DNA from: Ramlibacter rhizophilus | GTDB taxonomy: Bacteria > Pseudomonadota > Gammaproteobacteria > Burkholderiales > Burkholderiaceae_C | NCBI RefSeq assembly: GCF_004681965.1 | Contig: NZ_SMLL01000001.1 | Span: 620,001-684,000, forward strand | Length of the DNA stretch: 64,000 bases | Direction: 5' to 3' | Part shown: positions 1 through 64,000 of the stretch, piece after piece | How the letters are laid out: each line of letters begins with the position of its first letter | How positions within the stretch are numbered: the stretch's first letter is position 1 | Translations under genes and position numbers: made by a program | The notes under the pieces: generated by a model | Databases searched by the model: none | Told to the model about the DNA's origin: nothing | What the model saw: only the letters and a program-made list of their open reading frames with translations

Positions 1-1073
1 GCATCGTCAACCTGCCTTCGACGGTGGAGCACTCCACGCCGAACATCTTCGCCGACATGATCGAGTGGATGCACCGCCACCTGGCGCGGCGGGACTGCAT
101 CGTGCTGTCGGTCCACCCGCACAACGACCGCGGCACGGGCACGGCTGCCGGCGAGTTCGCGGTGATGGCCGGGGCCGACCGCCTCGAAGGTTGCCTCTTC
201 GGCAACGGCGAGCGCACCGGCAACCTGGACCTCGTCAACGTGGCGCTGAACCTCTACACCCAGGGAGTGGACCCGGGCCTGGACTTCTCCGACATCGACG
301 AGATCCGCCGCACCGCCGAGTACTGCACGCAGCTTCCGGTGCACCCGCGCCACCCCTATGCGGGCGATTTGGTCTACACCTCGTTCTCGGGCTCCCACCA
401 GGACGCGATCAAGAAGGCCTTCGCCGCACGGCGCGAGGGCGAGCCCTGGGACATGCCCTACCTGCCGGTCGACCCCAAGGACCTGGGCCGCAGCTACGAA
501 GCGGTGATCCGCGTCAACAGCCAGTCCGGCAAGGGCGGCATTGCCTACCTGCTGGAAAGCGAGTACGGGCTGGAGCTGCCGCGCCGGCTCCAGATCGAGT
601 TCAGCCAGGTGGTGCAGAACGTGATGGACGCCACGGGCAAGGAGCTGAGCGCCGCCGACCTCTTCGCGCTCTTCGAGCGTGAGTACGGCCTGCGCCGCAT
701 CGAGTCGCCGCGCCACCAGGTGGAGCACGGCGTGGACGCCGGCCGCGTGCAGGTGCACGCCGAGGCGGTCGTCGGCGGCCGCAGCCTCACGCTGCAAGGG
801 GAAGGCAATGGGCCCATCGACGCCTTCGTCGCCGGGCTGCAGCAGGCCACGGGCGAGTCGCTGCGCGTGCTCGACTACCATGAACACGCCGTGGGCGAGG
901 GCGCCGGCGCCCAGGCCGTGGCCTACCTGGAGATGCGCGTGGGCGAGCGCACCCTGTTCGGCGTCGGCATGGACGCCAGCATCGTCGCCGCGTCGCTCAA
1001 GGCGATCGTCTCTGCATTCGAGCGCGCCCGCAGCGGCGCCCAACAGGAGGAAAGCGCATGTCCGACGCACTGA
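1..1073 (+). CDS. leuA: 2-isopropylmalate synthase, long (LeuA2-type) subfamily, C-terminal part; 5' end outside window
   Basis: Condenses acetyl-CoA with 2-oxoisovalerate in leucine biosynthesis. The frame is already open at base 3 and reads in with [13 protein letters not shown], so the GTG at 24 is internal and the gene begins upstream. The visible part holds the end of the HMGL-like TIM barrel with the metal-binding [10 protein letters not shown] (HxH type) and [13 protein letters not shown] motifs. A linker follows, then the C-terminal leucine-binding dimer domain ([15 protein letters not shown]; last ~110 residues). The wording of the barrel motifs fits the ~560-residue long family rather than the short bacterial one. 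Its last 16 nt overlap the start of a second, different leuA, so the two are probably translationally coupled. Confidence 0.9.
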
Positions 1074-2596
1074 TCATCTTCGACACCACGCTTCGCGACG
1101 GCGAGCAGTCGCCCGGCGCGTCCATGACGCGCGACGAGAAGCTGCGCATCGCCCGGCAACTGGAGCGGCTGCGCGTGGACGTCATCGAGGCCGGCTTCGC
1201 CGCCAGCTCCAACGGGGACTTCGAGGCGGTGCAGGCCATCGCCAACGCGATCAAGGACAGCACGGTCTGTTCGCTCTCGCGGGCCAACGACCGCGACATC
1301 AGCCGCGCCGCCGAGGCCCTGGCCGGCGCGTCGCGGTCGCGCATCCACACCTTCATCGCGACCTCGGCGCTGCACATGGAAAAGAAGCTGCGCATGACGC
1401 CCGAGCAGGTGCTGGAGCAGGCCCGGCTGTCGGTGCGCTTCGCGCGCAACCTGTGCGGCGACATCGAGTTCTCCCCCGAGGACGGCTACCGCAGCGACCC
1501 GGATTTCCTCTGCCGGGTGCTGGAGGCGGTGATCGCCGAGGGCGCCACCACCATCAACGTGCCCGACACCGTGGGCTACGCCGTGCCGGAGCTGTACGGC
1601 AACTTCATCCGCACGCTGCGCGAGCGGGTGCCCAACTCGGACAAGGCGGTGTGGTCGGTCCATTGCCACAACGACCTGGGCATGGCCGTGGCCAACTCGC
1701 TGGCGGGCGTGAAGATCGGCGGGGCCCGGCAGGTCGAGTGCACCATCAACGGCCTCGGCGAGCGCGCGGGCAACTGCTCGCTCGAGGAGATCGTGATGGC
1801 CGTGAAGACCCGCAAGGACTACTTCGGCCTGCAGGTCAACGTGGACACGCAGCACATCGTGGCAGCCAGCCGCATGGTCAGCCAGACCACCGGTTTCGTC
1901 GTGCAGCCGAACAAGGCCGTGGTGGGCGCCAATGCTTTTGCGCATGCCAGCGGCATCCACCAGGACGGCGTGCTCAAGGCGCGCGACACCTACGAGATCA
2001 TGCGGGCCGAGGACGTGGGCTGGTCGGCCAACAAGATCGTGCTGGGCAAGCTCTCCGGCCGCAATGCCTTCAAGCAGCGCCTGCAGGACCTCGGTGTTGC
2101 CATGGACAGCGAGACCGAACTGAACGCGGCCTTCGCCCGCTTCAAGGAACTGGCCGACCGCAAGAGCGAGATCTTCGACGAGGACATCCTCGCCCTCGTG
2201 AGCGAGGAGGATGCCGCCGCGCACCACGAGCAGTACGGCTTCGTGTCGCTGGCCCAGCACAGCGAAACCGGCGAGCGGCCGCACGCGGTGGTGGTCTTCA
2301 CGGTCGCGGGCAAGGAAGTGCGCGGCGAGTCGGACGGCAACGGCCCGGTGGACGCATCGCTCAAGGCCATCGAAAGCCACGTGCGAAGCGGGGCGGAGAT
2401 GGTGCTGTATTCGGTCAATGCCATCAGCGGCTCGACCGAGAGCCAGGGCGAGGTGACGGTGCGGCTCCAGAACGCCGGCCGCGTGGTCAACGGCGTGGGC
2501 GCCGACCCCGACATCGTGGTCGCCTCGGCCAAGGCGTATCTAAGTGCTTTGAACAAGTTACAAAGTAAAGCTGAGCGTGTGGCTGCACAAGGCTAG
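1058..2596 (+). CDS. leuA: 2-isopropylmalate synthase, classical bacterial subfamily
   Basis: Second enzyme for the first committed step of leucine synthesis; 512 aa, the normal length for the short bacterial form. The N-terminal [14 protein letters not shown] motif (residues ~9-22) carries the catalytic Arg and metal Asp. VHCHNDLG gives the HxH metal site, [14 protein letters not shown] follows, and HASGIHQDG marks the communication region. The C-terminal regulatory domain contains [14 protein letters not shown] and [17 protein letters not shown], the leucine feedback domain. ATG at 1058 is preceded by AGGAGG at 1045-1050. It differs so much from the upstream copy that this is not a recent tandem duplication. 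Confidence 0.95.
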
Positions 2597-2606
2597 TTGC
2601 AATCCC

Positions 2607-2641
2607 TATAATTCGGAAACTTCTTAGGTTCTTCGCCTAAG
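2607..2641 (+). promoter_or_regulatory. Perfect -10 box plus small hairpin in front of the PbpG-like gene
   Basis: TATAAT lies at 2607-2612, just past the leuA stop, with a weak TGCACA 17 bp upstream (2584-2589) as a possible -35. Transcription would start near 2620. Immediately downstream CTTAGG (2623-2628) and CCTAAG (2636-2641) form a perfect 6-bp stem with a 7-nt loop in the leader. The leader to the ATG at 2739 would be about 120 nt, unusually AT-rich for this genome. The hairpin has no adjoining T-run, so it is not a convincing leuA terminator. Confidence 0.45.
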
Positions 2642-2738
2642 TCGTTGATTCAGTGGGTTTTATCCGGTTTTTTTAGTTCTTTCTCATGCATTCGTGCCTG
2701 GGAGAGCCCGGTCAGCCACTTGCCGAATTCAGATTGCA

Positions 2739-3773
2739 ATGACTCAACACCTGAAGCACTTCGTACATGTTGTTGCAGCCGCGCTGATCCTTGCGGGATT
2801 CGTTCCTGCTACGGCTTCAGCTGCGACCAAGAGCAACGTGGTGGCCAAGAAGAAGCAGGTGGCCAGCAAGTCCAAGCGGACCACGCGAAGTCCTTCGGTG
2901 GTCAAGCGCCGGGCGGTCGCCGAAAGCGCGGCCGTCGCGCCGCGCCTGTCTTATGCCCACCTGGCGGGCCTGCATGCGACGGAAGACGAACTGGACCTGA
3001 AGTCCAGCGTCGCCCTGGTGATCGACCAGGAAACGAGTGAAGTGCTGCTGTCCAAGAACCAGAACGCGGTGCTGCCCATCGCCTCGCTGACCAAGCTGAT
3101 GACCGGCCTGATCATCAGCGAGGCCAGGCTCCCGATGGACGAGGTGATCACCATCACCCAGGACGACGTGGACACCGAAAAGTGGAGCGGCTCGCGCCTG
3201 CGCGTGGGCACCACGCTCACCCGCGCCGAAGCCCTGCACCTGGCGCTCATGTCCAGCGAGAACCGTGCGGCGAACGCCCTGGGCCGGACGTATCCCGGCG
3301 GCATGGCGGCCTTCGTGCAGCTGATGAACGGCAAGGCGCGCGAGCTCGGCATGCTCACCAGCACCTTCGTGGAGCCCACGGGCCTGTCCAGCCGCAACCA
3401 GTCCAGCGCCAAGGATCTGGCGGTGCTGGTCAAGGCGGCTTCCGCCGATTCGCTGCTGCGCGAGTACTCCACCTCCACCGGCTACCAGGTCGCCGTCGGC
3501 AAGCGCACGCTGCAGTACCAGAACACCAACCGCCTGGTGAAGAGCCCCGACTGGGAGATCGGCCTGCAGAAGACCGGCTACATCTCCGAGGCGGGCCAGT
3601 GCCTGGTCATGCAGGCGCAGGTGGCGGGCCGCAAGCTCATCATGGTGTTCCTGGACTCGGCCGGCAAGCTCAGTCGCATTGCCGACGCCGAGCGCGTGCG
3701 CCGCTGGGTGGAAGCGCGCAACCCGGGTGGCGAAAGCGGCGGTGGACTCATCCACACGCGCGCGGGAAGCTGA
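2739..3773 (+). CDS. pbpG: D-alanyl-D-alanine endopeptidase/carboxypeptidase (S11, PbpG/PBP7-like)
   Basis: Periplasmic penicillin-binding peptidase that trims peptidoglycan cross-links. I chose ATG 2739 because it gives a clean Sec signal peptide (hydrophobic core ~11-24, cut after ATASA near residue 28). The longer frame from 2694 would put charged residues in front. A Lys/Arg-rich linker (31-60) precedes the catalytic domain. The three S11 motifs are present: SLTK (Ser116, Lys119), SEN in MSSENRAAN (~178), and KTG in LQKTGY (~273). Length 344 aa suits PbpG rather than DacA, and the extra C-terminal DacA domain is absent. It is monocistronic: its own promoter lies upstream and a strong terminator follows. 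Confidence 0.88.
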   Translation: MTQHLKHFVHVVAAALILAGFVPATASAATKSNVVAKKKQVASKSKRTTRSPSVVKRRAVAESAAVAPRLSYAHLAGLHATEDELDLKSSVALVIDQETSEVLLSKNQNAVLPIASLTKLMTGLIISEARLPMDEVITITQDDVDTEKWSGSRLRVGTTLTRAEALHLALMSSENRAANALGRTYPGGMAAFVQLMNGKARELGMLTSTFVEPTGLSSRNQSSAKDLAVLVKAASADSLLREYSTSTGYQVAVGKRTLQYQNTNRLVKSPDWEIGLQKTGYISEAGQCLVMQAQVAGRKLIMVFLDSAGKLSRIADAERVRRWVEARNPGGESGGGLIHTRAGS

Positions 3774-3803
3774 AAGGCGCGCCCGCCGTCACGGTCCCCA
3801 GCC

Positions 3804-3828
3804 ACGGCCCTTCAGGGCCGTTTCTGTT
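3804..3828 (+). terminator. Rho-independent terminator after pbpG
   Basis: ACGGCCC (3804-3810) and GGGCCGT (3815-3821) form a perfect 7-bp stem with a TTCA loop, followed by TTCTGTTT. It ends the pbpG transcript and separates it from the convergent IclR gene. Confidence 0.85.
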
Positions 3829-3844
3829 TGCAGCGCAGAAGGCC

Positions 3845-4639
3845 TCAGCCGAAGCGTGCCTGCTCCTGTGCGTGCCCCAGCGCGCCGGAGATCTCCTGCG
3901 CCGTGGCCTGCAGCTTGGCCAGCCAGGACTCGTCCAGCCGGTCGGCCGGCGCGGAGATGGACAGGCCGGCCACCAGCCGGTCCTGGTCGTCGTAGATGCC
4001 GGCGGCCATGCAGCGCACGCCCAGCTCCAGTTCCTCGTTGTCCCGCGCAATGCCGTACTGGCGGGCCCGGGCGAGTTCGCGCTCGAGCGCCGGCAGCTGC
4101 GTGATGCTGTTGCGCGTGTGGCCGGGAAGCCCCGTGCGGGTGGCGTAGGCGCGCACGCGCTGCGGGTCGTCCGCGGCGAGGAACAGCTTGCCGGTGGAGG
4201 TCAGGTGCAGGGGCGCCCGGGCGCCGATGGCGCGCACCACCTGCATGCCCGAGCGTTCGCTGTAGGCGCGCTCGACATACACGATCTCGTCGCCCTGGCG
4301 CATGCTCAGGTTCACGGGCTGCTGGATCTGGCGGTGCAGCTCGCGCATGGGCGCCAGCGCAGCGTCGCGGACGTTGAGGCGCCCCTTGACCAGGTTGCCC
4401 AGCTCCAGCAGGCGCATGCCCAGGCGGTAGCTGCCGGCTTCGGGTCGGTCCACGAAGCGGCCGATGGCCAGGTCGTTGAGGATGCGGTGCGTGGTGGAGG
4501 GGTGCAGCCCCGTGCGCTCGGCAATCTCCTTGAGGGGCACGGCCTCCTCACGCGACGCCAGCACGTCGATCAGCGCGAACATGCGCTCGATCACCTGGAT
4601 GGTCGGCTTGGCGGGCTTGTCGGGATCGGTCTTTCGCAT
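3845..4639 (-). CDS. IclR-family transcriptional regulator
   Basis: 264 aa with the IclR plan: an N-terminal winged helix-turn-helix (residues ~14-75, GLHPSTTHRILNDLA as recognition helix) and a C-terminal effector domain (~90-260) with the IclR signature STGKLFLA (~148-155) and the ELGVRCMAAGIYD stretch. The effector cannot be read from sequence. It is convergent with pbpG and its start lies 66 bp from the end of bpt, so it is probably a single-gene transcript. Acid, Arg and Lys residues before residue 14 (MRKTDPDKPAKP) are normal for the family. Confidence 0.9.
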   Translation of the reverse strand: MRKTDPDKPAKPTIQVIERMFALIDVLASREEAVPLKEIAERTGLHPSTTHRILNDLAIGRFVDRPEAGSYRLGMRLLELGNLVKGRLNVRDAALAPMRELHRQIQQPVNLSMRQGDEIVYVERAYSERSGMQVVRAIGARAPLHLTSTGKLFLAADDPQRVRAYATRTGLPGHTRNSITQLPALERELARARQYGIARDNEELELGVRCMAAGIYDDQDRLVAGLSISAPADRLDESWLAKLQATAQEISGALGHAQEQARFG

Positions 4640-4705
4640 GGGGCACCTTCGTGGCAGCCCGCGAATTTTACGTTGTGAAAACGTGCCCCGCCAACCGGGC
4701 TGCGT

Positions 4706-5449
4706 TCAGGCGTTCGCAGCGCGCGCCCAGTTGCCGTCCTGCAGCACCTCGAAAGGACGGAAGCGGCACTTGTAGTTCATCTTCGGGCTTTCGGCGATCC
4801 AGTAGCCCAGGTACACATGGGCCAGGCCCAGCTGGCGCGCCTGCTCGATCTGCCACAGCACGCTGTAGGTGCCGTAGCTGGCGGCGGCATCCGGCTCGTA
4901 GAAGGTGTAGACGGCCGAGAGCCCGTCGCCCAGCACGTCAAGGATGGAAACCATGCGCAGGGCGCCGGGCGAGCCGTCGGGCTGGGTCTCGCGGAACTCG
5001 ACCAGGCGCGAGTTGACCCGGCTTTGCAGCAGGAACTGGGTGTACTGGTCGATGCTGTCGTGGTCCATGCCGCCGCCGCAATGACGCCCGCTCTGGTAGC
5101 GCAGGTAGAGCTGGTAGTGCTCGGGCACGAAGCAGAGCTTGAGGACGCGGGCCTGGAGGTTCTGGTGGCGTCGCCAGGCGCGGCGCTGGCTGCGGTCGGG
5201 CGTGAACTCGGCCGCCAGCACGCGCAGCGGCACGCAGGCACGGCAGCCGTCGCAGTAGGGCCGGTAGGTGAACATGCCGCTGCGCCGAAATCCGCTGGTG
5301 ACCAGATCCGAATAGGCGTCGTTGTGGATCAGGTGGCTGGGCGTGGCCACCTGCGAGCGGGCCTGGCGACCGGGCAGGTAACTGCAGGGATAGGGCGCCG
5401 TGGCATAGAACTGCAACGTCTGGAGCGGAAGATCCTTGAGAAGGGTCAC
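4706..5449 (-). CDS. bpt: Aspartate/glutamate leucyltransferase (bacterial R-transferase Bpt)
   Basis: Adds Leu to proteins with N-terminal Asp or Glu, making them ClpS/ClpAP substrates in the N-degron pathway. 247 aa from GTG 5449, which starts the family's usual [14 protein letters not shown]. The ATG four bases earlier runs straight into a stop, and longer in-frame starts would lie inside aat. N-terminal domain: [13 protein letters not shown] and [24 protein letters not shown]-terminal GNAT-like domain ends in [14 protein letters not shown]. The gap to aat is 4 nt, so the two N-degron transferases are coupled. clpS and clpA, which act downstream in the same pathway, lie 45 kb away in this window. 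Confidence 0.93.
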
Positions 5450-5453
5450 GCCA

Positions 5454-6209
5454 TCAAGCCTTTGGCAGCACAAGCTCGCGCCAGTATACGGGGTCGAATT
5501 CCCAGGCCAGCGCAGGCCGTTGCGTGTTGCGCAGCACTGCCGCAACAAAGTTCGCGCGCTCGATTTCGCGCGCCCCCAGCGAAGCCAGGTGGCTGGTGTT
5601 CTGCTGGCAGTCGATCATCTCCACCTGCTGCGCGCGACAGAAGGCGACCAGGCCCGCCAGCGCGATCTTGGACGCATCGGGAGCGCGCGTGAACATGGAC
5701 TCGCCGAACACGGCTCGCCCGATGCTCACGCAGTACAGCCCGCCGGCGAGCTGTCCGTCGATCCAGGTCTCCACGCTGTGGGCCCAGCCGCGCCGGTGCA
5801 GCGCCTGGTAGGCGCGCAGCATCTCCGGCACGATCCAGGTGCCCGACTGGCCTTCGCGCGGGCTGGTGGCGCAGGCGCGGATCACCTCGCTGAAGGCGCT
5901 GTCGAAGCGCAGCTCGCAGTGCGGGTCGGCGACGAACTTCGCGAGCGTCTTGCGCAGGGACCGGTGCAGGCGGAACTCGCCCGGAAAGAGGACCATGCGC
6001 GGGTCCGTGCTCCACCAGAGGATGGGCTGACCCTGGCTGAACCAGGGGAAGATGCCCGAGCCGTAGGCGCGCAGCAGCGTGTCCACGTCCAGCGCGCCCC
6101 CGGCGGCGAGCAGGCCCGGCGCCGGTGCATCCGGGCCCCAGGCCTGGCCCGGGTCGGGGAAGGCGTCACCGGGCTGCAGCCAGGGCAGCGGGAGGGGGCG
6201 CCGGGTCAT
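5454..6209 (-). CDS. aat: Leucyl/phenylalanyl-tRNA-protein transferase
   Basis: Transfers Leu or Phe from tRNA to proteins with N-terminal Arg or Lys, the other N-degron branch. 251 aa from ATG 6209. The reading frame stays open upstream to 6785, but that part is the complement of the PPTase gene. Family motifs: [15 protein letters not shown] near the N-terminus, [46 protein letters not shown] and the MIDCQQ(N)TSHLASLGA core. Start overlaps the PPTase stop by 4 nt (ATGA) and bpt follows after 4 nt. The order PPTase-aat-bpt is therefore one operon. Confidence 0.94.
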
Positions 6210-6877
6210 GCCGCCCAGCTCCACTCGCGCAGGGTCCAGTCGGGAAGCGGGCCGCGCGTGGCGACCGCACCGATCCACGCGTCGGGCGAAGGCAGGTCGG
6301 CCACATGCCAGTCTTCGGTACGCAGCTGCGGATGATCCGAGGCCAGGATGCGCGCCTCGGGACCGACGCTCACGCTGAGCCTGTGCACGTCGTCGTCGAG
6401 GCCGCAGCCGGCCGCCTTGAGCAGCGCTTCCTTGCGCACCCAGGCGCGAAGGCGCGCGCGCGCCCGTTCCTGCGGCGCACAGGCCGCGATGGCCGCGCGT
6501 TCGAGGGCGCTGAACACCGTCTCGTCGAGCTCGTCCAGCTCGGCGGTGCCGGGGCACTCGATGTCCACACCGACCGCCTGCGCGCGCGAGATGCCGACCA
6601 GCGCGTGGTCGTCGGCGTGGGCGAGGTTGAAATGCAGCACTTGTGTGTCCAGTTCCGGCCGGCCGGCGGGCCCCAGGCGAAACGACAGGGCGCGTGGGGA
6701 GCGGTCCAGGGCGCGGCCCAGGATGAGCCGAAGCGCCGCATGCGAGGCGATGTAGCGCTGCGCGTGCAGCGGGTGGTGGAAGCACGCTGCCCGTGCGCGT
6801 TCGCTCTCGTCCAGCATGCCCGAGGCCCGGTCGAGCTCGGCCGGCGGCAGGCGCAGGGGAACATGCCAGAGTTCCAT
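6206..6877 (-). CDS. 4'-phosphopantetheinyl transferase (Sfp/AcpT type)
   Basis: Moves phosphopantetheine from CoA to a carrier-protein Ser, activating fatty-acid, polyketide or peptide synthases. 223 aa, Sfp-like length. The Mg-binding VGVDIE motif (~102-107) and WVRKEALLKAAG (~144-155) are both intact, and FNLAHADD (~83-90) is the P1 motif. No acpP, PKS or NRPS lies nearby, so the target carrier cannot be named. First gene of the PPTase-aat-bpt operon. Confidence 0.85.
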   Translation of the reverse strand: MELWHVPLRLPPAELDRASGMLDESERARAACFHHPLHAQRYIASHAALRLILGRALDRSPRALSFRLGPAGRPELDTQVLHFNLAHADDHALVGISRAQAVGVDIECPGTAELDELDETVFSALERAAIAACAPQERARARLRAWVRKEALLKAAGCGLDDDVHRLSVSVGPEARILASDHPQLRTEDWHVADLPSPDAWIGAVATRGPLPDWTLREWSWAA

Positions 6878-7002
6878 GGGCCGATTATGAGCAGCACGCC
6901 GCCGTGCCGCGCCGGCCTGGACACGCGATGTCGGCGCCCGCCGACCTGGCTGCGCGGCCCATGCGCCTAAGGTGCGTCGATTGTCGAACTCGAGGAGCGC
7001 GC

Positions 7003-7521
7003 ATGTGGTTTGATTCCTGGGAGCAGATCGGCCGCGTCCTGATGGTGGGGCTTGCCGCCTACGCCAGCCTGGTGCTCGTGCTGCGGACCTCCGGCAAGCG
7101 CACCCTCTCCAAGCTCAACGCCTTCGACCTGGTGGTCACCGTGGCCATGGGCTCCACGCTCGCGACCGCGCTGCTGTCCAAGGACGTGGCCTTCGCGGAG
7201 GCGTTGGCGGCCTACATCGTGCTGGCGGGTGGGCAGTGGGTGGTGGCGCGGCTGTCGGTGCGCTCGGCCCGCTTCGCGCACCTCGTGCGCTCGGCGCCAC
7301 GCCTGCTGGTCTACCAGGGACGGCTGCTCGGCGAGGCCCTGGACGACGAGCGGATCACGCACGACGAACTGCTCTCGGCCCTGCGCGCCGGCGGCTTCGG
7401 TCGCGTGGAGGACGCGGCCGCGGTCGTGCTGGAGTCGGACGGCTCCATCAGCGTGCTGGGCACGGCGCCACCCGTGGGCGCGGGGACGCTGCAACGCGTG
7501 GTCCATCCGGCCGAGTCCTGA
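7003..7521 (+). CDS. DUF421/YetF-family membrane protein
   Basis: 172 aa from ATG 7003, chosen because GAGGAG precedes it by 5-6 nt. Longer in-frame starts run back through the divergent PPTase region. Three hydrophobic segments (~7-28, 36-58, 62-80) are followed by the conserved cytoplasmic YcaP/YetF domain (~85-165) with LLVYQGRLLGEALDDERIT and ELLSALRAGGF. The N-terminal RTSGKRTLSKLNAFDLVVTVAMGS is the family signature. The molecular role of the family is poorly defined. It converges with the CDF gene with only 4 nt between the stops. Confidence 0.8.
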   Translation: MWFDSWEQIGRVLMVGLAAYASLVLVLRTSGKRTLSKLNAFDLVVTVAMGSTLATALLSKDVAFAEALAAYIVLAGGQWVVARLSVRSARFAHLVRSAPRLLVYQGRLLGEALDDERITHDELLSALRAGGFGRVEDAAAVVLESDGSISVLGTAPPVGAGTLQRVVHPAES

Positions 7522-7525
7522 GGCA

Positions 7526-8488
7526 TCAATGGGAATGCACTGACCCGTGCCCCCGCGCGTCGAAGCAGTGCGGCTCGTTCGCCTGCGCGCAGGCCGTGCG
7601 TTCCAGCTGGATGGTGCTGTGGTGGATGTGGAAGCGGCTGGCCAGCAGGGCCGACAGGCGCGCGAGCAGCGACTCGTGTGCCGTGCCCTCGGCCATCACC
7701 ACGTGGACGCTCAGGCTGACCGCCGCGGTGCCCAGCGACCAGACGTGCAGTTCGTGCACGCCGCTCACGCCCGGCTCGCGCAGCAGGGCCTGCTCCACCT
7801 CGTCCATCTCGATGTGCTCGGGCGTGCCCTCCAGCAGCACGTGCGTGCTGGCGCGCAGCAGCTGCCAGGAGCGGGGCAGCACCCACAGGCCGATGAGCGC
7901 GGCCACCAGCGGGTCCAGCCACAGCCAGCCGGTGGCGCCGATCAGCAGGGCGGCGACGATGACGCCGACCGAGCCCAGCATGTCGCTCCACACCTCCAGG
8001 TAGGCGCCGCGCAGGTTGAGGTTGTCGTTGCGCCCCGCGTGCAGGATCCACATGCCCGCCAGGTTGGTCAGCAGCCCGAGCACCGCGACGCCCAGCATGG
8101 TGGCCGACTCCACGGGCGGCGGATCGATGGCGCGCGTGACCGCCTCGAACAGGATGTAGGCAGAAGCCAGCAGCAGCAGCACCGCATTGAGCGCGGCGGC
8201 GAGCACTTCGAAGCGGTGGTAGCCGAAGCTGCGCCGCGGGTCGGCAGGGCGCTGCGCCAGGCGCGTGGCCGATAGCGCAATGGCCAGGGCCGCGGCGTCG
8301 GTGAACATGTGCGCCGCATCCGAGAGCAGCGCCAGGCTTCCGGACACCAGCGCCCCGATCAGCTCCGCCACCATCACCGTGCAGGTCAGGGCCAGCACGA
8401 TGGCCAGCCGCGTCGAGGTCGCGCCGCGGGCGTGGTCGTGTGCGTGGCCGTGCCAGTGGCCGGTGTGATCGTGTCCCATCCCCGGCAT
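7526..8488 (-). CDS. Cation diffusion facilitator (CzcD/ZitB-type zinc exporter)
   Basis: Inner-membrane proton-coupled exporter for Zn, Cd or Co. 320 aa. The His-rich N-terminus (HDHTGHWHGHAHDH) is followed by six membrane segments. Metal-site motifs are LLSDAAHMFTDAAAL in TM2 and AYLEVWSDMLGSVGV in TM5. The cytoplasmic C-terminal domain ends in HIHHSTIQLE and a His-containing tail (HCFDARGHGSVHSH). The start is either ATG 8488 or ATG 8479; I took 8488 because a GAG sits just upstream. The frame to 8752 is the complement of the next gene. Confidence 0.9.
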   Translation of the reverse strand: MPGMGHDHTGHWHGHAHDHARGATSTRLAIVLALTCTVMVAELIGALVSGSLALLSDAAHMFTDAAALAIALSATRLAQRPADPRRSFGYHRFEVLAAALNAVLLLLASAYILFEAVTRAIDPPPVESATMLGVAVLGLLTNLAGMWILHAGRNDNLNLRGAYLEVWSDMLGSVGVIVAALLIGATGWLWLDPLVAALIGLWVLPRSWQLLRASTHVLLEGTPEHIEMDEVEQALLREPGVSGVHELHVWSLGTAAVSLSVHVVMAEGTAHESLLARLSALLASRFHIHHSTIQLERTACAQANEPHCFDARGHGSVHSH

Positions 8489-8540
8489 TCTCGGCCAGCA
8501 CGCAGGCGCTGCGGGACGGGCCGGGGCCGCGCTCACTTTC

Positions 8541-9686
8541 TCAGTGGGCGAAGGCGCGCTGCAGGGCCAGGATGTCCGGGGGAGGGCCGATGCCGGGAGC
8601 CGAGCCCAGCAGGCAGCGACCCGCCTCGGCGTCCGAGAACGCCGGGGCGAGCTCGCTGCGCAGCGGGTTGGCGTTCGCATCCACCTCGAGCAGGCCGTCG
8701 CCGCCGGTGGCGGCCAGCAGGTGGGCCGAGTGCAGCAGGCCCACGCCGCCACCCAGGTAATGCGGGCAGAAGCGCCGCCCGGCCGACAGCACCTTCGAGA
8801 TCACGGGCCAGCAGCCGGAGATGCCGCCCCACTTGGCGACGTCCGGCTGGAACACCGTGACGGCGCCCGCGTCGAGCGCCGCGTCGAAGGCCGCGCCGCC
8901 GGCAAGGTTCTCGCCCGCGGCCAGGGGCAGTGGGCAGCCCCGCGCGAGCTGCTGCCATTCGGACCAGGGCCGGTCGGCCCGCAGGGGTTCCTCCAGCCAG
9001 CGCAGGCCGAAGTCGGCGAGCGGCCCGGCCATGGCCAGTGCCTCGTCCAGGTTCCAGGCCTGGTTGGCGTCCACCATGAGTTCGATGCGATCGCCGAAGG
9101 CCTGCCGGATGGTGCGCAGGTTGGCGAGGTCCCGCTCGGTGCCGAAGCCGACCTTCAGCTTGAAGCTGCGATAGCCGTGCGCATGGCGCTGCGCGACCAG
9201 CTGCTCGGGCGCCGTGGGATTGATCCCGCTGGCGTACACCGCCACCTCGCCGCTGCGGCCGCCCAGGTGGGCCCACAGCGGCTGGCCGGCGCGGCGTGCA
9301 CACAGGTCCCACAGGGCCAGGTCGATGGCCGAGATCGCCTGCGCCATCGGACCGGGTTCGCCCGACTGCAGTGCGAGCACCGCCGTGCGTTCGCTGAGCC
9401 AGTCGAAGGCCTGGACGGGGCCGTCGAAATCGCGGGAGGTCAGCAGCGGTGCGAGCACGGTCTCCAGCAGCCGCGCCCGGTGCTCGGCGCCACACGAGGG
9501 GAAGTTGCACCAGGCCTCGCCCCAGCCCTGCGCGCCCTCGCTGTCCTCCACCCGCACGAAGACCGCGGGTCGGTCGTGCATCACCCCGAAGGAGGTCTGC
9601 ACCGGCGTGGCCACCGGCGCGCGCAGGACGAAGGCTTCGAGCCGCGCGATGCGCAGCGCCGCGGACGGCAGGGGAGGCAGGGTCAT
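8541..9686 (-). CDS. Enolase-superfamily (mandelate racemase/muconate lactonizing) enzyme
   Basis: 381 aa. N-terminal capping domain (~10-130), then a modified TIM barrel. Superfamily residues are visible: the catalytic KxK in SFKLKVGFG, metal ligands Asp in LMVDANQAW, Glu in WLEEPLRAD and Glu in LAAGENLAGG, and the FQPDVAKWGGIS strand. The substrate (sugar acid, dipeptide or cycloisomerase type) cannot be fixed. ATG 9686 overlaps the upstream gntR stop by 4 nt, so it is co-expressed with the regulator. This suggests a catabolic role shared with the divergent ABC transporter and GMC oxidoreductase. Confidence 0.85.
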   Translation of the reverse strand: MTLPPLPSAALRIARLEAFVLRAPVATPVQTSFGVMHDRPAVFVRVEDSEGAQGWGEAWCNFPSCGAEHRARLLETVLAPLLTSRDFDGPVQAFDWLSERTAVLALQSGEPGPMAQAISAIDLALWDLCARRAGQPLWAHLGGRSGEVAVYASGINPTAPEQLVAQRHAHGYRSFKLKVGFGTERDLANLRTIRQAFGDRIELMVDANQAWNLDEALAMAGPLADFGLRWLEEPLRADRPWSEWQQLARGCPLPLAAGENLAGGAAFDAALDAGAVTVFQPDVAKWGGISGCWPVISKVLSAGRRFCPHYLGGGVGLLHSAHLLAATGGDGLLEVDANANPLRSELAPAFSDAEAGRCLLGSAPGIGPPPDILALQRAFAH

Positions 9687-10432
9687 GGCTTCAGGTCCAT
9701 CTCGAGTCGGATCGCGTCGCCCCGGTAGACGACGTCGGCAAAGTAGATGACCACGCCATGCCGGTCCTTGAACACCCGCCGCACCTCGGCGGTCGGCGCG
9801 TTCACCGGCACCTCCAGCAGGTGCGCCACTTCGATGTCGGCGGTGCCGATGGTCAGCACCTGGTGCGCCTCGTGGATGTCCACGCCGGGCATCGACACCA
9901 GCAGCGGGATGACCGTGCGGCTGCGAAAGCGGGCGGGCGACTGGCGGAAGATGCGCTCGTCCAGGTAGATGTCGATCACGCAGTAGGGCTGCCCGTCGCG
10001 CAGGTGCACGCGGCGCATGTAGGCATAGCGCGCCGCCGGCGTGCCTTCGGTCAGGGACAGCGGTGGCTCGGTGACGGACTCGTCGATGTTCACCACGCGC
10101 GGCTGGGTGTCCTCGTACACGCGGGCCAGCTCGGCCAGCGTGGTCACCACGTTGATGATGCGCCCGCGCGGCGGCTCGCCGGTCACGAAGGTGCCGCGCC
10201 CGCGCTGGGGTGACAGCAGTCCTTCGCGGGCCAGCAGGTCGATGGCCTGGCGCACCGTGACCCGCGCCACGCCGAACTCTTCCATCAGCACTTCCAGCGA
10301 GGGCAGGCGATGCCCGCGCGGCCACTGCCCCCGGTCGATGCGCGCGCGCATGAGGTCGGCCAGCTGCAGGTAGAGCGGAACGGGGCTGTCCTGGAAACGC
10401 GAGGCTAGGGAAATCGGGGATGTTGCGCGCAC
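9683..10432 (-). CDS. GntR/HutC-family transcriptional regulator with UTRA domain
   Basis: 249 aa from GTG 10432. N-terminal winged HTH (~18-85: LPSLEVLMEEFGVARVTVRQAIDLLAREGLL and the GRGTFV wing). C-terminal UTRA effector domain (~105-245) ends in VVIYFADVVYRGDAIRLEMDL. It leads an operon with the enolase-superfamily enzyme and faces the ABC permease gene across only 23 bp. Autoregulation and control of both sides through the palindrome at 10438-10449 is the obvious model, though inferred. No other convincing start exists, so the mRNA must have a very short or absent leader. Confidence 0.9.
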   Translation of the reverse strand: MRATSPISLASRFQDSPVPLYLQLADLMRARIDRGQWPRGHRLPSLEVLMEEFGVARVTVRQAIDLLAREGLLSPQRGRGTFVTGEPPRGRIINVVTTLAELARVYEDTQPRVVNIDESVTEPPLSLTEGTPAARYAYMRRVHLRDGQPYCVIDIYLDERIFRQSPARFRSRTVIPLLVSMPGVDIHEAHQVLTIGTADIEVAHLLEVPVNAPTAEVRRVFKDRHGVVIYFADVVYRGDAIRLEMDLKP

Positions 10433-10437
10433 GGCGA

Positions 10438-10449
10438 AATAGTACTATT
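10438..10449. promoter_or_regulatory. Perfect 12-bp palindrome, candidate GntR operator in a divergent promoter
   Basis: AATAGTACTATT is a perfect dyad centred between 10443 and 10444, 5 bp from the gntR GTG (10432) and 6 bp from the permease ATG (10456). It is a sharp AT-rich island in GC-rich DNA. Each strand contains TACTAT, a passable -10 box, so bound regulator would block both promoters. GntR regulators typically bind short GT..AC dyads, which this contains (GTAC). Binding is inferred. Confidence 0.55.
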
Positions 10450-10455
10450 GATAGG

Positions 10456-11211
10456 ATGTTAGGTAAACACATGCTTTGGCTGCTCGCGCCCTGGGTGCTG
10501 ATCGTGGCCGTGTGGTATGGCATCCGCGCCAGCGGCTTCGTGGAGCCGGCCCTGGTGCCGGCACCCCACCAGGTGCTGCGCAAGTTCGTCGAACTGTCGC
10601 AGGGTCGCCTCTGGATCGACGTGTGGATGTCCACGCAGCGGGTCTTCATCGGCGTGGCGCTGGGCGTGCTGCTGGCGGTGCCCGTGGGCTTCTGCCTGGG
10701 CTGGTACCGGGGGCTGCGCCGCTTCATGGACCCGGTGATCAACTTCTTCCGCGCGCTGCCGCCCATCGCGCTGATCCCGCTGGTCATCGTGTACTTCGGC
10801 ATCGGCGAGGCGGCCAAGACCGCCATCCTGTTCTACGCCTCCTTCTTCGCCGGCGTCATCGTCATGTACGAGGGCATCGCGCAGATCAGTCCGCTGTTCG
10901 TCAAGGTGGCGCGCACGCTGGGCGCGAACGACATCGAGATCTTCGGCAAGGTCATCGTGCCGCTGACGGTGCCGCACATCCTCACGGCGGTGCGCGTGGC
11001 GCTCGGCGTGGCCTGGGCCACGCTGGTCGCGTCCGAACTCATCGCCGCGCAGCAGGGCCTGGGCGCCCTGATCCAGAACGCCTCGTCCTTCTTCCAGCTG
11101 GACATCATCTACGTGGGCATCATCTGCATCGGCTTCATCGCGCTCGTGATGGACCTGCTCCTGCGGCTGGCCACGCGCCGCCTGGTCGCCTGGCAGGACC
11201 GCATCGCATGA
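10456..11211 (+). CDS. ABC transporter permease (nitrate/sulfonate/taurine, SsuC/TauC type)
   Basis: Inner-membrane subunit of an importer; 251 aa from ATG 10456, with another ATG at 10471. Six predicted membrane segments. The EAA loop contacting the ATPase is seen as ARTLGANDIEIFGKVIVPLTVPHI (~155-180). The family phrase FRALPPIALIPLVIVYFG is present near ~97. The ATG lies 6 bp from the divergent operator, leaving no room for a normal leader or ribosome site, so translation may be leaderless or begin at 10471. Its stop overlaps the ATPase start by 4 nt. Confidence 0.9.
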   Translation: MLGKHMLWLLAPWVLIVAVWYGIRASGFVEPALVPAPHQVLRKFVELSQGRLWIDVWMSTQRVFIGVALGVLLAVPVGFCLGWYRGLRRFMDPVINFFRALPPIALIPLVIVYFGIGEAAKTAILFYASFFAGVIVMYEGIAQISPLFVKVARTLGANDIEIFGKVIVPLTVPHILTAVRVALGVAWATLVASELIAAQQGLGALIQNASSFFQLDIIYVGIICIGFIALVMDLLLRLATRRLVAWQDRIA

Positions 11212-12053
11212 ACGCCATCCCACGCACCGACATGCAGGAAGCCCCGCAGCCTGCGCGCATCCGCTTCGAGAACGTCTCGGTGGACTTCCCGACCGCGCAG
11301 GGCCCCATGCGCGTCATCGACGACATCAGCCTGGACATCGGGCACCGCGAGTTCGTCTCCATCATCGGCCCGTCCGGCTGTGGCAAGACCACGCTGATGA
11401 ACATCCTCGGGGGCTTCGTCGCGCCCACCCGCGGGCGGGTGCTGCTGGATGGCCGGCCCGTCCCGGGGCCCGGCCCCGACCGCGGGGTCATCTTCCAGGA
11501 GTACGGCGTCTTCCCCTGGCTCACCGTGCGGCAGAACATCGAGTTCGGCCTGCGGCTGAAGGCCAACCGCGCCGACGCCGCCGCGCGCGCCGAGGTCACC
11601 GACCGCTACATGCGCCTGATGGGCCTGGCGGACTTCGCGGACCACTTTCCCAAGCACCTGTCCGGCGGCATGCGCCAGCGCCTGGCCATCGCCCGTGCCT
11701 ATGCGGTCAAGCCCGAGTTCCTGCTGATGGACGAGCCCTTCGGCGCCCTGGACGCGCAGACCCGGTCGGCCATGCAGGACCTGCTGCTGGAGGTGCTGCA
11801 GACCGAGAACAAGACGGTGCTCCTCATCACCCACTCGGTGGAGGAGGCCATCTACCTGTCCTCCCGCATCGTCGTGGTCACGGCCAGGCCGGCGCGCATC
11901 CGCACCATCATCGACGTGCCCTTCGGCTACCCGCGCGCAGAGCAGGTGCACGACGACCCGCGCTTCACCGAGCTGCGATCGCACATCCGCGAACTGGTCA
12001 TGCAGGAGTACGCCGCCCAGGCACGCCAGCAGACCGTGCGCCTGTCCGACTGA
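11208..12053 (+). CDS. ABC transporter ATP-binding protein (SsuB/TauB type)
   Basis: 281 aa ATPase driving the importer. Walker A GPSGCGKTT (~56-64), Q-loop FQEYGVFPW, ABC signature LSGGMRQRLAIARA, Walker B FLLMDEPFGALD, H-loop ITHSVEEAIYLSS. The GCGKTT and FGALD forms are typical of the NitT/TauT family, as is the AEQVHDDPRFTELRSHIRELV tail. It overlaps the permease by ATGA; the periplasmic-binding-protein gene follows 42 nt later. Confidence 0.94.
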   Translation: MNAIPRTDMQEAPQPARIRFENVSVDFPTAQGPMRVIDDISLDIGHREFVSIIGPSGCGKTTLMNILGGFVAPTRGRVLLDGRPVPGPGPDRGVIFQEYGVFPWLTVRQNIEFGLRLKANRADAAARAEVTDRYMRLMGLADFADHFPKHLSGGMRQRLAIARAYAVKPEFLLMDEPFGALDAQTRSAMQDLLLEVLQTENKTVLLITHSVEEAIYLSSRIVVVTARPARIRTIIDVPFGYPRAEQVHDDPRFTELRSHIRELVMQEYAAQARQQTVRLSD

Positions 12054-12095
12054 TCCCGCTTCGCCCCCCTGTCCAACCACCCGAAGGAGACATCC

Positions 12096-13088
12096 ATGTC
12101 CATGCAACGCCGCCAGCTGATCCAGGGAGCCGCCGCCGCGGCCGCCATCACCGCCTTGCCCGCCTTCGGGCAGGCGCGAACCAAGGTCAAGGTGGGTTAC
12201 CTGCACACGCCTGCGGTCGATGGGCACATCTGGATCGGCCAGCAGAACAACGCCTATGCGAAGCAGGGCCTGGACCTGGAGCTGGTGCAGTTCACGACCG
12301 GGCTGGAGCTGTTCCAGGCCATGATCGGCGGCAGCCTGGACATGCTCTCCACCGGCGCCGTGGTGTCCAACTTCCCGGCACGCGGCCAGGGTCGCGTGTT
12401 CCTCATGAACAACATCGAGTACGCCACCGCGCAGCTGTGGGTGCGGGACGACATCAAGAGCGTGGCCGACCTCAAGGGCAAGCAGATCTCCACCACCACG
12501 GGCACCACCGCCCACGTGTTCCTGGACCGCGCGTTGCGCGCCGCCAAGCTCGATCCGGCCAAGGACGTGCAGATCGTCAATCAACGCATGACCGAGGCCG
12601 TGACTTCGTTCATTTCTGGCGCGGTACCGGCCGTGGCCCTGTGGGTGCCGTTCGACACCACCATCCGCCAGAAGATGCCGACCGCCCGCAAGATCAGCGA
12701 TGCCTCCGCCTTCTTCCCGGAGGCCGCGATCATGGGCGGCTGGGCGGCCCGCAACGACTACTACGAAAAGAACCGGCCCGTGGTGGAGAAGCTCATCGCC
12801 GGCTGGGCCGATGCCAATGCCTTCATCACCGGCAAGCCCGACGAGGCCGCCGAGATGCTGCAGAAGTCCAACTACAAGGAAGTGCCGCTGGCCGATTTCA
12901 AGGAGCAGTTCAAGGCGAGCAAGTACTACACCAACGCCGAGTGGCGCACGCGCTACCAGGACGGCACCGTCACCAAGTGGCTGCAGCAGGTGACCGACTT
13001 CTTCGTCGAGAACGCCAAGATCCAGAACGCGGTGAGTGCCGACAAGTACTTCGACTCCGCGCCCTTCCTGGCCACGGTGAAGGCATGA
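12096..13088 (+). CDS. ABC transporter substrate-binding protein (NMT1/SsuA-like)
   Basis: 330 aa periplasmic receptor of the importer. The N-terminus MSMQRRQLIQGAAAAAAITALPAFGQA looks like a signal with an RR near the start (possible Tat type, though not a full SRRxFLK), cleaved near residue 26. Two alpha/beta lobes follow. GKQISTTTGTTAHVFLDRAL at ~125-145 is the SsuA-like ligand hinge. GAAGGAGA at 12083-12090 is a good ribosome site. The ligand is unknown; the cluster's GMC oxidoreductase and enolase-superfamily enzyme suggest an alcohol or acid rather than a sulfonate. Its stop overlaps the GMC start by 4 nt. Confidence 0.9.
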   Translation: MSMQRRQLIQGAAAAAAITALPAFGQARTKVKVGYLHTPAVDGHIWIGQQNNAYAKQGLDLELVQFTTGLELFQAMIGGSLDMLSTGAVVSNFPARGQGRVFLMNNIEYATAQLWVRDDIKSVADLKGKQISTTTGTTAHVFLDRALRAAKLDPAKDVQIVNQRMTEAVTSFISGAVPAVALWVPFDTTIRQKMPTARKISDASAFFPEAAIMGGWAARNDYYEKNRPVVEKLIAGWADANAFITGKPDEAAEMLQKSNYKEVPLADFKEQFKASKYYTNAEWRTRYQDGTVTKWLQQVTDFFVENAKIQNAVSADKYFDSAPFLATVKA

Positions 13089-14743
13089 CGCTGGGCGCAG
13101 CGGCCGGCTACGACTACATCGTGGTGGGCGCCGGGTCGGCCGGCTGCGTGCTGGCCAACCGCCTGAGCGCCGACCCGGCCTGCCGCGTGCTGCTGCTCGA
13201 GGCCGGGGGGCGCGGCGGCCATTTCTGGCTGCGGCTTCCCATCGGCTATTTCCGCAGCATCTACGACCCGCGCTTCACCTGGCAGTTCCCACTGGAGCCG
13301 CAGGAGGCCACGGGCAACCGCGACATCCTCTGGCCGCGTGGCAAGGTGCTGGGCGGCTCCAGTGCCATCAACGGGCTGCTCTACATCCGTGGCCAGCACG
13401 CCGACTTCGATGACTGGGCCCGTGCCGGCGCCCGCGGCTGGAGCTATCGCGAGCTGCTGCCGTTCTTCAAGCGCTCCGAGCGCTACGAGGGCGGAGAAAG
13501 CGAATACCACGGTGCAAGCGGCGAGCTGTGCGTGGCCAACCTGCGCAACGAGCACCCGTACTGCGACGCCTGGATCGACGCAGGCGTCGAGGCCGGTTTC
13601 GGCCGCAATCCCGACTTCAACGGCGCGCGCGCCGAGGGCCTGGGCGCCTACCAGCTCACGCTGCGCGGCCATTGGCGCTGCGACGCCGCCACGGCCTTCC
13701 TCGCGCCGGCCATGCACCGGCCCAACCTCACCGTGCTCACGGGCGTGCATGTCACGCGCGTTCAGGTCGAGAGCGGCCAGGCGCGAGGCGTGGAGTGGAT
13801 CGAGGGCGGCGAACGTCGCAGTGCCATCGCGGACCGGGAAGTGGTGCTGGCCGCCGGCGCGCTGCAGTCCCCGCAGCTGCTGCAGCTGTCCGGCATCGGA
13901 CCGGCCCCGCTTCTGCAGCGCCATGGCATTGCCGTGCAGGTGGACGCGCCCGAGGTCGGCGCCAACCTGCAGGACCACTACCAGGCTCGCGTGATCGTCA
14001 AGCTCAAGCGGCGCATGTCGCTCAACGACCAGGTGCGCAACCCGTTGGCCCTGGCGCGCATGGGCTGGCAGTGGCTCGCCGGGCAGCGGGGGCCCCTCAC
14101 GGTCGGCGCGGGCCAGGTGGGCGGCATGGTGTGCAGCGAACATGCGCAAGGTGGCCGGCCCGACGTGCTGTTCAACGTCATGCCGCTTTCCGTGGACAAG
14201 CCGGGCGATGCACTGCACCGTTTCTCGGGCTTTTCCGCCTCGGCCGCGCAGTGCCGTCCGCTCTCGCGCGGCAGCGTGGAACTGTGCAGCGCCGACCCGC
14301 TGCAGCTGCCGCGCATCGTGTCCAACTACCTCACGCACCCGCACGACATCCGCGTGCTGGTCTCGGGCCTGAAGATCCTGCGCGACATCGTGCGCCAGCC
14401 TTCCTTTCGCGACCTGGTCACCGGCGAGGAATACCTGCCCGGCCAGGACCTGCGCAGCGACGAGGCGCTAGCGCAGTTCGCCCGGCACCGGGGCGGCACG
14501 GTGTTCCACCCCACCAGCACCTGCCGCATGGGCGAAGACGCCGGCGCGGTGGTGGATTCGCAGCTGCGCGTGCGGGGCGTGGAGCGGCTGCGCGTCGTCG
14601 ATGCCTCGGTCATGCCGACCATGGTGTCCACCAACACCAACGCGGCCGCGATCATGATCGGCGAGAAGGGTGCTGACCTCATCCTGCGTGGCGCCACGGC
14701 GGCGGCGCAGCGGCCGCGCGCGACAAGCACGGCAGGAGCTTGA
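13085..14743 (+). CDS. GMC-family FAD-dependent alcohol oxidoreductase
   Basis: 552 aa flavoprotein of the glucose-methanol-choline family, oxidising an alcohol to an aldehyde. FAD-binding dinucleotide fold at the N-terminus (YIVVGAGSAGCVLANRLS, ~9-27). GMC signature 1 is seen in RGKVLGGSSAINGLLYIRG, signature 2 in GALQSPQLLQLSGIGP. The C-terminal active-site region has FHPTSTCRMG and VVDASVMPTMVSTNTNAAAIMIGEKGADLI, carrying the usual His and Asn. Being inside an ABC operon it may act on the imported compound. Choline dehydrogenase is a common label but no other choline gene is present. Confidence 0.9.
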   Translation: MTLGAAAGYDYIVVGAGSAGCVLANRLSADPACRVLLLEAGGRGGHFWLRLPIGYFRSIYDPRFTWQFPLEPQEATGNRDILWPRGKVLGGSSAINGLLYIRGQHADFDDWARAGARGWSYRELLPFFKRSERYEGGESEYHGASGELCVANLRNEHPYCDAWIDAGVEAGFGRNPDFNGARAEGLGAYQLTLRGHWRCDAATAFLAPAMHRPNLTVLTGVHVTRVQVESGQARGVEWIEGGERRSAIADREVVLAAGALQSPQLLQLSGIGPAPLLQRHGIAVQVDAPEVGANLQDHYQARVIVKLKRRMSLNDQVRNPLALARMGWQWLAGQRGPLTVGAGQVGGMVCSEHAQGGRPDVLFNVMPLSVDKPGDALHRFSGFSASAAQCRPLSRGSVELCSADPLQLPRIVSNYLTHPHDIRVLVSGLKILRDIVRQPSFRDLVTGEEYLPGQDLRSDEALAQFARHRGGTVFHPTSTCRMGEDAGAVVDSQLRVRGVERLRVVDASVMPTMVSTNTNAAAIMIGEKGADLILRGATAAAQRPRATSTAGA

Positions 14744-14875
14744 GCCGCGGGGGCGGCCCGCCGCCGCCTTGCATTCCGTGACGCCTTTCCTACAAGCGGG
14801 GCGACAAGCGCCTACACACCAGATCGCCCTCGGCATTCATCATCCGCGCCGTTTTCGCCTTCACGAAAGCAGGCC

Positions 14876-16291
14876 ATGCGCGAATCCGACGCTCGCTCCT
14901 CGTCCGACGGTCCCCGGGAACTGCTGACCCTGCGCCATGCGGTGCTGCTGATCGTCGGCGTGGTGATCGGGGCGGGCATCTTCAAGGCGCCTTCACTGGT
15001 GGCCCAGATGACCGGAAGCCCGGGCTGGATGTTCACCGCCTGGGTGCTCGGTGGCGTCGTGTCCCTCATCGGCGCGCTCTGCTATGCCGAGCTGACCACG
15101 TCCTACCCGAGCGTGGGCGGTGACTATCACTTCCTGCACCGCGCCTATGGCCGCAAGGTGAGCTTCCTTTTCGCCTGGGCGCGTTTCTCCGTCATCACCA
15201 CCGGCTCCATCGCGCTGCTGGCCTTCGTGTTCGGCGACTACATGCAGCAGGTGGTGCCACTGGCCGGCGACACGGCAACCGGATCGGCGCTCTATGCGGC
15301 CGCGGTGATCGCCGTGCTGTGGTGGATCAACGCGCGCGGCCTGCTGGCCGGCGCCTCGGCGCAGTCCTGGCTCACGGCGCTGGAGATCGGCGGGCTGCTG
15401 CTCGTGTTCGCCGCGGCGCTGTGGGTGCTCGGCGGCCTCGCGCCCCAGGCCAGCGCGCCCGCGGCGGCCGCCTGGTCCTTCGGCGCCGCGCCGGGCTGGG
15501 GCGGCTTCGGCCTGGCCATGGTGTTCGTCCTGCTCGCCTTCGGCGGCTGGAACGAGGCCAGCTACATCAGCGCCGAGCTCAAGGACAGCCGACGCAGCAT
15601 GGTCAAGGTGCTGGTCGTGTCCATCATCACCATCACCGTGCTGTACCTGATGGTGACCTGGGCCTACTGGCGGGTGCTGGGCCTGTCCGGCATGGGCAAG
15701 TCCGAGGCGGTCGCCGCCGACGCCATGCGCGTGGCCTTCGGCGCCACGGGGGAGACGGTCATCTCCATCCTGGTGGCCATCGCGGCGCTCAGCTCCATCA
15801 ACGCCACCATGATCGTGGGCGCGCGCACCAGCTATGCCGCCGGCTGCGACTGGCCGCCGCTGCGCCGGCTGGCGTACTGGGACACCGGCCGCGGCAGTCC
15901 CGCGGTGGCGTTGACGGTGCAGAACGCGGCGGCCCTGCTGCTGGTGCTGGTGGGGTTCTGGAGCGGCAACGGCTTCCGCTCGATGGTCGAGTTCACGGCG
16001 CCGGTGTTCTGGCTGTTCTTCCTGCTGGCCGGCCTGTCGCTATTCGTGCTGCGCTGGCGCGAGCCGCGCACGAGCCGGCCGTTCAGCGTGCCGCTCTATC
16101 CCGTGCTGCCGGTGATCTTCTGCCTGACCTGCGGCTACATGCTCTGGTCGAGTCTGTCGTATGCCTCCAGCCAGCAGCTCGCAGGCCTCAATGCCGGCTG
16201 GATCGGCGTGCTGGTGCTGCTGTCCGGCGCGGTGCTGATGGTCCTGCTGGAGGCGCGCCGGCCGGTGCGCGTGTCCACCGATGTCAACTGA
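14876..16291 (+). CDS. APC-superfamily amino acid permease
   Basis: 471 aa with about twelve hydrophobic segments and the APC amino-acid transporter signature GVVIGAGIFKAPSLVA in TM1 (~29-44). Further family features are ELTTSYPSVGGDYHFLHRAYG after TM2 and AFGGWNEASYISAELKD in the TM6 region. It is most like the LAT/YfnA group of amino acid exchangers. Substrate not assignable. The 132-bp gap upstream is moderately AT-richer but I see no clear promoter. The signal-bearing methyltransferase follows 20 nt after its stop and may be co-transcribed. Confidence 0.85.
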   Translation: MRESDARSSSDGPRELLTLRHAVLLIVGVVIGAGIFKAPSLVAQMTGSPGWMFTAWVLGGVVSLIGALCYAELTTSYPSVGGDYHFLHRAYGRKVSFLFAWARFSVITTGSIALLAFVFGDYMQQVVPLAGDTATGSALYAAAVIAVLWWINARGLLAGASAQSWLTALEIGGLLLVFAAALWVLGGLAPQASAPAAAAWSFGAAPGWGGFGLAMVFVLLAFGGWNEASYISAELKDSRRSMVKVLVVSIITITVLYLMVTWAYWRVLGLSGMGKSEAVAADAMRVAFGATGETVISILVAIAALSSINATMIVGARTSYAAGCDWPPLRRLAYWDTGRGSPAVALTVQNAAALLLVLVGFWSGNGFRSMVEFTAPVFWLFFLLAGLSLFVLRWREPRTSRPFSVPLYPVLPVIFCLTCGYMLWSSLSYASSQQLAGLNAGWIGVLVLLSGAVLMVLLEARRPVRVSTDVN

Positions 16292-16311
16292 GTTCCTGAA
16301 AGGAGTGCGCG

Positions 16312-16914
16312 ATGCATGGCCGTGAGTTCGATGAAAAGCGCGACGGGCCGCAGTGGGGCCGGCGGCCGCTGCTGCTGGCGGGACTGGGGTTGCTGACGGT
16401 CCCGAGGCTGTCCTGGTCGCAGGGCGCGAGCACCGCGCCGGCCCTGGACGTTCCCTATGTACCGACGCCGCAGCCGGTGGTGGACCGCATGCTGGAGATG
16501 GCCAAGGTCAACTCGCGCGACGTGCTCTACGACCTGGGCTGCGGCGACGGGCGCATCGTGATCACGGCCAGCAAGCAGCACGGGGCGCGCGGCGTGGGCA
16601 TCGACCTCAATCCGGTGCGCATCGAGGAGGCCAAGGCGAACGCGAAGCAGGCCGGCGTGAGCGGCAAGGTGGACTTCCGCGTGGGCGACCTGTTCGAGGC
16701 CGACTTCTCCCCGGCCACCGTGGTGACGCTCTACCTGCTGCCCAACATCAACCGCAAGCTGCGACCGCAGCTGTGGCGCCAGCTCGACGTGGGCACCCGC
16801 GTGGTCTCGCACGCCTTCGACATGGGCGAGGAGTGGCCCCCCGAGCGGGTGGACAAGATCGACCACCGGACGCTGTACCTCTGGACCATCCGTCCCGAGC
16901 ACAAGCGCGCGTAG
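16312..16914 (+). CDS. Class I SAM-dependent methyltransferase with an N-terminal export-like signal
   Basis: 200 aa. The Rossmann methyltransferase core is clear: VLYDLGCGDGRIVITA (motif I, ~63-78), GVGIDLNPVRIEEAK (motif II) and DFRVGDLFEADFS. PQPVVDRMLEMAKV just before is typical of small PrmA-like methyltransferases. The odd part is residues 1-40: charged start, RR at 18-19, then LLLAGLGLLTVPRLSWSQG, which reads as a signal peptide or Tat-like signal although SAM is a cytoplasmic cofactor. AAAGGAG at 16298-16304 supports the start at 16312. No target can be proposed. Confidence 0.8.
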   Translation: MHGREFDEKRDGPQWGRRPLLLAGLGLLTVPRLSWSQGASTAPALDVPYVPTPQPVVDRMLEMAKVNSRDVLYDLGCGDGRIVITASKQHGARGVGIDLNPVRIEEAKANAKQAGVSGKVDFRVGDLFEADFSPATVVTLYLLPNINRKLRPQLWRQLDVGTRVVSHAFDMGEEWPPERVDKIDHRTLYLWTIRPEHKRA

Positions 16915-16955
16915 CCGTCGGCCTGGCGGCGGCCCCGCGGCCCTATGCTGCGGGC

Positions 16956-17243
16956 ATGGACGACGACATCGAAGCCCTCCGCACGGAAGTGCGCCATCTC
17001 ATCGCGATGAACGCGGCCGCCTACGTGGCGATCACCTCGCTCGTGGCGACCCACCCCGAGCCGCGGCAGTTCCACCTGCACCTGGTCTCGGCGCTCGAAG
17101 GCGTGCTGGCGTCCGAGCGGCTTGCGCGCTGGACCGAGGAGCAAAAGGAGATCGTGCGCCGGGTGGTCGAGACCTTCCAGGGCGTGCGCCCGGCCGACCC
17201 CATCGACCCGCTGGCCGGGGTCGGCGGGCGCGGGCCGGCCTGA
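16956..17243 (+). CDS. Conserved hypothetical protein, 95 aa, all-helical
   Basis: Small acidic soluble protein without signal or membrane segment. The sequence is amphipathic helix throughout: MDDDIEALRTEVRHLIAMNAAAYVAITSLV then ERLARWTEEQKEIVRRVVETFQG. I recognise no named domain. The start at 16956 is the first ATG after the methyltransferase stop. It is co-directional with the methyltransferase 41 nt upstream and convergent with the lactate-permease gene (9 nt between stops). Confidence 0.6.
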   Translation: MDDDIEALRTEVRHLIAMNAAAYVAITSLVATHPEPRQFHLHLVSALEGVLASERLARWTEEQKEIVRRVVETFQGVRPADPIDPLAGVGGRGPA

Positions 17244-17252
17244 GGCGTCCTC

Positions 17253-18749
17253 TCAGCCGGCCATCCACGCCCAGGCGAAGACGGCCGCCCCGCCCGCGAT
17301 CAGGTAGGCCACGCAGGGGCCGACGGTGCGGCGAAGGATCTCGGACTCGCGGCCGGCCAGGCCCACGGTGGCGGCACCCGCCACGATGTTGTGCGGACAC
17401 ACGATGTTGCCCACGGCCGCGCCGAAGCCCTGGGCTGCGACCATCAGCACCGCGGGCAAGCCCAGCGCCTGCGCGGTCTGCGCCTGCAGCGTGGTGAGCA
17501 GCACGTTGGAGGCCGTGGCCGAGCCGGTGACGAAGCTGCCGAGCGCGCCCACCGCCGGCGCTACGGCCGGCCAGCCGGCGCCGATGGCCCGCACCGCCGC
17601 CTGCTGGATCGCGTCGATCATGCCGGCGTGCACCATCAGGCGCGACAGCCACAGCATGGCCAGCAGCGCCACGCTCACCGGCACCAGGCGGCGCGCGGCG
17701 CCGGCGAGCGGTGCGCGCAGGCGCGACAAGGGCACGCCCTGCAGCGCGGCCCCCACGAGCAGGCTGAGGAACAGCAGCGTGCCTGGATGGGCCAGCGGCG
17801 ACATGCGGCCGGTAAAGCGGTCCAGCCACCGCCATTCCAGGGTCCAGTCCCCCAGCGCGGCTGCCACCGGCGGCACGGCGCGGGTGGCCAGCACCAGCAG
17901 CACCAGCACCGCATACGGCCAGAAGGCGGGCAGCAGGGCGGCGGTCCCGGCCGGGGCAGGGCGTGCCGGCGAAGCCCCGCGGGTACGCAGCAGGAGCACG
18001 AAGGCGCCGCCGCCGAGCAGCGCCGCGCCCAGGGTCGCGAGTTCGGGCCCCAGCAGCGCGGCAATGGCCAGGCTCGGCGCGAGGAAGGCGAGGGCCGCCA
18101 GTGCGGACCAGCCGAGCGGCGGGGCGCCGATGCCTTCCGGCGCGCTCGCAAGGCTGCGCTGCAGGGCCGCCATCATCACCGCGCCGGTGAGCGCATGCAG
18201 GGCTGCCGTGCGCCAGGCGATCGCCCCCGCATCGAGTTCGGTCAGCGCCACCTGCGCCATCACTGGCGTACCGAGCGCGCCGAAGGACACGCCCACCGCA
18301 TGGCCCAGCAGGGCCAGCACCACGGCCTGCACCACCGGCACGCCCAGGCTCAGCAGAAGCGGGGCGGCCAGCGCGACCGGGGTGCCGAAGCCGGCCGCGC
18401 CCTCCATGAACAGCGCCGCGAACCAGCCCACGAGCAGCACCTGCAGGGCGGGACGTGCCGAGACCTTGGCCAGGCCCGAACGCAGGCGGTCGAGGGCGCC
18501 GCTGTCCTGCTGGTGCTGGTGCAGGGCCAGTGCGGGCCAGAGGATCCAGAGGATGGTGGCAGCGGTGAACGCGGCTTCGGCCAGGGCGCCGGCCAGCACG
18601 GCCGTACCCCCGTCGTCATGATCGAACACCGTGAGCACCAGGGCCGCGGTTAGCGCGCAGCCAGCCAGTCCTGCCCGCGCGGCGGACCAGCGCAGCAGCA
18701 GCATGAGCACCAGGATCAGCAGGATGGGCGAAGCGGCGAACAGGGCCAT
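17253..18749 (-). CDS. L-lactate permease family (LctP) transporter
   Basis: 498 aa, at least a dozen hydrophobic segments. LctP-family features: WFAALFMEGAAGFGTPVALAAPLLL, GHAVGVSFGALGTPV and FVTGSATASNVLLTTLQ with GNIVCPHNIVAGAATVGL near the C-terminus. It should carry lactate or glycolate with protons across the inner membrane. ATG 18749 was chosen because the longer frame to 18896 adds a hydrophilic, Arg/His-rich segment that does not belong to the family. No lactate dehydrogenase gene is adjacent. It is somewhat shorter than the 550-residue E. coli protein. Confidence 0.87.
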   Translation of the reverse strand: MALFAASPILLILVLMLLLRWSAARAGLAGCALTAALVLTVFDHDDGGTAVLAGALAEAAFTAATILWILWPALALHQHQQDSGALDRLRSGLAKVSARPALQVLLVGWFAALFMEGAAGFGTPVALAAPLLLSLGVPVVQAVVLALLGHAVGVSFGALGTPVMAQVALTELDAGAIAWRTAALHALTGAVMMAALQRSLASAPEGIGAPPLGWSALAALAFLAPSLAIAALLGPELATLGAALLGGGAFVLLLRTRGASPARPAPAGTAALLPAFWPYAVLVLLVLATRAVPPVAAALGDWTLEWRWLDRFTGRMSPLAHPGTLLFLSLLVGAALQGVPLSRLRAPLAGAARRLVPVSVALLAMLWLSRLMVHAGMIDAIQQAAVRAIGAGWPAVAPAVGALGSFVTGSATASNVLLTTLQAQTAQALGLPAVLMVAAQGFGAAVGNIVCPHNIVAGAATVGLAGRESEILRRTVGPCVAYLIAGGAAVFAWAWMAG

Positions 18750-18890
18750 GGCGACGACGGGACGTAGGAGCCATCTTGCCTGTTCCGTCGCCGGGTGGAC
18801 GTGCCGGCGGCATGGTGCGCGGTCAAGAATGACCTGAGGCTCCCGCACGGGCGCGTGGGCAGGTACCTGCATTTGGCGAAGGAGATGGGT

Positions 18891-19106
18891 ATGCATCGGG
18901 TTCGGAACGTCGGCGGCTGGGACCGCGACCTTCGCATCGGGCTGGGCATTGCGGCGCTGGCCTTCGCGGCCTTGCCACGTGCCGGCTCGGGACCCCGCGT
19001 CGGGGCGCTGGCCGTCGCCGCCATCGCGCTGGGCACGGGCCTGTCGGGCTACTGTCCCGCCAACCAGGCGCTGGGCATCGACACCTGGCGGGTGCCGCTC
19101 GATTGA
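18891..19106 (+). CDS. DUF2892 (YgaP-like) small membrane protein
   Basis: 71 aa. N-terminus MHRVRNVGGWDRDLRIGLG is the DUF2892 signature (NVGxxDRxLRxxLG), followed by two membrane segments (~18-32 and 38-54) joined by a short loop, then GYCPANQALGIDTW. GGAG at 18881-18884 lies 6 nt from ATG 18891, which favours this start over ATG 18885. The GH15 gene begins 23 nt after its stop, so the two are probably co-transcribed. Function unknown beyond membrane association. Confidence 0.8.
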   Translation: MHRVRNVGGWDRDLRIGLGIAALAFAALPRAGSGPRVGALAVAAIALGTGLSGYCPANQALGIDTWRVPLD

Positions 19107-19129
19107 CGGCCGACCATGGCGGCGACGCG

Positions 19130-20965
19130 ATGAGCAGGCCGATCGAGGACTACGGCTTCATCGGCAACATGGCCAGCGGCGCCCTGGTGGCGCTCGACGG
19201 GTCCATGGACTGGCTGTGCCTGCCGCGCTTCGACAGCCACGCCTGTTTTGCGGCGCTGCTGGGCGAACCGGGGCACGGGCACTGGCAGATCCGGCCGGTC
19301 AGCGACGACTTCCGGGTGAGCCGCCGCTACGACCCGGGCACCGCGATCCTGGAGACCACCTTCGAGACCGCGGAGGGCCGCGTGACGTTGATCGACTTCA
19401 TGCCCTTCACCGACAAGGAGCATGAAGTGGACGTGGTGCGCCTGGTGCGCGGCGATGCCGGCACGGTGCCCATGCAGATGCGGCTGGTGATCCGCTTCGA
19501 CTACGGCCTGATCGTCCCCTGGGTGCGCCGGCGGGACTACGGCCTGAGCGCAGTCGCCGGCCCCGACGCGCTCCAACTGGTCACGCCGGTAGAGACGCAC
19601 GGTGAGAACGCGAGCACCGTCGGCGCCTTCGAGGTGCAGGCCGGCCAGACCGTGCCCTTCACGCTGGGGTGGCGTCCCTCGCACTGGCCGGAGCGCAACA
19701 TGGCCGATCCGCAGGCCCAGCACGCCCGCACGGCCACCGAGTGGCGCCGCTGGTCGGGGGCCTGCAAGTTCGGCGCCGGGCGTTCGGACCACTGGCACGA
19801 GGCCGTCGTGCGCTCGCTCATCACCCTCAAGGCGCTCACCTTCGATTCGACCGGCGGCATCGTCGCGGCGCTCACGACCTCGCTGCCCGAGAAGCTGGGT
19901 GGCGTGCGCAACTGGGACTACCGCTACTGCTGGATCCGCGACGCCACCCTGGCCCTGTACGCGCTGCTCACCTCCGGCTACCGCGACGAGGCGCGCGCGT
20001 GGCGCGAATGGCTGCTGCGTGCCGTGGCCGGTGATCCGCGCCAGCTGCAGATCATGTACGGCATCCATGGCGAGCGGCGCCTCACCGAGCTGGAGCTGCC
20101 CTGGCTTCCGGGCTACGCAGGCAGCCAGCCGGTGCGCATCGGCAACGCGGCGTTCGCGCAGCGGCAACTGGACGTGCCGGGCGAACTCATGGACACGCTG
20201 CACGTGGCGCGCAAGTTCGAGCTGGAACGCAGCGAGCATGCCTGGGCCCTGCAGCGCACCATGCTCAACGAGCTGGAACGCGAATGGCAGCTGCCGGATG
20301 AAGGCATCTGGGAAATGCGGGGCGGCCAGCGCCACTTCACGCACTCGCGGCTCATGTGCTGGGTGGCCTTCGACCGCGGCATCCGTGCCGTGGAGGAGTT
20401 CGGCCTCGAAGGCCCGGCCGAACGCTGGCGCGGTGTGCGCGAGGCCATCCGCGCGGACATCTGCCGCCATGGCTGGAACGAGGCCAAGCGCAGTTTCGTG
20501 CAGTACTACGGCGGAACCTCGCTGGACGCGTCGCTGCTGCTCATGGCGCAGGTGGGTTTCCTCTCCGCCCGGGATCCGCGCTTCATCTCCACCGTGGCTG
20601 CCATCGAGCGCGAGCTCATGGTCGATGGCCTGGTGCTGCGCTATCGCACCGATACCGAGGAGGACGGCCTTCCGCCGGGCGAGGGCGTGTTCCTCGCCTG
20701 CAGCTTCTGGCTGGCCGACGCCTACGTGATGATGGGCCGCCGCGATGACGCGCAAGCCCTGTTCGAGCACCTGCTGTCGCTGCGCAACGACCTGGGCCTG
20801 CTGGCCGAGGAGTACGAGCCGCGCCTGGGCCGGCAGCTGGGCAACTTCCCGCAGGCGTTCTCGCACATCGCGCTGGTCAACACGGCCAACAACCTGGCCA
20901 GCGCGCACGGGCCGGCCGAGCAGCGGGCCGAGCATGACGGGCAGGGCGAGGAGGAGCCGGGCTGA
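19130..20965 (+). CDS. GH15-family glycoside hydrolase (glucoamylase/trehalase-like)
   Basis: 611 aa from ATG 19130, which gives the family start MSRPIEDYGFIGNM; a TTG at 19103 overlaps the preceding gene. N-terminal beta-sandwich domain (~1-215, SMDWLCLPRFDS), then the (alpha/alpha)6 barrel with GGVRNWDYRYCWIRDATLALYAL (~257-280, first catalytic acid region) and GIWEMRGGQRHFTHSRLMCWVAFDR. A later EEDGLPPGEGVFLACSFWLAD holds the second catalytic Glu region. No signal peptide, so a cytoplasmic trehalase or maltooligosaccharide glucohydrolase is likely. Substrate unresolved. Confidence 0.9.
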   Translation: MSRPIEDYGFIGNMASGALVALDGSMDWLCLPRFDSHACFAALLGEPGHGHWQIRPVSDDFRVSRRYDPGTAILETTFETAEGRVTLIDFMPFTDKEHEVDVVRLVRGDAGTVPMQMRLVIRFDYGLIVPWVRRRDYGLSAVAGPDALQLVTPVETHGENASTVGAFEVQAGQTVPFTLGWRPSHWPERNMADPQAQHARTATEWRRWSGACKFGAGRSDHWHEAVVRSLITLKALTFDSTGGIVAALTTSLPEKLGGVRNWDYRYCWIRDATLALYALLTSGYRDEARAWREWLLRAVAGDPRQLQIMYGIHGERRLTELELPWLPGYAGSQPVRIGNAAFAQRQLDVPGELMDTLHVARKFELERSEHAWALQRTMLNELEREWQLPDEGIWEMRGGQRHFTHSRLMCWVAFDRGIRAVEEFGLEGPAERWRGVREAIRADICRHGWNEAKRSFVQYYGGTSLDASLLLMAQVGFLSARDPRFISTVAAIERELMVDGLVLRYRTDTEEDGLPPGEGVFLACSFWLADAYVMMGRRDDAQALFEHLLSLRNDLGLLAEEYEPRLGRQLGNFPQAFSHIALVNTANNLASAHGPAEQRAEHDGQGEEEPG

Positions 20966-20991
20966 AGCGCCGCGGGCCCCATCCGCCCCCA

Positions 20992-21019
20992 ACCGTTCGG
21001 GCCGAGCCTGTCGAAGCCC
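20992..21019. repeat. Half copy of a dispersed intergenic repeat
   Basis: CCGTTCGGGCCGAGCCTGTC (20993-21012) followed by GAAGCCC is one arm of the inverted repeat seen complete at 53602-53653. It lies between the convergent GH15 and kinase genes, the usual place for such REP-like units. The rest of the gap holds a separate 10-bp palindrome CCTTCGAAGG at 21048-21057. Confidence 0.6.
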
Positions 21020-21070
21020 ATCGAGCGAGACCCACCACGCGAGCCCTCCTTCGAAGGGTCGCCGAAGCGC

Positions 21071-23461
21071 TCAGCCGGCCAGCACGCGCAGTGTCGCCTC
21101 GACCGTCTGGCGCAAGGCGGTCAGCACGGCCTGGTCGGCCGCGGACGGTGCGCCGCTGAACGTGGTCTCCGCGTCACGCGCGGCAGCGGAGAGCTGCTGC
21201 GCCCCCACGGTGCCGGCGTTGCCCTTGAGGGTGTGCGCGAGGCGATGCGCCTCCTTGCGGTCGCCGCGCTGGCAGGCGAGGTCCAGGGCGCCGAGGGTGC
21301 GCGGCGCATCCTGGCGGAAGCGGTCCAGCACCTTGGCATACAGCGTGGCGTCGCCGCCCAGGCGCGCCAAGGCGCCGGCCCGGTCGATCTCGATGCGCCC
21401 GTTCGCGCCAGGCGCCACCGCGCCCGCGCCGGGCCGGCGCGTCGCCACCTCGACGGGTGAGCCGGGCCGGGTGAAGCGCAGCAGCGTGGCCACCAGCTCG
21501 CCGGCGTCCACCGGCTTGCTCAGGTGGGCGTTCATGCCGGCGGCCATGCAGGCCGCGCGGTCGGCGGCACTGGCATTGGCCGTGAGCGCAATGATGGGGA
21601 TCTCCTGGAAGCCCACGATCTGGCGGATCTCGCGCGTGGCTTCGAGGCCGTCCATGTTGGGCATCTGCCAGTCCATGAGGATGGCGTCGTACTGGCCATT
21701 GGCGACGATGGAGGTCAGGGTGTCCAGGCCGTCCACCGCGATCTCCACCAGTGCGCCCTGCGCCAGCAGCAGGTCGCGCGTGACGATCTGGTTGTTCTCG
21801 TTGTCCTCGGCCACGAGGATGCGCAGGCCCTGCAGCGGGCGGCCGCCCGGCTTGAGCGCGCCCCGGGCGGCCGGGGCGGCCGTTCCCTGCGCGCGCTCCA
21901 GCGCCTCGGCCAGCAGGGACGCGGTCGCCGGCGTGGACACGAAGGCGCCGAGCTTGCGGCGCTGCTCGTCGGAGAGCCGGTCGAAGCGTTCGCGGTGTCC
22001 GATGGGGCCGTGCACGACCACGGCGAGCGGCCGCCCCGGCAAGGTATCGACCGCGCGCAGCGCCGCATCGAAGGGACTCGACGGGTCGAGGTCCGCCTGG
22101 ACAAGGAGGCCGCCGATCTGGCGCGACTGCGCGAGCAGGTCCAGCATCTGCCCGGCCGATTCGGCCTCGCTGACCTCCCAGCCCAGTTGCTGCCCGATGG
22201 CGACCAGGGCCCGGCGCGTGGTCGGGCGGCTGTCGGCGACCAGCACGCGCAGGCCTTTCGTGGCCACGGGTGCGCCGCTGACGGCGGCGCTGCGGTCGAT
22301 GGGCAGGCGCAGGCGGAAGCCGAAGCGGCTGCCTTGCCCAGGCTGGCTTTCGGCGCGCAGCTCGCTGCCCATGAGCCGCAGCAGCTCGCGGCAGATCGCC
22401 AGGCCCAGGCCGTTGCCGCCGAAGCGGCGCGTGCTGGCCGCGTCCGCCTGGCCGAACTCCTGCATGAGGGACTTGAGCTGTTCGGGCTCGATGCCGATGC
22501 CCTGGTCCGTCACCGTGATGTCCAGGGTCACCTCGGCGTCGCTGCGCTCCACCAGCGCAATGCGCAGGGATGCCGGCTTGTCGTTGCCGAACTTGATCGC
22601 GTTGCCGCCCAGGTGGTAGAGGATCTGGCGCAGCCGCCGGTCGTCGCCGACCAGCTGCTGCGGCAGGCCCGGGTCGAACTCGAAGACGAACTCCTGAGGC
22701 CTGTCGCCCAGGGTCGCCGCGAAGGTGGCCGCCAGCTCGCGCAGGAGCTGCTCCAGCACGAAGGGGCGGGGCGCCAGCGTGACGCGGCCGGCCTCGACGG
22801 CGGCGAAATCCATGATGTCGTCCACCACGCCCACCAGCGAGCGCGCAGCGTCGCGCGCGTGGGTCAGGCGCTCGCGGGCGCGGGCGTCCAGCTGCGAATC
22901 CTCGATCAGCTGCAGCATGCCCAGGACGGCATTGATGGGCGTGCGCAGTTCGTGCGCCATGTTGGCGGCGAAGCGGTGGCGGCCCTCGACCGCGCGCTGG
23001 CCCTCGTCGCGGACCTGCCGGTACTGCGTCATGAGCAGCTCCGACTGCGCGCGGCTGCGCCGCAGGGCGTCGATGGCCTGGCGCTGCGGGCCGGCGTCCA
23101 GCACGGTCATGGCCATGCCGCCATCGGGCAGGCCAACGACGTGGATCTCCAACGCGGTGCCGTCGCCCAGCGTCCGTTCCAGCTTGCGGGACGCCTGGGA
23201 GGGGCGGCCGTCCATCAGCATCAGTCCGCCGGGCTGGGCCGCCGTGCTGCCGCGTCGGGTGAGCTCCACCAGCGCCGGGAAGTCCAACGGCCGCTGCAGG
23301 TCGCCATCCGACAGCCGCAGCAGCGACTGGAAGCGCGGATTGCATCGGACCAGCCGCTGTGCATCGTCGAAGAGGCCCAGGCCGTAGGGCAGGGTGTCGG
23401 TGAAGGGGGGCCAGGCCGGCGAGTCGGTGCGTACGGACAGATCGGGAGCGGGGCGATTCAT
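21071..23461 (-). CDS. Hybrid sensor histidine kinase with two receiver domains and Hpt
   Basis: 796 aa from ATG 23461 (a TTG lies at 23494). Order: PAS-like domain (~20-125, LPYGLGLFDDAQRLVRCNPRF), coiled coil, HisKA with FAANMAHELRTPINAV (phospho-His ~170), HATPase with N box HLGGNAIKFGN and G boxes DQGIGI and GGNGLGLAIC. A first receiver (~400-505) follows, then a second receiver (~530-650, AEDNENNQ and ILMDWQMPNMDG), then Hpt (AHTLKGNAGTVGA, ~720). The first receiver lacks the normal acidic pair (VADSRPTTRR) and looks degenerate. No membrane segment, so a cytoplasmic signal is sensed. No partner regulator is adjacent. Confidence 0.9.
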   Translation of the reverse strand: MNRPAPDLSVRTDSPAWPPFTDTLPYGLGLFDDAQRLVRCNPRFQSLLRLSDGDLQRPLDFPALVELTRRGSTAAQPGGLMLMDGRPSQASRKLERTLGDGTALEIHVVGLPDGGMAMTVLDAGPQRQAIDALRRSRAQSELLMTQYRQVRDEGQRAVEGRHRFAANMAHELRTPINAVLGMLQLIEDSQLDARARERLTHARDAARSLVGVVDDIMDFAAVEAGRVTLAPRPFVLEQLLRELAATFAATLGDRPQEFVFEFDPGLPQQLVGDDRRLRQILYHLGGNAIKFGNDKPASLRIALVERSDAEVTLDITVTDQGIGIEPEQLKSLMQEFGQADAASTRRFGGNGLGLAICRELLRLMGSELRAESQPGQGSRFGFRLRLPIDRSAAVSGAPVATKGLRVLVADSRPTTRRALVAIGQQLGWEVSEAESAGQMLDLLAQSRQIGGLLVQADLDPSSPFDAALRAVDTLPGRPLAVVVHGPIGHRERFDRLSDEQRRKLGAFVSTPATASLLAEALERAQGTAAPAARGALKPGGRPLQGLRILVAEDNENNQIVTRDLLLAQGALVEIAVDGLDTLTSIVANGQYDAILMDWQMPNMDGLEATREIRQIVGFQEIPIIALTANASAADRAACMAAGMNAHLSKPVDAGELVATLLRFTRPGSPVEVATRRPGAGAVAPGANGRIEIDRAGALARLGGDATLYAKVLDRFRQDAPRTLGALDLACQRGDRKEAHRLAHTLKGNAGTVGAQQLSAAARDAETTFSGAPSAADQAVLTALRQTVEATLRVLAG

Positions 23462-23621
23462 GGTGGGGACTGCTGCGAAGCCTGGGCGTGTCAAGCGGCG
23501 GGCGAAGCCCGGATTGTGCGTCAGCCCGTGTCCGGCAGCGAGTGAATGTTGGCGGGACGACGCGCGCGTTCCGCGCGCACCACGGCCGGCATTGAATGCC
23601 GACGCCGCAGGTCCCGCCTTG

Positions 23622-25676
23622 TCAGGCCTTCGCGCGGCTGCCCGCAGCGGACGGGGCGATCTGCGCGAGCAGGGTGGCCATGCGCGCCGTGCTCATGGGC
23701 TTGACGAAGTGGTAGTCGAAGCCCGCCTCGCGCGACTGGCGCATGTCCAGTGGCTGCCCGTAGCCGGTGAGGGCCACCAGGGTGGCGCGGCGGGTGCGGG
23801 GACTGGCGCGCAGGCGGCGCGCGAGCTCGTAGCCGTCCATCTCGGGCAGGCCGATGTCCAGGATGTACACCTCCGCCGGGGAACGCTGCGCCGCCTCCAG
23901 GGCCCCGGTGGAGCCGGTTTCCACGTGCGCCCGGTGGCCCTGCATGGACAGCCAGGTCGCCAGCATCTCGGCGGCGTCCGCGTTGTCGTCCACGACCATG
24001 ATGTCCAGGCTGCGGCCCGAGCTGGCCAGAGGCTCCGGCGCCGGCGAGGGCACCGGCATGACGGGCGCCTGTGCCAGGGGCAGGCTCACGGTGAAGGTGC
24101 TGCCGGAGCCGGGCCCTTCGCTGTGCACGGTGATGTCGCCCCCGTGCAGGCGCGCCAGGCTGCGCGCCAGCGCCAGCCCGAGCCCCAGCCCGCCCTGGGA
24201 CCGGTCGGGCGTGCGCTTGGCCTGGGTGAACAGGTCGAAGAGCTGGGGCAGCAGCTGCGGGTCGATCCCGCTGCCGTTGTCGTGCACCGTGAGCAGGGCC
24301 TTGTCGCCCCGGGCGGCCAGCGCCAGGCCGATGCGCCCGCCTTCCGGCGTGTACTTGGCCGCGTTGTTCAGGAGGTTGGAGACGACCTGGAGCATGCGCA
24401 CGGGGTCGCCCAGCACGAAGACCGGCGCCGGGGGCAGGGACAGCTCCAGCTGGTGGCCGCGTGCCTCCAGCTGGGGGCGGGTCTGTTCCAGGGACTCCTG
24501 CACGACCTGCTGCAGGTCCAGCAGCTCGCGCTTGATGTCCACCAGCCCGCGTGTGACACGGGAGACGTCCAGCAGGTCGTCCACCAGCGCGGTCATGTGC
24601 GTGACCTGCCGGGCGATCAGCTCGCCGGCCTTGAGCACGCGCCCTGCGTCACCGGGCGCCATGCGCAGCACCTGGGCCGCCGTGCTCAGGGGCGCGAGCG
24701 GGTTGCGCAGCTCGTGGGCCAGCATGGCGAGGAATTCGTCCTTCCGGCGGTTGGCCAGCTCCAGCTCCTCGCGGGCACGCTTCTGGTCGTCGATGTCGGT
24801 CAGCGTTCCCAGCCAGCGCAGCAGGCGGCCGCCCTCCCCATGCACCGGCAGTGCCCGGGCCAGCACCCAGCGCCAGGTGCCGGTGTGATGGCGCAGGCGG
24901 TACTCGGCCTCGAAGATCTCGCCGCTGGCCAGGCAGGCGCGCCAGTCGCGCACGGCCAGCGGCATGTCGTCGGGATGGACCTGCCGCGACCAGTCCGTGG
25001 CCTCGGCGTCCTGGGGCGTGAGGCCGGTGAAGTCGAACCAGCGTTCGTTGACGAAGCTGACCTGCCCGTCCGGCGCGGTGGACCAGACCATCTGCGGGAT
25101 GGTGTTGGTCAGGGCGCGGAAGCTGGCCTCGCTCTCGCGCAGCTCGCGCTCGGTGCGCAGGCGGGCGTCGAGGTCCTGGCGGGCCTCGCGCAGCATGAGG
25201 ACCTGCACCACGCTGGCGGCAAGCTTGACCAGGAGCGTGCGCTGCGTCTCGTCCAGCCGGCCGGGCTGCGGACCGATCACGCACAGCGTGCCGATGCGCT
25301 CCCCCGTGGGCATCTCCAGCGGCGCGCCGGCGTAGTGGCGCACCTTGAGCGGCCCGGTGACCAGCGGGTTGTCGTGGAACCGCTCGTCGGCCTGGGCGTC
25401 GGCGATTTCAAACAGCGCCTCGCCGCTGGTGATGGCGTGGCCGCAGAAGGAGATGGTGCGGGAGGTCTGGAAGCCCTGGGGCAGCCCCACCGCCGCCTTC
25501 ATCCACTGGCGTTCCTCGTCCACCAGGGAGATCAGCGCCACGGGCATGCCGCAGACGCTCGAGGCGAGGTCGGTGAAGCTGTCGAGGACGGGCTCGGCGC
25601 CGGTGTCCAGCACCCCCAGCGTCGTCAGCCGGCAGAGGCGCTCGTCTTCGTTGGCAGGCAGCGGTGGAAACTTCAT
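23622..25676 (-). CDS. Hybrid sensor histidine kinase: GAF-PAS-HisKA-HATPase-receiver
   Basis: 684 aa from ATG 25676 (GTG at 25685 is an alternative). GAF domain (~25-165, LDSFTDLASSVCGMPVALISLVDEERQWMK), PAS/PAC (~185-310, MVWSTAPDGQVSFVNERWFDFTG), HisKA with LAMLAHELRNPLAPL (phospho-His ~340), HATPase with VVSNLLNNAAKYTPEGG, DNGSGI and GGLGLGLALARSLA. The receiver (~565-675) has VVDDNADAAEM and YILDIGLPEMDGYELA. No membrane segments. It lies 160 bp downstream of nothing obvious and 160 bp upstream of the neighbouring kinase on the same strand; the pair could form a phosphorelay because that neighbour has Hpt. Confidence 0.92.
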   Translation of the reverse strand: MKFPPLPANEDERLCRLTTLGVLDTGAEPVLDSFTDLASSVCGMPVALISLVDEERQWMKAAVGLPQGFQTSRTISFCGHAITSGEALFEIADAQADERFHDNPLVTGPLKVRHYAGAPLEMPTGERIGTLCVIGPQPGRLDETQRTLLVKLAASVVQVLMLREARQDLDARLRTERELRESEASFRALTNTIPQMVWSTAPDGQVSFVNERWFDFTGLTPQDAEATDWSRQVHPDDMPLAVRDWRACLASGEIFEAEYRLRHHTGTWRWVLARALPVHGEGGRLLRWLGTLTDIDDQKRAREELELANRRKDEFLAMLAHELRNPLAPLSTAAQVLRMAPGDAGRVLKAGELIARQVTHMTALVDDLLDVSRVTRGLVDIKRELLDLQQVVQESLEQTRPQLEARGHQLELSLPPAPVFVLGDPVRMLQVVSNLLNNAAKYTPEGGRIGLALAARGDKALLTVHDNGSGIDPQLLPQLFDLFTQAKRTPDRSQGGLGLGLALARSLARLHGGDITVHSEGPGSGSTFTVSLPLAQAPVMPVPSPAPEPLASSGRSLDIMVVDDNADAAEMLATWLSMQGHRAHVETGSTGALEAAQRSPAEVYILDIGLPEMDGYELARRLRASPRTRRATLVALTGYGQPLDMRQSREAGFDYHFVKPMSTARMATLLAQIAPSAAGSRAKA

Positions 25677-25834
25677 GGCGAACACGCTCGCTGCGGGCGG
25701 GAGGAGAACATAGCACGGAGGGGGTGAAGCGGCGAACCGCGCGACGGCAACTCTGGCAGGACTTACCGCGTGAGCATGTACATCGGGTGAGTTCCTTCGT
25801 ACTATGACGAGCGGAAACCACGGGGGGAGAAAGC

Positions 25835-27271
25835 ATGGATCTGCTCATGGGCCTGGCGCTCGCGGCCGCCGGCATGTGCGCCGGCGCGGCCGTGTCGGCG
25901 CTCATGCTGCGCCTTCGTTCGCAGGCCATCCTCCAGGCCGCGGTGGCCCAGGGCCGCTCGGCGCTGGAGATCGAGCTGGCCGCCGGACACGAGCGGCTGC
26001 TCGCCTGCCAGGGAGAGCTCGCCCAGGCGCGCGCGGAGGTCGCGCGCCTGGGCGAGGCGGCCGAGCGCTGGCGCAAGACGGCCAATACGGCCGCCGCCGA
26101 CCAGGCCCGGCTGGCCGAACGTGCGAGCCGGCTTTCAGCGCTGGAGGCCGAGTCGGCGCGGCAGGCCCTGCAGGTGAGCATGAGCGAAGAGCAGTTGCGG
26201 CGCCTGGCCGCCAGCGAGGCGCACAAGGATGAAGCGCTGCGCGGCGCCCAGCTCCAGCTGCAGCAGCAGGAGCTGGCGCAGGGCGCCCTGCAGACCAAGC
26301 TGGAAGCTGCGGTGAAGGCACTGCACGAATCCAGCGAGCGGCAGGCCGTTCTGCGGGAGCAGGTGTATCGCGCCACCGCACTGGAGCAGCAGCTGCGCGA
26401 TGCGCAACTGCGCTGGGCCACCACGCAGCAGCAGCTGGCGGACCTGCGTGAATCCGCGGCCCTGGAGCACCGGCGGCTCGCCGCCGAACTGTCCGAGGCG
26501 CGAACGGCGGCCGAGCAAAGCGGCCGGGAACTGGCGGCGGCTCAGGCGCTGGAGGCGGCCGCGCAGGCCCGCGTGGCGGCACTCGCCGGCGACCTCGCCG
26601 CGATGCGCAGCCCGGCCCGGCGCGAGCCACCCGCGTTCACGTTCCCGGGACCCGAGCATGGCCAGCAGGACGGGTGGGCGCAGGCGCTGTTCGAGTGCGC
26701 CCGCTCCCGGCTCGGCCTCACGCTCCAACCTGCTGCGGCCGGCGGGCTGCAGGTGCTCGCCCTGCCGCAGGGCGTGCGCCTGCTGCTGGACGCAGGCACG
26801 GAAGACGAGGACCCCGATCAGGCCCCGCAGGCCGACGTCGCAGCGCAACGCAGCGAGCGCCTCGCCGCGCTGCGCAAGCGGGTCGACGCCGCCGCCACGC
26901 AGCTCGCAGCCGAAGCGGGCGGGCAGCCGCACGCGTGCCTGGCGATCGTGTTTCTCGCGCAGGAGTCGCAGTTCCTGCAGGCGGTGGCCGAGGACGAGGG
27001 CCTGTTCGCCTGGGCCTGGCAGCGGCAGGTGATGATCGCGGGACCGACCACCCTGTACTTCACCTTGTGGCTGGCCCTGTTCGCCGCCGCTGGCGCCCCG
27101 GCCGACGAGGTGCCGCCGCCTTCCTGCCGCACGGCGGACTTCGCTGCGGACCTCGAGGCGCTGGGCGAGCAGCTCGCCGCAGCGAACGAAGTCCTGCATG
27201 CAGCACGGGCGCGCCTGCGAGCCAGCCCCGTCCGCCTCGAAGCGCAGGCCGCGGCGCTGCTGCAGGCGTGA
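25835..27271 (+). CDS. RmuC-like protein with membrane anchor and long coiled coil
   Basis: 478 aa, near the ~475 aa of E. coli RmuC. One hydrophobic segment (~3-24) is followed by a coiled coil rich in Ala, Glu, Gln and Arg (~27-260). The C-terminal region recalls the RmuC nuclease-like domain: LPQGVRLLLDAG matches the family strand before the active site, and LAIVFLAQESQFLQAVAEDEGLFAWAWQRQVMIAGPTTLYFTLWL matches its most conserved block. The Lys of the usual DAK is Gly here, so catalysis may be lost. RmuC proteins limit DNA inversions or rearrangements; that role is known for the family, not shown here. Confidence 0.65.
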   Translation: MDLLMGLALAAAGMCAGAAVSALMLRLRSQAILQAAVAQGRSALEIELAAGHERLLACQGELAQARAEVARLGEAAERWRKTANTAAADQARLAERASRLSALEAESARQALQVSMSEEQLRRLAASEAHKDEALRGAQLQLQQQELAQGALQTKLEAAVKALHESSERQAVLREQVYRATALEQQLRDAQLRWATTQQQLADLRESAALEHRRLAAELSEARTAAEQSGRELAAAQALEAAAQARVAALAGDLAAMRSPARREPPAFTFPGPEHGQQDGWAQALFECARSRLGLTLQPAAAGGLQVLALPQGVRLLLDAGTEDEDPDQAPQADVAAQRSERLAALRKRVDAAATQLAAEAGGQPHACLAIVFLAQESQFLQAVAEDEGLFAWAWQRQVMIAGPTTLYFTLWLALFAAAGAPADEVPPPSCRTADFAADLEALGEQLAAANEVLHAARARLRASPVRLEAQAAALLQA

Positions 27272-27297
27272 GGGGATGGATCACCGGCCGCGCCGCT

Positions 27298-27990
27298 TCA
27301 TCGGCGCTCGTACTGGGTCTTGCCGAACAGGTTCTCGCGCGACTGCTGGTCGGTGATGGGCTTGCGCAGTTCGGCCATCACGGCCACGCCGCGCTGCACG
27401 GCGGGGCGCGCGGCGATGCCGTCGAACCACTTGTGCAGGTGCGGGTAGTCGGACAGTTCCACGCCCTGGTTCTGCCAACTGCGAAGCCAGGGAAAGGTGG
27501 CGATATCGGCGATTCCGTAGTCGTCGCCGGCCAGGTAGGCGCTTTGCGCGAGCCGCTTGTCGATCACGCCGTAGAGGCGCTTGGCTTCGTTGGTGTAGCG
27601 GTCGATGGCGTAGGCGATCTTCTCGGGCGCGTAGAGGCGGAAATGGTGCGCCTGTCCCAGCATGGGGCCGACGCCGCCCATCTGGAACATGAGCCACTGC
27701 ATGGCGTCAAGGCGCGCGCGCGGTGCGCTCGCCAGGAAGCGGCCGGTCTTCTCGGCCAGGTACAGCAGGATGGCGCCGGATTCGAACAGGGCGATCGGCT
27801 GGCCGTCCGGGCCCTCGGGATCGACGATGGCCGGGATCTTGTTGTTCGGGCTGATGGCGAGGAACTCGGGCTTGAACTGATCACCCTTGCCGATGTTGAC
27901 CGGATGGACCCGGTAGGGGAGGGCGCACTCCTCCAGCATGATGTGGACCTTGTGCCCGTTCGGGGTCGGCCAGGAATGCACGTCGATCAT
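27298..27990 (-). CDS. Glutathione S-transferase, YfcG/Ure2p-like
   Basis: 230 aa. N-terminal thioredoxin-like domain (~1-85) begins MIDVHSWPTPNGHKVHIMLEE, with TPNGHK at the position where nu-class enzymes keep Thr and Asn. The GSH-binding cis-Pro region is NNKIPAIVDPEGP and ESGAILLYLAEK. C-terminal helical domain has WLMFQMGGVGPMLGQAHHF and YGIADIATFPWLRSW. Such proteins are disulfide reductases or conjugating enzymes in the cytoplasm. ATG 27990 is preferred; the frame to 28116 overlaps the divergent gene. Convergent with the RmuC-like gene. Confidence 0.88.
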   Translation of the reverse strand: MIDVHSWPTPNGHKVHIMLEECALPYRVHPVNIGKGDQFKPEFLAISPNNKIPAIVDPEGPDGQPIALFESGAILLYLAEKTGRFLASAPRARLDAMQWLMFQMGGVGPMLGQAHHFRLYAPEKIAYAIDRYTNEAKRLYGVIDKRLAQSAYLAGDDYGIADIATFPWLRSWQNQGVELSDYPHLHKWFDGIAARPAVQRGVAVMAELRKPITDQQSRENLFGKTQYERR

Positions 27991-28054
27991 GGTTGCCTTT
28001 CTCTCGTCGCTTCGGTTCCAATCGGCGCTCACTGTAGGCCAATCCTTGCGTCCG

Positions 28055-28648
28055 ATGTTTTCCCTGGTCCGAAAGGCCGCACGCGCGCTGCGCCGCCCCG
28101 TCCGAAGCGAAGGCACGGTAGCCGGCCGCGCCTGGGAGCTCAGGGTCGGCCCGTCCGGCCGCGGCTACATCGAAGGCCAGGAACTGCTCGGTCGCTGCGA
28201 GATGGGACTGCCCGCCGAGGTGTCGGTGGTCGTGATGCGCCGCACGCTCAAGGAGTCGCTGGAGCGCAGCACCTACGAGCGCTACATCGACGCCGACCAG
28301 ACCCTCGCCGGTGGCCTGCCCGAGGAGGTGCGCTGGCTGTCCACCTTCCAGGAGCTGCGCTGGCCGCAGCTGCCGCGGGAGTTCTGGCGCGAGTGGTCCG
28401 TGCTGGCCGACGAGCAGGCCCACGCCGTCGCGTGGCTGGATGGCTCGCTGGCCGCGCTCCTGATGGACTGGCCCGAGCTGGCGCCCGGTGTGCCGGTGGT
28501 GCTCACGGTGCTGCGCGGCCGGGTCTATCTGCGCCTGCAGCACCAGCCCCGGCTGGAAGCCAGGCAGCGGCACGCGGCCAACGTGCTGGAGCGGGCCTGC
28601 CTCGCGGCTGCCCGCACCTGGAACACGCCCAGGCCCGGGCCGGCCTGA
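28055..28648 (+). CDS. Hypothetical protein, 197 aa
   Basis: Soluble protein starting MFSLVRKAARALRRPVRSEG; no signal cleavage site is convincing. A beta-rich middle (GRAWELRVGPSGRGYIEGQELLGRCEMG) is followed by a helical part (TLKESLERSTYERYID) and a C-terminus with LRGRVYLRLQHQPRLEARQRH. I recognise no domain. It is divergent from the GST gene (64 bp between starts) and its stop at 28648 abuts the stop of the acyl-CoA dehydrogenase gene with no spacer, so any terminator must lie within coding DNA. Confidence 0.6.
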   Translation: MFSLVRKAARALRRPVRSEGTVAGRAWELRVGPSGRGYIEGQELLGRCEMGLPAEVSVVVMRRTLKESLERSTYERYIDADQTLAGGLPEEVRWLSTFQELRWPQLPREFWREWSVLADEQAHAVAWLDGSLAALLMDWPELAPGVPVVLTVLRGRVYLRLQHQPRLEARQRHAANVLERACLAAARTWNTPRPGPA

Positions 28649-29923
28649 TCAACCCCCGCGCGTGATCGGCACGGGCGCGTCGGCACCGTAGGCCGAGTAC
28701 TTGCCCAGCTCCCACTTGGCGATGGCATTGCGGTGCACTTCGTCCGGCCCGTCGGCAAAGCGCAGCGTGCGCGCGTGGGCGTAGGCGTAGGCGAGGGGGA
28801 AGTCGTCGCACATGCCGCCGCCGCCGTGCACCTGCATGGCCCAGTCGATGACCTGGCAGGCCATGCTCGGGGCGACCACCTTGATCATGGCGATCTCGGT
28901 CTTGGCGACCTTGTTGCCGGCCGTGTCCATCAGCCAGGCGGCCTTGAGCGTGAGCAGGCGCGCCATGTCGATGCGGCAGCGCGCTTCGGCGATGCGCTCC
29001 TGGGTGACCGTCTGCTGCGCCACGGTCTTGCCGAAGGCGGTGCGCGAGGAGGCGCGGCGGCACATGAGTTCCAGGGCCCGCTCGGCCTGGCCGATCAGGC
29101 GCATGCAGTGGTGGATGCGGCCCGGGCCCAGGCGGCCCTGCGCGATCTCGAAGCCGCGTCCTTCGCCCAGGAGGATGTTGCTCGCGGGCACGCGCACGTT
29201 CTCGAAATACATCTCCACGTGGCCGTGCGGCGCGTCGTCGTAGCCCAGCACGTTCAGGGGGCGAACGATGCGGATGCCGGGGGAGCCGGCGGGCACCAGG
29301 ACCATGCTTTGCTGCGAATGGCGCGGCGCTTCCGGATCGCTCTTGCCCATGGTGATGAAGACCTTGCAGCGCGGATCGCCCGCGCCGGAGATCCACCACT
29401 TGTGGCCGTTGACGACGTACTCGTCCCCCTGGCGCTCGATGCGGGTCTCGATGTTGGTGGCGTCCGAGGAGGCGACCTCGGGCTCCGTCATGGCGAAGGC
29501 GGAGCGGATGCGCCCTTCCAGCAGGGGCAGCAGCCACTGGCGGCGGTGCTCTTCGCTGCCGTAGCGGGCGATGGTCTCCATGTTGCCGGTGTCCGGCGCC
29601 GAGCAGTTGAAGACCTCGGGCGCCCAGGGCACGCGGCCCATGATCTCGGCCAGGGGCGCGTACTCCTGGTTGCTCAGGCCCGCGCCCTCGACCCCGGCGA
29701 TCGTCGCCGTGTCCTTGGGTAGCCACAGGTTCCACAGGCCGGCGTCGCGCGCCTTCTGCTTGAGGCTTTCGATGACCTCCAGCGGCGTCCACCGCTTGCC
29801 GGCGGCGGTGTTGGCCGCGAGTTCGTTGGCCAGGGCCTTTTCGCTGGGATAGACGTGCTCGTCCATGAACTTCAAAAGGCGCGCACGCAGTTCGTGGGTC
29901 CGGGGGGAGTAGTCGAAGTCCAT
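28649..29923 (-). CDS. Acyl-CoA dehydrogenase (ACAD10/11-like)
   Basis: 424 aa FAD enzyme catalysing alpha,beta-dehydrogenation of acyl-CoA. Helical N-terminal domain (~1-135), beta domain with [16 protein letters not shown] (~140-155, substrate/FAD contact) and [22 protein letters not shown], then C-terminal helical domain with [13 protein letters not shown] and [42 protein letters not shown]. The C-terminal phrase IQ(V)HGGGGM..DGPDEVH is typical of the ACAD10/11 subgroup. It follows an APH-type kinase gene by 24 nt, matching the two halves fused in animal ACAD10/11. Confidence 0.92.
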
Positions 29924-29947
29924 GGGGATTCCTTTACGGTGGAAGGG

Positions 29948-31036
29948 TCAGGCCTCGCGGGCGAAGCGCCAGGCCATCTCGGCGAGGCCCCGCGCGCCCG
30001 CGCCGGAGCTGGCGGCCTGGGCGCTGGAGGCCGTGCCGTCGCGGGCGCGGCGGGCGATGCCCTGCAGGATGGCGGCCAGGCGGAACAGGTTGTAGGCGAG
30101 GTAGAAGTTCCAGTCCTCGCGCAGCGCCTCGGGCGTGGCCAGGCCGGTGCGTTGGCACCAGCGGCGGATGTACTCGTCCTCGCGCGGGATGCCCAGCGCG
30201 TCCAGGTCCAGGCCGCCGATGCCACGGAAGGCGCCCGGCGGAATGTGCCAGGCCATGCAGTGGTAGCTGAAGTCCGCCAGCGGGTGGCCGAGCGTGGAAA
30301 GCTCCCAGTCGAGCACGGCGATCACGCGCGGCTCGGTGGGGTGGAACATCAGGTTGTCCAGGCGGAAGTCGCCATGGACGATGGAGACCTTGCTCTGGTC
30401 GCGCGCGCCGGCCGGCAGGTGCGCGGGCAGCCATTCGATGAGCCGGTCCATCTCCTCGATGGGATCGGTGATGGAGGCCTGGTACTGCTTGCTCCAGCGG
30501 CCGATCTGGCGCTCGAAGTAGTTGCCCGGCTTGCCGTAGCCGGCCAGGCCGCGCGCGGCGAAGTCGACCGTGTGCAGCGCCGAGATGACGCGGTTCATCT
30601 CGTCGTAGATGGCCGCGCGTTCGGCCGGGCTCATGCCCGGCAGCGACTGGTCCCACAGCACGCGGCCCTGCATGAACTCCATGACGTAGAACGCGCGCCC
30701 GATGACGGATTCGTCCTCGCACAGCACGTGCATGGTCGGTACCGGGACGTCGGTGCCCGCGAGTCCGCGCATGACCGCAAACTCGCGCTCGATGGCATGG
30801 GCCGAGGGCAGCAGGCGGGCCACCGGGCCGGGCTTGGCCCGCATCACGTAGGCCCGTGCGGGCGTGAGCAGCTTGAAAGTGGGGTTGGACTGGCCACCCT
30901 TGAACATCTCGACGGACAGCGGGCCCTCGAAGCCGGGCAGGTGTTCGCGCAGCCAGGCCTCCAGGGTAGCGGTGTCGAAGGCGTGCTGCTGCGACACCGC
31001 GCGCGTGCCGACGAAGCCGGAGTAGTCAGTGGCCAC
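29948..31036 (-). CDS. APH-type phosphotransferase, ACAD-associated kinase
   Basis: 362 aa aminoglycoside-phosphotransferase-fold protein. GTG 31036 is supported by AAGGAGG 7 nt upstream. Kinase motifs: MFKGGQSNPTFKLL (nucleotide loop), YVMRAKP (Lys), catalytic VSIVHGDFRLDNLMFH (HGD, ~210-225) and VIAVLDWELSTLGHPLADF (metal Asp). Resistance function is unlikely because it sits beside an acyl-CoA dehydrogenase. In animals and Pseudomonas such kinases phosphorylate hydroxyacyl-CoA so the partner dehydrogenase can process 4-hydroxy acids. That assignment here is an inference from neighbourhood. Confidence 0.88.
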   Translation of the reverse strand: MATDYSGFVGTRAVSQQHAFDTATLEAWLREHLPGFEGPLSVEMFKGGQSNPTFKLLTPARAYVMRAKPGPVARLLPSAHAIEREFAVMRGLAGTDVPVPTMHVLCEDESVIGRAFYVMEFMQGRVLWDQSLPGMSPAERAAIYDEMNRVISALHTVDFAARGLAGYGKPGNYFERQIGRWSKQYQASITDPIEEMDRLIEWLPAHLPAGARDQSKVSIVHGDFRLDNLMFHPTEPRVIAVLDWELSTLGHPLADFSYHCMAWHIPPGAFRGIGGLDLDALGIPREDEYIRRWCQRTGLATPEALREDWNFYLAYNLFRLAAILQGIARRARDGTASSAQAASSGAGARGLAEMAWRFAREA

Positions 31037-31048
31037 CGTGCGCCTCCT

Positions 31049-31771
31049 TCAGTCGTCTTCCGTAGTGGCGATGCGCATGAGCGCATCGCGCTCGCGGATC
31101 ACGAGCCCACCCGGTTCGATGCGGATCGCTCCCTCGCGCTCCATGGCCTTGAGCTCCTGGTTGACGCGCTGGCGCGAGGCGCCGAGCAACTGCGCGAGTT
31201 CCTCCTGCGCCAGCTGCAGGCCGATGCGGATGTCCTTGCCATCGCCCAGGCAGGGCACGCCGTAGCTGCGCACCAGGTGCAGCAGCTGCTTGGCCAGGCG
31301 CGCGCGCAGGGGCAGGGTGTTGAGGTCCTCGACCAGGCCGAAGAGCTGGCGGATGCGCCGTGCCTGCAGCCGCAGCATGGCCTCGTAGAGCTCCACGTGT
31401 TCGGCGAGGATCTTGCGGAAGTCGGACTTGCTGACGCACAGCAGCGTGGTGTCGCCATGCGCATAGGCGTCGTGCGTGCGCTGGTCGCCGTCGAAGATGG
31501 CCACGTCGCCGAACCAGATGCCCGGCTCCACGTAGGCCAGCGTGATCTGCTTGCCCGAGATGGAGGTCGAGCTCACGCGCACCGCGCCCCGGGCACAGGC
31601 GATCCACTCCTGCGGCGGGTCGCCCCGGGCGGCGATGAGGTCGCCGTCCTTGTAGCGTTTGACGAATGCGCATCGAAGAATGTCGTGGCGTAGCGAAGGC
31701 GAGAGGGAGGAGAACCAGCGGCCCCCGTTGATCGCCTCCCGTTCCTCGATGGTAAGAATGGGTTCGTCCAT
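31049..31771 (-). CDS. Crp/Fnr-family transcriptional regulator
   Basis: 240 aa. Cyclic-nucleotide-type sensor domain (~20-140, with ISGKQITLAYVEPGIWFGDVAIFDGDQRTHDAYAH), dimer helix (~130-155) and C-terminal winged HTH (~165-230, LAQEELAQLLGASRQRVNQELKAMEREGAI). No N-terminal cysteine cluster, so it is not an Fe-S Fnr. It lies inside the operon between the hydratase (89 nt upstream) and kinase (12 nt downstream) genes, suggesting it controls this fatty or hydroxy-acid pathway. The ligand is unknown. Confidence 0.9.
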   Translation of the reverse strand: MDEPILTIEEREAINGGRWFSSLSPSLRHDILRCAFVKRYKDGDLIAARGDPPQEWIACARGAVRVSSTSISGKQITLAYVEPGIWFGDVAIFDGDQRTHDAYAHGDTTLLCVSKSDFRKILAEHVELYEAMLRLQARRIRQLFGLVEDLNTLPLRARLAKQLLHLVRSYGVPCLGDGKDIRIGLQLAQEELAQLLGASRQRVNQELKAMEREGAIRIEPGGLVIRERDALMRIATTEDD

Positions 31772-31860
31772 GGCTTGTCGTGTCAGCGACTGGCCGCCTC
31801 GTCCCCTGTCGCCTCGGGGACGCGCGGCCGGTCTTGTCTCTCGTTGTTGGCTTGCGGTGG

Positions 31861-32640
31861 CTACTCGTAGTGCGGCTTCGTCTTCTTCAGGAAGGCCTCG
31901 ATGCCGATGCCGCCGTTGGCATGGTGCAGGTTGGCCACGAAGTGATCGCGCTCGCGGCCGAGCTGCTCGGTGAGCGTGGCATGCGGCGCTTCGTTGATCA
32001 GCTCCTTGATGCTCGCCAGCGCATTGGGCGCGCGGGCGTTCAAGCGCTCCGCCAGGTCCATCGCATCGGCCAGCGCCGCGCCCGGCGCGCTGATCCGATT
32101 GACCACGCCCAGTGCCTGCAGGCGCTGCGCCGTGATGCGCTCGCCGGCCAGCAGCAGTTCGCTCGCGAGCTGGCGCGGCAGCATGCGGCCCAGGTGCCAG
32201 CTGCCGCCGCCGTCAGGCGACAGCGCGACGTTGGAATAGGCCATGAGGAAGACGGCGTTGTCGGCGGCGACGATCAGGTCGCAGGCCAGCGCGAGCGAAA
32301 AGCCGGCGCCCGCGGCCGCGCCCTCCACGGCGGCGATGACCGGCTTGGGAAAGGTGCGGATCGCCTCGATCCAGTTGTGCAGGCCTTCGATGCTCTGGGC
32401 CTGCACCTCGGGTGGCTGGCGACGCCGCTCCAGCAGGCGCTGCAGGTTGCCGCCGGCGCAGAACTGCGCGCCCTCGCCGGTGATGACGACGCTGCGTACC
32501 TCCGGCAGTGTCTCGGCCACGCTGAGGGCCTCGATGCCGGCGGCGTAGATCTCGGGACCCAGCGCATTGCGGAACTCGGGGTCGCTCAGGGTGAGGACGA
32601 GCGTGCCGTCCTGGCTGGCGCTGCGAAGTTGTGCGGCCAT
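31861..32640 (-). CDS. Enoyl-CoA hydratase/isomerase family protein
   Basis: 259 aa crotonase-fold enzyme for hydration or isomerisation of enoyl-CoA in beta-oxidation. Oxyanion-hole segments are GAQFCAGGNLQRLLE (~57-71) and KPVIAAVEGAAAGAGFSLALACDLIVAADNAVF (~99-131). The catalytic position after DLIVAADNAVFLMAYSNVALSPDGGGSWHL has Asp-Gly where many hydratases carry Glu (positions near 140), so an isomerase or PaaG-like function is possible. Starts at ATG 32640, 2 nt after the HADH stop; the two are co-translated. Confidence 0.9.
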   Translation of the reverse strand: MAAQLRSASQDGTLVLTLSDPEFRNALGPEIYAAGIEALSVAETLPEVRSVVITGEGAQFCAGGNLQRLLERRRQPPEVQAQSIEGLHNWIEAIRTFPKPVIAAVEGAAAGAGFSLALACDLIVAADNAVFLMAYSNVALSPDGGGSWHLGRMLPRQLASELLLAGERITAQRLQALGVVNRISAPGAALADAMDLAERLNARAPNALASIKELINEAPHATLTEQLGRERDHFVANLHHANGGIGIEAFLKKTKPHYE

Positions 32641-32642
32641 GT

Positions 32643-34160
32643 TCAATCGTCCTGAAGAAGCGACAGGCCGATGGCGCCGCGCCGGCGCAGCCAGGGGCTG
32701 GGGCGGTAGCGCGGGTCGCCGTAGACCGTCTGCATGTTGAACAGCACCTCCAGCACATTGGCCGGGCCCCAGCGGTCGCCCATGGCCAGCGGTCCGAGCG
32801 GGTAGCCCAGGCCCAGGGTGACGGCGGTCTCCAGGTCGGCAGGCGAGCAGATGCGCTGCTGGCAGATGTCGCTGGCGATGTTCACGATGGCGGCGACCAC
32901 GCGCTGCGTGACGAAGCCGCCCGAGTCGCGGATCACGCTCACCGCCTTGCCGTCGCGTGCGAAGAGGGCGTGCGCGGCCTCGCGCATGTCCGGTCGGGTG
33001 GCCGGGTTGGTGGCCAGCACGCGGCGCCGGGTGGCGGCGTCCTCGACCAGCAGGTCGATGCCCACGGTGCGCGCCGGATCCAGCCGCTCGACCACCGCCA
33101 CGGTGGTCACGTCGAAGCCCAGCGGCGCCACGAGCGTGAGGGCCTGGGCCGAGGGCGACTGGCCGGTCTCGATGCGCGCGCCCAGGTCCTTGAGCAGCTG
33201 GTACAGCTCGGCGCGCCGGGCCGCGCGGGTGGACACCCAGACCGGCGGCAGCTCGCCGACCTGCGGCACCGGCGGCTCGGGCGGCACCTGCGCCTTGCCG
33301 TCCTCGTAGCGGTAGAAGCCTTCGCCGGTCTTGCGCCCGAGCATGCGGCCGGCCAGGCGCTGCGCGGTGATGACGCTGGGACGGTAGCGCGGCTCGTCGT
33401 AGTACTGCCGGTACACCGACTCCATGACGGGGTGCGAGACGTCGAGGGCGGTGAGGTCCAGCAGCTCGAAGGGCCCGAGCTTGAAGCCGACCTGGTCGCG
33501 CAGGATGCGGTCCACGGTGGCGAAGTCGGTCACACCCTCGGACACGATCCGAAGCGCCTCGGTACCGTAGGCGCGACCGGCGTGGTTCACGATGAAGCCG
33601 GGCGTGTCCTGCGCCTGCACCGGCGTGTGGCCCATCTCGCGTGCCAGTCTTGCCAGGCGCTCGCACACGGCCGGGTCGGTGCGCAGGCCCGCAATCACCT
33701 CCACCACCTTCATGAGCGGCACCGGGTTGAAGAAGTGGAAGCCGGCCAGGCGCTGCGGCTGTTTCAGCGCGGCGCCGATGGCGGTGATGGAGAGGGACGA
33801 GGTGTTGCTCGCCAGGACCGCCTCGGGCGAGACGATGCCTTCCAGCTTCGCGAACAGCTCCTGCTTGACGTCCAGCCGCTCGACGATGGCCTCCACCACC
33901 AGGTCGCAGCCGGCCAGTGCCTCCAGCGTCGCCGCGAGCTTCAGGCGTGACTTGCACTGTGCCACCGCCTCGTCGTCCATGCGCCCCTTCTCTCGCAGGC
34001 GCTCCCATTGCGCGCCCAGGTCTTGTTGTGCTCTAGCGACGGCCTCGGCTTGGGTGTCGAAGAGAAGAACGTCACAGCCGGCCTGCGCGGCGATCTGCGC
34101 GATACCGCGCCCCATCGCCCCGGTGCCGACCACGCCTACGGTGTTGAAGCTGGTTTGCAT
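32643..34160 (-). CDS. 3-hydroxyacyl-CoA dehydrogenase (PaaH/PaaC-like)
   Basis: 505 aa NAD enzyme oxidising 3-hydroxyacyl-CoA. N-terminal Rossmann fold with VGVVGTGAMGRGIAQIAAQAG (~8-28). Catalytic His lies in AGFHFFNPVPLMKVVEVI (~140). Two copies of the C-terminal 3HCDH domain: one at ~190-290 (DTPGFIVNHAGRAYGTEAL) and one at ~410-495 (DSGGFVTQRVVAAIVNIASD). The doubled C-terminal domain and length fit the 3-hydroxyadipyl-CoA dehydrogenase PaaH group, but no other paa gene is near, so the substrate is open. First gene of the operon running to the acyl-CoA dehydrogenase. Confidence 0.9.
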   Translation of the reverse strand: MQTSFNTVGVVGTGAMGRGIAQIAAQAGCDVLLFDTQAEAVARAQQDLGAQWERLREKGRMDDEAVAQCKSRLKLAATLEALAGCDLVVEAIVERLDVKQELFAKLEGIVSPEAVLASNTSSLSITAIGAALKQPQRLAGFHFFNPVPLMKVVEVIAGLRTDPAVCERLARLAREMGHTPVQAQDTPGFIVNHAGRAYGTEALRIVSEGVTDFATVDRILRDQVGFKLGPFELLDLTALDVSHPVMESVYRQYYDEPRYRPSVITAQRLAGRMLGRKTGEGFYRYEDGKAQVPPEPPVPQVGELPPVWVSTRAARRAELYQLLKDLGARIETGQSPSAQALTLVAPLGFDVTTVAVVERLDPARTVGIDLLVEDAATRRRVLATNPATRPDMREAAHALFARDGKAVSVIRDSGGFVTQRVVAAIVNIASDICQQRICSPADLETAVTLGLGYPLGPLAMGDRWGPANVLEVLFNMQTVYGDPRYRPSPWLRRRGAIGLSLLQDD

Positions 34161-34279
34161 CGGCCGATTATCGGCGTCGCATAAAAGCGAATCCGCTGGT
34201 CTGCGTCTTAGAACGAAGGGATACTGCGCCCGACTTCGGCCCTCGGGTGCCGTCGCTCACGGCGAACTGCTGTGCAAGA

Positions 34280-36481
34280 ATGAAAGCGCTCATGAGATCC
34301 ACAGACTTCTGGCGACTGGTCCCCGGCGCCGCACTGATCCTGCTGTCCGTCGGCACCAGCCATGCCATGACGCTCGGACGGGCCCAAGGCCTGGCCGTGA
34401 TCGGGCGTCCGCTGGACATCACGGTGCCGGTCGTGCTCGACGCCGGCACCGACGTCGCGGACCTCTGCCCCCGTGCCGACGTGCATTACGGCGACACGCG
34501 GATCGACTCCCGCTCGGTGGACCTGCGTCCCAATGGCAGCGGGACCGCGCTGCTGCGCGTGCGGGTGCCGCGCTCGGTGGACGAGCTCTTCGTCACGGTG
34601 CAGGTGCAGGTCGGCTGCACCCAGACGCTGTCGCGCCGCTTCGTCCTGCTGTCGGAGCAGCCCGGCGACATCGCCGAGGCCGCCGTGCAGGCCACGCCCG
34701 TTGCCCCAATCCTGCTGCCTGCGCCGACCGCGTTGCCGGTCCAGGCCGCCCCCGCGCCGCTGGCCGTCCCCGCGCCGGCTGCGGCGCTCACGCCCGATCC
34801 ATCGCCCGTGGCTGCCCAGGCCGCGGCGCCTGTCGCGGCAGCGCCCGCACCGCGCCCCGCGGCGGCGCCGCGTCCGGCACCTGCCGCCCGCCCGCCGGCC
34901 GCGCCCCAGGCAGCGGCTGCGCCAGTCGCACGGCCTGCTGCCGCGGCCGCACCCAAGCCGGCCGCCTCCGCCACGCGGCCGGTCACCCCGGCGCCGAAAC
35001 CCGCACCCAAGGCCGCCACGGTGGAGCGCCCGCGCCTGAAGCTCGATGCCGCCGACCTGGGCACGCCACCCGCCGGCAGCCTCAAGCCCAGCGATTCCCT
35101 GCAGGGCGGCGCCGCGGCCGACGCCGGCCAGCGCGCCGAAGCGGCTGCCCGCTGGCAGGCGCTCACCACGCAGCCCGACGACCTGCTGCGCAGCGCCGAG
35201 CGCATGGCCACCATGGAAGGCGAGATGCGCGCCATGCGCGAGGGCCTGCTGAAGAACCAGGCGCTGATGGCCCAGCTGAGCGCCCGGCTGGAGCAGTCCG
35301 AACGCGAGCGCTACTCCAATGGCCTGGTCTATGCCCTGGCGGGGCTGCTGGCCGCGGCTTCGGGCCTGGCGGCCCTGTTCTGGCGGCGCAGCCGCCAGGC
35401 GCAGGCGGCGCAGGCCCGCTGGTGGGCGGAAAGTTCGACCGCGAGCAGCGAACCCCAGCTTCACGAAGATCCGGCGGTGCGCCTTGCGCCTGTCCCGGCC
35501 CGGGCGGAACCCGTGGCCCTGGCTGCGCTAGGCGAGGCGCTCGCGGCGTCCGCGCCGCAGGCCTTCGAGCCTGCGCCGGTCGTGGCGGAGGCGCCTGCAT
35601 CCGCGCCCGACGAAAGCATCGACCACGCCGAGGCCCTCGGCCACGCGCGTCCGTTCCAGCCCACGGGGACCGAGGGACTGCGCGTGAGCGAGAAGGCGGC
35701 CAGCGTGGAAGAACTCGCCGACGTGCAGCAGCAGGCCGACTTCTTCATGTCGCTGGGCGAGTACCAGCGCGCCGTGGCGGTGCTGCGCGAGTACATCGAC
35801 GCGCATCCGCAGGCGAGCGTCGTCGCCTGGCTGGAACTGCAGGACATCTACCACCGCCTGCAGCGCGAAAGCGACTACGAGCAGCTGCGCCGCGACTTCG
35901 AGTGGCTCTTCAACCAACCCATGCCCGCCTATGCGGACTACCAGCCCGATGCGGCTGGCCTGGAGGCGCATGCCGAGGCGCTGGAGCGCCTGCAATCCCT
36001 CTGGGGCCGACCCGAAGTGATCGGCTTCATCGAAGACGCCCTGATGCGGCAGCCGCATGACGAGTCGCAGCCGCTGGGCGCGGCCGCGCTGCGCGAACTG
36101 CTGATGCTGCACGGCGTGGCCATCGAGCTGGTGGAGCAGGGCGACATGCAGCCGATGATCGAACTGCCGGCAATGGTGTCGGCGTCCGCCTCGCCGGTCA
36201 GGGAGTCGGCCGTCGATGCCGCCAATGCCTCGCTGGACGTGGGCGCCCTCGACTTCCTGCCGCTCAGCCTGGATCCGGTGCCCGCCGACGACTGGCGCAA
36301 GCTCGCGGCGCCCAACTCGCGCCCCGCGGGCCTGGACCTGAACCTGGACGACCTGGACCGGCCGCCGGCGGCACCGGCGGCCACCGCTGCCGACACGGCT
36401 GCGCCCAAGGCCTTGCCGACGGACCACCTGCTCGACTTCGACCTCGACCTGGATCAGAACTTCAAGCTGCCCAAGCGCTAG
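34280..36481 (+). CDS. fimV: FimV-like protein (pilus assembly/polar hub family)
   Basis: 733 aa from ATG 34280 (ATG 34292 also possible). Signal peptide (~1-30, LVPGAALILLSVGTSHA), periplasmic N-terminal domain (~30-130, TLGRAQGLAVIGRPLDITV), a 130-residue Pro/Ala-rich stretch (~140-260) and a coiled coil with MEGEMRAMREGLLKNQALMAQL. One membrane segment (~348-368, GLVYALAGLLAAASGLAALFW) precedes a cytoplasmic part with a TPR-like FimV core (DVQQQADFFMSLGEYQRAVAVLREYIDAHP). The LDFDLDLDQNF tail is typical. No LysM motif is obvious. It should organise type IV pili or polar proteins. Confidence 0.8.
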   Translation: MKALMRSTDFWRLVPGAALILLSVGTSHAMTLGRAQGLAVIGRPLDITVPVVLDAGTDVADLCPRADVHYGDTRIDSRSVDLRPNGSGTALLRVRVPRSVDELFVTVQVQVGCTQTLSRRFVLLSEQPGDIAEAAVQATPVAPILLPAPTALPVQAAPAPLAVPAPAAALTPDPSPVAAQAAAPVAAAPAPRPAAAPRPAPAARPPAAPQAAAAPVARPAAAAAPKPAASATRPVTPAPKPAPKAATVERPRLKLDAADLGTPPAGSLKPSDSLQGGAAADAGQRAEAAARWQALTTQPDDLLRSAERMATMEGEMRAMREGLLKNQALMAQLSARLEQSERERYSNGLVYALAGLLAAASGLAALFWRRSRQAQAAQARWWAESSTASSEPQLHEDPAVRLAPVPARAEPVALAALGEALAASAPQAFEPAPVVAEAPASAPDESIDHAEALGHARPFQPTGTEGLRVSEKAASVEELADVQQQADFFMSLGEYQRAVAVLREYIDAHPQASVVAWLELQDIYHRLQRESDYEQLRRDFEWLFNQPMPAYADYQPDAAGLEAHAEALERLQSLWGRPEVIGFIEDALMRQPHDESQPLGAAALRELLMLHGVAIELVEQGDMQPMIELPAMVSASASPVRESAVDAANASLDVGALDFLPLSLDPVPADDWRKLAAPNSRPAGLDLNLDDLDRPPAAPAATAADTAAPKALPTDHLLDFDLDLDQNFKLPKR

Positions 36482-36600
36482 AAGGCGTAGATGAATCTAC
36501 TGCGCGGCCGATCTGGTGCCTGCGCTTCTCGCCGTACCCAAGTACGGCTGTGATGCTCGGCGCCACCTCGGGCCGCTCGCTACCATTCCTTCACACCTTC
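36481..36600. repeat. Copy 1 of the ~119-bp dyad-symmetric repeat
   Basis: A 120-bp unit starting at the last base of the fimV stop codon. It begins GAAGGCGTAGATGAATC and ends CATTCCTTCACACCTTC, and it has the same core (GCCTGCGCTTCTCGCCGTAC, then AGTACGGCTGTGATGCTCGG) as the three copies at 38230-38588. This copy has diverged most at the left end. It fills the gap between fimV and the convergent dehydrogenase gene. Confidence 0.8.
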
Positions 36601-36625
36601 TGCGTCTGCCGCCCCGACCAAGCGT

Positions 36626-37633
36626 TCAGCGCCGCACAGTGAGTGCGGCGGGATTGACGACATTGCTCGGCGTCCCCTGGATGTAGTTGACGACGTTGTC
36701 GAAGGCTTCGCCGAAGTACTTCTCGTAGCTCTCCTGCTCCACATAGCCGATGTGCGGCGTGCAGATGCAGTTCTCCAGCCGCAACAGCGCGTGGCCCTGG
36801 AGGATGGGTTCGCTCTCGAACACGTCCACGGCGGCCATGCCGGGGTGCCCGCGATTGAGCGCTGCGATCAGGGCGTCGGACTCGAGCAACTCGGCGCGCG
36901 AGGTGTTCACGAACAAGGCCGTCGGCTTCATGCGCCCCAGGTCCTCCAGCCGGACGATGCCCTGGGTCTCCTCGTTCAGCCGCAGGTGCAGGCTCAGCAC
37001 GTCGCTGTGGGTGAACAGCTCTTCCCGGCTCGACGCGACATGCAGGCCGTCGGCGGCGGCCCGCTCACGCGAGCCTTCCCGCCCCCAGACCAGCACGTTC
37101 ATGCCGAAGGCCTTGCCATAGCCGGCGACGAGCTGCCCGATGCGGCCATAGCCCCACAGGCCCAGCACCTTGCCCCGCAGCACCATGCCCAGCCCGAAGT
37201 TGGGCGGCATGGACGCGGACTTCATGCCGGACTGCTGCCAGGCGCCGTGCTTGAGGTTGCCGATGTACTGCGGCAGCCGCCGCATGGCCGCCAGGATGAG
37301 GGCCCAGGTGAGTTCGGCCGTGGAGACGGGCGAGCCGCCGCCGTCGCACACGAGGATGCCGCGCTCGGTGCAGGCCTGGACGTCCACGTGCGGGCCGATG
37401 CGGCCGGTCTGCGCGATCATCTTCAGGCGGGGCAGTTTCTCGACCAGCTGGCGCGTGATCTGGGTTCGCTCGCGAATGAGGACGATCACGTCGGCGTCGC
37501 GCAGGCGCACCGCCAGCTGTCCGATGCCCTTGACCGTGTTGGTGTAGACCTTGGCCGGATAGGGCTCGAGCTTGGCCGCGCTTTGCAGCTTGCGGACCGC
37601 ATCCTGGTAGTCGTCGAGGATGACAATGTTCAT
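36626..37633 (-). CDS. D-2-hydroxyacid dehydrogenase, NAD-binding
   Basis: 335 aa. Flavodoxin-like catalytic domain in two parts (1-~105 and the tail) around a Rossmann domain (~115-300). NAD motif GKVLGLWGYGRIGQLVAGYG; catalytic residues visible as Arg in LFVNTSRAELLE, Glu in DVFESEPIL and His in CTPHIGYVEQESYE. This is the D-3-phosphoglycerate/formate dehydrogenase-like family; substrate unknown. Start ATG 37633 matches the family N-terminus MNIVILDDYQDAV. It lies between repeat copies 1 and 2 and is divergent from the DUF1993 gene. Confidence 0.9.
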   Translation of the reverse strand: MNIVILDDYQDAVRKLQSAAKLEPYPAKVYTNTVKGIGQLAVRLRDADVIVLIRERTQITRQLVEKLPRLKMIAQTGRIGPHVDVQACTERGILVCDGGGSPVSTAELTWALILAAMRRLPQYIGNLKHGAWQQSGMKSASMPPNFGLGMVLRGKVLGLWGYGRIGQLVAGYGKAFGMNVLVWGREGSRERAAADGLHVASSREELFTHSDVLSLHLRLNEETQGIVRLEDLGRMKPTALFVNTSRAELLESDALIAALNRGHPGMAAVDVFESEPILQGHALLRLENCICTPHIGYVEQESYEKYFGEAFDNVVNYIQGTPSNVVNPAALTVRR

Positions 37634-37718
37634 GCGCCCGATTGTGCATGGCGGCTCGCCCTGCCTGCCCTGCAGTAGCATCGGCAACCTTCTCCCTTCG
37701 CATCGATCCAGGAGTTCC

Positions 37719-38228
37719 ATGAGCCTGTCCATGTCTTCCGCGAGCCTGCCCGTGTTCACGTCCATGCTCGGCAACCTGAGGCGAATCCTCGACAAGGGGC
37801 TGGCCCACGCCGAGGCGCGCAAGTTCGATCCCTTGGTGCTGACCAGCTATCGGCTCGCGCCGGACATGCTGCCGTTCACGCGGCAGGTTCTGATCGCGTG
37901 CGACGCGGCGCGCCTGGGCGTCGCGCGCATTGGCGGGATCGATCCCGGTCGCTGGGAGGACAAGGAAACCAGCTTCGAGGAGCTGAAGGCCCGCATCGAC
38001 CGGACGGTGGAGTGGCTGGCCGCAGTCAAGCCCGAGCAGCTGGACGGGACGGAGGACAAGGAAGTCACCTTCCCGGTCGGGCGCGAATCCACCCGCACGA
38101 TGAAGGCCGAGGCCTTTCTCAAGCACTGGGTGCTGCCGAACTTCTATTTCCACGTGACCACCGCCTACGCCATCCTGCGGCACAACGGGGTGGAGCTGGG
38201 CAAGGCCGACTACCTGGGCGGCCGCTGA
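37719..38228 (+). CDS. DUF1993 family protein
   Basis: 169 aa, predicted four-helix bundle of the DinB/DUF1993 type. Motifs: SLPVFTSMLGNLRRILDKGLAHAEARK at the N-terminus, YRLAPDMLPFTRQVLIACDAA, and HWVLPNFYFHVTTAYAILRHNGVELGKADYLG at the C-terminus; the HVTTAYAILRHNG His is a possible metal ligand. Start ATG 37719 is preceded by GGAG at 37711-37714. Function of the family is unknown. The repeat array begins 2 bp after its stop. Confidence 0.8.
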   Translation: MSLSMSSASLPVFTSMLGNLRRILDKGLAHAEARKFDPLVLTSYRLAPDMLPFTRQVLIACDAARLGVARIGGIDPGRWEDKETSFEELKARIDRTVEWLAAVKPEQLDGTEDKEVTFPVGRESTRTMKAEAFLKHWVLPNFYFHVTTAYAILRHNGVELGKADYLGGR

Positions 38229-38229
38229 T

Positions 38230-38588
38230 GAAGGTGTGAATGAATCTACTGCGCGACCCGATCTGGCACCTGCGCTTCTTGCCGTACCGACGTACTGCTG
38301 CGATGCTCGGCGCCAGCTCGGACCGCTCGCTACGATTCCTTCACACCTTCATGAGTGGATGAATCGACTGCGCGACCCGATCTGGCACCTGCGCTTCTCG
38401 CCGTACCGACGTACGGCGGCGATGCTCGGCGCCAGCTCGGACCGCTCGCTACGATTCCTTCACACCTTCATGAGTGAATGAATCGATTGCGCGACACGAT
38501 CTGGCGCCTGCGCTTCTCGCCGTACCGAAGTACGGCTGCGATGCTCGGCGCCACCTCGGGCCGCTCGCTGCGATTCCTTCACACCTTC
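38230..38588. repeat. Tandem array of three ~119-bp dyad-symmetric repeats (copies 2-4)
   Basis: Units 38230-38350, 38351-38469 and 38470-38588. The spacing of exactly 119 between units is not a multiple of three, so no shared reading frame is kept. Copy 2 begins GAAGGTGTGAATGAATC. Every copy ends GATTCCTTCACACCTTC, whose reverse complement matches that start at 16 of 17 bases. Inside, GGCGCC or GGCACC on the left pairs with GGCGCC on the right, and copy 4 has a central hairpin GCCGTAC-CGAA-GTACGGC. Each unit could fold as one long imperfect hairpin. Short open frames read through it are artefacts. This 391-bp gap holds nothing else. Confidence 0.85.
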
Positions 38589-38619
38589 ATGAGTGGGCGG
38601 GATCGGGCGACGGCCTGAT

Positions 38620-39006
38620 TCAGGATCTGCCGTCGAGGGCGACCAACCGGTCCAGTTCCGCGCAGACGTCCGCCAGGCGCCCCGAGATCACCATGCGCCC
38701 GGCCTGCGCGCGAGGGCGTGAGCGGTCCTCGCAGACGCGGATCACGCGAACCGGTCGCGCGGTTTCCGTCGTGCCGCGCCGCAGCGGCTGCGGTGCACGG
38801 ATGGGGCCACGCCAGGCTTTCTGGGGACGGTCATCGTTCGCGGGGCGCGGCGCTTCGGCCGGGGCTCCGCTGCGGAAAGGGTGCGGCGCGTCATCCTCGG
38901 CCGGCACCGGCGCAAGGTTCTCCGAGGACGGGCCGCCAGCCAGCCAGTTCACTGCCGCCTGCAGCGGCGAGAAGAGGTGGACGACCAGGGGAAGTGCGAT
39001 TGCCAT
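38620..39006 (-). CDS. Hypothetical protein downstream of lexA, 128 aa
   Basis: ATG 39006 preceded by AAGGAG 8 nt upstream, a strong ribosome site, which argues that it is real. N-terminal amphipathic/hydrophobic helix (MAIALPLVVHLFSPLQAAVNWL), then a Pro-rich disordered centre and an Arg-rich C-terminal part (TARPVRVIRVCEDRSRPRAQ) ending in RLADVCAELDRLVAL. No domain recognised. Same strand as lexA, 131 nt after it, so it may ride on the lexA transcript; I see no SOS box of its own in that gap. It ends 31 bp from the repeat array. Confidence 0.6.
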   Translation of the reverse strand: MAIALPLVVHLFSPLQAAVNWLAGGPSSENLAPVPAEDDAPHPFRSGAPAEAPRPANDDRPQKAWRGPIRAPQPLRRGTTETARPVRVIRVCEDRSRPRAQAGRMVISGRLADVCAELDRLVALDGRS

Positions 39007-39137
39007 GTGAGACTCCTTCAGGACATCAGGGTGGGACACAGGCAGGATTGCGGGGGACAGGGAGCGCTGCAGGGTGATGGCCTGGTGCCATACGCCCGCC
39101 ACCTGCAACGCTCCGGGTGGACTGCAAACGCGCGCGG

Positions 39138-39812
39138 CTACATCAGCATGGTGTTGCGGATGAGGCCGACCGCCAGGCCTTCGATCTCGAAGGGCTCGCC
39201 GGGCTCCACCACGATGGTGGGGTAGTCGGGGTTTTCGGCATGCAGCTCGATGAGATGCTTGTTTCGGCGGAAGCGCTTGACGGTGACGTCGTCACCGAGG
39301 CGGGCCACGACGATCTGTCCGTTCTTGGCTTCCTTGGTGGCCTGCACGGCGAGCAGGTCGCCGTCCATGATGCCGGCGTCTCGCATGGACATGCCGCGCA
39401 CCTTCAGGAGGTAGTCCGGGCGGCGCTGGAAAAGGCTGCTCTCGACGTAGTAGGTCTGGTCCACATGCTCCTGCGCCAGGATGGGGGAGCCGGCGGCCAC
39501 GCGCCCGACCAGGGGGAGCGCCAGCTGCGCCAGGCCTTGCAGCGGCAGCGAGAACTGGCGCGTGCGGGACTCGTGGATGGAGCGCAGGGTTTCCTGCTGC
39601 AACCGGATGCCGCGGGAGGTACCGCTCACCAGCTCGATCACGCCCTTGCGTGCCAGGGCCTGGAGGTGCTCCTCGGCCGCGTTCGCGGAGCGAAAGCCGA
39701 GTTCAGCCGCGATTTCGGCGCGGGTGGGAGGTGCGCCGGTGCGAGCGACCGCGGATTGGATCAGGTCCAGAATCTGCTGCTGGCGGGGCGTGAGCTTGGG
39801 GGCTTCGGACAT
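39138..39812 (-). CDS. lexA: LexA repressor
   Basis: 224 aa SOS master repressor and S24 self-cleaving protease. N-terminal winged HTH (1-70, [34 protein letters not shown]). Linker, then the protease domain: cleavage site Ala107-Gly108 in VAAGSP, catalytic Ser142 in GMSMRDAG and Lys179 in DVTVKRF. A somewhat long linker (~70-100, including [15 protein letters not shown]) is typical of betaproteobacteria. Two tandem SOS boxes lie 18-53 bp upstream of ATG 39812, showing autoregulation. Confidence 0.96.
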
Positions 39813-39830
39813 GGGGGCTCTCCAGGGCAA

Positions 39831-39846
39831 CTGTCTCGATATCCAG
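39831..39846. promoter_or_regulatory. SOS (LexA) box 1
   Basis: CTGTCTCGATATCCAG fits CTGT-N8-(A)CAG except for C instead of A at position 13. It lies 18 bp from the lexA start, with a second box 3 bp further away. Confidence 0.7.
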
Positions 39847-39849
39847 TAC

Positions 39850-39865
39850 CTGTATTTTTGATCAG
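39850..39865. promoter_or_regulatory. SOS (LexA) box 2
   Basis: CTGTATTTTTGATCAG, again CTGT-N8-CAG with T at position 13 and an AT-rich centre. Centre-to-centre distance to box 1 is 19 bp, about two helical turns, allowing two LexA dimers on one face. It is 18 bp from the divergent asparaginase start, so it may also affect that gene. Confidence 0.7.
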
Positions 39866-39883
39866 TTTTTCCGGAAAAGGCAA

Positions 39884-40831
39884 GTGGTCGCTCAAAACAT
39901 CGTGGTGCTCGGCACCGGCGGAACCATCGCGGGCACGGCGGCCGACCCGCTGGATCACCTCGGCTATACGCCAGCGCAGCTTGCGGTGGACCAGCTCGTC
40001 TCGGCGGTCCCACCGCTGGCCGGCTGGCTGCTCGTGGCCGAGCAGGTCGCGCAAGTGGACAGCAAGGACATGGACGAGACGGTGTGGCGCCAGCTGGCGC
40101 TGCGCTGCGCGCACTGGCTGGCGCGCGAGGACGTGCAGGGCCTGGTCGTCACGCACGGCACCGACACGCTGGAGGAAACCGCCTTCTTCCTGTGCTCCGT
40201 CCTTGCGACGGACAAGCCGGTGGTGCTGACCTGCGCCATGCGGCCTGCCTCTGCCCTCATGCCGGACGGACCACAGAACCTGTTCGATGCGGCTTGCGTG
40301 GCACGTTGCCCGGGCGCTCGGGGCGTGCTGGCGGTGTGCGCCGGTCGCGTGCACGGCGCGCTGGAGGTTCACAAGCGCCACAGCTACCAGCTCGACGCGT
40401 TCGACTCCGGTGAAGCCGGTCCGGTGGCCGTGGTGGAGGATGGCCGGGTGCGCCTGCTGCGCGAATGGCCCAGCGCGCAGGCGCTGCAGCCCGGACTGCT
40501 CGACCAGCTGGTGGAGGACAAGCCCTGGCCGCGGGTGGTCATCGTGAGCAGCCACGCCGGCGTGGACGGCGAGCTGGTGGACGCCCTGGTGGCCCAGGGC
40601 GTGGCGGGCATCGTCGTCGCCGGCACCGGCAACGGAACGGTTCACCGCCGGCTCGAAGCGGCCCTGCTGCGCGCCCTTGACGCCGGGGTGGCCGTGCTGC
40701 GCAGCACGCGCTGCGAGGGCGGGCGCGTGCTCGCCCATGCGGGGGACAGGCTGCCCGACGCCGGTGGCCTGTCGCCGGTCAAGGCACGCATCCACCTGCA
40801 GCTGTCGCTCCTGGCGCGCGGGGTGGGCTGA
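39884..40831 (+). CDS. Type-I/II-like L-asparaginase (asparaginase/glutaminase family)
   Basis: 315 aa from GTG 39884. Hydrolyses Asn to Asp and ammonia. Both active-site segments are present: [13 protein letters not shown] (nucleophilic Thr ~13) and [15 protein letters not shown] (Thr/Asp/Lys triad region, ~88-102). The C-terminal domain has [18 protein letters not shown] and [15 protein letters not shown]. No signal peptide, so cytoplasmic. The GTG has only a weak upstream AAAAGG (39873-39878); a start further in is possible but would lose the strand before TGGT. Its promoter must overlap the lexA SOS boxes. Confidence 0.88.
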
Positions 40832-41250
40832 TGTTCGCTGGGCTGCAGAGCCACCCCTGGGCCTACCCCGCGCTCGAAGTGGTGCACATCATGGGCATCG
40901 CCCTGCTGTTCGGGAACCTGGTGCTGCTGGAGGTCCGCGCCTTCGGCCGCGGTGCGAGCCTGCCGTGGCTGGCGCTGGCCCAGCTGAGCCTGCTGCTGGC
41001 GCTGGGTGGCTTCCTGCTCGCGGCTGGTTCGGGCCTGCTGATGTTCGCCAGCCAGCCGGGCGATTTGCTCGCGAACCGCAGCTTCACGCTCAAAATGCTG
41101 CTGCTTTTCGCGGCGGGCGCCAACGCCGCGGCGTTCCATGCGCGCGGGTCGCTGCGGCGCATGGACCGCATCGCCCGCGCACAGCTTCTGCTGTCGCTGG
41201 CGATCTGGATCGCAGTCATCGTGTGTGGGCGCTGGATCGCCTACGTGTGA
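40831..41250 (+). CDS. Small four-helix membrane protein
   Basis: 139 aa with four hydrophobic segments (~14-32, 46-70, 82-100, 115-137) and a His-rich start to helix 1 (EVVHIMGIALLFGNLVLLE), a pattern seen in haem-binding or DUF6644-like membrane proteins. The start ATG overlaps the asparaginase stop (TGATG), so the genes are coupled. No enzymatic motif is visible. A secreted DUF6152 protein follows after 20 nt; those two families often sit together, suggesting a shared envelope function. Confidence 0.7.
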   Translation: MFAGLQSHPWAYPALEVVHIMGIALLFGNLVLLEVRAFGRGASLPWLALAQLSLLLALGGFLLAAGSGLLMFASQPGDLLANRSFTLKMLLLFAAGANAAAFHARGSLRRMDRIARAQLLLSLAIWIAVIVCGRWIAYV

Positions 41251-41270
41251 ACTTCGGAAGGAGAGACCTC

Positions 41271-41735
41271 ATGCAACGTCGAACCCTCGTGCTGGCCGGC
41301 CTGGCCGTGCCGGGCCTGGCCATCGCCCATCACGGCTGGAGCAGCTTCGACCAGGACCGGCCGATCTGGCTGCAAGGCAAGGTGACGCGCGTGCGCTGGC
41401 AGAACCCGCATGCCGAGCTGCAGCTCGAAGTACCGCGCGACCTGCGCGTTCCCGCCGACCTTGCCGGGCGCACCTTGCCGGCGCAGTCCGCGTCCGTGGA
41501 TGGCAAGTCGCTCCTGGCGCGCGCCGTCGTGCCGACCCGCCGGGACACGAGCTGGGAGGTCGAGCTGGCGCCGCTCACGCGCCTGCGGGCGTGGAACGTG
41601 GAGGAGATCAAGCCCGGCGCGCAGCTGGGCGTGCTCGGGTTCACGTTCAAGGAGGAGAAGGGCGACCCGGTGCTGCGGGCGGAGTACCTGTTCGTCGATG
41701 GCAAGGTCTACGGCCTGCGCTCATCGCCCGCCTGA
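41271..41735 (+). CDS. DUF6152 family secreted protein
   Basis: 154 aa. Short signal peptide (MQRRTLVLAGLAVPGLAIAHHG, cut before HHG or after IA), then the family hallmark HHGWSSFDQDRPIWLQGKVTRVRWQNPHAELQLEV, a small beta-barrel-like domain. The N-terminal HH left after cleavage could bind metal. GGAAGGAGAG at 41256-41265 fits ATG 41271. Third gene of the asparaginase-membrane protein-DUF6152 set. Function of the family is not known. Confidence 0.8.
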   Translation: MQRRTLVLAGLAVPGLAIAHHGWSSFDQDRPIWLQGKVTRVRWQNPHAELQLEVPRDLRVPADLAGRTLPAQSASVDGKSLLARAVVPTRRDTSWEVELAPLTRLRAWNVEEIKPGAQLGVLGFTFKEEKGDPVLRAEYLFVDGKVYGLRSSPA

Positions 41736-41790
41736 CGGCGTGAATGAATCGGGCGGCGCGGCTCGCCGAAATTGATTCACACACACCTTC
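41734..41790. repeat. Short dyad element related to the 119-bp repeat ends
   Basis: 57 bp between the convergent DUF6152 and adk genes. It begins GACGGCGTGAATGAATC and ends GATTCACACACACCTTC. These resemble the two ends of the 119-bp repeats and pair with each other at 13 of 17 positions; the middle can form GGCG..CGCC. It lacks the central part of the long units and has no T-run. Confidence 0.55.
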
Positions 41791-41812
41791 TGCGCCCGGG
41801 CAGGAACCTGGT

Positions 41813-42619
<807 letters not shown>

Positions 42620-43405
42620 TCAGGCCTGGAGGAGGGTCGGGTCGGAGGCAACGAGTGCACGCACGCGCGCGAGGTCCTCGGGGGTGTCCACGCCGCTCGC
42701 CGGCGCTTCGTCGGCCACGTGCACGGCGATGGCGTGGCCATGCCAGAGCGCGCGCAACTGCTCGAGGGATTCGAGCTGCTCGATCGGTGCCGGCGCGAGG
42801 GTCGGGAAGCGAAGCAGGAAGCCCACCCGGTAGGCGTAGATGCCGATGTGGCGCAGAGGCGGCGGCGAGGGCAGGGCCTGCACCTGTCCGCCCGCAAAGC
42901 CGTCGCGCCACCACGGGATCGGCGCGCGGCTGAAGTAGAGCGCCCGGTTCGCCGCGTCGGTCACGACCTTGACCACATTGGGATTGCGCAGGTCCTGCGG
43001 GTCGCCGATGGGGTGGGCGGCCGTGCTCATGGCGGCCGAGGCCTGCGCCTGCAGCACCTCGGCCACCCGGTCGATGAGGGCGGGCTCGATCAGCGGCTCG
43101 TCCCCCTGGACGTTCACCACCAGCTCCGCTTCTGCCAGCCCGATGGCCTGGCAGGCTTCGGCGAGGCGGTCACTGCCCGAAGGATGGTCGGCCCGCGTGA
43201 GCACGGCCTCGATGCCATGGTTTGCGCAGGCCTCGACGATGGCCGGGCTGTCGGCGGCGACGACCACGCGGCGCGCACCGCTGCGCCGGGCACGCTCGGC
43301 CACGCGGACGATCATCGGCCGGCCCGCGATGTCGGCCAGCGGCTTGTCCGGCAGGCGCGTGGACGCGAGTCGGGCGGGAATGAGGACGGTGTAGGGAAGG
43401 CCCAT
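42620..43405 (-). CDS. kdsB: 3-deoxy-manno-octulosonate cytidylyltransferase
   Basis: 261 aa; activates Kdo as CMP-Kdo for lipopolysaccharide inner core. Cytoplasmic. N-terminal nucleotide-binding motif [18 protein letters not shown] (~9-26), [12 protein letters not shown] (metal/CTP site, ~98-109), and [15 protein letters not shown] (~187-200). Family length is about 250, so this is normal. The Trm112 gene ends 11 nt upstream of ATG 43405, and lpxK precedes that, forming a lipid A/Kdo operon. Confidence 0.96.
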
Positions 43406-43416
43406 GCGCGGCCGTG

Positions 43417-43623
43417 TCAGACCAGCGGCGTGCGCTGCGGCAGGCGCTCCAGCTCTTCGTCGCTCAGCGTACGGGCCTCGTCCTCGAGCAGCACGGGGAT
43501 GCCGTCGCGGATCGGATAGGCCAGCCGCGCCGCGCGGGAGATCAGCTCCTGGCGCTCGCGGTCGTAGTCGAGGAAGCCCTTGGTGACGGGGCAGACCAGC
43601 AACTCAAGCAGTTTGGAGTCCAT
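43417..43623 (-). CDS. Trm112 family (YcaR-like) small protein
   Basis: 68 aa; family start [51 protein letters not shown]. Only the first Cys of the zinc ribbon remains (CPVTKG), as in many proteobacterial YcaR proteins. Conserved between lpxK and kdsB in this order in most Beta- and Gammaproteobacteria. It may support a methyltransferase, as Trm112 does in eukaryotes, but the role here is unknown. Confidence 0.9.
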
Positions 43624-43630
43624 CGCGGGA

Positions 43631-44605
43631 TCATAGCCGCGGCGCCAGGCGGCGATCGAGCGCATCCCAGAACGCCGGCTCGATGCGCAGCGCCAGCGGG
43701 ACGGCCCAGGCCTGGGGGTGGTGGCGCCACAGCTTGACGGCGTCTTTCTCGGTGCAGACGACGGTGGCGCCGGCAGGCAGGTGCAGGTCCTGCGGCTCGA
43801 GGGGATCGTGGTCGGGCCGCTCCAGGGTGCGGGCGAGCGTGAAGCCGCTGGCGCGCAGCATGCTGAAGAAAGGTTCGGGCTGCGCGAGCGCCGCAAGGGC
43901 GATCACGGCCGGCCCGCGCGCCAGCTCCGCCAGCGCGATGCGCGTGCCGTCGGCCCGCTGGGCCTGCGCAGCCAGGCCACGCTCGAGCGTGAAGCCCTCG
44001 ATGACGGTGCCCGGTGGGCGAAGCACCAGGTCGGCGTGCCGCGGCCAGGGTTCACGCAGCGGCCCGGCCGGCAGCAGCCAGCCATTGCCCGTGCCGCGCT
44101 GGTCGAAGACGCAGATCTCCAGGTCCCGCGCCAGCGCGAGGTGCTGCAGGCCGTCGTCGCTCACGATCACCCGCAGGCCGGGGTGGCGCGAGAGCAGGAG
44201 CCGCGCGGCCTCGACGCGCCGCGCCCCGACGGCGATCGGAACCTGCGTGCGCCGCGCGATGAGCAGGGGTTCGTCGCCCACCTCCTTCGCGGTGCTGGCC
44301 GCCGTGACCTCGCGGCAATCCCGGCTGCTTCGGCCGTGGCCGCGCGAAATCACGCCGCAGGCGATGCCCTGCGCCTGCAGGTGCTCGACCAGCGCGATGA
44401 CCACCGGCGTCTTGCCCGCGCCCCCGGCCACGACATTGCCCACGACCACGACCGGCACGGGAAGGCGCTGCGGCCGCCGCAGGCGCATGCGGTAGAGGAA
44501 GCGCCGGAAGGCGGCGAGGGCGCCGAAGACGGCCGCCAGGGGAAGGAGCGCGAGTGCGAGCGGACCGCGGTGACGCCAGGCGCGCTGCAGGGCGGCTTCG
44601 ATCAC
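43631..44605 (-). CDS. lpxK: Tetraacyldisaccharide 4'-kinase
   Basis: 324 aa; phosphorylates the lipid A disaccharide at the 4' position, on the inner face of the inner membrane. N-terminal hydrophobic anchor (~16-33), then P-loop [20 protein letters not shown] (~53-72) and the LpxK signature [10 protein letters not shown] and [26 protein letters not shown] 44605 is the start ([10 protein letters not shown]). Gaps to exbD (24 nt) and Trm112 (7 nt) make it part of one operon with exbB at the head. Confidence 0.94.
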
Positions 44606-44629
44606 CCGGGGCGTTCCAGTGCTCGCGGA

Positions 44630-45058
44630 TCAGGGCTTGCCGGCCTGCGAGGGGTGCTGGGCGGCGAAGGTGACCTGGTGCAGCCCGCTGCGGCGTGCCG
44701 CCTCCAGCACGGTGATGACCGACTGGTGCGGCGAGGCCGCGTCCGCGCTGATGATGACCACGCTGTCCTTGCCGGCCTGGGCGGCCGCGCTCAACGCGGT
44801 GGAGACGGCCTCGACGTTGCGGCCGCTCAGGGGCGTGCGGTTGATGCTGTAGCGCCCGTCGCTCGCGACCGCGACGATGACTTCCTTGGGGTGGTCGCGC
44901 TGGGCCTGCGCGTCGGCCACCGGGAGCTTCAGCTGCAGCTCGGTGAACTTGCTGTAGGTGGTGGACAGCATCAGGAAGATGAGCACCACCAGCAGCACGT
45001 CGATGAACGGGATCAGGTTGATCTCGGGCTCGGCCCGGGGACGGGGGCGGAAGTTCAT
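44630..45058 (-). CDS. exbD: ExbD/TolR-family energy-transducing protein
   Basis: 142 aa. Single N-terminal membrane helix (~15-35, INLIPFIDVLLVVLIFLMLS) with the conserved Asp of the proton path in PFIDVLL, then a periplasmic domain (~40-138). Works with ExbB using proton force to drive outer-membrane receptors or, in TolR-like form, envelope constriction. It starts 19 nt after the exbB stop. No tonB gene is visible here, so ExbD and TolR cannot be separated with confidence. Confidence 0.9.
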   Translation of the reverse strand: MNFRPRPRAEPEINLIPFIDVLLVVLIFLMLSTTYSKFTELQLKLPVADAQAQRDHPKEVIVAVASDGRYSINRTPLSGRNVEAVSTALSAAAQAGKDSVVIISADAASPHQSVITVLEAARRSGLHQVTFAAQHPSQAGKP

Positions 45059-45076
45059 GGGTTCGGCTTCTCAGCC

Positions 45077-45703
45077 TCAGCGGCGCAGGCTGGCGAGGTG
45101 GCGGGCGAAGCGCTCCGAGGCCAGCTCCAGGTGGAGGAGGTACTCGTCCACGCGGGCCCGGAAGTAGCGCCAGAAGATCAGCGCCGGGATGGCGACGATC
45201 AGGCCGAACGCGGTGTTGTACAGGGCGATGGAGATGCCGTGGGCCAGCTGGGCCGGGTTGCCGCCAGTGGTGCCGCCGGGGGCTTGCGAGCCGAAGATCT
45301 CGATCATGCCGATCACGGTGCCGAGCAGGCCCAGCAGCGGCGCGGCCGAGGCGATGGTGCCCAAGGCGCTCAGGTAGCGCTCCAGCCGGTGCGCGACGGC
45401 CCGGCCGGTGTGCTCCATGCTGGCGCGCAGCTCGGTCTCGCCGCAGCGCGGATCGGCGTTGAGTGCGCGCAGGCCGCTCGCGAGCACCTCGCCGAGGGCG
45501 GAGTTCTGCTCGAGCTGGGTCACCACATCGGGGGTGGGCACGCTCACGCGCGAAACGGCCACGGCTTCATCCACCAGCCGGGGGGGAACGATCTTGGCGG
45601 TCTTCAGGCTGAGGAAGCGCTCGATGATGAGGGCCAGGGCGACGACGGAACAGGCGATCAGGGGCCAGATTGGCCAGCCAGCGGCTTGTATGATCGAAAA
45701 CAA
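45077..45703 (-). CDS. exbB: ExbB/TolQ/MotA proton-channel family protein
   Basis: 208 aa from TTG 45703, supported by GGAG 7 nt upstream. Three membrane helices: ~11-30 (WPIWPLIACSVVALALIIE), ~113-135 (ALGTIASAAPLLGLLGTVIGMI) and ~160-182 (GISIALYNTAFGLIVAIPALIF). The LGLLGTVIGMI and TAFGL phrases are the family signature, with channel Thr residues. Head of the exbB-exbD-lpxK-Trm112-kdsB(-adk) operon, divergent from xseA across an AT-rich 301-bp region. Confidence 0.92.
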   Translation of the reverse strand: MFSIIQAAGWPIWPLIACSVVALALIIERFLSLKTAKIVPPRLVDEAVAVSRVSVPTPDVVTQLEQNSALGEVLASGLRALNADPRCGETELRASMEHTGRAVAHRLERYLSALGTIASAAPLLGLLGTVIGMIEIFGSQAPGGTTGGNPAQLAHGISIALYNTAFGLIVAIPALIFWRYFRARVDEYLLHLELASERFARHLASLRR

Positions 45704-46004
45704 GGGGGGTCTCCAGGCGCGATGGGAATGGCTGAGGCACGATTATCGGCCAGCCTCGGGCCTGTAGGACGAGGCCTCATGCACGTCGTCGAATTCCCAC
45801 AACTCTTGTGGATAACTTTGTGCAGAAGCGCACGCCGGCGGGCCGCCAAGCCGCATGGAATCGGGCCTGTAACAAATCGATCACAAATTAATCACAAAAA
45901 AACTGTTGCAAATCAATGGCTTGTGACGAGTCGCCGTCGTTTTGGGCCGGTATGACACCCGAAAGACTACTTGCCTCCTTCTGTGGACTACTGCAGGGCG
46001 CCTG
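45704..46004. promoter_or_regulatory. AT-rich divergent exbB/xseA control region with DnaA box and IHF-type site
   Basis: 301 bp with no gene. It holds a perfect DnaA box (45807-45815; TTATCCACA on the minus strand) within a larger CCACAA-CTC-TTGTGG dyad (45797-45811). Two direct ATCACAAA repeats 11 bp apart follow (45880-45898) in a 45-bp AT-rich run, with a match to the IHF consensus (AATCAATGGCTTG, 45911-45923). TGTGGACTA at 45982-45990 is a second, poorer DnaA-like site. Promoters for exbB and xseA must lie here. Protein binding is inferred. Confidence 0.5.
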
Positions 46005-47300
46005 ATGCCTGAGAACCCGTCGTCCGCCCTGCAGTTGCGGCGCGTCTGGGCCGTGGGCGCGCTGTGCCGCGCGGTCGCCGACGCGCTCGAGGCGCGCTTC
46101 AACCCGGTCGCCGTGCGCGGCGAGATCTCCGGCTTTTCCCGGGCCGCCAGCGGTCACTGCTACTTCACGCTGAAGGATGGGCAGGGCCAGTTGCGCTGCG
46201 CCATGTTTCGCCGCGCCGCCTCCATGGCCGCCTTCGCGCCGCGCGACGGCGACCAGGTGGAGGTGCGTGGCCGGCTGGACGTCTACGACGCGCGCGGCGA
46301 GCTGCAACTGGTGGTCGAGAGCCTCGCACGCGCCGGCCAGGGCAGCCTGTTCGAGCAGTTCATGCGCCTGCGCGAGCAGTTGCAGGCGGACGGCCTCTTC
46401 GATCCGGCCCGCAAGCGCGCCGTGCCCCGCCTGCCCCGCGGTGTCGGCCTCGTGACCTCCGCCGGCGCGGCGGCGCTGCACGACGTGGCGACGGCACTGC
46501 GGCGGCGCGCGCCTCACCTTCCGGTGCTGTTCGCCCCGGCGGCGGTGCAGGGTGCGCAGGCGCCGGCCGAGTTGTGCGAGGCGCTGGAGGCGCTGTACGT
46601 GCGCGCGCTGTCCGGCGATGTCGACGTGATCCTGCTGGTGCGGGGCGGCGGCTCGCTGGAGGACCTCTGGGCTTTCAACGACGAGCGCCTGGCGCGCACC
46701 ATCGTGCGCAGTCCCGTCCCGGTGGTCGTCGGTGTCGGCCACGAGACGGATTTCACCATTGCCGACTTCTGCGCCGACCTGCGCGCACCGACGCCCACGG
46801 CGGCGGCCGAACTGGTGGCCCACCCGCGCGACGCGTGGCTGGAGCAACTGGCCGCGCTCGAAGAACGGCTGGGCCGAAGCAGCCAACGTCGGCTCGAAGC
46901 GGCGCACCAGCGCCTGGACGTCGCCGCCGGCCGGCTTGGCCGACCGCTGGGCCGCATCGCGCAGCAGCAGCAGCAGCTCGAGCGCGCGGCGCACCGCCTG
47001 CGTTGGGCTGCCGACCAGCGCCTGCAGCGCGCCTCCCAGGTGCTGGAGCGCGCCGAGTCCAGGCGCATTGCCTGCATGCAAACGCAGCTCGGTCGCCGAC
47101 GCGACGCCGTCGAGCGCTGCGCCTTGCGCCTGGGTTTGCTCGACCCGCGGCTCGTGCTGGAGCGCGGCTACGCCCTGCTGACCCGCAGCGACGGATCAGT
47201 CCTTGCGCGCGCGGCGCAGGCGGTCGCGGGCGAGACGCTCGCGGCCCAGCTTGCGGACGGGCGGGTCGATGTCGTGGTGACCGGGTCAAGGCCGGATTAA
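46005..47300 (+). CDS. xseA: Exodeoxyribonuclease VII large subunit
   Basis: 431 aa, similar to other proteobacterial XseA (E. coli 456). N-terminal OB-fold (~20-105, AVRGEISGFSRAASGHCYFTLKD), central catalytic domain with LLVRGGGSLEDLWAFNDERLAR (~213-234) and VGVGHETDFTIADFCADLRAPTPTAAAE (~245-272), then a long coiled coil (~280-400) and the C-terminal RGYALLTRSDGSV segment. It degrades single-stranded DNA with XseB. Start ATG 46005 is the first with family similarity. No xseB gene in the window. Confidence 0.95.
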   Translation: MPENPSSALQLRRVWAVGALCRAVADALEARFNPVAVRGEISGFSRAASGHCYFTLKDGQGQLRCAMFRRAASMAAFAPRDGDQVEVRGRLDVYDARGELQLVVESLARAGQGSLFEQFMRLREQLQADGLFDPARKRAVPRLPRGVGLVTSAGAAALHDVATALRRRAPHLPVLFAPAAVQGAQAPAELCEALEALYVRALSGDVDVILLVRGGGSLEDLWAFNDERLARTIVRSPVPVVVGVGHETDFTIADFCADLRAPTPTAAAELVAHPRDAWLEQLAALEERLGRSSQRRLEAAHQRLDVAAGRLGRPLGRIAQQQQQLERAAHRLRWAADQRLQRASQVLERAESRRIACMQTQLGRRRDAVERCALRLGLLDPRLVLERGYALLTRSDGSVLARAAQAVAGETLAAQLADGRVDVVVTGSRPD

Positions 47301-47349
47301 CTGCCTAGAATCGTTGTTTCCCGACAAGCACAACACCACGAGGACCACC

Positions 47350-47931
47350 ATGGAACACACCCTTCCCCCCCTGCCGTATCCGATCGACTCGCTCGCGCCG
47401 CACTACTCGAAGGAGACGCTGGAGTACCACCATGGCAAGCACCACAACGCCTATGTGGTGAACCTGAACAACCTCCAGAAGGGCACCGAATACGAGAGCA
47501 TGAACCTGGAGGAGATCGTCAAGAAGTCCTCCGGCGGCATCTACAACAACGCGGCGCAGGTCTGGAATCACACCTTCTTCTGGAACTGCATAAAGCCCAA
47601 TGGCGGCGGCGAGCCCGGCGGCTCCCTGGCCGAGGCCATCAACAAGAAGTGGGGCAGCTACGCCGCCTTCCGCGAAGCCTTCGTGAAGTCCGCCGTGGGC
47701 AACTTCGGATCCGGCTGGACCTGGCTGGTCAAGAAGACCGACGGCAGCCTGGACATCGTCAACACCGGCGCCGCCGGCACGCCGCTGACCTCCGACGACC
47801 GCGCGGTGCTCACGGTCGATGTCTGGGAGCACGCCTACTACATCGACTACCGCAACCTGCGCCAGAAGTTCGTCGAAACCTACCTCGACAAGCTGGTGAA
47901 CTGGGACTTCGCGCAGAAGAACTTCGGCTGA
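47350..47931 (+). CDS. sodB: Iron superoxide dismutase
   Basis: 193 aa, typical Fe-SOD length. MEHTLPPLPYPIDSLAPHYSKETLEYHHGKHHNAYV holds metal His ~27; AAQVWNHTFFWNC holds His ~75; LTVDVWEHAYYIDYRN holds Asp ~157 and His ~161. GWTWLV and NTGAAGTPL fit iron-type enzymes. No signal peptide; cytoplasmic. It follows xseA by 49 nt with a possible own promoter, and is ended by a strong hairpin. ATG 47350 is preferred over upstream frame. Confidence 0.96.
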   Translation: MEHTLPPLPYPIDSLAPHYSKETLEYHHGKHHNAYVVNLNNLQKGTEYESMNLEEIVKKSSGGIYNNAAQVWNHTFFWNCIKPNGGGEPGGSLAEAINKKWGSYAAFREAFVKSAVGNFGSGWTWLVKKTDGSLDIVNTGAAGTPLTSDDRAVLTVDVWEHAYYIDYRNLRQKFVETYLDKLVNWDFAQKNFG

Positions 47932-47943
47932 GCCGCACCTCGA

Positions 47944-47979
47944 AAATGACAAGGGCCGCGTTCGCGGCCCTTGTCATTT
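47944..47979. terminator. Bidirectional terminator hairpin between sodB and DUF192
   Basis: A near-perfect dyad: 47944-47960 pairs with 47963-47979 over 17 bp around TT. It begins AAATGAC and ends GTCATTT, with A-run and T-run on the two flanks. The right arm contains the stop codon of the DUF192 gene (TGA at 47974-47976 on the minus strand), so one hairpin ends both convergent transcripts. Confidence 0.85.
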
Positions 47980-48432
47980 GGCCGGCCCGAAGGGGCCGCC
48001 GGCCAGCCGGTCGCCGGCCTTGAGCCCCTTGCGCGCGAACCAGCCCTGGTTCATCTCCAGCACGAAGCGCACCGGCTGCGCCGAGCAGTGGGACTGCAGG
48101 CTGCGTGCCGGCATGTCGGCGAGGTTGACGATGGTGCCGTCGTCGCCGATGAATGCGGCGGTCAGCGGGATCAGCGTGTTCATCATCCAGAAGCACTGGG
48201 TGGAGGGCTGCTCGAAGACGAAGAGCATGCCTTCGTGCTGGGGCATCTCCTTGCGCCACATGAGGCCGGTGGATCGCTGCTCCGGCGTGCCGGCCACCTG
48301 GGCGTCGATCTGGTGCATGCCGGCGGACAGTTTCACGCGCGGCAAGCCGGTCTGCGGTTCCTGGGCCAGGGCCGGTGTCGCCGCGAGCCAGAGCGCGGCG
48401 GCGAGGGTGAAGGAGCGGGCAAGCAGTCTCAT
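47974..48432 (-). CDS. DUF192 family secreted protein
   Basis: 152 aa from ATG 48432 (ATG 48441 also possible). Signal peptide (LLARSFTLAAALWLAATPALA), then the DUF192 domain with GTPEQRSTGLMWRKEMPQHEGMLFVFEQPSTQCFWMMNTLIPLTAAFIGDDGTIV, the family's core. Proteins of this kind are small beta-barrels of unknown role in the periplasm. Its final codons lie in the shared terminator. A Lys/Ala-rich small protein is encoded 90 bp upstream on the same strand. Confidence 0.85.
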   Translation of the reverse strand: MRLLARSFTLAAALWLAATPALAQEPQTGLPRVKLSAGMHQIDAQVAGTPEQRSTGLMWRKEMPQHEGMLFVFEQPSTQCFWMMNTLIPLTAAFIGDDGTIVNLADMPARSLQSHCSAQPVRFVLEMNQGWFARKGLKAGDRLAGGPFGPAK

Positions 48433-48460
48433 GGCGCGCATTGTCGCCGCGCGAACGCGG

Positions 48461-48480
48461 AAAAGCCCGCCGAAGCGGGC
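48461..48480 (-). terminator. Rho-independent terminator after the Lys/Ala-rich gene
   Basis: On the minus strand GCCCGC-TTCG-GCGGGC (48480-48465) is followed by TTTT (48464-48461), a classic terminator. It separates the small Lys/Ala-rich gene from the DUF192 gene. A second GC hairpin at 48492-48510 lies between it and the stop codon. Confidence 0.8.
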
Positions 48481-48522
48481 CGGCCGGGCCGGGACCGCCC
48501 CGGGCGGTCCGTGGCCGGGGAA

Positions 48523-48717
48523 TTACTTCTTCTCTTCCTTCTTCGCGGCCTTCTTCATTTCCTTCTTGGCGGCGGCCTTCTCGGTCTTCTTGGCCTCTTC
48601 CTTCTTGGCGGCGGCCGGGGCCGCCGGCGTGGCCGGCGTGGCAGGCGTCGCGGGGGCTTGTGCGAAGGCAGCGGCGGCAAAGAAACCGGCAACCAGGGCG
48701 GCGAGCAGCTTGTTCAT
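48523..48717 (-). CDS. Secreted Lys/Ala-rich low-complexity protein, 64 aa
   Basis: Signal peptide MNKLLAALVAGFFAAAAFAQA, then three ATP repeats (PATPATPATPAAPAAAKK) and an alternating Lys/Glu/Ala tail (KKEEAKKTEKAAAKKEMKKAAKKEEKK) ending in TAA. The tail is strongly helical and histone H1-like. Mature protein is only about 43 aa. ATG 48717 follows AAGGACACACC, with AAGGA 7 nt away. Such proteins are common in Comamonadaceae but I know no function. The stop is followed by hairpins, so it is a free-standing gene. Confidence 0.75.
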   Translation of the reverse strand: MNKLLAALVAGFFAAAAFAQAPATPATPATPAAPAAAKKEEAKKTEKAAAKKEMKKAAKKEEKK

Positions 48718-48937
48718 GGTGTGTCCTTCGGATGTTCGATCGTCAAGTGGTTTGGATCGCCGGCCAAGGCAGCCGGCACTCGTCTCAACGCACGAGCATG
48801 AGTTCGTGTTGACAGGCCGTGCGTGACGCCGCGCTGCGCTGGCGTGCCGACTGCGTCCCCTAGAATCCCGTCATCCACCCCCGCGCTCGCGGCCGCTCGG
48901 CCACGTTTTCCGTCCTCACCTTCGGAGTCCTTCCTCC

Positions 48938-50191
48938 ATGTACCAGCACATCAAGGTGCCCAGCCAGGGCCAGAAGATCACGGTCAAGGCCGACATGTCG
49001 CTCCTGGTGCCGGACGAACCCATCATTCCCTTCATCGAGGGGGACGGCACGGGCATGGACATCACGCCGGTGATGCTGAAGGTGGTCGATGCCGCGGTGG
49101 CCAAGGCTTATGGCGGCAAGAAGAAGATCCACTGGATGGAGGTCTATGCGGGCGAGAAGTCCACCCGGGTGTACGGCCCCGACGTGTGGCTGCCCGAGGA
49201 AACCCTGCAGGTGGTGCGCGACTACGTGGTCTCCATCAAGGGTCCGCTGACCACGCCGGTCGGTGGTGGCATCCGCTCGCTGAACGTGGCGCTGCGCCAG
49301 GAACTCGACCTGTACGTGTGCCTGCGTCCCATCCAGTACTTCAAGGGCGTGCCGTCGCCGCTGAAGGAACCGGAGAAGACCAATATGGTCATCTTCCGCG
49401 AGAACTCCGAGGACATCTACGCCGGCATCGAATACGAAGCCCAGTCGGACAAGGCGCAGAAGCTCATCAAGTTCCTCGTGGAGGAGATGGGGGTCAAGAA
49501 GATCCGCTTTCCCCAGACCTCGGGCATCGGCATCAAGCCCGTGTCCATCGAGGGCACGGAGCGCCTGGTGCGCAAGGCCATCCAGTACGCCATCGACAAC
49601 GACAAGCCCAGCGTGACGCTCGTGCACAAGGGCAACATCATGAAGTTCACCGAGGGGGGCTTTCGCGACTGGGGCTATGCCCTGGCGCAGCGTGAGTTCG
49701 GCGCCGAGCTGATCGACGGCGGCCCGTGGTGCAGGCTGAAGAACCCGAGGACGGGCAAGGACATCGTGGTCAAGGATTCCATCGCGGACGCCTTCCTGCA
49801 GCAGATCCTGCTGCGCCCGGCCGAGTACAGCGTGATCGCCACGCTCAACCTCAACGGAGACTATGTCTCCGACGCGCTCGCCGCGCAGGTGGGCGGCATC
49901 GGCATCGCCCCAGGCGCCAACCTGAGCGATTCGGTGGCCATGTTCGAGGCCACGCATGGCACCGCGCCCAAGTACGCCGGCAAGGACTACGTCAACCCCG
50001 GCTCGGAAATCCTCTCGGCCGAGATGATGCTGCGCCACATGGGATGGACCGAGGCGGCCGACCTCATCATCAGCGCCATGGAAAAGGCCATCCTGAGCAA
50101 GAAGGTCACCTACGACTTCGCCCGCCTCATGGACGGGGCCACGCAGGTCAGCTGCTCGGGCTTCGGGCAGGTCATGATCGACAACATGTGA
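48938..50191 (+). CDS. icd: NADP-dependent isocitrate dehydrogenase
   Basis: 417 aa, the E. coli Icd type. TCA-cycle enzyme converting isocitrate to 2-oxoglutarate. [19 protein letters not shown] is the N-terminal motif. [10 protein letters not shown] holds the substrate/phosphorylation Ser114 with the following Asn and Arg, and [17 protein letters not shown] plus [18 protein letters not shown] are NADP features. The signature [19 protein letters not shown] is intact. It is flanked by a good terminator and starts after a 220-bp gap from the Lys/Ala-rich gene. CGGAGT (48923-48928) is its ribosome site. Confidence 0.97.
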
Positions 50192-50219
50192 TCGCTGTCC
50201 GATCCGCTCCATGGAAAAA

Positions 50220-50243
50220 GCCGCCCTCGGGCGGCTTTTTTTT
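50220..50243. terminator. Bidirectional terminator between icd and the cold-shock gene
   Basis: GCCGCCC-TC-GGGCGGC (50220-50235) followed by eight T on the plus strand and preceded by AAAAA (50215-50219), so it also works for the convergent cold-shock gene. Confidence 0.9.
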
Positions 50244-50256
50244 CAGCTGCCCGCCC

Positions 50257-50598
50257 TTACCGCAGCTCGGCGTGGGCGGTGGCGTGAAACTGGGGGGCGC
50301 GCACCTTGGACTGCCGCGGTCGCAGGACCACTGGCCTGGGTCCCGAAGGTGCCGCCAGCGCGACGCTCGCGCTGGGTGGCAGCTGCGCGGAGTCCGGCTC
50401 GGCCTGGATGTTGCGGGCCATGTGGCCCTTGGGCCCGGCGGTGAGCTCGAAGCGCACGCGGGCGCCTTGCTTGAGCGTCTTGAAGCCCTCCATGGCGATG
50501 GCCGAGAAGTGGGCGAAGACGTCCGTACCGCCGCCATCAGGCTCGATGAAGCCGAAGCCCTTCGCGTCGTTGAACCATTTGACTGTTCCTGTGGCCAT
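50257..50598 (-). CDS. Cold-shock protein with C-terminal extension
   Basis: 113 aa; nucleic-acid chaperone. The CSD (1-67) has the RNP1 motif [11 protein letters not shown] and RNP2 VFAHFSAI; start [18 protein letters not shown] is canonical. Unlike 67-70-aa CspA it continues for ~45 residues, rich in Pro, Ser and Ala with [17 protein letters not shown], likely disordered. Starts at ATG 50598, in the plus-strand-reversed frame from 50790. A TTGACA box 60 bp upstream supports the start. Confidence 0.88.
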
Positions 50599-50637
50599 GT
50601 TCACTCCTCTAGCGTTCGCTCTAGAACAATGGACCAA

Positions 50638-50666
50638 AGTTTGCGAGATGTGCTTACACGTGTCAA
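50638..50666 (-). promoter_or_regulatory. Candidate promoter of the cold-shock gene
   Basis: On the minus strand TTGACA (50666-50661) is a perfect -35, with CAAACT (50643-50638) at 17 bp as a weak -10. Transcription would start near 50631, leaving a ~33-nt leader. The overlapping ACACGTGT palindrome (50656-50663) could be an operator. Confidence 0.4.
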
Positions 50667-50829
50667 CGATTCGAGATACGAAAGTCTCTATTTCTGGCTG
50701 GCTTGCCGCTGGCAGCGCTGCCGTAGCCGTCTGCGGCCGGCCGCCGCGTAGGCGCGGGGCGACGCTTGAAGTTCGCCAGACGGTCTCCACCTCAGATCGG
50801 CGGGGCGCTGCGCAAGCGGCATCGATAGA

Positions 50830-51201
50830 ATGTTTTTCATGGCCAGCAAGACACCCAATTCACCGCCGGTCGCGCCCAAGACGACGCGACCGCAGGACGA
50901 TGACGGTGGGTCCGTAGTCCTCGAGCGGCGCACCCAGAAAACCAAGCCTCCCCAGATGTACCAGGTCGTCATGCTCAATGACGACTACACGCCGATGGAG
51001 TTCGTCGTGGTGGTGATCCAGGAGTTTTTCAACAAGGACCGCGAGACCGCCACGCAGATCATGCTGAAGATCCACCTGGACGGCAAAGGCGTGTGCGGCG
51101 TGTATTCGCGGGACGTGGCCGCCTCCAAGGTCGAACAGGTCCAGGCTGCCGCAAGGCAGGCGGGCCATCCCCTTCAGTGCGTAAGTGAACCGGCCGAATG
51201 A
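50830..51201 (+). CDS. clpS: ClpS adaptor of the N-degron protease pathway
   Basis: 123 aa; brings N-degron proteins, made by Bpt and Aat, to ClpAP. Flexible N-terminus (~1-40), then the ClpS fold with [25 protein letters not shown] (~43-67), the hydrophobic pocket region, and [32 protein letters not shown] 50830 and ATG 50839 are both possible; neither has a clear ribosome site. clpA follows 69 nt after the stop. A small TGACT-CCG-AGTCA dyad lies in that gap (51231-51243). Confidence 0.95.
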
Positions 51202-51270
51202 GCCCACCACGGAACGGATCAGGAATACAGTGACTCCGAGTCATACAGGTAGGAAGGCAAAGGACATCTC

Positions 51271-53595
51271 ATGATTGCCCAGGAATTGGAAGTCAGTCTC
51301 CACATGGCATTTGTGGAGGCACGCCAGCAGCGCCACGAGTTCATCACCGTGGAACACCTGCTGCTCGCCCTGCTGGACAATCCCAGCGCGGCGGAAGTGC
51401 TGCGCGCCTGCTCGGCCAACGTCGAGGATCTGCGCAAGTCGCTGTCGAACTTCATCAAGGACAACACGCCCCAGGTGGCGGGGACCGACGACGTGGACAC
51501 CCAGCCCACGCTCGGCTTCCAGCGCGTGATCCAGCGAGCCATCATGCACGTGCAGTCCACCGGCAACGGCAAGAAGGAAGTCACCGGCGCCAACGTGCTG
51601 GTGGCCATCTTCGGCGAGAAGGACTCGCACGCCGTGTACTACCTGCACCAGCAGGGCGTCACGCGGCTGGACGTGGTGAACTTCATCGCCCACGGCATCA
51701 AGAAGAGCGACCCGCCCGAACCCGCCAAGGGCGGCGAGCCCACGGGCGCCGAGGGCGAAGAGGGCGGCGAGAAGAACGAGAAAGCCTCGCCGCTCGAGCA
51801 GTTCACTCAGAACCTCAACCAGTCCGCCAAGGACGGCAAGATCGATCCGCTGATCGGCCGCGAGTACGAGGTCGAACGCGTGATCCAGATCCTGTGCCGC
51901 CGGCGCAAGAACAACCCGCTGCTGGTCGGCGAGGCCGGCGTCGGCAAGACCGCCATTGCCGAGGGCCTGGCCTGGCGCATCGTCCAGAAGGACGTGCCGG
52001 AGATCCTGGCCGATTCCAACGTCTACTCGCTCGACATGGGCGCGCTGCTGGCGGGCACCAAATACCGCGGCGACTTCGAGCAGCGCCTGAAGGGCGTGCT
52101 CAAGTCCCTCAAGGACAAGCCCAACGCCATCCTGTTCATCGACGAGATCCACACGCTCATCGGTGCGGGTGCGGCCTCGGGCGGCACGCTGGATGCGTCC
52201 AACCTGCTCAAGCCGGCGCTGTCCAGCGGCCAGCTCAAGTGCATCGGCGCGACCACGTTCACCGAATACCGCGGCATCTTCGAGAAGGACGCGGCGCTGT
52301 CGCGGCGCTTCCAGAAGGTGGACGTGGTGGAGCCCAGCGTCGAGCAGACGATCGAGATCCTCAAGGGCCTGAAGTCGCGCTTCGAGGAGCACCACAGCGT
52401 CAAGTACGCGGCGAACGCCCTCCAGGCCGCGGCCGAGCTGAGCGCCAAGTACATCAACGACCGGCACCTGCCGGACAAGGCCATCGACGTGATCGACGAG
52501 GCGGGCGCCGCACAGCGGATCCTGCCGGTGAGCAAGCGCAAGAAGACCATCTCCAAGACCGAGGTCGAGGAGATCGTCGCCAAGATCGCCCGCATTCCGC
52601 CGGCCAACGTCTCCAACGACGACCGCGGCAAGCTGCAGAACCTGGAGCGCGACCTCAAGAGCGTTGTCTTCGGCCAGGACAAGGCGCTGGAAGTGCTGGC
52701 CGGTGCCGTGAAGATGGCGCGCTCGGGCCTGGGCAAGGGCGACAAGCCGATCGGCTCCTTCCTGTTCAGCGGCCCCACGGGCGTGGGCAAGACCGAAGCG
52801 GCCAAGCAGCTCGCCTTCATCATGGGCATCGAGCTGATCCGCTTCGATATGTCGGAGTACATGGAGCGGCACGCGGTCTCGCGCCTGATCGGCGCGCCCC
52901 CGGGCTACGTGGGCTTCGACCAGGGTGGGCTGCTGACCGAGGCCATCACGAAGAAGCCGCATGCGGTGCTGCTGCTCGACGAAATCGAGAAGGCGCATCC
53001 GGACATCTTCAACGTGCTGCTGCAGGTCATGGACCACGGCACGCTCACGGACAACAACGGACGCAAGGCCGACTTCCGCAACGTCATCATCATCATGACG
53101 ACCAACGCGGGCGCCGAGACCATGAACAAGGCGACCATCGGCTTCACCAACCCGCGCGAGGCCGGCGACGAGATGGCCGACATCAAGCGCCTGTTCACGC
53201 CGGAGTTCCGCAACCGCCTGGATGCCACCGTGAGCTTCAAGGCGCTGGACGAGCAGGTCATCCTGCGCGTGGTCGATAAGTTCCTGCTCGTGCTGGAGCA
53301 GCAGCTGGCCGAGAAGAAGGTCGAGGTCACCTTCACCGACAAGCTGCGCAAGTTCCTGGCCAAGAAGGGCTTCGATCCGCTCATGGGCGCCCGCCCCATG
53401 CAGCGCCTGATCCAGGACACCATCCGCCGGGCGCTGGCCGACGAACTCCTCTTCGGCCGCCTGACCGAGGGGGGCCGCCTCACGGTGGACCTGGACGAGA
53501 AGGACGAGGTGCAGCTGGACATCCAGCCGCTGCCCAAGAAGGAAGGGCGCAACCGGCCTGAGCCTGAAGAGGTATCGTCCGACGGCCAGCCCTGA
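51271..53595 (+). CDS. clpA: ATP-dependent Clp protease ATP-binding subunit ClpA
   Basis: 774 aa, slightly above E. coli ClpA (758). Unfolds substrates and feeds ClpP. N domain with ClpS-binding repeats (~1-145, [35 protein letters not shown]), an acidic linker (~150-180, [13 protein letters not shown]), D1 AAA+ (Walker [10 protein letters not shown], Walker [12 protein letters not shown]) and D2 (Walker [10 protein letters not shown], Walker [13 protein letters not shown]). The ClpP-contact loop is the IGF-type (TIGFTNPR, ~626). AAGGACATC precedes ATG 51271. Confidence 0.97.
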
Positions 53596-53601
53596 GAAAA
53601 C

Positions 53602-53653
53602 CCCGTTCGCCCTGAGCTTGTCGAAGGGCTTCGACAGGCTCAGCCCGAACGGG
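53602..53653. repeat. Complete inverted repeat, dispersed REP-like unit
   Basis: 52 bp. Left arm CCCGTTCGCCCTGAGCTTGT (53602-53621) continues TCGAAG. The right arm (53629-53653) begins CTTCGACAGGCTCAGC and ends CCGAACGGG. Arms pair at 22 of 25 positions. The same motif as at 20992-21019. It sits right after clpA, just before the terminator. Confidence 0.75.
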
Positions 53654-53664
53654 TAAGCACGCAA

Positions 53665-53687
53665 GCCGCCGCAAGGCGGCTTTTTTT
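53665..53687 (+). terminator. Rho-independent terminator after clpA
   Basis: GCCGCC-GCAA-GGCGGC (53665-53680) followed by seven T. Ends the clpS-clpA transcript 70 bp past the clpA stop. Confidence 0.9.
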
Positions 53688-53706
53688 CGCCCCTACCATC
53701 GGCGCC

Positions 53707-54381
53707 ATGCTCACCGTCCACCACCTGAACCTCTCCCGCTCGCAGCGCGTGCTGTGGCTGCTCGAAGAACTCGGCCTGCCCTATGAGGTGGTGGCCTATG
53801 AACGCGAGGCGCGCACGCTGCTCGCGCCCGAGGCGCTGCGCCGGGTGCATCCCCTGGGCAAGTCGCCGGTGCTGACTGACGGCCCGCTCACCCTGGCCGA
53901 GTCGGGCGCGATCCTGGAGTACCTGGTCGAGCGTGAGGGGGGGCGCCTGTCGCCGCCGCCCGGCACGCCCGAGCGCCTGCGCTGGCGATACTGGATGCAC
54001 TACGCCGAGGGCTCGCTCATGCCGCCGCTGCTGATGAAGCTGCTGTTCGAGGGCATCGCGCGGGCGCCGGTGCCGTTCTTCGTGCGTCCCATCACCGGCC
54101 GCATCGCATCGCAGGGCCTCCGGTCCTTCGTGATGCCCCAGCTCAGGCGGCACCTGGACTTCATCGAGGCGGAGCTGAAGCCGCGGGCCTGGTTCGCCGG
54201 CGACGATTTCACGGCGGCCGATATCCAGATGAGTTACCCGCTGGAGGCGGCCCAGGCCCGCGTGGGCCTGCAGGACTATCCGGCCATCGCGGGCTACCTG
54301 GCACGCATCCGCGAGCGCCCCGCCTACCAGCGCGCCGAGGCGCGCGGTGGGCGCTTTGGCGTCCCCGGTTTCGGCGACTGA
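53707..54381 (+). CDS. Glutathione S-transferase family protein
   Basis: 224 aa. N-terminal thioredoxin-like domain (MLTVHHLNLSRSQRVLWLLEELGLPYEVVAYER; Ser in the LSRSQR loop takes the catalytic place), GKSPVLTDGPLTLAESGAILEYLV, then a C-terminal helical domain with DFTAADIQMSYPLEAAQARVG (N-capping box). Substrate unknown. Starts 19 bp after the clpA terminator, so it has its own promoter or relies on read-through. Convergent with dctM, 19 bp apart. Confidence 0.87.
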   Translation: MLTVHHLNLSRSQRVLWLLEELGLPYEVVAYEREARTLLAPEALRRVHPLGKSPVLTDGPLTLAESGAILEYLVEREGGRLSPPPGTPERLRWRYWMHYAEGSLMPPLLMKLLFEGIARAPVPFFVRPITGRIASQGLRSFVMPQLRRHLDFIEAELKPRAWFAGDDFTAADIQMSYPLEAAQARVGLQDYPAIAGYLARIRERPAYQRAEARGGRFGVPGFGD

Positions 54382-54400
54382 GGCGCCGCCGCCTGGTGCT

Positions 54401-55693
54401 TCACTGCATCAGCGAGGGCAGGAAGAGGCTGATCTGCGGAAAGGCGATCAGGATGCCCAGGGTGAGCACCATGGTGAGCACCAGCGGCCAGCAGCCCCGG
54501 AAGATATCGGCCAGGCTCACGCCGGGCAGCAGGGCGTTGAGCACGAAGAGGTTCATGCCCACGGGCGGCGAGATCAGGCCGATCTGCACGATCATCACGA
54601 TCAGCACGCCGAACCACAGCGGATCGAAGCCCAGGCTGGTCACGATGGGGAAGAACAGCGGAATGGTGAGCAGCACCATGGTCAGCTCCTCCATTACCGT
54701 GCCCAGGAGCACGTAGATGCCCATCATGGCCACGATGATCATGGTGGGCGTCAGGCCGCTCTTGGTGATGAAGTCGCGCAGGTCGCCGGGCAGGGTGGTG
54801 AAGTTGACGAAGTTCGCGAACATCGTGGCGGCAATCAGCAGCGTGAACAGCATGGCCGTAGTGCGCGCGGACTCCACCAGCACCTGGAACAGGATGGGCC
54901 AGGTGAGGCGCCCACGCAGCAGCGCGAACAGGAAGGCGCCCGCAGCGCCGAAGCCCGCCCCCTCGGTGGCGGTGAAGAAGCCTCCGTAGATGCCGCCCAG
55001 CACCACGATGACCAGCACCACCACGCCCCAGATGCCGCGCAGCGCGCGCCAACGCTCGGACCAGGAGTGGCGTTTGCCGGGCGGTGCGTGCTCCGGGTCG
55101 CGCAGGGTGATGATCCACACGGCCAGCATCAGCATGCTTGCCGTCAGCAGGCCAGGCAACACCCCGGCGGCGAACAGCTTGCCGATGTTGGTCTCGGTGA
55201 TGATCCCGTAGATCACCAGGATGGTGGAGGGCGGGATCATGATGCCCAGCGTGCCGCCGGCGGCCATGACGCCGGTGGACAGCGAGTTGCTGTAGCCCAG
55301 GTCGCGCATGGAGGGATAGGCCACCTTGCTCATGGTGGCGGCCGTGGCGATGGACGAGCCGCAGATCGCACCGAAGCCGGCGCAGGCGGCGATGGTCGCG
55401 TGGGCCAGGCCGCCGCGCAGGTGGCCGATGAAGGCATAGGCGGCCTGGAACAGCTCGTGCGCCAGGCCCGCGCGGGCGACGAAGTTGCCCATGAGGATGA
55501 ACAGGGGGATGACCGACAGCGTGTAGGCGAAGCCGGTCTCGTAGACCACCTGCGAGGTGCTGGCCAGCGCCGGCACCCAGCCGCGCGTGAGGCCCACGCC
55601 CAGGAAACCGACGATGCCCATGGCGAAGGCCAGGGGGATGCGCATCAGCGCCAGCAGGAAGATGGCACCGAAGCCGAGCAGGGATTCGATCAC
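54401..55693 (-). CDS. dctM: TRAP transporter large permease (DctM)
   Basis: 430 aa with 12 or more hydrophobic segments, the DctM/ion-transporter superfamily. Family phrases: GFGAIFLLALMRIPLAFAMGIVGFLGVG, PLFILMGNFVARAGLAHELFQAAYAFIGHLRGGLAHATI, ICGSSIATAATMSKVAYPSM, and PPVGMNLFVLNALLPG near the end. GTG 55693 overlaps the dctQ stop (GTGA). Together with DctQ and DctP it imports an organic acid with sodium or protons. The operon context suggests an aromatic or acyl acid. Confidence 0.93.
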   Translation of the reverse strand: MIESLLGFGAIFLLALMRIPLAFAMGIVGFLGVGLTRGWVPALASTSQVVYETGFAYTLSVIPLFILMGNFVARAGLAHELFQAAYAFIGHLRGGLAHATIAACAGFGAICGSSIATAATMSKVAYPSMRDLGYSNSLSTGVMAAGGTLGIMIPPSTILVIYGIITETNIGKLFAAGVLPGLLTASMLMLAVWIITLRDPEHAPPGKRHSWSERWRALRGIWGVVVLVIVVLGGIYGGFFTATEGAGFGAAGAFLFALLRGRLTWPILFQVLVESARTTAMLFTLLIAATMFANFVNFTTLPGDLRDFITKSGLTPTMIIVAMMGIYVLLGTVMEELTMVLLTIPLFFPIVTSLGFDPLWFGVLIVMIVQIGLISPPVGMNLFVLNALLPGVSLADIFRGCWPLVLTMVLTLGILIAFPQISLFLPSLMQ

Positions 55694-56178
55694 AGCGCGG
55701 TCCCCTCACGCGGCTCTTCGCCGTGCTGCACGCGCCAGCGCATCAGGGCTAGGTGCACCAGCCCCGCGAGGGCGCACATCACGCCCATGCCGTAGATGAA
55801 GGGGTACTTGGGAATCTGCAGCTGCGCGGTGGTCTCGCCGAAGCTCGCGAAGTCGCCGCCGGTGCGCCACATCAGCCAGCCCAGGGCGAGCAGTCCCACG
55901 CCGACCAGCGCGTTCACCAGCACCTGCTGCAGCGTGCGCACCCAGCGGGGCAGGTACGGGTCGAGGGAGTCGAACTCCACATGCTCGCCGCGCAGGGACA
56001 CCAGCGGAAGGGCCGCGAAGATCACCACCACCATGAGCAGTTCGGTCAGCTCCAGCGAGCCGGGAATGGAGCGCGAGACGAACTTGCGTCCCAGCACGTC
56101 GAAGAAGGTCAGGGCCATGATCGCGAACAGCGCGATCCCCGAGAGCAGCCCGCACAGGAGCTCCAGCAGCTTTTTCAA
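55690..56178 (-). CDS. dctQ: TRAP transporter small permease (DctQ)
   Basis: 162 aa, four hydrophobic segments (~9-30, 48-66, 86-106, 128-146), usual DctQ size. TTG 56178 is the start, supported by GGAG 7 nt upstream. Family motifs: FDVLGRKFVSRSIPGSLELTELLMVVVIFAALPL and RGEHVEFDSLDPYLPRW. It assembles with DctM. Overlap of 4 nt with dctM gives tight coupling. Confidence 0.88.
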   Translation of the reverse strand: MKKLLELLCGLLSGIALFAIMALTFFDVLGRKFVSRSIPGSLELTELLMVVVIFAALPLVSLRGEHVEFDSLDPYLPRWVRTLQQVLVNALVGVGLLALGWLMWRTGGDFASFGETTAQLQIPKYPFIYGMGVMCALAGLVHLALMRWRVQHGEEPREGTAL

Positions 56179-56221
56179 GTCGTTCTCCGTCCTTCTCCGT
56201 GATCCCTTGGGGGTGCATGCG

Positions 56222-56256
56222 AACGCGGCTTCCGGGCAGGGCCCGCAAGCCGCGTT
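56222..56256. other. 10-bp stem hairpin between dctP and dctQ
   Basis: AACGCGGCTT (56222-56231) and AAGCCGCGTT (56247-56256) pair perfectly around a 15-nt loop in the 132-bp gap. On the minus strand it comes after dctP and before dctQM. It could partly stop or stabilise the message so that the binding protein outnumbers the permeases. Confidence 0.5.
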
Positions 56257-56310
56257 TGTATCAGGTCGCGTGCGGCGCCGGCCCTCCCCGGTGCCGCACG
56301 GGCGCGTGCC

Positions 56311-57330
56311 TTACTTGGACTGCTTGGCGATCTCGGCGCGGAAGTCCGCCAGCACCTTCTCGGCGTTCTTCAGGCCCTTGCCCTCGGCTTCCTTGGCCCA
56401 GCGCTCCTCCAGGGCCTTGGTGCGCGACTTGACGTCGCCCACCAGCTTCTGGTCGGCCTTGATCACCTGCACCTTGTTGGCTTCCATGCTCTTCATGGCG
56501 GCCTGGTCCACGCGGTCCCAGTGCTTGCCGATCAGGCGTGCGGCCACCTCGCCGGAAGCGTCGTCCACCGCCTTCTTCTCCTCGGGGCTGAGCTTGTCGT
56601 ACTTGGCCGGGTTCATCATGAAGACGAAGCTCGTGTTGTAGAGGCCCCCGGGGAAGGTCGTGGCATGCTTGATCAGCGGACCGAGCTTGAAGGACTCGAT
56701 GGATTCGGCCGGGAACAGCGTGCCGTCCATGACGCCGCCGGACAGCAACTCATAGGACTCGGGCGCGGGCTTGAGCGTGACGTTCATGCCCAGGGTCTTG
56801 GAGATCTCGTTGACCATGCCGCCGCCCACGCGCCACTTCAGGCCCTGCAGGTCTTCCAGCTTGGTGACCGGCCGCTTGGTGTTGAAGACGATGCCGGGCC
56901 CGTGGGTGAAGAAGGCGAGCACCTTCACGCCCTCGTGCTCCTTGAGGAACTCCGGGTGCTGCATGGCGACCTTGTTGAAGGCCACGGACATGGGCTCGGC
57001 CGCGTCGCCCAGGAAGGGGAACTCGGCCATCTGCGTGAGCGTGAAGCGGCCCGGCGTGTAGCCGTGCACCGTGAACGACACGTCGGCCAGGCCGTTCTTG
57101 ATCGCGTCGAAGGTGCCGGGGGGCGCGGCCACCGCGCGGGGCAGGTGGTTGCACTTGATCTTGTTCTTGCTGTTCTTTTCCACCAGGTCGCACCACTCCT
57201 TCTGGGCGACGGTGAGCGCGTGCGTGGGCGGCACCCAGCTCGAGGTGGTCAGGACGGTCTGGGCGCCGGCGGGCGCTGAGACGGCGAACACGGCGGCCGT
57301 GGCCGCGAGGGAAAACAGGGAACGTTTCAT
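56311..57330 (-). CDS. dctP: TRAP transporter substrate-binding protein (DctP)
   Basis: 339 aa periplasmic receptor. Signal peptide MKRSLFSLAATAAVFAVSAPAGAQT. Mature part with TRAP features: GLADVSFTVHGYTPGRFTL, EFPFLGD, HGPGIVFNTKRPVTKLEDLQGLKWRVGGGMVNEISKTLGMNVTLKP and the Arg of LKWRVGG, which usually holds the ligand carboxylate. Ends with AEKVLADFRAEIAKQSK. GGAG lies 9 nt before ATG 57330. The first TRAP gene, 107 bp after the SDR gene, so it may share the catabolic transcript or have its own promoter. Confidence 0.92.
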   Translation of the reverse strand: MKRSLFSLAATAAVFAVSAPAGAQTVLTTSSWVPPTHALTVAQKEWCDLVEKNSKNKIKCNHLPRAVAAPPGTFDAIKNGLADVSFTVHGYTPGRFTLTQMAEFPFLGDAAEPMSVAFNKVAMQHPEFLKEHEGVKVLAFFTHGPGIVFNTKRPVTKLEDLQGLKWRVGGGMVNEISKTLGMNVTLKPAPESYELLSGGVMDGTLFPAESIESFKLGPLIKHATTFPGGLYNTSFVFMMNPAKYDKLSPEEKKAVDDASGEVAARLIGKHWDRVDQAAMKSMEANKVQVIKADQKLVGDVKSRTKALEERWAKEAEGKGLKNAEKVLADFRAEIAKQSK

Positions 57331-57437
57331 GCTAGGTGACTCCTTTTTTCGGGTGAGGGGACTGTAGGTCTGCATGGGGGCGCGGGCGGTCCTGATATAC
57401 CCGCATGGAGGAATCCCGCAGGGGTGCGCGGCGCCGC

Positions 57438-58166
57438 TCACAGCGACAGGCTCCCGATGCTCGCGCCACCGCAGACGTACAGCGCCTGTCCGGTGACGAA
57501 GCCCGCGTCGGGGTGGGTGAAGAAGCTCACGGCACGCGCCACGTCGGCCGGCTCGCCGAGGCGGCCCACCGGGATGGCCGCGGCCAGGCGGCTCTCGCGC
57601 TCGCTGCCGGCCGGAATGACGTCGTGGAACATGCCCGTGCGCACCGGTCCCGGGGCCACCGCATTCACGGTGATGCCGTCGGCCGCCAGCTCCAAGGCCC
57701 AGGTACGCGCCAGGCCCAGCAGGCCGGCCTTGGTGGCCGCATAGCTGGTCCGCGTGGGCGTGCCCAGCGCCGCGCGCGAGGACATGAGCACGATGCGTCC
57801 GAAACGCGCGGCGCGCATGCCCGGCAGCACCGCCTGCACGAGCTGGATGGCCGCGCCCAGGTGGAGCTCGACCAGCGTGTCCAGGTCGTCGAGCTTCACC
57901 TCGGACAACAGGGCGGGACGGATGAGGCCGGCGTTGTGCACCAGCGTGGTGACATTGAAATCCTGCGCCAGCGACTGCGCGGCGCGTGCCGTGGCCGCGC
58001 GGTCGGACAGGTCCACCCGCCGCTCGTGCAGCTTCGGGTGCCGCAGCGTGCCGGGCTCGCGGTCCAGCGACACCACCTCGCAGCCTTCGGCCAGCAACGC
58101 TTCGCAGACCGCGCGGCCGATGCCGGCGCTGCCGCCCGTCACCGCTGCGACACGGTGGCCGCTCAT
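57438..58166 (-). CDS. Short-chain dehydrogenase/reductase
   Basis: 242 aa classical SDR with intact sites: cofactor TGGSAGIGRA (~10-19), NNAG-type VHNAGLIRP, catalytic Ser in IVLMSSRAALG (~130s) and YAATK (Tyr/Lys, ~148-152), PGPVRTGMFHD. An Asp-Arg after the second strand (SLDREPG) favours NAD over NADP. Likely oxidises or reduces an intermediate of the dioxygenase pathway. Start ATG 58166 overlaps the cyclase stop by 4 nt. Confidence 0.92.
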   Translation of the reverse strand: MSGHRVAAVTGGSAGIGRAVCEALLAEGCEVVSLDREPGTLRHPKLHERRVDLSDRAATARAAQSLAQDFNVTTLVHNAGLIRPALLSEVKLDDLDTLVELHLGAAIQLVQAVLPGMRAARFGRIVLMSSRAALGTPTRTSYAATKAGLLGLARTWALELAADGITVNAVAPGPVRTGMFHDVIPAGSERESRLAAAIPVGRLGEPADVARAVSFFTHPDAGFVTGQALYVCGGASIGSLSL

Positions 58167-58966
58167 GCCGCGTCCTCGACCAGCGCCAGCACGCGCAGCG
58201 GGCTGCCGCTGCCTTTCTGGATCTTCAGCGGCGGGCAGACCAGCAGCGCGCCGGTCGGCGGCAGCTGGTCCAGGTTGGCCAGACACTGCAGCCCGTAGCG
58301 GCCCGCGCCGTGCATGTAGTAGTGGCAGGGGTAGGGCGGGCGCAGGTGGTAGCCCTGGCCGGCGTCGGTGCCGATGGCCTCGGAGCCGAAGCCCAGCACC
58401 TGGCGCTCGTCGATGAGGAACTTCACCGCTTCGGTGCTCGGGCCCGGCGTGTGCTGGCCGGTCTCGTCGAAGTTCTGGTAGGCCTCGGGGTCGCTGCGCT
58501 TGGACCAGTCCGTTCGCATCAGGAACCAGCTGCCCGGGGCGATGCGGCCATGCGCCTGCTCGAAGCGTTCGATGTCCTCCACCGTGAGCAGGTAGTCGGG
58601 GTCGGCCTGCGCTTCGCGCGAGCAGTCGACGACCACGGCCGGTGCCACGAAGTGCTGCACCGGGATGGTGTCCACGGCATTGTTCGGCAGGTTGCGACCG
58701 GAGATCCAGTGGATCGGCGCGTCGAAGTGCGTGCCCGTGTGCTCGCCGCAGGAGAAGTTGTTCCAGTACCAGCCGGGCCCGCGCTCGTCGTAGGCCGAGA
58801 CCTCCTCGATGCGGAAGGGCCAGCATTGGCCCATCTCGGGGGGCAGCGCGATCTGCGGGAACTCGGGCGTGAGCGTCTGCGTGAGATCGACCACGCGGAT
58901 GCGGCCGCTGGACAGGGCCGCGGCGACGCTCGCCAGCAGCGACAGGGACGACGAAGTCGCAGACAT
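58163..58966 (-). CDS. Cyclase family protein (KynB-like metal hydrolase fold)
   Basis: 267 aa. The metal-binding motif HTGTHFDAPIH (~92-102, in SCGEHTGTHFDAPIHWISG) is complete. Cyclase-family enzymes include kynurenine formamidase and open or close rings by hydrolysis. Further family phrases: RVVDLTQTLTPEFPQI and ALLVCPPLKIQKGSGSPLRVLALV. ATG 58966 has GGAGG 9 nt upstream. Kynurenine is only one option; with a ring dioxygenase upstream, a lactone or amide product is possible. Confidence 0.87.
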   Translation of the reverse strand: MSATSSSLSLLASVAAALSSGRIRVVDLTQTLTPEFPQIALPPEMGQCWPFRIEEVSAYDERGPGWYWNNFSCGEHTGTHFDAPIHWISGRNLPNNAVDTIPVQHFVAPAVVVDCSREAQADPDYLLTVEDIERFEQAHGRIAPGSWFLMRTDWSKRSDPEAYQNFDETGQHTPGPSTEAVKFLIDERQVLGFGSEAIGTDAGQGYHLRPPYPCHYYMHGAGRYGLQCLANLDQLPPTGALLVCPPLKIQKGSGSPLRVLALVEDAA

Positions 58967-58967
58967 C

Positions 58968-60221
58968 TCAGCTTCCTCCGCTGGCCAGCTCGCGCTCCAG
59001 CACCTTGGGGTTGTCACGCCAGCGCTCCAGCCACTCCTGCGCCACCTCGCCGGGGTAGACGTCCTCGATGCCTTCCTTGAGCGCCTTGACGATGGCCGTG
59101 GCCAGGGCCGCCGGTGCCACCTTCGGCGGCGGCAGGTTCTGGTTCCACTCGTCGTCGATCGGACCGGGGAACACGTTGATCACGCGGATGCCCGCCGGCC
59201 GCATCTCCGCGCGCAGGCACTGGGCGAGCGACAGCGCCGCCGCCTTGGAGGCGGAGAAGGTGCCGTGCGGCGGGTAGTTGGACAGGGCGTAGACCGACAG
59301 CAGGTTGACCCAGGCGGCCGCGTGCGCCATGCCGTCGGCCGAGCGCGCGCGCAGGGCCGGCCCGAACTCCTGCGCCAGGCGCAGCAGGCCGAAGTAGTTG
59401 ATGTCCATCTCGGCCTTGGCCACGTCGGTGCCGCGGCGCGAGGCGATGCCGAAGGCGCGGTGCACCTCGGCGTTGTTGATCACGATGTCCACCTTGCCGC
59501 CGATCTCGCCGGCCAGCTCGCTCACCTGGCGTCCGTTGCTCAGGTCCAGCGGCACCAGCGTGACCTGGGGCAGGCGCGTGATGTCGTCCAGGCCCGGCAG
59601 CTTCTTCCAGGGCTCGGCGTGGCCCACCCACACGATCTCGGCGCCGGCCTTCACCAGCGCCTGCACCAGCGCCTGCCCGACGGCGCTCTTGCCGTCGGTG
59701 ACCAGCACCTTGCGAAAGCGCGGATCGCTGGTCATCTCGCGCAGCATTCGGTCGTCTGCCATGTGTTCGCTTCCTTGTTCCGGAAATCCGATGAGGACGG
59801 CCTGTCCCGCCCGGTCCAGGCGGGCGCCGACATGCACGCGCGTGGGCGCCTCGCCCACCTCCCCGTGCAGGTGGACCATGACCGAGCAGCCCACGTCCAG
59901 TTCCACCAGCCCCAGCCGCCAGGGCAGGCGCTCGCGGAAGAACAGGTCGTTGCTGTGGTGCAGGGTGGTGGAGGCGAGGAGCTGGCCTGCGCCCGTCTGC
60001 GGCCGCCACTTCAGCTGGGACGACAGGCAGCGGTGGCACGCTTCGCGGGGCGGGTACTGCACGGCCTGGCATTCCTGGCAAACCTGCAGCGCAAGGTGTC
60101 CTTCGGCCGCGGCCGCGGTCATGCCCAGCGCCACGCGGCCGCGCGCCCAGGGCGGCAGGTTCATCTGCCGGGTGCGCAGGACCGGGTTCTTGCGCTTGGG
60201 CTTCATCAGCGGCATGGTCAT
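58968..60221 (-). CDS. DUF35 zinc-ribbon/OB-fold protein fused to a degenerate SDR domain
   Basis: 417 aa. Residues ~40-150 are a DUF35 acyl-CoA-associated OB-fold with a zinc ribbon: CQEC (Cys48, Cys51) and CHRC (Cys62, Cys65). Residues ~170-410 are an SDR fold, but its sites are eroded. The cofactor loop reads TDGKSAVG (175-182), NNAG is NNAE (249-252), and the YxxxK motif is FSASK (Phe322, Lys326), so the catalytic Tyr is gone. Codon 154 is an in-frame ATG (59762) with AAGGA 9 nt upstream, exactly at the domain junction. A separate SDR product, or a recently lost stop codon, is possible. Overlaps the thiolase stop by 4 nt. Confidence 0.85.
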   Translation of the reverse strand: MTMPLMKPKRKNPVLRTRQMNLPPWARGRVALGMTAAAAEGHLALQVCQECQAVQYPPREACHRCLSSQLKWRPQTGAGQLLASTTLHHSNDLFFRERLPWRLGLVELDVGCSVMVHLHGEVGEAPTRVHVGARLDRAGQAVLIGFPEQGSEHMADDRMLREMTSDPRFRKVLVTDGKSAVGQALVQALVKAGAEIVWVGHAEPWKKLPGLDDITRLPQVTLVPLDLSNGRQVSELAGEIGGKVDIVINNAEVHRAFGIASRRGTDVAKAEMDINYFGLLRLAQEFGPALRARSADGMAHAAAWVNLLSVYALSNYPPHGTFSASKAAALSLAQCLRAEMRPAGIRVINVFPGPIDDEWNQNLPPPKVAPAALATAIVKALKEGIEDVYPGEVAQEWLERWRDNPKVLERELASGGS

Positions 60222-61387
60222 GCGGATCTCCCGAGCAGCACGGCGCCGGTGCACAGGCACCGGTCGTAGGTGACCATGCCGAAGCCCGTCACCAGGCCCA
60301 GTTGCGCCTCGGGCACGCTGCGTTCGCCCGCCTGGCCCGTGAGCTGGCGGATGGTCTCCGTCATGCCGATGAAGCCGCCGGCCGCACCCGCCTGTCCGCA
60401 GGACAGCTGGCCGCCGCTGGTGTTGTTGGGAAAGCTGCCATCGAAGCGCGTGTCCTGCGCGCGCACGAAGGCGGGGCCTTCGCCCTTCTCGCAGAAGCCC
60501 AGGTCCTCGAACTGGATCATCACGATCACGGGGTAGTCGTCATAGGTCTGGATGAAGTCCACGTCCTCGGGCCGGGCGCCGGCCTGGGCATACAGGTCTT
60601 CGCGGTCCACCAGCCAGCCGCCGCGCACCATCACCGGGTCGTCGGCGAAGGCGTTGTGCCGCTCGATGGCCCCGCGCAGCAGCGCGTGCGGCAGGCCCAG
60701 CTCGCGCGCGCGCTCCTCGCGCATCACCAGGAAGGCCTCGGCCCCTGCGCAAGGCATCACGCAGTCGAAGAGGTGGATGGGGTCCGAGATGGGCCGGGCG
60801 GCCATGTACTCGTCCAGCGTGAGCGGCTTCTTGAAGAGGGCGTTGGGGTTCTTCAGGGCATTGGCGCGCTGGGCCACCGCGATGCGCCCGAAGTCCTCGC
60901 GCGTGGCGCCGAACTGCCGCATGTAGTTGGCCATGATCATGGCGAAGATGGAGTTCGGCCCGCCCGAGCCGTAGGGGTAGCTCGCGTCCCGCGCGAAGCC
61001 GCTGAAGGAGCCGAGCATCTGGCGGAAGGAGTCCACGTGGTTGGTGTCCGCCGCCACGCAGGCCACGATGTCGGCGTCGCCGGCCTGCACCGCGCGCGCC
61101 GCGCGGCGCAGCGCCATCACGCCGCTCGCGCCGCCGGTGGGCACGTGGTCCAGCCAGCGTGGCGACACCCCCAGGTGCTGGGTCACGCCCACGGCGGTGT
61201 CCGGCGCGAGCGAGAAGCTGCTGATGGTCAGGCCGTCGATCTGGGCCTTGTCCAGGCCCGAGGCGTCCAGCAGCGCCCGCAGCGCCTGGCCGATGAACCA
61301 GTGCGCGCCGTGCGTGGAGTAGCGCACGTAAGGCACCGTGACGGGCACCGCCACGGCAACGCCCTCGTAGGACTGGCGCCGCTTCAT
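60218..61387 (-). CDS. Thiolase-fold protein (SCP2/Ltp2-like) lacking the catalytic Cys
   Basis: 389 aa. The fold is clear: HVPTGGASGVMALRRAARAVQAGDAD (~81-106) and PNNTSGGQLSCGQAGAAGGFIG (~320-341). But the nucleophile position of the usual ACATG is Gly86 (TGGASG), and the classic SxGHPxG His is Gln332. SCP2-like IQTYDDYPVIVMIQFEDLGFCEKGEG (~279-304) supplies Tyr282 and Tyr285. This pattern is that of Ltp2-type retro-aldolases rather than thiolases. The DUF35 partner is the next gene. ATG 61387 chosen; the frame to 61426 overlaps the ligase. Confidence 0.85.
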   Translation of the reverse strand: MKRRQSYEGVAVAVPVTVPYVRYSTHGAHWFIGQALRALLDASGLDKAQIDGLTISSFSLAPDTAVGVTQHLGVSPRWLDHVPTGGASGVMALRRAARAVQAGDADIVACVAADTNHVDSFRQMLGSFSGFARDASYPYGSGGPNSIFAMIMANYMRQFGATREDFGRIAVAQRANALKNPNALFKKPLTLDEYMAARPISDPIHLFDCVMPCAGAEAFLVMREERARELGLPHALLRGAIERHNAFADDPVMVRGGWLVDREDLYAQAGARPEDVDFIQTYDDYPVIVMIQFEDLGFCEKGEGPAFVRAQDTRFDGSFPNNTSGGQLSCGQAGAAGGFIGMTETIRQLTGQAGERSVPEAQLGLVTGFGMVTYDRCLCTGAVLLGRSA

Positions 61388-63003
61388 GCTGATTGCCTCT
61401 TCTTGAGGGCACGCGTGTCGATGCAAACCTCCGTTCCCGGCAGCGTGCGGGCCAGCTCGCGCAGCTGCGCGCGCTGGATCTTCTGCGACAGGGTCAGCGG
61501 CACCGCGTCCACGAAGGCCACATAACCCGGCGCCTTGTAGTAGGCCAGCTGCGCCAGCGCGTGCCGAACGATGCTTTCGGCCAACGCCGCGCGCTCGCCC
61601 GCCGCAACCGGCTCGCGCAGGATGATGCAGGCCAGCACCTCGTCCCCGCGCACCTCGTCGGGCGCGGCCGCGACGGCGGCGCTGCGCACGGCGGGGTGCT
61701 GGTTCAGCACGCTCTCCACCTCCACCGCCGAGATGTTCTCGCCGCTGCGGCGGATCACGTTCTTCTTGCGGTCCACGAAGTACAGGTGCCCGGTGTCATC
61801 CCGTCGCACCATGTCCCCGGTGTGGAACCAGCCGCCGTCCCAGGCCGCTTCGGTCGCAGCCTCGTCCTTGAGGTAGCCGCTGAAGAAGTGGCGGCGCGGG
61901 TCGTCGCCACGCGCGCGCACCCACAGCTCGCCGGGAACGCCGTCCGGCACGGGGGCGCCGTCCTCGTCCACCAGGCGCACCTCGACGAAATCCTCGGGTG
62001 CGCCGAAGCAGCTCGTGCCCACGTGGCGCGGTTCGTGGTTGGCCATGATGCAGGCGGCGGCGCCGGTCTCCGTCATGGCCCAGGCCTCCACCAGGGGAAA
62101 GCCGAACCGCTCCTCGAACACCGCATGGTGCCGCTTGTCCACGCCGGCCCCGAAGCCCCAGCGCACCGCGTGCGCCCGGTCCTCGGGCGAAGGCGGCGCG
62201 GACAGCAGCATGGCCGGCATCACGCCGAGGTAATGCACGATGGTCGCGCGCGCCTCGCGCACGCTGCGCCACCAGCTCGTCGGGTGGAAGCGGTCCAACT
62301 GGACGAGGCAACCACCGGCGGTGACGACCACCATGGTGGAGAAGGCCATCGCGTTCACGTGGTTCAGCGGCAGCGGCGTGATCACGCGCTCCTGGTCGGG
62401 CCGCACCGAGCAGACGCCGTCCAGCGCGGCGTACCAGTCGCCGGCGCGCAGGAAGTAGGCATTGGACAGGCGGCATCCTTTGGGCCGGCCGGTGGTGCCC
62501 GAGGTGTAGAGGAGGGCGCACTCGCTGTCCGGCCCGGGCGGGGCCGCTTCGGGCGCCGCGCGCGGGGCCGGCGGCGGCGTGTCTTCGCCGTCCCACAGCG
62601 CCATGGGCACGCCGGCCGCCTCGGCGGCCCGGCGCAGGTCGCCGCCGCGCGCGGGCAGCGTGACCGCGAGCGCGATTTCGCTGTGGCCGACCAAATACTC
62701 GAGTTCGGCCGACCGCATCTCGGCGTTGACCGGCACCACGCTCGCGCCCAGCGCATTGAGCGCGAACCAGTGGAACAGGAAGGCCGGCCGGTTCTCCAGC
62801 AGAAGCCCGACGCGGTGCCCGTGCCCGTAGCCGGCTTCGGCATAGGCCTGGCGCAGCCGCTGCACTTCGGCGGCGGCGTCGCTCCAGCTCACGGGGCCAG
62901 GCTCGATGCCGTACACCTCGGCGGCCACGGCATCGACGAAGAGGAAGTCGGCGCCGGGCGTGCGCGCGGCGGTGGCGAGAAAGCGCTGGGCGACCGTGCT
63001 CAT
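61384..63003 (-). CDS. Class I adenylate-forming acyl-CoA ligase
   Basis: 539 aa AMP-dependent synthetase/ligase. Core motifs A3 LLYTSGTTGRPKGC (~165-178), A5 AWAMTETGAAACIM (~310-325), A8 DTGHLYFVDRKKNVIRRSGENIS (~407-430) and the C-terminal Lys in LSQKIQRAQLR. Makes a CoA ester from an acid, starting the side-chain or ring route. Substrate unknown; the operon suggests an aryl or alkyl acid. Start ATG 63003; 7 nt after the dioxygenase beta gene, and overlaps the thiolase by 4 nt. Confidence 0.92.
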   Translation of the reverse strand: MSTVAQRFLATAARTPGADFLFVDAVAAEVYGIEPGPVSWSDAAAEVQRLRQAYAEAGYGHGHRVGLLLENRPAFLFHWFALNALGASVVPVNAEMRSAELEYLVGHSEIALAVTLPARGGDLRRAAEAAGVPMALWDGEDTPPPAPRAAPEAAPPGPDSECALLYTSGTTGRPKGCRLSNAYFLRAGDWYAALDGVCSVRPDQERVITPLPLNHVNAMAFSTMVVVTAGGCLVQLDRFHPTSWWRSVREARATIVHYLGVMPAMLLSAPPSPEDRAHAVRWGFGAGVDKRHHAVFEERFGFPLVEAWAMTETGAAACIMANHEPRHVGTSCFGAPEDFVEVRLVDEDGAPVPDGVPGELWVRARGDDPRRHFFSGYLKDEAATEAAWDGGWFHTGDMVRRDDTGHLYFVDRKKNVIRRSGENISAVEVESVLNQHPAVRSAAVAAAPDEVRGDEVLACIILREPVAAGERAALAESIVRHALAQLAYYKAPGYVAFVDAVPLTLSQKIQRAQLRELARTLPGTEVCIDTRALKKRQSA

Positions 63004-63010
63004 GGGCTTT

Positions 63011-63493
63011 TCAGATGAACAGCTGCACCGGCGGCAGCGCGGCGTCCGGATTGAGCAGGTTGACCCGCTTGAGCGTCATGCGCAGAGCACCGTCCTCCAC
63101 CGTGAGGTGGTGGAAGAAGGTGCCCACGAGGAACTGCACCGTGTCGTGCTGGCTCTCGGTGTAGTGGAACTCGGTGCGCACCACATAGCGGTTCGCCTCG
63201 GGCTCGTAACTTTCCACCGTGGGCACCTGCAGCAGGTGGTGGCAGCGGCTGGGCGGCTGCTGCGAGAACGCACGCGGGCTCTTCAGGCGGGCGATGCGCA
63301 GCTCGCGCAGCAGCTTGTCTTCGTACAGGTGCGAGGTGTGCTCCCGGCCGTCGGGCTGGTCGGGCACCAGGGGAACCCAGTAGATGGCATCCCGGGTGAA
63401 CAGGGCGTTCCACTCCTCGTAGCGGCCGGCATCGAGCAGGCGGCACTCGCGGACGACGAAGTCGATCAGGTCCTGGCGGGTGATGTCGGTCAT
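63011..63493 (-). CDS. Aromatic-ring-hydroxylating dioxygenase beta subunit
   Basis: 160 aa, normal for the SnoaL/NTF2-like beta subunits. N-terminus DLIDFVVRECRLLDAGRYEEWNALFTRDAIYWVPLVPDQPDG is a family signature, and YVVRTEFHYTESQHDTVQFLVGTFFHHLTVEDGALRMTLKRVNL ends the sheet. It supports the alpha subunit structurally. The ATG overlaps the alpha stop by 4 nt. Confidence 0.93.
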   Translation of the reverse strand: MTDITRQDLIDFVVRECRLLDAGRYEEWNALFTRDAIYWVPLVPDQPDGREHTSHLYEDKLLRELRIARLKSPRAFSQQPPSRCHHLLQVPTVESYEPEANRYVVRTEFHYTESQHDTVQFLVGTFFHHLTVEDGALRMTLKRVNLLNPDAALPPVQLFI

Positions 63494-64000
63494 CGGGCGC
63501 TCTCCGCCGGCATGGTCAGCGTCATGTACCGGGCCCAGGCGCGGTACTGGTTGCGCATGGAGATCTCGCTCAGGCCATTGGTGGTCACCTCCGCCTGGCC
63601 GACCTCGGACGGATCGTAGTCGCGGTGCAGGCTGACCCAGTCGTTGCCGCTGGCGTGCAGCCCGAGCTGGATGCCCCGGTAGGCCTGCAGGTCGTCGTGC
63701 CCCACCACCGAGAAGGGCGAGTTGATCAGGCGGCTGTAGGTGGTCGTGCGCTGCAGCAGCTCGGGCGGCGCGCCCTTGAGGCGGAAGGTCCAGCTCTCGA
63801 TCAGGGTCTTGTCCACCGCGATGGGCTTGACCACGCGGATGGCCTGGATGGCGCCCTTGATGGTCAGGTTGGGGTAGTAGACGGTGTTGTGCCGCGTGAG
63901 CCCCAGGATCTGGTGCGCGCGCTCCTCGCCGTAGGCGGCCACCATGGCCTGCTCGTAGCCGGGCAGGCCCGAGTACTTGCTGTGGATGCTGAAGTTCACG
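63490..64000 (-). CDS. Aromatic-ring-hydroxylating dioxygenase alpha subunit, C-terminal part; gene continues past window end
   Basis: Only the last ~169 residues are inside, so the Rieske cluster and most of the catalytic domain lie beyond 64000; the GTG at 63999 is not the start. The part present reads YYPNLTIKGAIQAIRVVKPIAVDKTLIESWTFRLKGAPPELLQRTTTYSRLINSPFSVVGHDDLQAYRGIQLGLHASGNDW, typical of the catalytic-domain end (VxxP and DDxE..RxQ-type region) in benzoate/terephthalate-like oxygenases. No reductase or ferredoxin gene is seen in the window; they may be upstream. Confidence 0.9.
   Translation of the reverse strand, partial: VNFSIHSKYSGLPGYEQAMVAAYGEERAHQILGLTRHNTVYYPNLTIKGAIQAIRVVKPIAVDKTLIESWTFRLKGAPPELLQRTTTYSRLINSPFSVVGHDDLQAYRGIQLGLHASGNDWVSLHRDYDPSEVGQAEVTTNGLSEISMRNQYRAWARYMTLTMPAESAR

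Follow-up and report, generated by a model that had tools for sequence, protein, structure and literature searches.

In a 64,000-nucleotide stretch of Ramlibacter rhizophilus DNA (the window, to which all coordinates refer), two genes overlapping by 4 bases on the minus strand raise the question of which reaction a thiolase-fold protein without the thiolase nucleophile might catalyze. One of them (60218..61387) encodes this protein of 389 aa, which we propose to be a DUF35-dependent retro-aldolase. The other (58968..60221) encodes a 417-aa fusion of DUF35 (zinc ribbon plus OB fold) with a degenerate SDR domain. A preliminary description of the locus had suggested an aldolase linked to DUF35 and joined by an SDR without catalytic function, and alignment, phylogenetic tree and gene context all favor such an assignment.

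The operon is the iad cluster for degradation of the auxin indole-3-acetic acid (IAA), and the gene pair corresponds to iadG and iadH. This identity follows because the Rieske oxygenase, the MarR sensor and the isatin hydrolase match solved proteins. The oxygenase large subunit IadD (63490..64000, minus strand, running past the window end to 64833 in window numbering; L003:5991-7334) matches Variovorax paradoxus IadDE (9O71) with an E-value of 5.4e-251 and 7yls with 1.5e-248. The MarR regulator matches 7KFO (MarR_73; E 9.8e-61), and six of its seven IAA-contact residues are identical, the seventh being changed from V to I. IadI (58163..59017, minus strand; true start probably an ATG near 58966), a cyclase-type protein, matches the isatin hydrolases 5nmp, 5nnb, 5nna and 4j0n with E-values of 7.8e-110 to 1.4e-82, but kynurenine formamidase with only 7.8e-4, and has the metal motif HxG[T/A]HxDxPxH as HTGTHFDAPIH. 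Isatin hydrolase A has been crystallized with isatinate, and isatin hydrolase activity is published for a near-identical protein of a Labrenzia iad-type cluster. By our count, only 5 of 257 residues distinguish isatin hydrolase A from the product of the Labrenzia gene right behind the one for DUF35-SDR.

The remaining genes, also on the minus strand, are iadF (61384..63003), an AMP-forming acyl-CoA ligase according to Pfam and NCBIfam, whose name is taken from gene order and from its role in a 2025 preprint (PMC12633357); iadE (63011..63493), the Rieske small subunit by Pfam; and iadJ (57438..58166), an SDR. TRAP transporter genes dctP, dctQ and dctM (54401..57330; dctP named by Pfam, the others by the appearance of their ORFs and by matches in locus L156) lie behind iadJ and could encode an uptake system. 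Annotated TRAP genes also occur near iad clusters in other genera. The operon is intact and tightly packed, and iadD to iadJ are all together in R. rhizophilus (window plus upstream stretch). The reductase gene iadC, reported to be dispensable for degradation in V. paradoxus, is not beside iadD; a divergent MarR gene is directly upstream of iadD instead.

The association of these genes recurs. Among 80 named loci, which are the best 80 of 154 and hence biased toward close relatives, 64 have iadD, iadF, iadG, iadI and iadJ near the fusion gene by a strict distance rule, and tblastn revealed the full set in a further 6. This rule had overlooked genes in six loci (e.g., the L064 thiolase) that other searches, including tblastn, recovered. 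Eight of the 80 are cut by contig ends, and two are incomplete: at L112, neither an isatin hydrolase gene nor iadJ is present within 9 kb downstream, and at L115 neither ligase nor oxygenase within 9 kb upstream.

According to PMC12633357, iadF, iadG, iadH and iadI are required for anthranilate formation in Variovorax, and deleting any of them leads to accumulation of C10H9NO4. There, annotation led to the labels ketothiolase for IadG and alcohol dehydrogenase for IadH. Both labels are at odds with the sequences. The side-chain removal step has been assigned by annotation alone, and to an enzyme type that could not act on the proposed intermediate.

As judged from its sequence, IadG has the thiolase fold but lacks the Cys nucleophile. 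Pfam recovers Thiolase_C_1 above cut-off (E 1.6e-36) and Thiolase_N slightly below it. Gly86 (codon 61130..61132, minus strand) indeed occupies the place of the nucleophile, as had been claimed, and aligns with Gly89 of the bile-acid aldolase Sal. The claim that Gln332 replaces the His of the HP motif also held, and this feature is shared with Sal (Gln352). Gln327 aligns with Sal Gln347, and aligned Cys-thiolases have Leu and the HP His at these two positions (60392..60409 for Gln327 to Gln332, minus strand). In the motif Y282-D-D-Y285 (60533..60544, minus strand), Tyr282 aligns with Tyr302, the catalytic base of Sal, and Asp284 stands at the position of Sal Cys304. Gln332 stands at that of Tyr344 in the steroid aldolase Ltp2, and IadG has Pro144 and Met371 in place of the Sal oxyanion-hole residues Gln161 and Gly391. 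The preliminary description had called Tyr282 and Tyr285 SCP2-like. The residues are present, but the likeness is to another group: all 11 sampled Cys-containing thiolases have His-Asp-Cys-Phe here and GHP where IadG has GQ, whereas the aldolases Sal (YDCY) and Ltp2 (YDHF) have the Tyr found at 282. The nucleophilic Cys, HDCF and GHP that mark SCP2-type thiolases are thus all absent from IadG. Because the general acid (Cys304 in Sal, Tyr344 in Ltp2) is also absent, we do not file IadG as Sal or Ltp2.

Homologues were counted after merging identical sequences, which left 97 fusions (88 distinct fusion sequences among 94 loci) and 96 thiolase-like proteins. Gly86, YDDY, Gln327 and Gln332 occur together in 94 of the 96, the other 2 deviate only by YDDF, and the Tyr at position 282 is present in every one. 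A Cys brought into the active site by a shifted frame was looked for, and none lies at the aligned site; two homologues (L156, L177) have a Cys one or two residues past position 86. The agreement among homologues excludes chance as well as a sequencing error or frame slip that hides the Cys. The sole row with Arg at 86 (L040, at an Azospirillum plasmid end) is apparently frame-shifted there and was excluded from the later count. Thiolase-like sequences shorter than 370 aa (L040, L057, L114) gave no thiolase row, nor did L075, L076 and L125, where the contig starts within the thiolase gene or immediately ahead of it. An AlphaFold model of IadG (mean pLDDT 40.7, from an alignment of 26 sequences, all close relatives) was too poor and was set aside.

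In a tree of 45 rows selected from the available sequences (20 of the 96 and a further 25 that are more distantly related, with the partial Ltp2-like L143 excluded), IadG and a sister clade group with the single Sal-type row with support of 96/95, although this row is long-branched, a situation in which the tree program cautions that placement is unsure. The Cys-thiolases are set apart from the IadG/Sal side (100/100). The sister clade has YDDF and a stand-alone DUF35 protein; the R. rhizophilus genome also contains one copy of it.

IadH combines zf-ChsH2, OB_ChsH2_C and adh_short in one frame. Its DUF35 part (residues 36-136; 59814..60116, minus strand) is identified by Pfam and by Foldseek matches to 6ok1_B and 9myr_B. 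The zinc-ribbon residues Cys48/51/62/65 (60027..60080, minus strand) are where the preliminary description had placed them, and all four are kept in 97/97 distinct fusions; the homologue search that the description had called for thus yielded 97 such fusions. The SDR part (residues 171-372; 59106..59711, minus strand) has F322-S-A-S-K326 at its active site, and the reported loss of the catalytic Tyr and of the TGxxxGxG loop is largely borne out across the family. The complete set (TGxxxGxG plus Ser, Tyr and Lys) is found in 0/97 fusions, the first Gly of the loop in 0/97, the Tyr in 7, the Lys in 83, and Tyr and Lys together in 3. By comparison, IadJ of the same operon keeps the classical motifs TGGSAGIG and YAATK. 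An active SDR was rejected for the fusions examined on account of this degenerate active site. Fusions that keep the third Gly (90/97) may still bind a cofactor. Mean identity to IadH of the window is higher in the SDR part (83.4%) than in the DUF35 part (75.1%; 94 rows), so the SDR part must do something. The IadH model (mean pLDDT 62.3) is trustworthy mainly in the DUF35 part, and its Foldseek result was used solely for the DUF35 match and the SDR family.

Stand-alone DUF35 proteins accompany two YDDY relatives of IadG (L157, L158) and three loci of the YDDF clade (L005, L177, L178); the partners in L157, L158, L177 and L178 are outside the 97 fusions. In two early-branching IadG relatives, DUF35 stands alone and the SDR is not fused. 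Among the seven operon proteins scanned (IadE to IadJ and DctP), Pfam found no MaoC hydratase.

These observations suggest a route through the operon. The oxygenase IadDE and the dehydrogenase IadJ would convert the auxin to dioxindole-3-acetic acid (DOAA), and IadF would make its CoA thioester. IadG, clamped by the zinc-ribbon/OB part of IadH, would then use Tyr282 to deprotonate the tertiary C3 hydroxyl of DOAA-CoA. Cleavage between C3 and the acetyl-CoA arm would give isatin and an enolate that is protonated, probably with the help of Asp284, to acetyl-CoA. IadI would open isatin to isatinate en route to anthranilate. In IadH, the SDR part would have no redox role, and is probably a later, structural addition. 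We think it likely that IadG and the DUF35 part of IadH perform this retro-aldol split of dioxindole-3-acetyl-CoA to isatin and acetyl-CoA, feeding IadI, with a passive SDR part. The substrate, what Tyr282 and Asp284 contribute, and the binding of IadG to DUF35 are predicted by comparison. The split is balanced by our arithmetic, as C10H9NO4 equals isatin (C8H5NO2) plus C2H4O2, and it is redox neutral. The main result against it, in PMC12633357, is a metabolite of formula C8H7NO2, i.e., isatin plus two H, which accumulates in the iadI deletion strain as well as in one that expresses the genes except iadI. A retro-aldol reaction therefore needs another enzyme to reduce isatin. Cys304 also counts against it, since Sal is inactive when this residue is replaced by Ala, Ser or His, and its counterpart in IadG is Asp. 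Further points against the proposal are the changed oxyanion-hole residues, the high conservation of the SDR part, the NADP in the structure of its Tyr-less relative 5u4s, the unsure placement of the Sal-type row, and the genes missing at L112 and L115.

The preprint takes C8H7NO2 as a sign of reductive side-chain removal. Under this alternative, IadH is an active dehydrogenase that helps to release dioxindole (C8H7NO2), which is then handled by IadI. Dioxindole has been observed in cultures of V. paradoxus CL14 and belongs to an older pathway, the SDR part is well conserved and often retains its Lys and third Gly, and the closest solved relative of this part, 5u4s, was solved with NADP although it too is without the Tyr. 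However, no fusion has the full catalytic set, relatives manage with stand-alone DUF35, and the operon encodes a normal SDR in IadJ. Moreover, by our arithmetic, hydrolyzed dioxindole would be C8H9NO3, while the C8H7NO3 reported in the preprint equals isatin plus water. We therefore regard an active IadH as improbable. A ketothiolase that cleaves a beta-keto thioester such as 2-formamidobenzoylacetyl-CoA with free CoA, as in an older Bradyrhizobium japonicum route, is less probable still. It agrees with the label in the preprint and with automatic names (23 NCBIfam acetyl-CoA acetyltransferase or lipid-transfer models among the matches listed, all below cut-offs); for B. japonicum, 2-formamino-benzoyl-acetic acid had been postulated (Egebo 1991, cited by PMC8383072), and free 2-formamidobenzoylacetic acid shares its formula with DOAA. 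Against it, the nucleophile and the HDCF and GHP motifs are missing, the next gene is a relative of isatin hydrolases, and, by our chemistry, thiolysis is unavailable to DOAA-CoA because its beta carbon bears a tertiary alcohol and no ketone. According to the preprint, one of seven deuteriums is missing from C10H9NO4 and four persist in the compounds further downstream, and C8H7NO3 is not N-formylanthranilate; as we read these data, they fit DOAA rather than the formamido route, which should retain the C2 deuterium. An ordinary ketothiolase was accordingly rejected on the missing Cys, the motifs, the tree and the chemistry.

It is least probable, to the point of being barely credible, that IadG hydrolyzes, decarboxylates or transfers the acyl group of DOAA-CoA or a related thioester while another enzyme cuts the C–C bond. 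Slow decarboxylation of malonyl-CoA is reported for a thiolase-like protein of trypanosomes, and the Asp of YDDY has no characterized precedent in the literature examined. But the recurring genes iadD to iadJ include no other candidate C–C lyase, IadG groups with Sal, and iadG deletion significantly lowers anthranilate according to PMC12633357. A steroid substrate, by analogy with Ltp2, was dropped in view of the neighbors IadD, the MarR_73-type regulator and isatin hydrolase.

The retro-aldol proposal would assign a chemically balanced role to all genes from iadD through iadJ, predicts isatin as a metabolite, and would re-label genes now named thiolase or SDR. If true, it would fill an unexplained step in auxin destruction by root bacteria. 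According to PMC12633357, bacteria that carry this operon shield roots against excess auxin, and efforts are under way to engineer them for plant growth promotion. In the open-access literature, as far as its available text extends, we found no description of IadG as an aldolase; iadG and iadH appear together in PMC12633357 and PMC10374108 (the latter for cloning methods), and the word "aldolase" does not occur in the main text of PMC12633357 or of PMC11630574.

Homologous genes occur in the same order in V. paradoxus CL014, and the R. rhizophilus operon differs in the position of iadC, which is not next to iadD, and in the TRAP transporter behind iadJ. Orthologues in four V. paradoxus loci, which do not include strain CL014, are 82-85% (thiolase-like) and 82-84% (fusion) identical.

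By tree and residues, the nearest characterized enzyme to IadG is the Sal-type bile-acid aldolase. Sal of Comamonas testosteroni, with the DUF35 domain of Shy (9MYR), likewise has a thiolase fold without the nucleophilic Cys, the matched Gly and Gln residues and Tyr, and a zinc-ribbon/OB partner. It differs in the essential Cys304 and the oxyanion residues, in a Cys3His1 rather than Cys4 zinc site, and in a steroid substrate where an indole is predicted for IadG. Ltp2, which pairs with the ChsH2 DUF35 domain (6OK1), is also of retro-aldolase type with the YD-motif Tyr, but has YDHF and the acid Tyr344. The partners of both Sal and Ltp2 carry a MaoC hydratase that acts one step earlier, in place of the SDR. 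The Ltp2 substrate is also a ring tertiary alcohol that becomes a ring ketone. The benzoylsuccinyl-CoA thiolase BbsAB (7PXP) resembles IadG-IadH in pairing a thiolase-fold subunit with a DUF35 zinc-finger subunit. However, BbsB retains its Cys and has HDAF. The same toluene degradation pathway includes a catalytically dead SDR subunit in BbsCD, although this is a separate protein, unlike the IadH fusion. Finally, 5u4s, a Burkholderia cenocepacia short-chain dehydrogenase, has LSASK in place of the catalytic Tyr motif but keeps its Gly-rich loop (TGADRGLG) and has no DUF35 part. Compared with these systems, IadG-IadH is likely the missing C–C lyase of aerobic iad auxin degradation and a third type of thiolase-fold retro-aldolase that depends on DUF35, with the sister YDDF clade representing further aldolases. 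Its new features would be an aromatic N-heterocycle as substrate, which would extend the steroid-aldolase type to aromatic compounds, Asp at the catalytic Cys of Sal, and a partner fused to a conserved pseudoenzyme SDR.

The thiolase-like gene iadG and the DUF35-SDR fusion gene iadH belong to the iad auxin-degradation operon, as matches of the oxygenase, MarR and cyclase proteins indicate. The large oxygenase subunit has hits to 9O71, the IadDE of Variovorax paradoxus CL014, at E 5.4e-251 and to 7yls at E 1.5e-248. The MarR protein matches MarR_73 (7KFO, E 9.8e-61) and has six of its seven named auxin-contact residues, the remaining one being changed from Val to Ile. The cyclase hits isatin hydrolases at E 7.8e-110 to 1.4e-82, but a kynurenine formamidase at only 7.8e-4. 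Immediately 3′ of the fusion in Labrenzia sp. THAF187b lies a gene whose product differs from isatin hydrolase A at 5 of 257 residues (alignment count); the crystal structure of that enzyme contains isatinate, its product.

All operon genes are on the minus strand. The oxygenase genes iadD (63490 to 64833, past the window end) and iadE (63011-63493) are followed by the CoA ligase gene iadF (61384-63003), iadG (60218-61387), iadH (58968-60221), the cyclase gene iadI (58163-59017) and the SDR gene iadJ (57438-58166). Packing is tight, with 4-base overlaps at the D/E, F/G, G/H and I/J junctions, and a divergently oriented MarR gene lies upstream of iadD. The reductase gene iadC is absent beside iadD (L003:5991-7946, own genome); the oxygenase must have another source of electrons.

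The TRAP genes dctP, dctQ and dctM (54401 to about 57330, minus strand) lie 3′ of iadJ and may encode a TRAP-type auxin importer. Sulfitobacter, Labrenzia, Roseibium and locus L156 likewise have TRAP genes close to their iad clusters. The window's TRAP proteins have no match in the 8 same-genus iad loci examined, and for Variovorax an ABC binding protein is reported instead (in part of PMC12633357).

At aligned active-site places where the sampled Cys-thiolases have Cys, HDC, Leu and His, IadG has Gly86, Y282-D-D284, Gln327 and Gln332, which argues against a thiolase. The same places in the Sal-type protein L159 are Gly89, Y302-D-C304, Gln347 and Gln352; L159 matches the bile-acid aldolase Sal (9MYR) at E 7.1e-256, and its residue numbering agrees with the Sal paper. 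In Sal, Tyr302 and Cys304 are essential, and the Gly is argued to exclude thiolysis (Sal paper, in part). Gly86, YDDY, Gln327 and Gln332 occur together in 94 of 96 distinct IadG-like proteins, the other two having YDDF. A Cys stands one or two residues past Gly86 in 2 of the 96. The residues quoted in the preliminary description (Gly86, Gln332 and Tyr282/Tyr285 of IadG; Cys48/51/62/65 and FSASK of IadH) are all correct.

We built a tree of 45 rows, including 18 YDDY proteins, the YDDF clade, the Sal-type row and 11 Cys-thiolases. The 18 YDDY proteins form a single clade (support 100/100), which the YDDF clade adjoins. The Sal-type row then joins these two clades (96/95), although it is long-branched and the tree program warns that placement of such rows is unsure. 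All 11 Cys-thiolases lie across a 100/100 branch from the IadG side. The YDDF sister clade is also represented in the window's own genome, where a second thiolase-like gene (L005:9002-10596, C7:409001-410595; GGCS, YDDF, GQPG) and a stand-alone DUF35 gene sit among Rieske-oxygenase-like and acyl-CoA ligase genes.

Pfam detects a ChsH2-type zinc ribbon and OB fold in IadH. Among the 50 Foldseek matches listed, two partners of aldolases rank best outside the SDRs, 6ok1_B with TMt 0.70 and 9myr_B with TMt 0.71, the IadH model being reliable mainly in its DUF35 part. The four zinc Cys are kept in all 97 distinct fusions, and loci L157 and L158, from early-branching IadG relatives, encode DUF35 as a separate protein (about 150 aa); the DUF35 is thus the constant partner. 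L157, from a genome of the same class, carries an iad-like cluster (4402-11282) with oxygenase, ligase, iadJ and the stand-alone DUF35; an isatin hydrolase match was not found there within 14 kb.

The SDR site is degenerate: the first Gly of TGxxxGxG is present in 0/97 distinct fusions, Tyr and Lys together in 3/97, and the full set in 0/97. All six alphaproteobacterial plasmid fusions have lost the Lys (FDASQ, FSASN twice, HSASQ, VSVSH and YSVSQ), the last, from locus L040, retaining the Tyr. IadJ, from the same operon, has intact TGGSAGIG and YAATK. Given the separate DUF35 of L157 and L158, the SDR part of IadH looks like a later addition. It is also possible that the SDR was lost in these two, as support at the node above L157 is weak (81/91). 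Two observations speak against an idle SDR: its mean identity to the window protein exceeds that of the DUF35 part (83.4% versus 75.1%), and 5u4s, a Tyr-less relative, was solved with NADP.

A search of genome contigs for DUF35-SDR fusions, as suggested earlier, yielded 154 relatives, the best 80 of which were retained. By contig title, Variovorax accounts for 44 of these best 80, and the rest include Ramlibacter, Pseudacidovorax, Xenophilus and Burkholderiales bins. Among the 80 is Variovorax Root473, in which auxin is reported to induce an iad-like operon (in part of PMC11630574). Thiolase sequence directly precedes the fusion in 79 of the best 80, counting two cases cut by contig ends; the sole exception, L075, is on a contig that leaves just 105 bases ahead of the fusion. 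In 70 of the best 80 loci the fusion has genes for oxygenase, ligase, thiolase-like protein, isatin hydrolase and IadJ nearby, and 8 of the 80 are interrupted by contig ends. In the other two, the thiolase-like and fusion genes are present at L112, where isatin hydrolase and iadJ were not found within 9 kb downstream, and at L115, where ligase and oxygenase were not found within 9 kb upstream.

Gene order is identical on Sulfitobacter, Labrenzia and Roseibium plasmids. A Shinella sp. PSBB067 plasmid (L044, 6201-11045) clusters ligase, thiolase-like, DUF35-SDR and cyclase genes without oxygenase and iadJ, possibly a self-contained cassette from dioxindole-3-acetic acid (DOAA) to isatinate. At an Azospirillum thermophilum plasmid end (L040:2910-4082 and upstream), the thiolase-like frame is apparently broken in its first part, and this gene and the fusion are both missing from the gene table. 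Variovorax loci such as L108 have a second oxygenase alpha/beta pair downstream of iadJ, 57-59% (alpha) and 43-46% (beta) identical to the window genes in five loci compared; this exact order occurs in 56 of 94 loci. A full-length fusion is present in 8 of 36 same-genus genomes (identity 74-88%). IadG is uncommon across the phylum, with matches at E 1e-70 or better in 10 of 398 evenly sampled genomes, the window's own included, 2 of them merely 39% identical.

Deleting iadF, iadG, iadH or iadI each raises C10H9NO4, interpreted as DOAA, according to part of PMC12633357, where annotation is the basis for calling IadG a ketothiolase and IadH an alcohol dehydrogenase, and for regarding IadI as a possible broad amidase. 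Because DOAA-CoA has a tertiary alcohol, not a ketone, at the beta carbon, Claisen thiolysis would not apply. We propose that IadG with IadH would split DOAA-CoA by retro-aldol cleavage. The mass balance would be redox-free (C10H9NO4 = C8H5NO2, isatin, + C2H4O2), and isatin plus water would give C8H7NO3. A compound of this formula was detected and demonstrated not to be N-formylanthranilate (PMC12633357, in part); in Pseudomonas LY1, C8H7NO3 was identified as isatinic acid (part of PMC8383072), and V. paradoxus CL14 is a strain in which isatin has been found (part of PMC9613470). The similar effects of the iadG and iadH deletions would fit one two-part enzyme.

C8H7NO2, two hydrogens above isatin, was seen without IadI (PMC12633357, in part) and counts against retro-aldol cleavage; the side chain could instead, though less probably, be removed reductively. 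Under retro-aldol cleavage, C8H7NO2 could be dioxindole from off-path reduction of isatin. Also bearing against a retro-aldol reaction, Cys304 is required in Sal (Sal paper, in part), whereas IadG has Asp at the place of Cys304 and its oxyanion residues differ as well. For retro-aldol cleavage by IadG, we propose that Asp284 might perform the acid step.

The iad genes are already known; the openly accessible literature searched does not assign the proposed reaction to IadG-IadH. Thiolase-fold aldolases dependent on DUF35 are known for steroids, and IadG is probably similar in mode of action to Sal and the steroid aldolase Ltp2 (6OK1). However, it has neither of their general-acid residues (Cys304 of Sal, Tyr344 of Ltp2), and does not share their hydratase partner. 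The SDR part of IadH has a parallel in the pseudo-SDR reported for BbsCD of toluene degradation.
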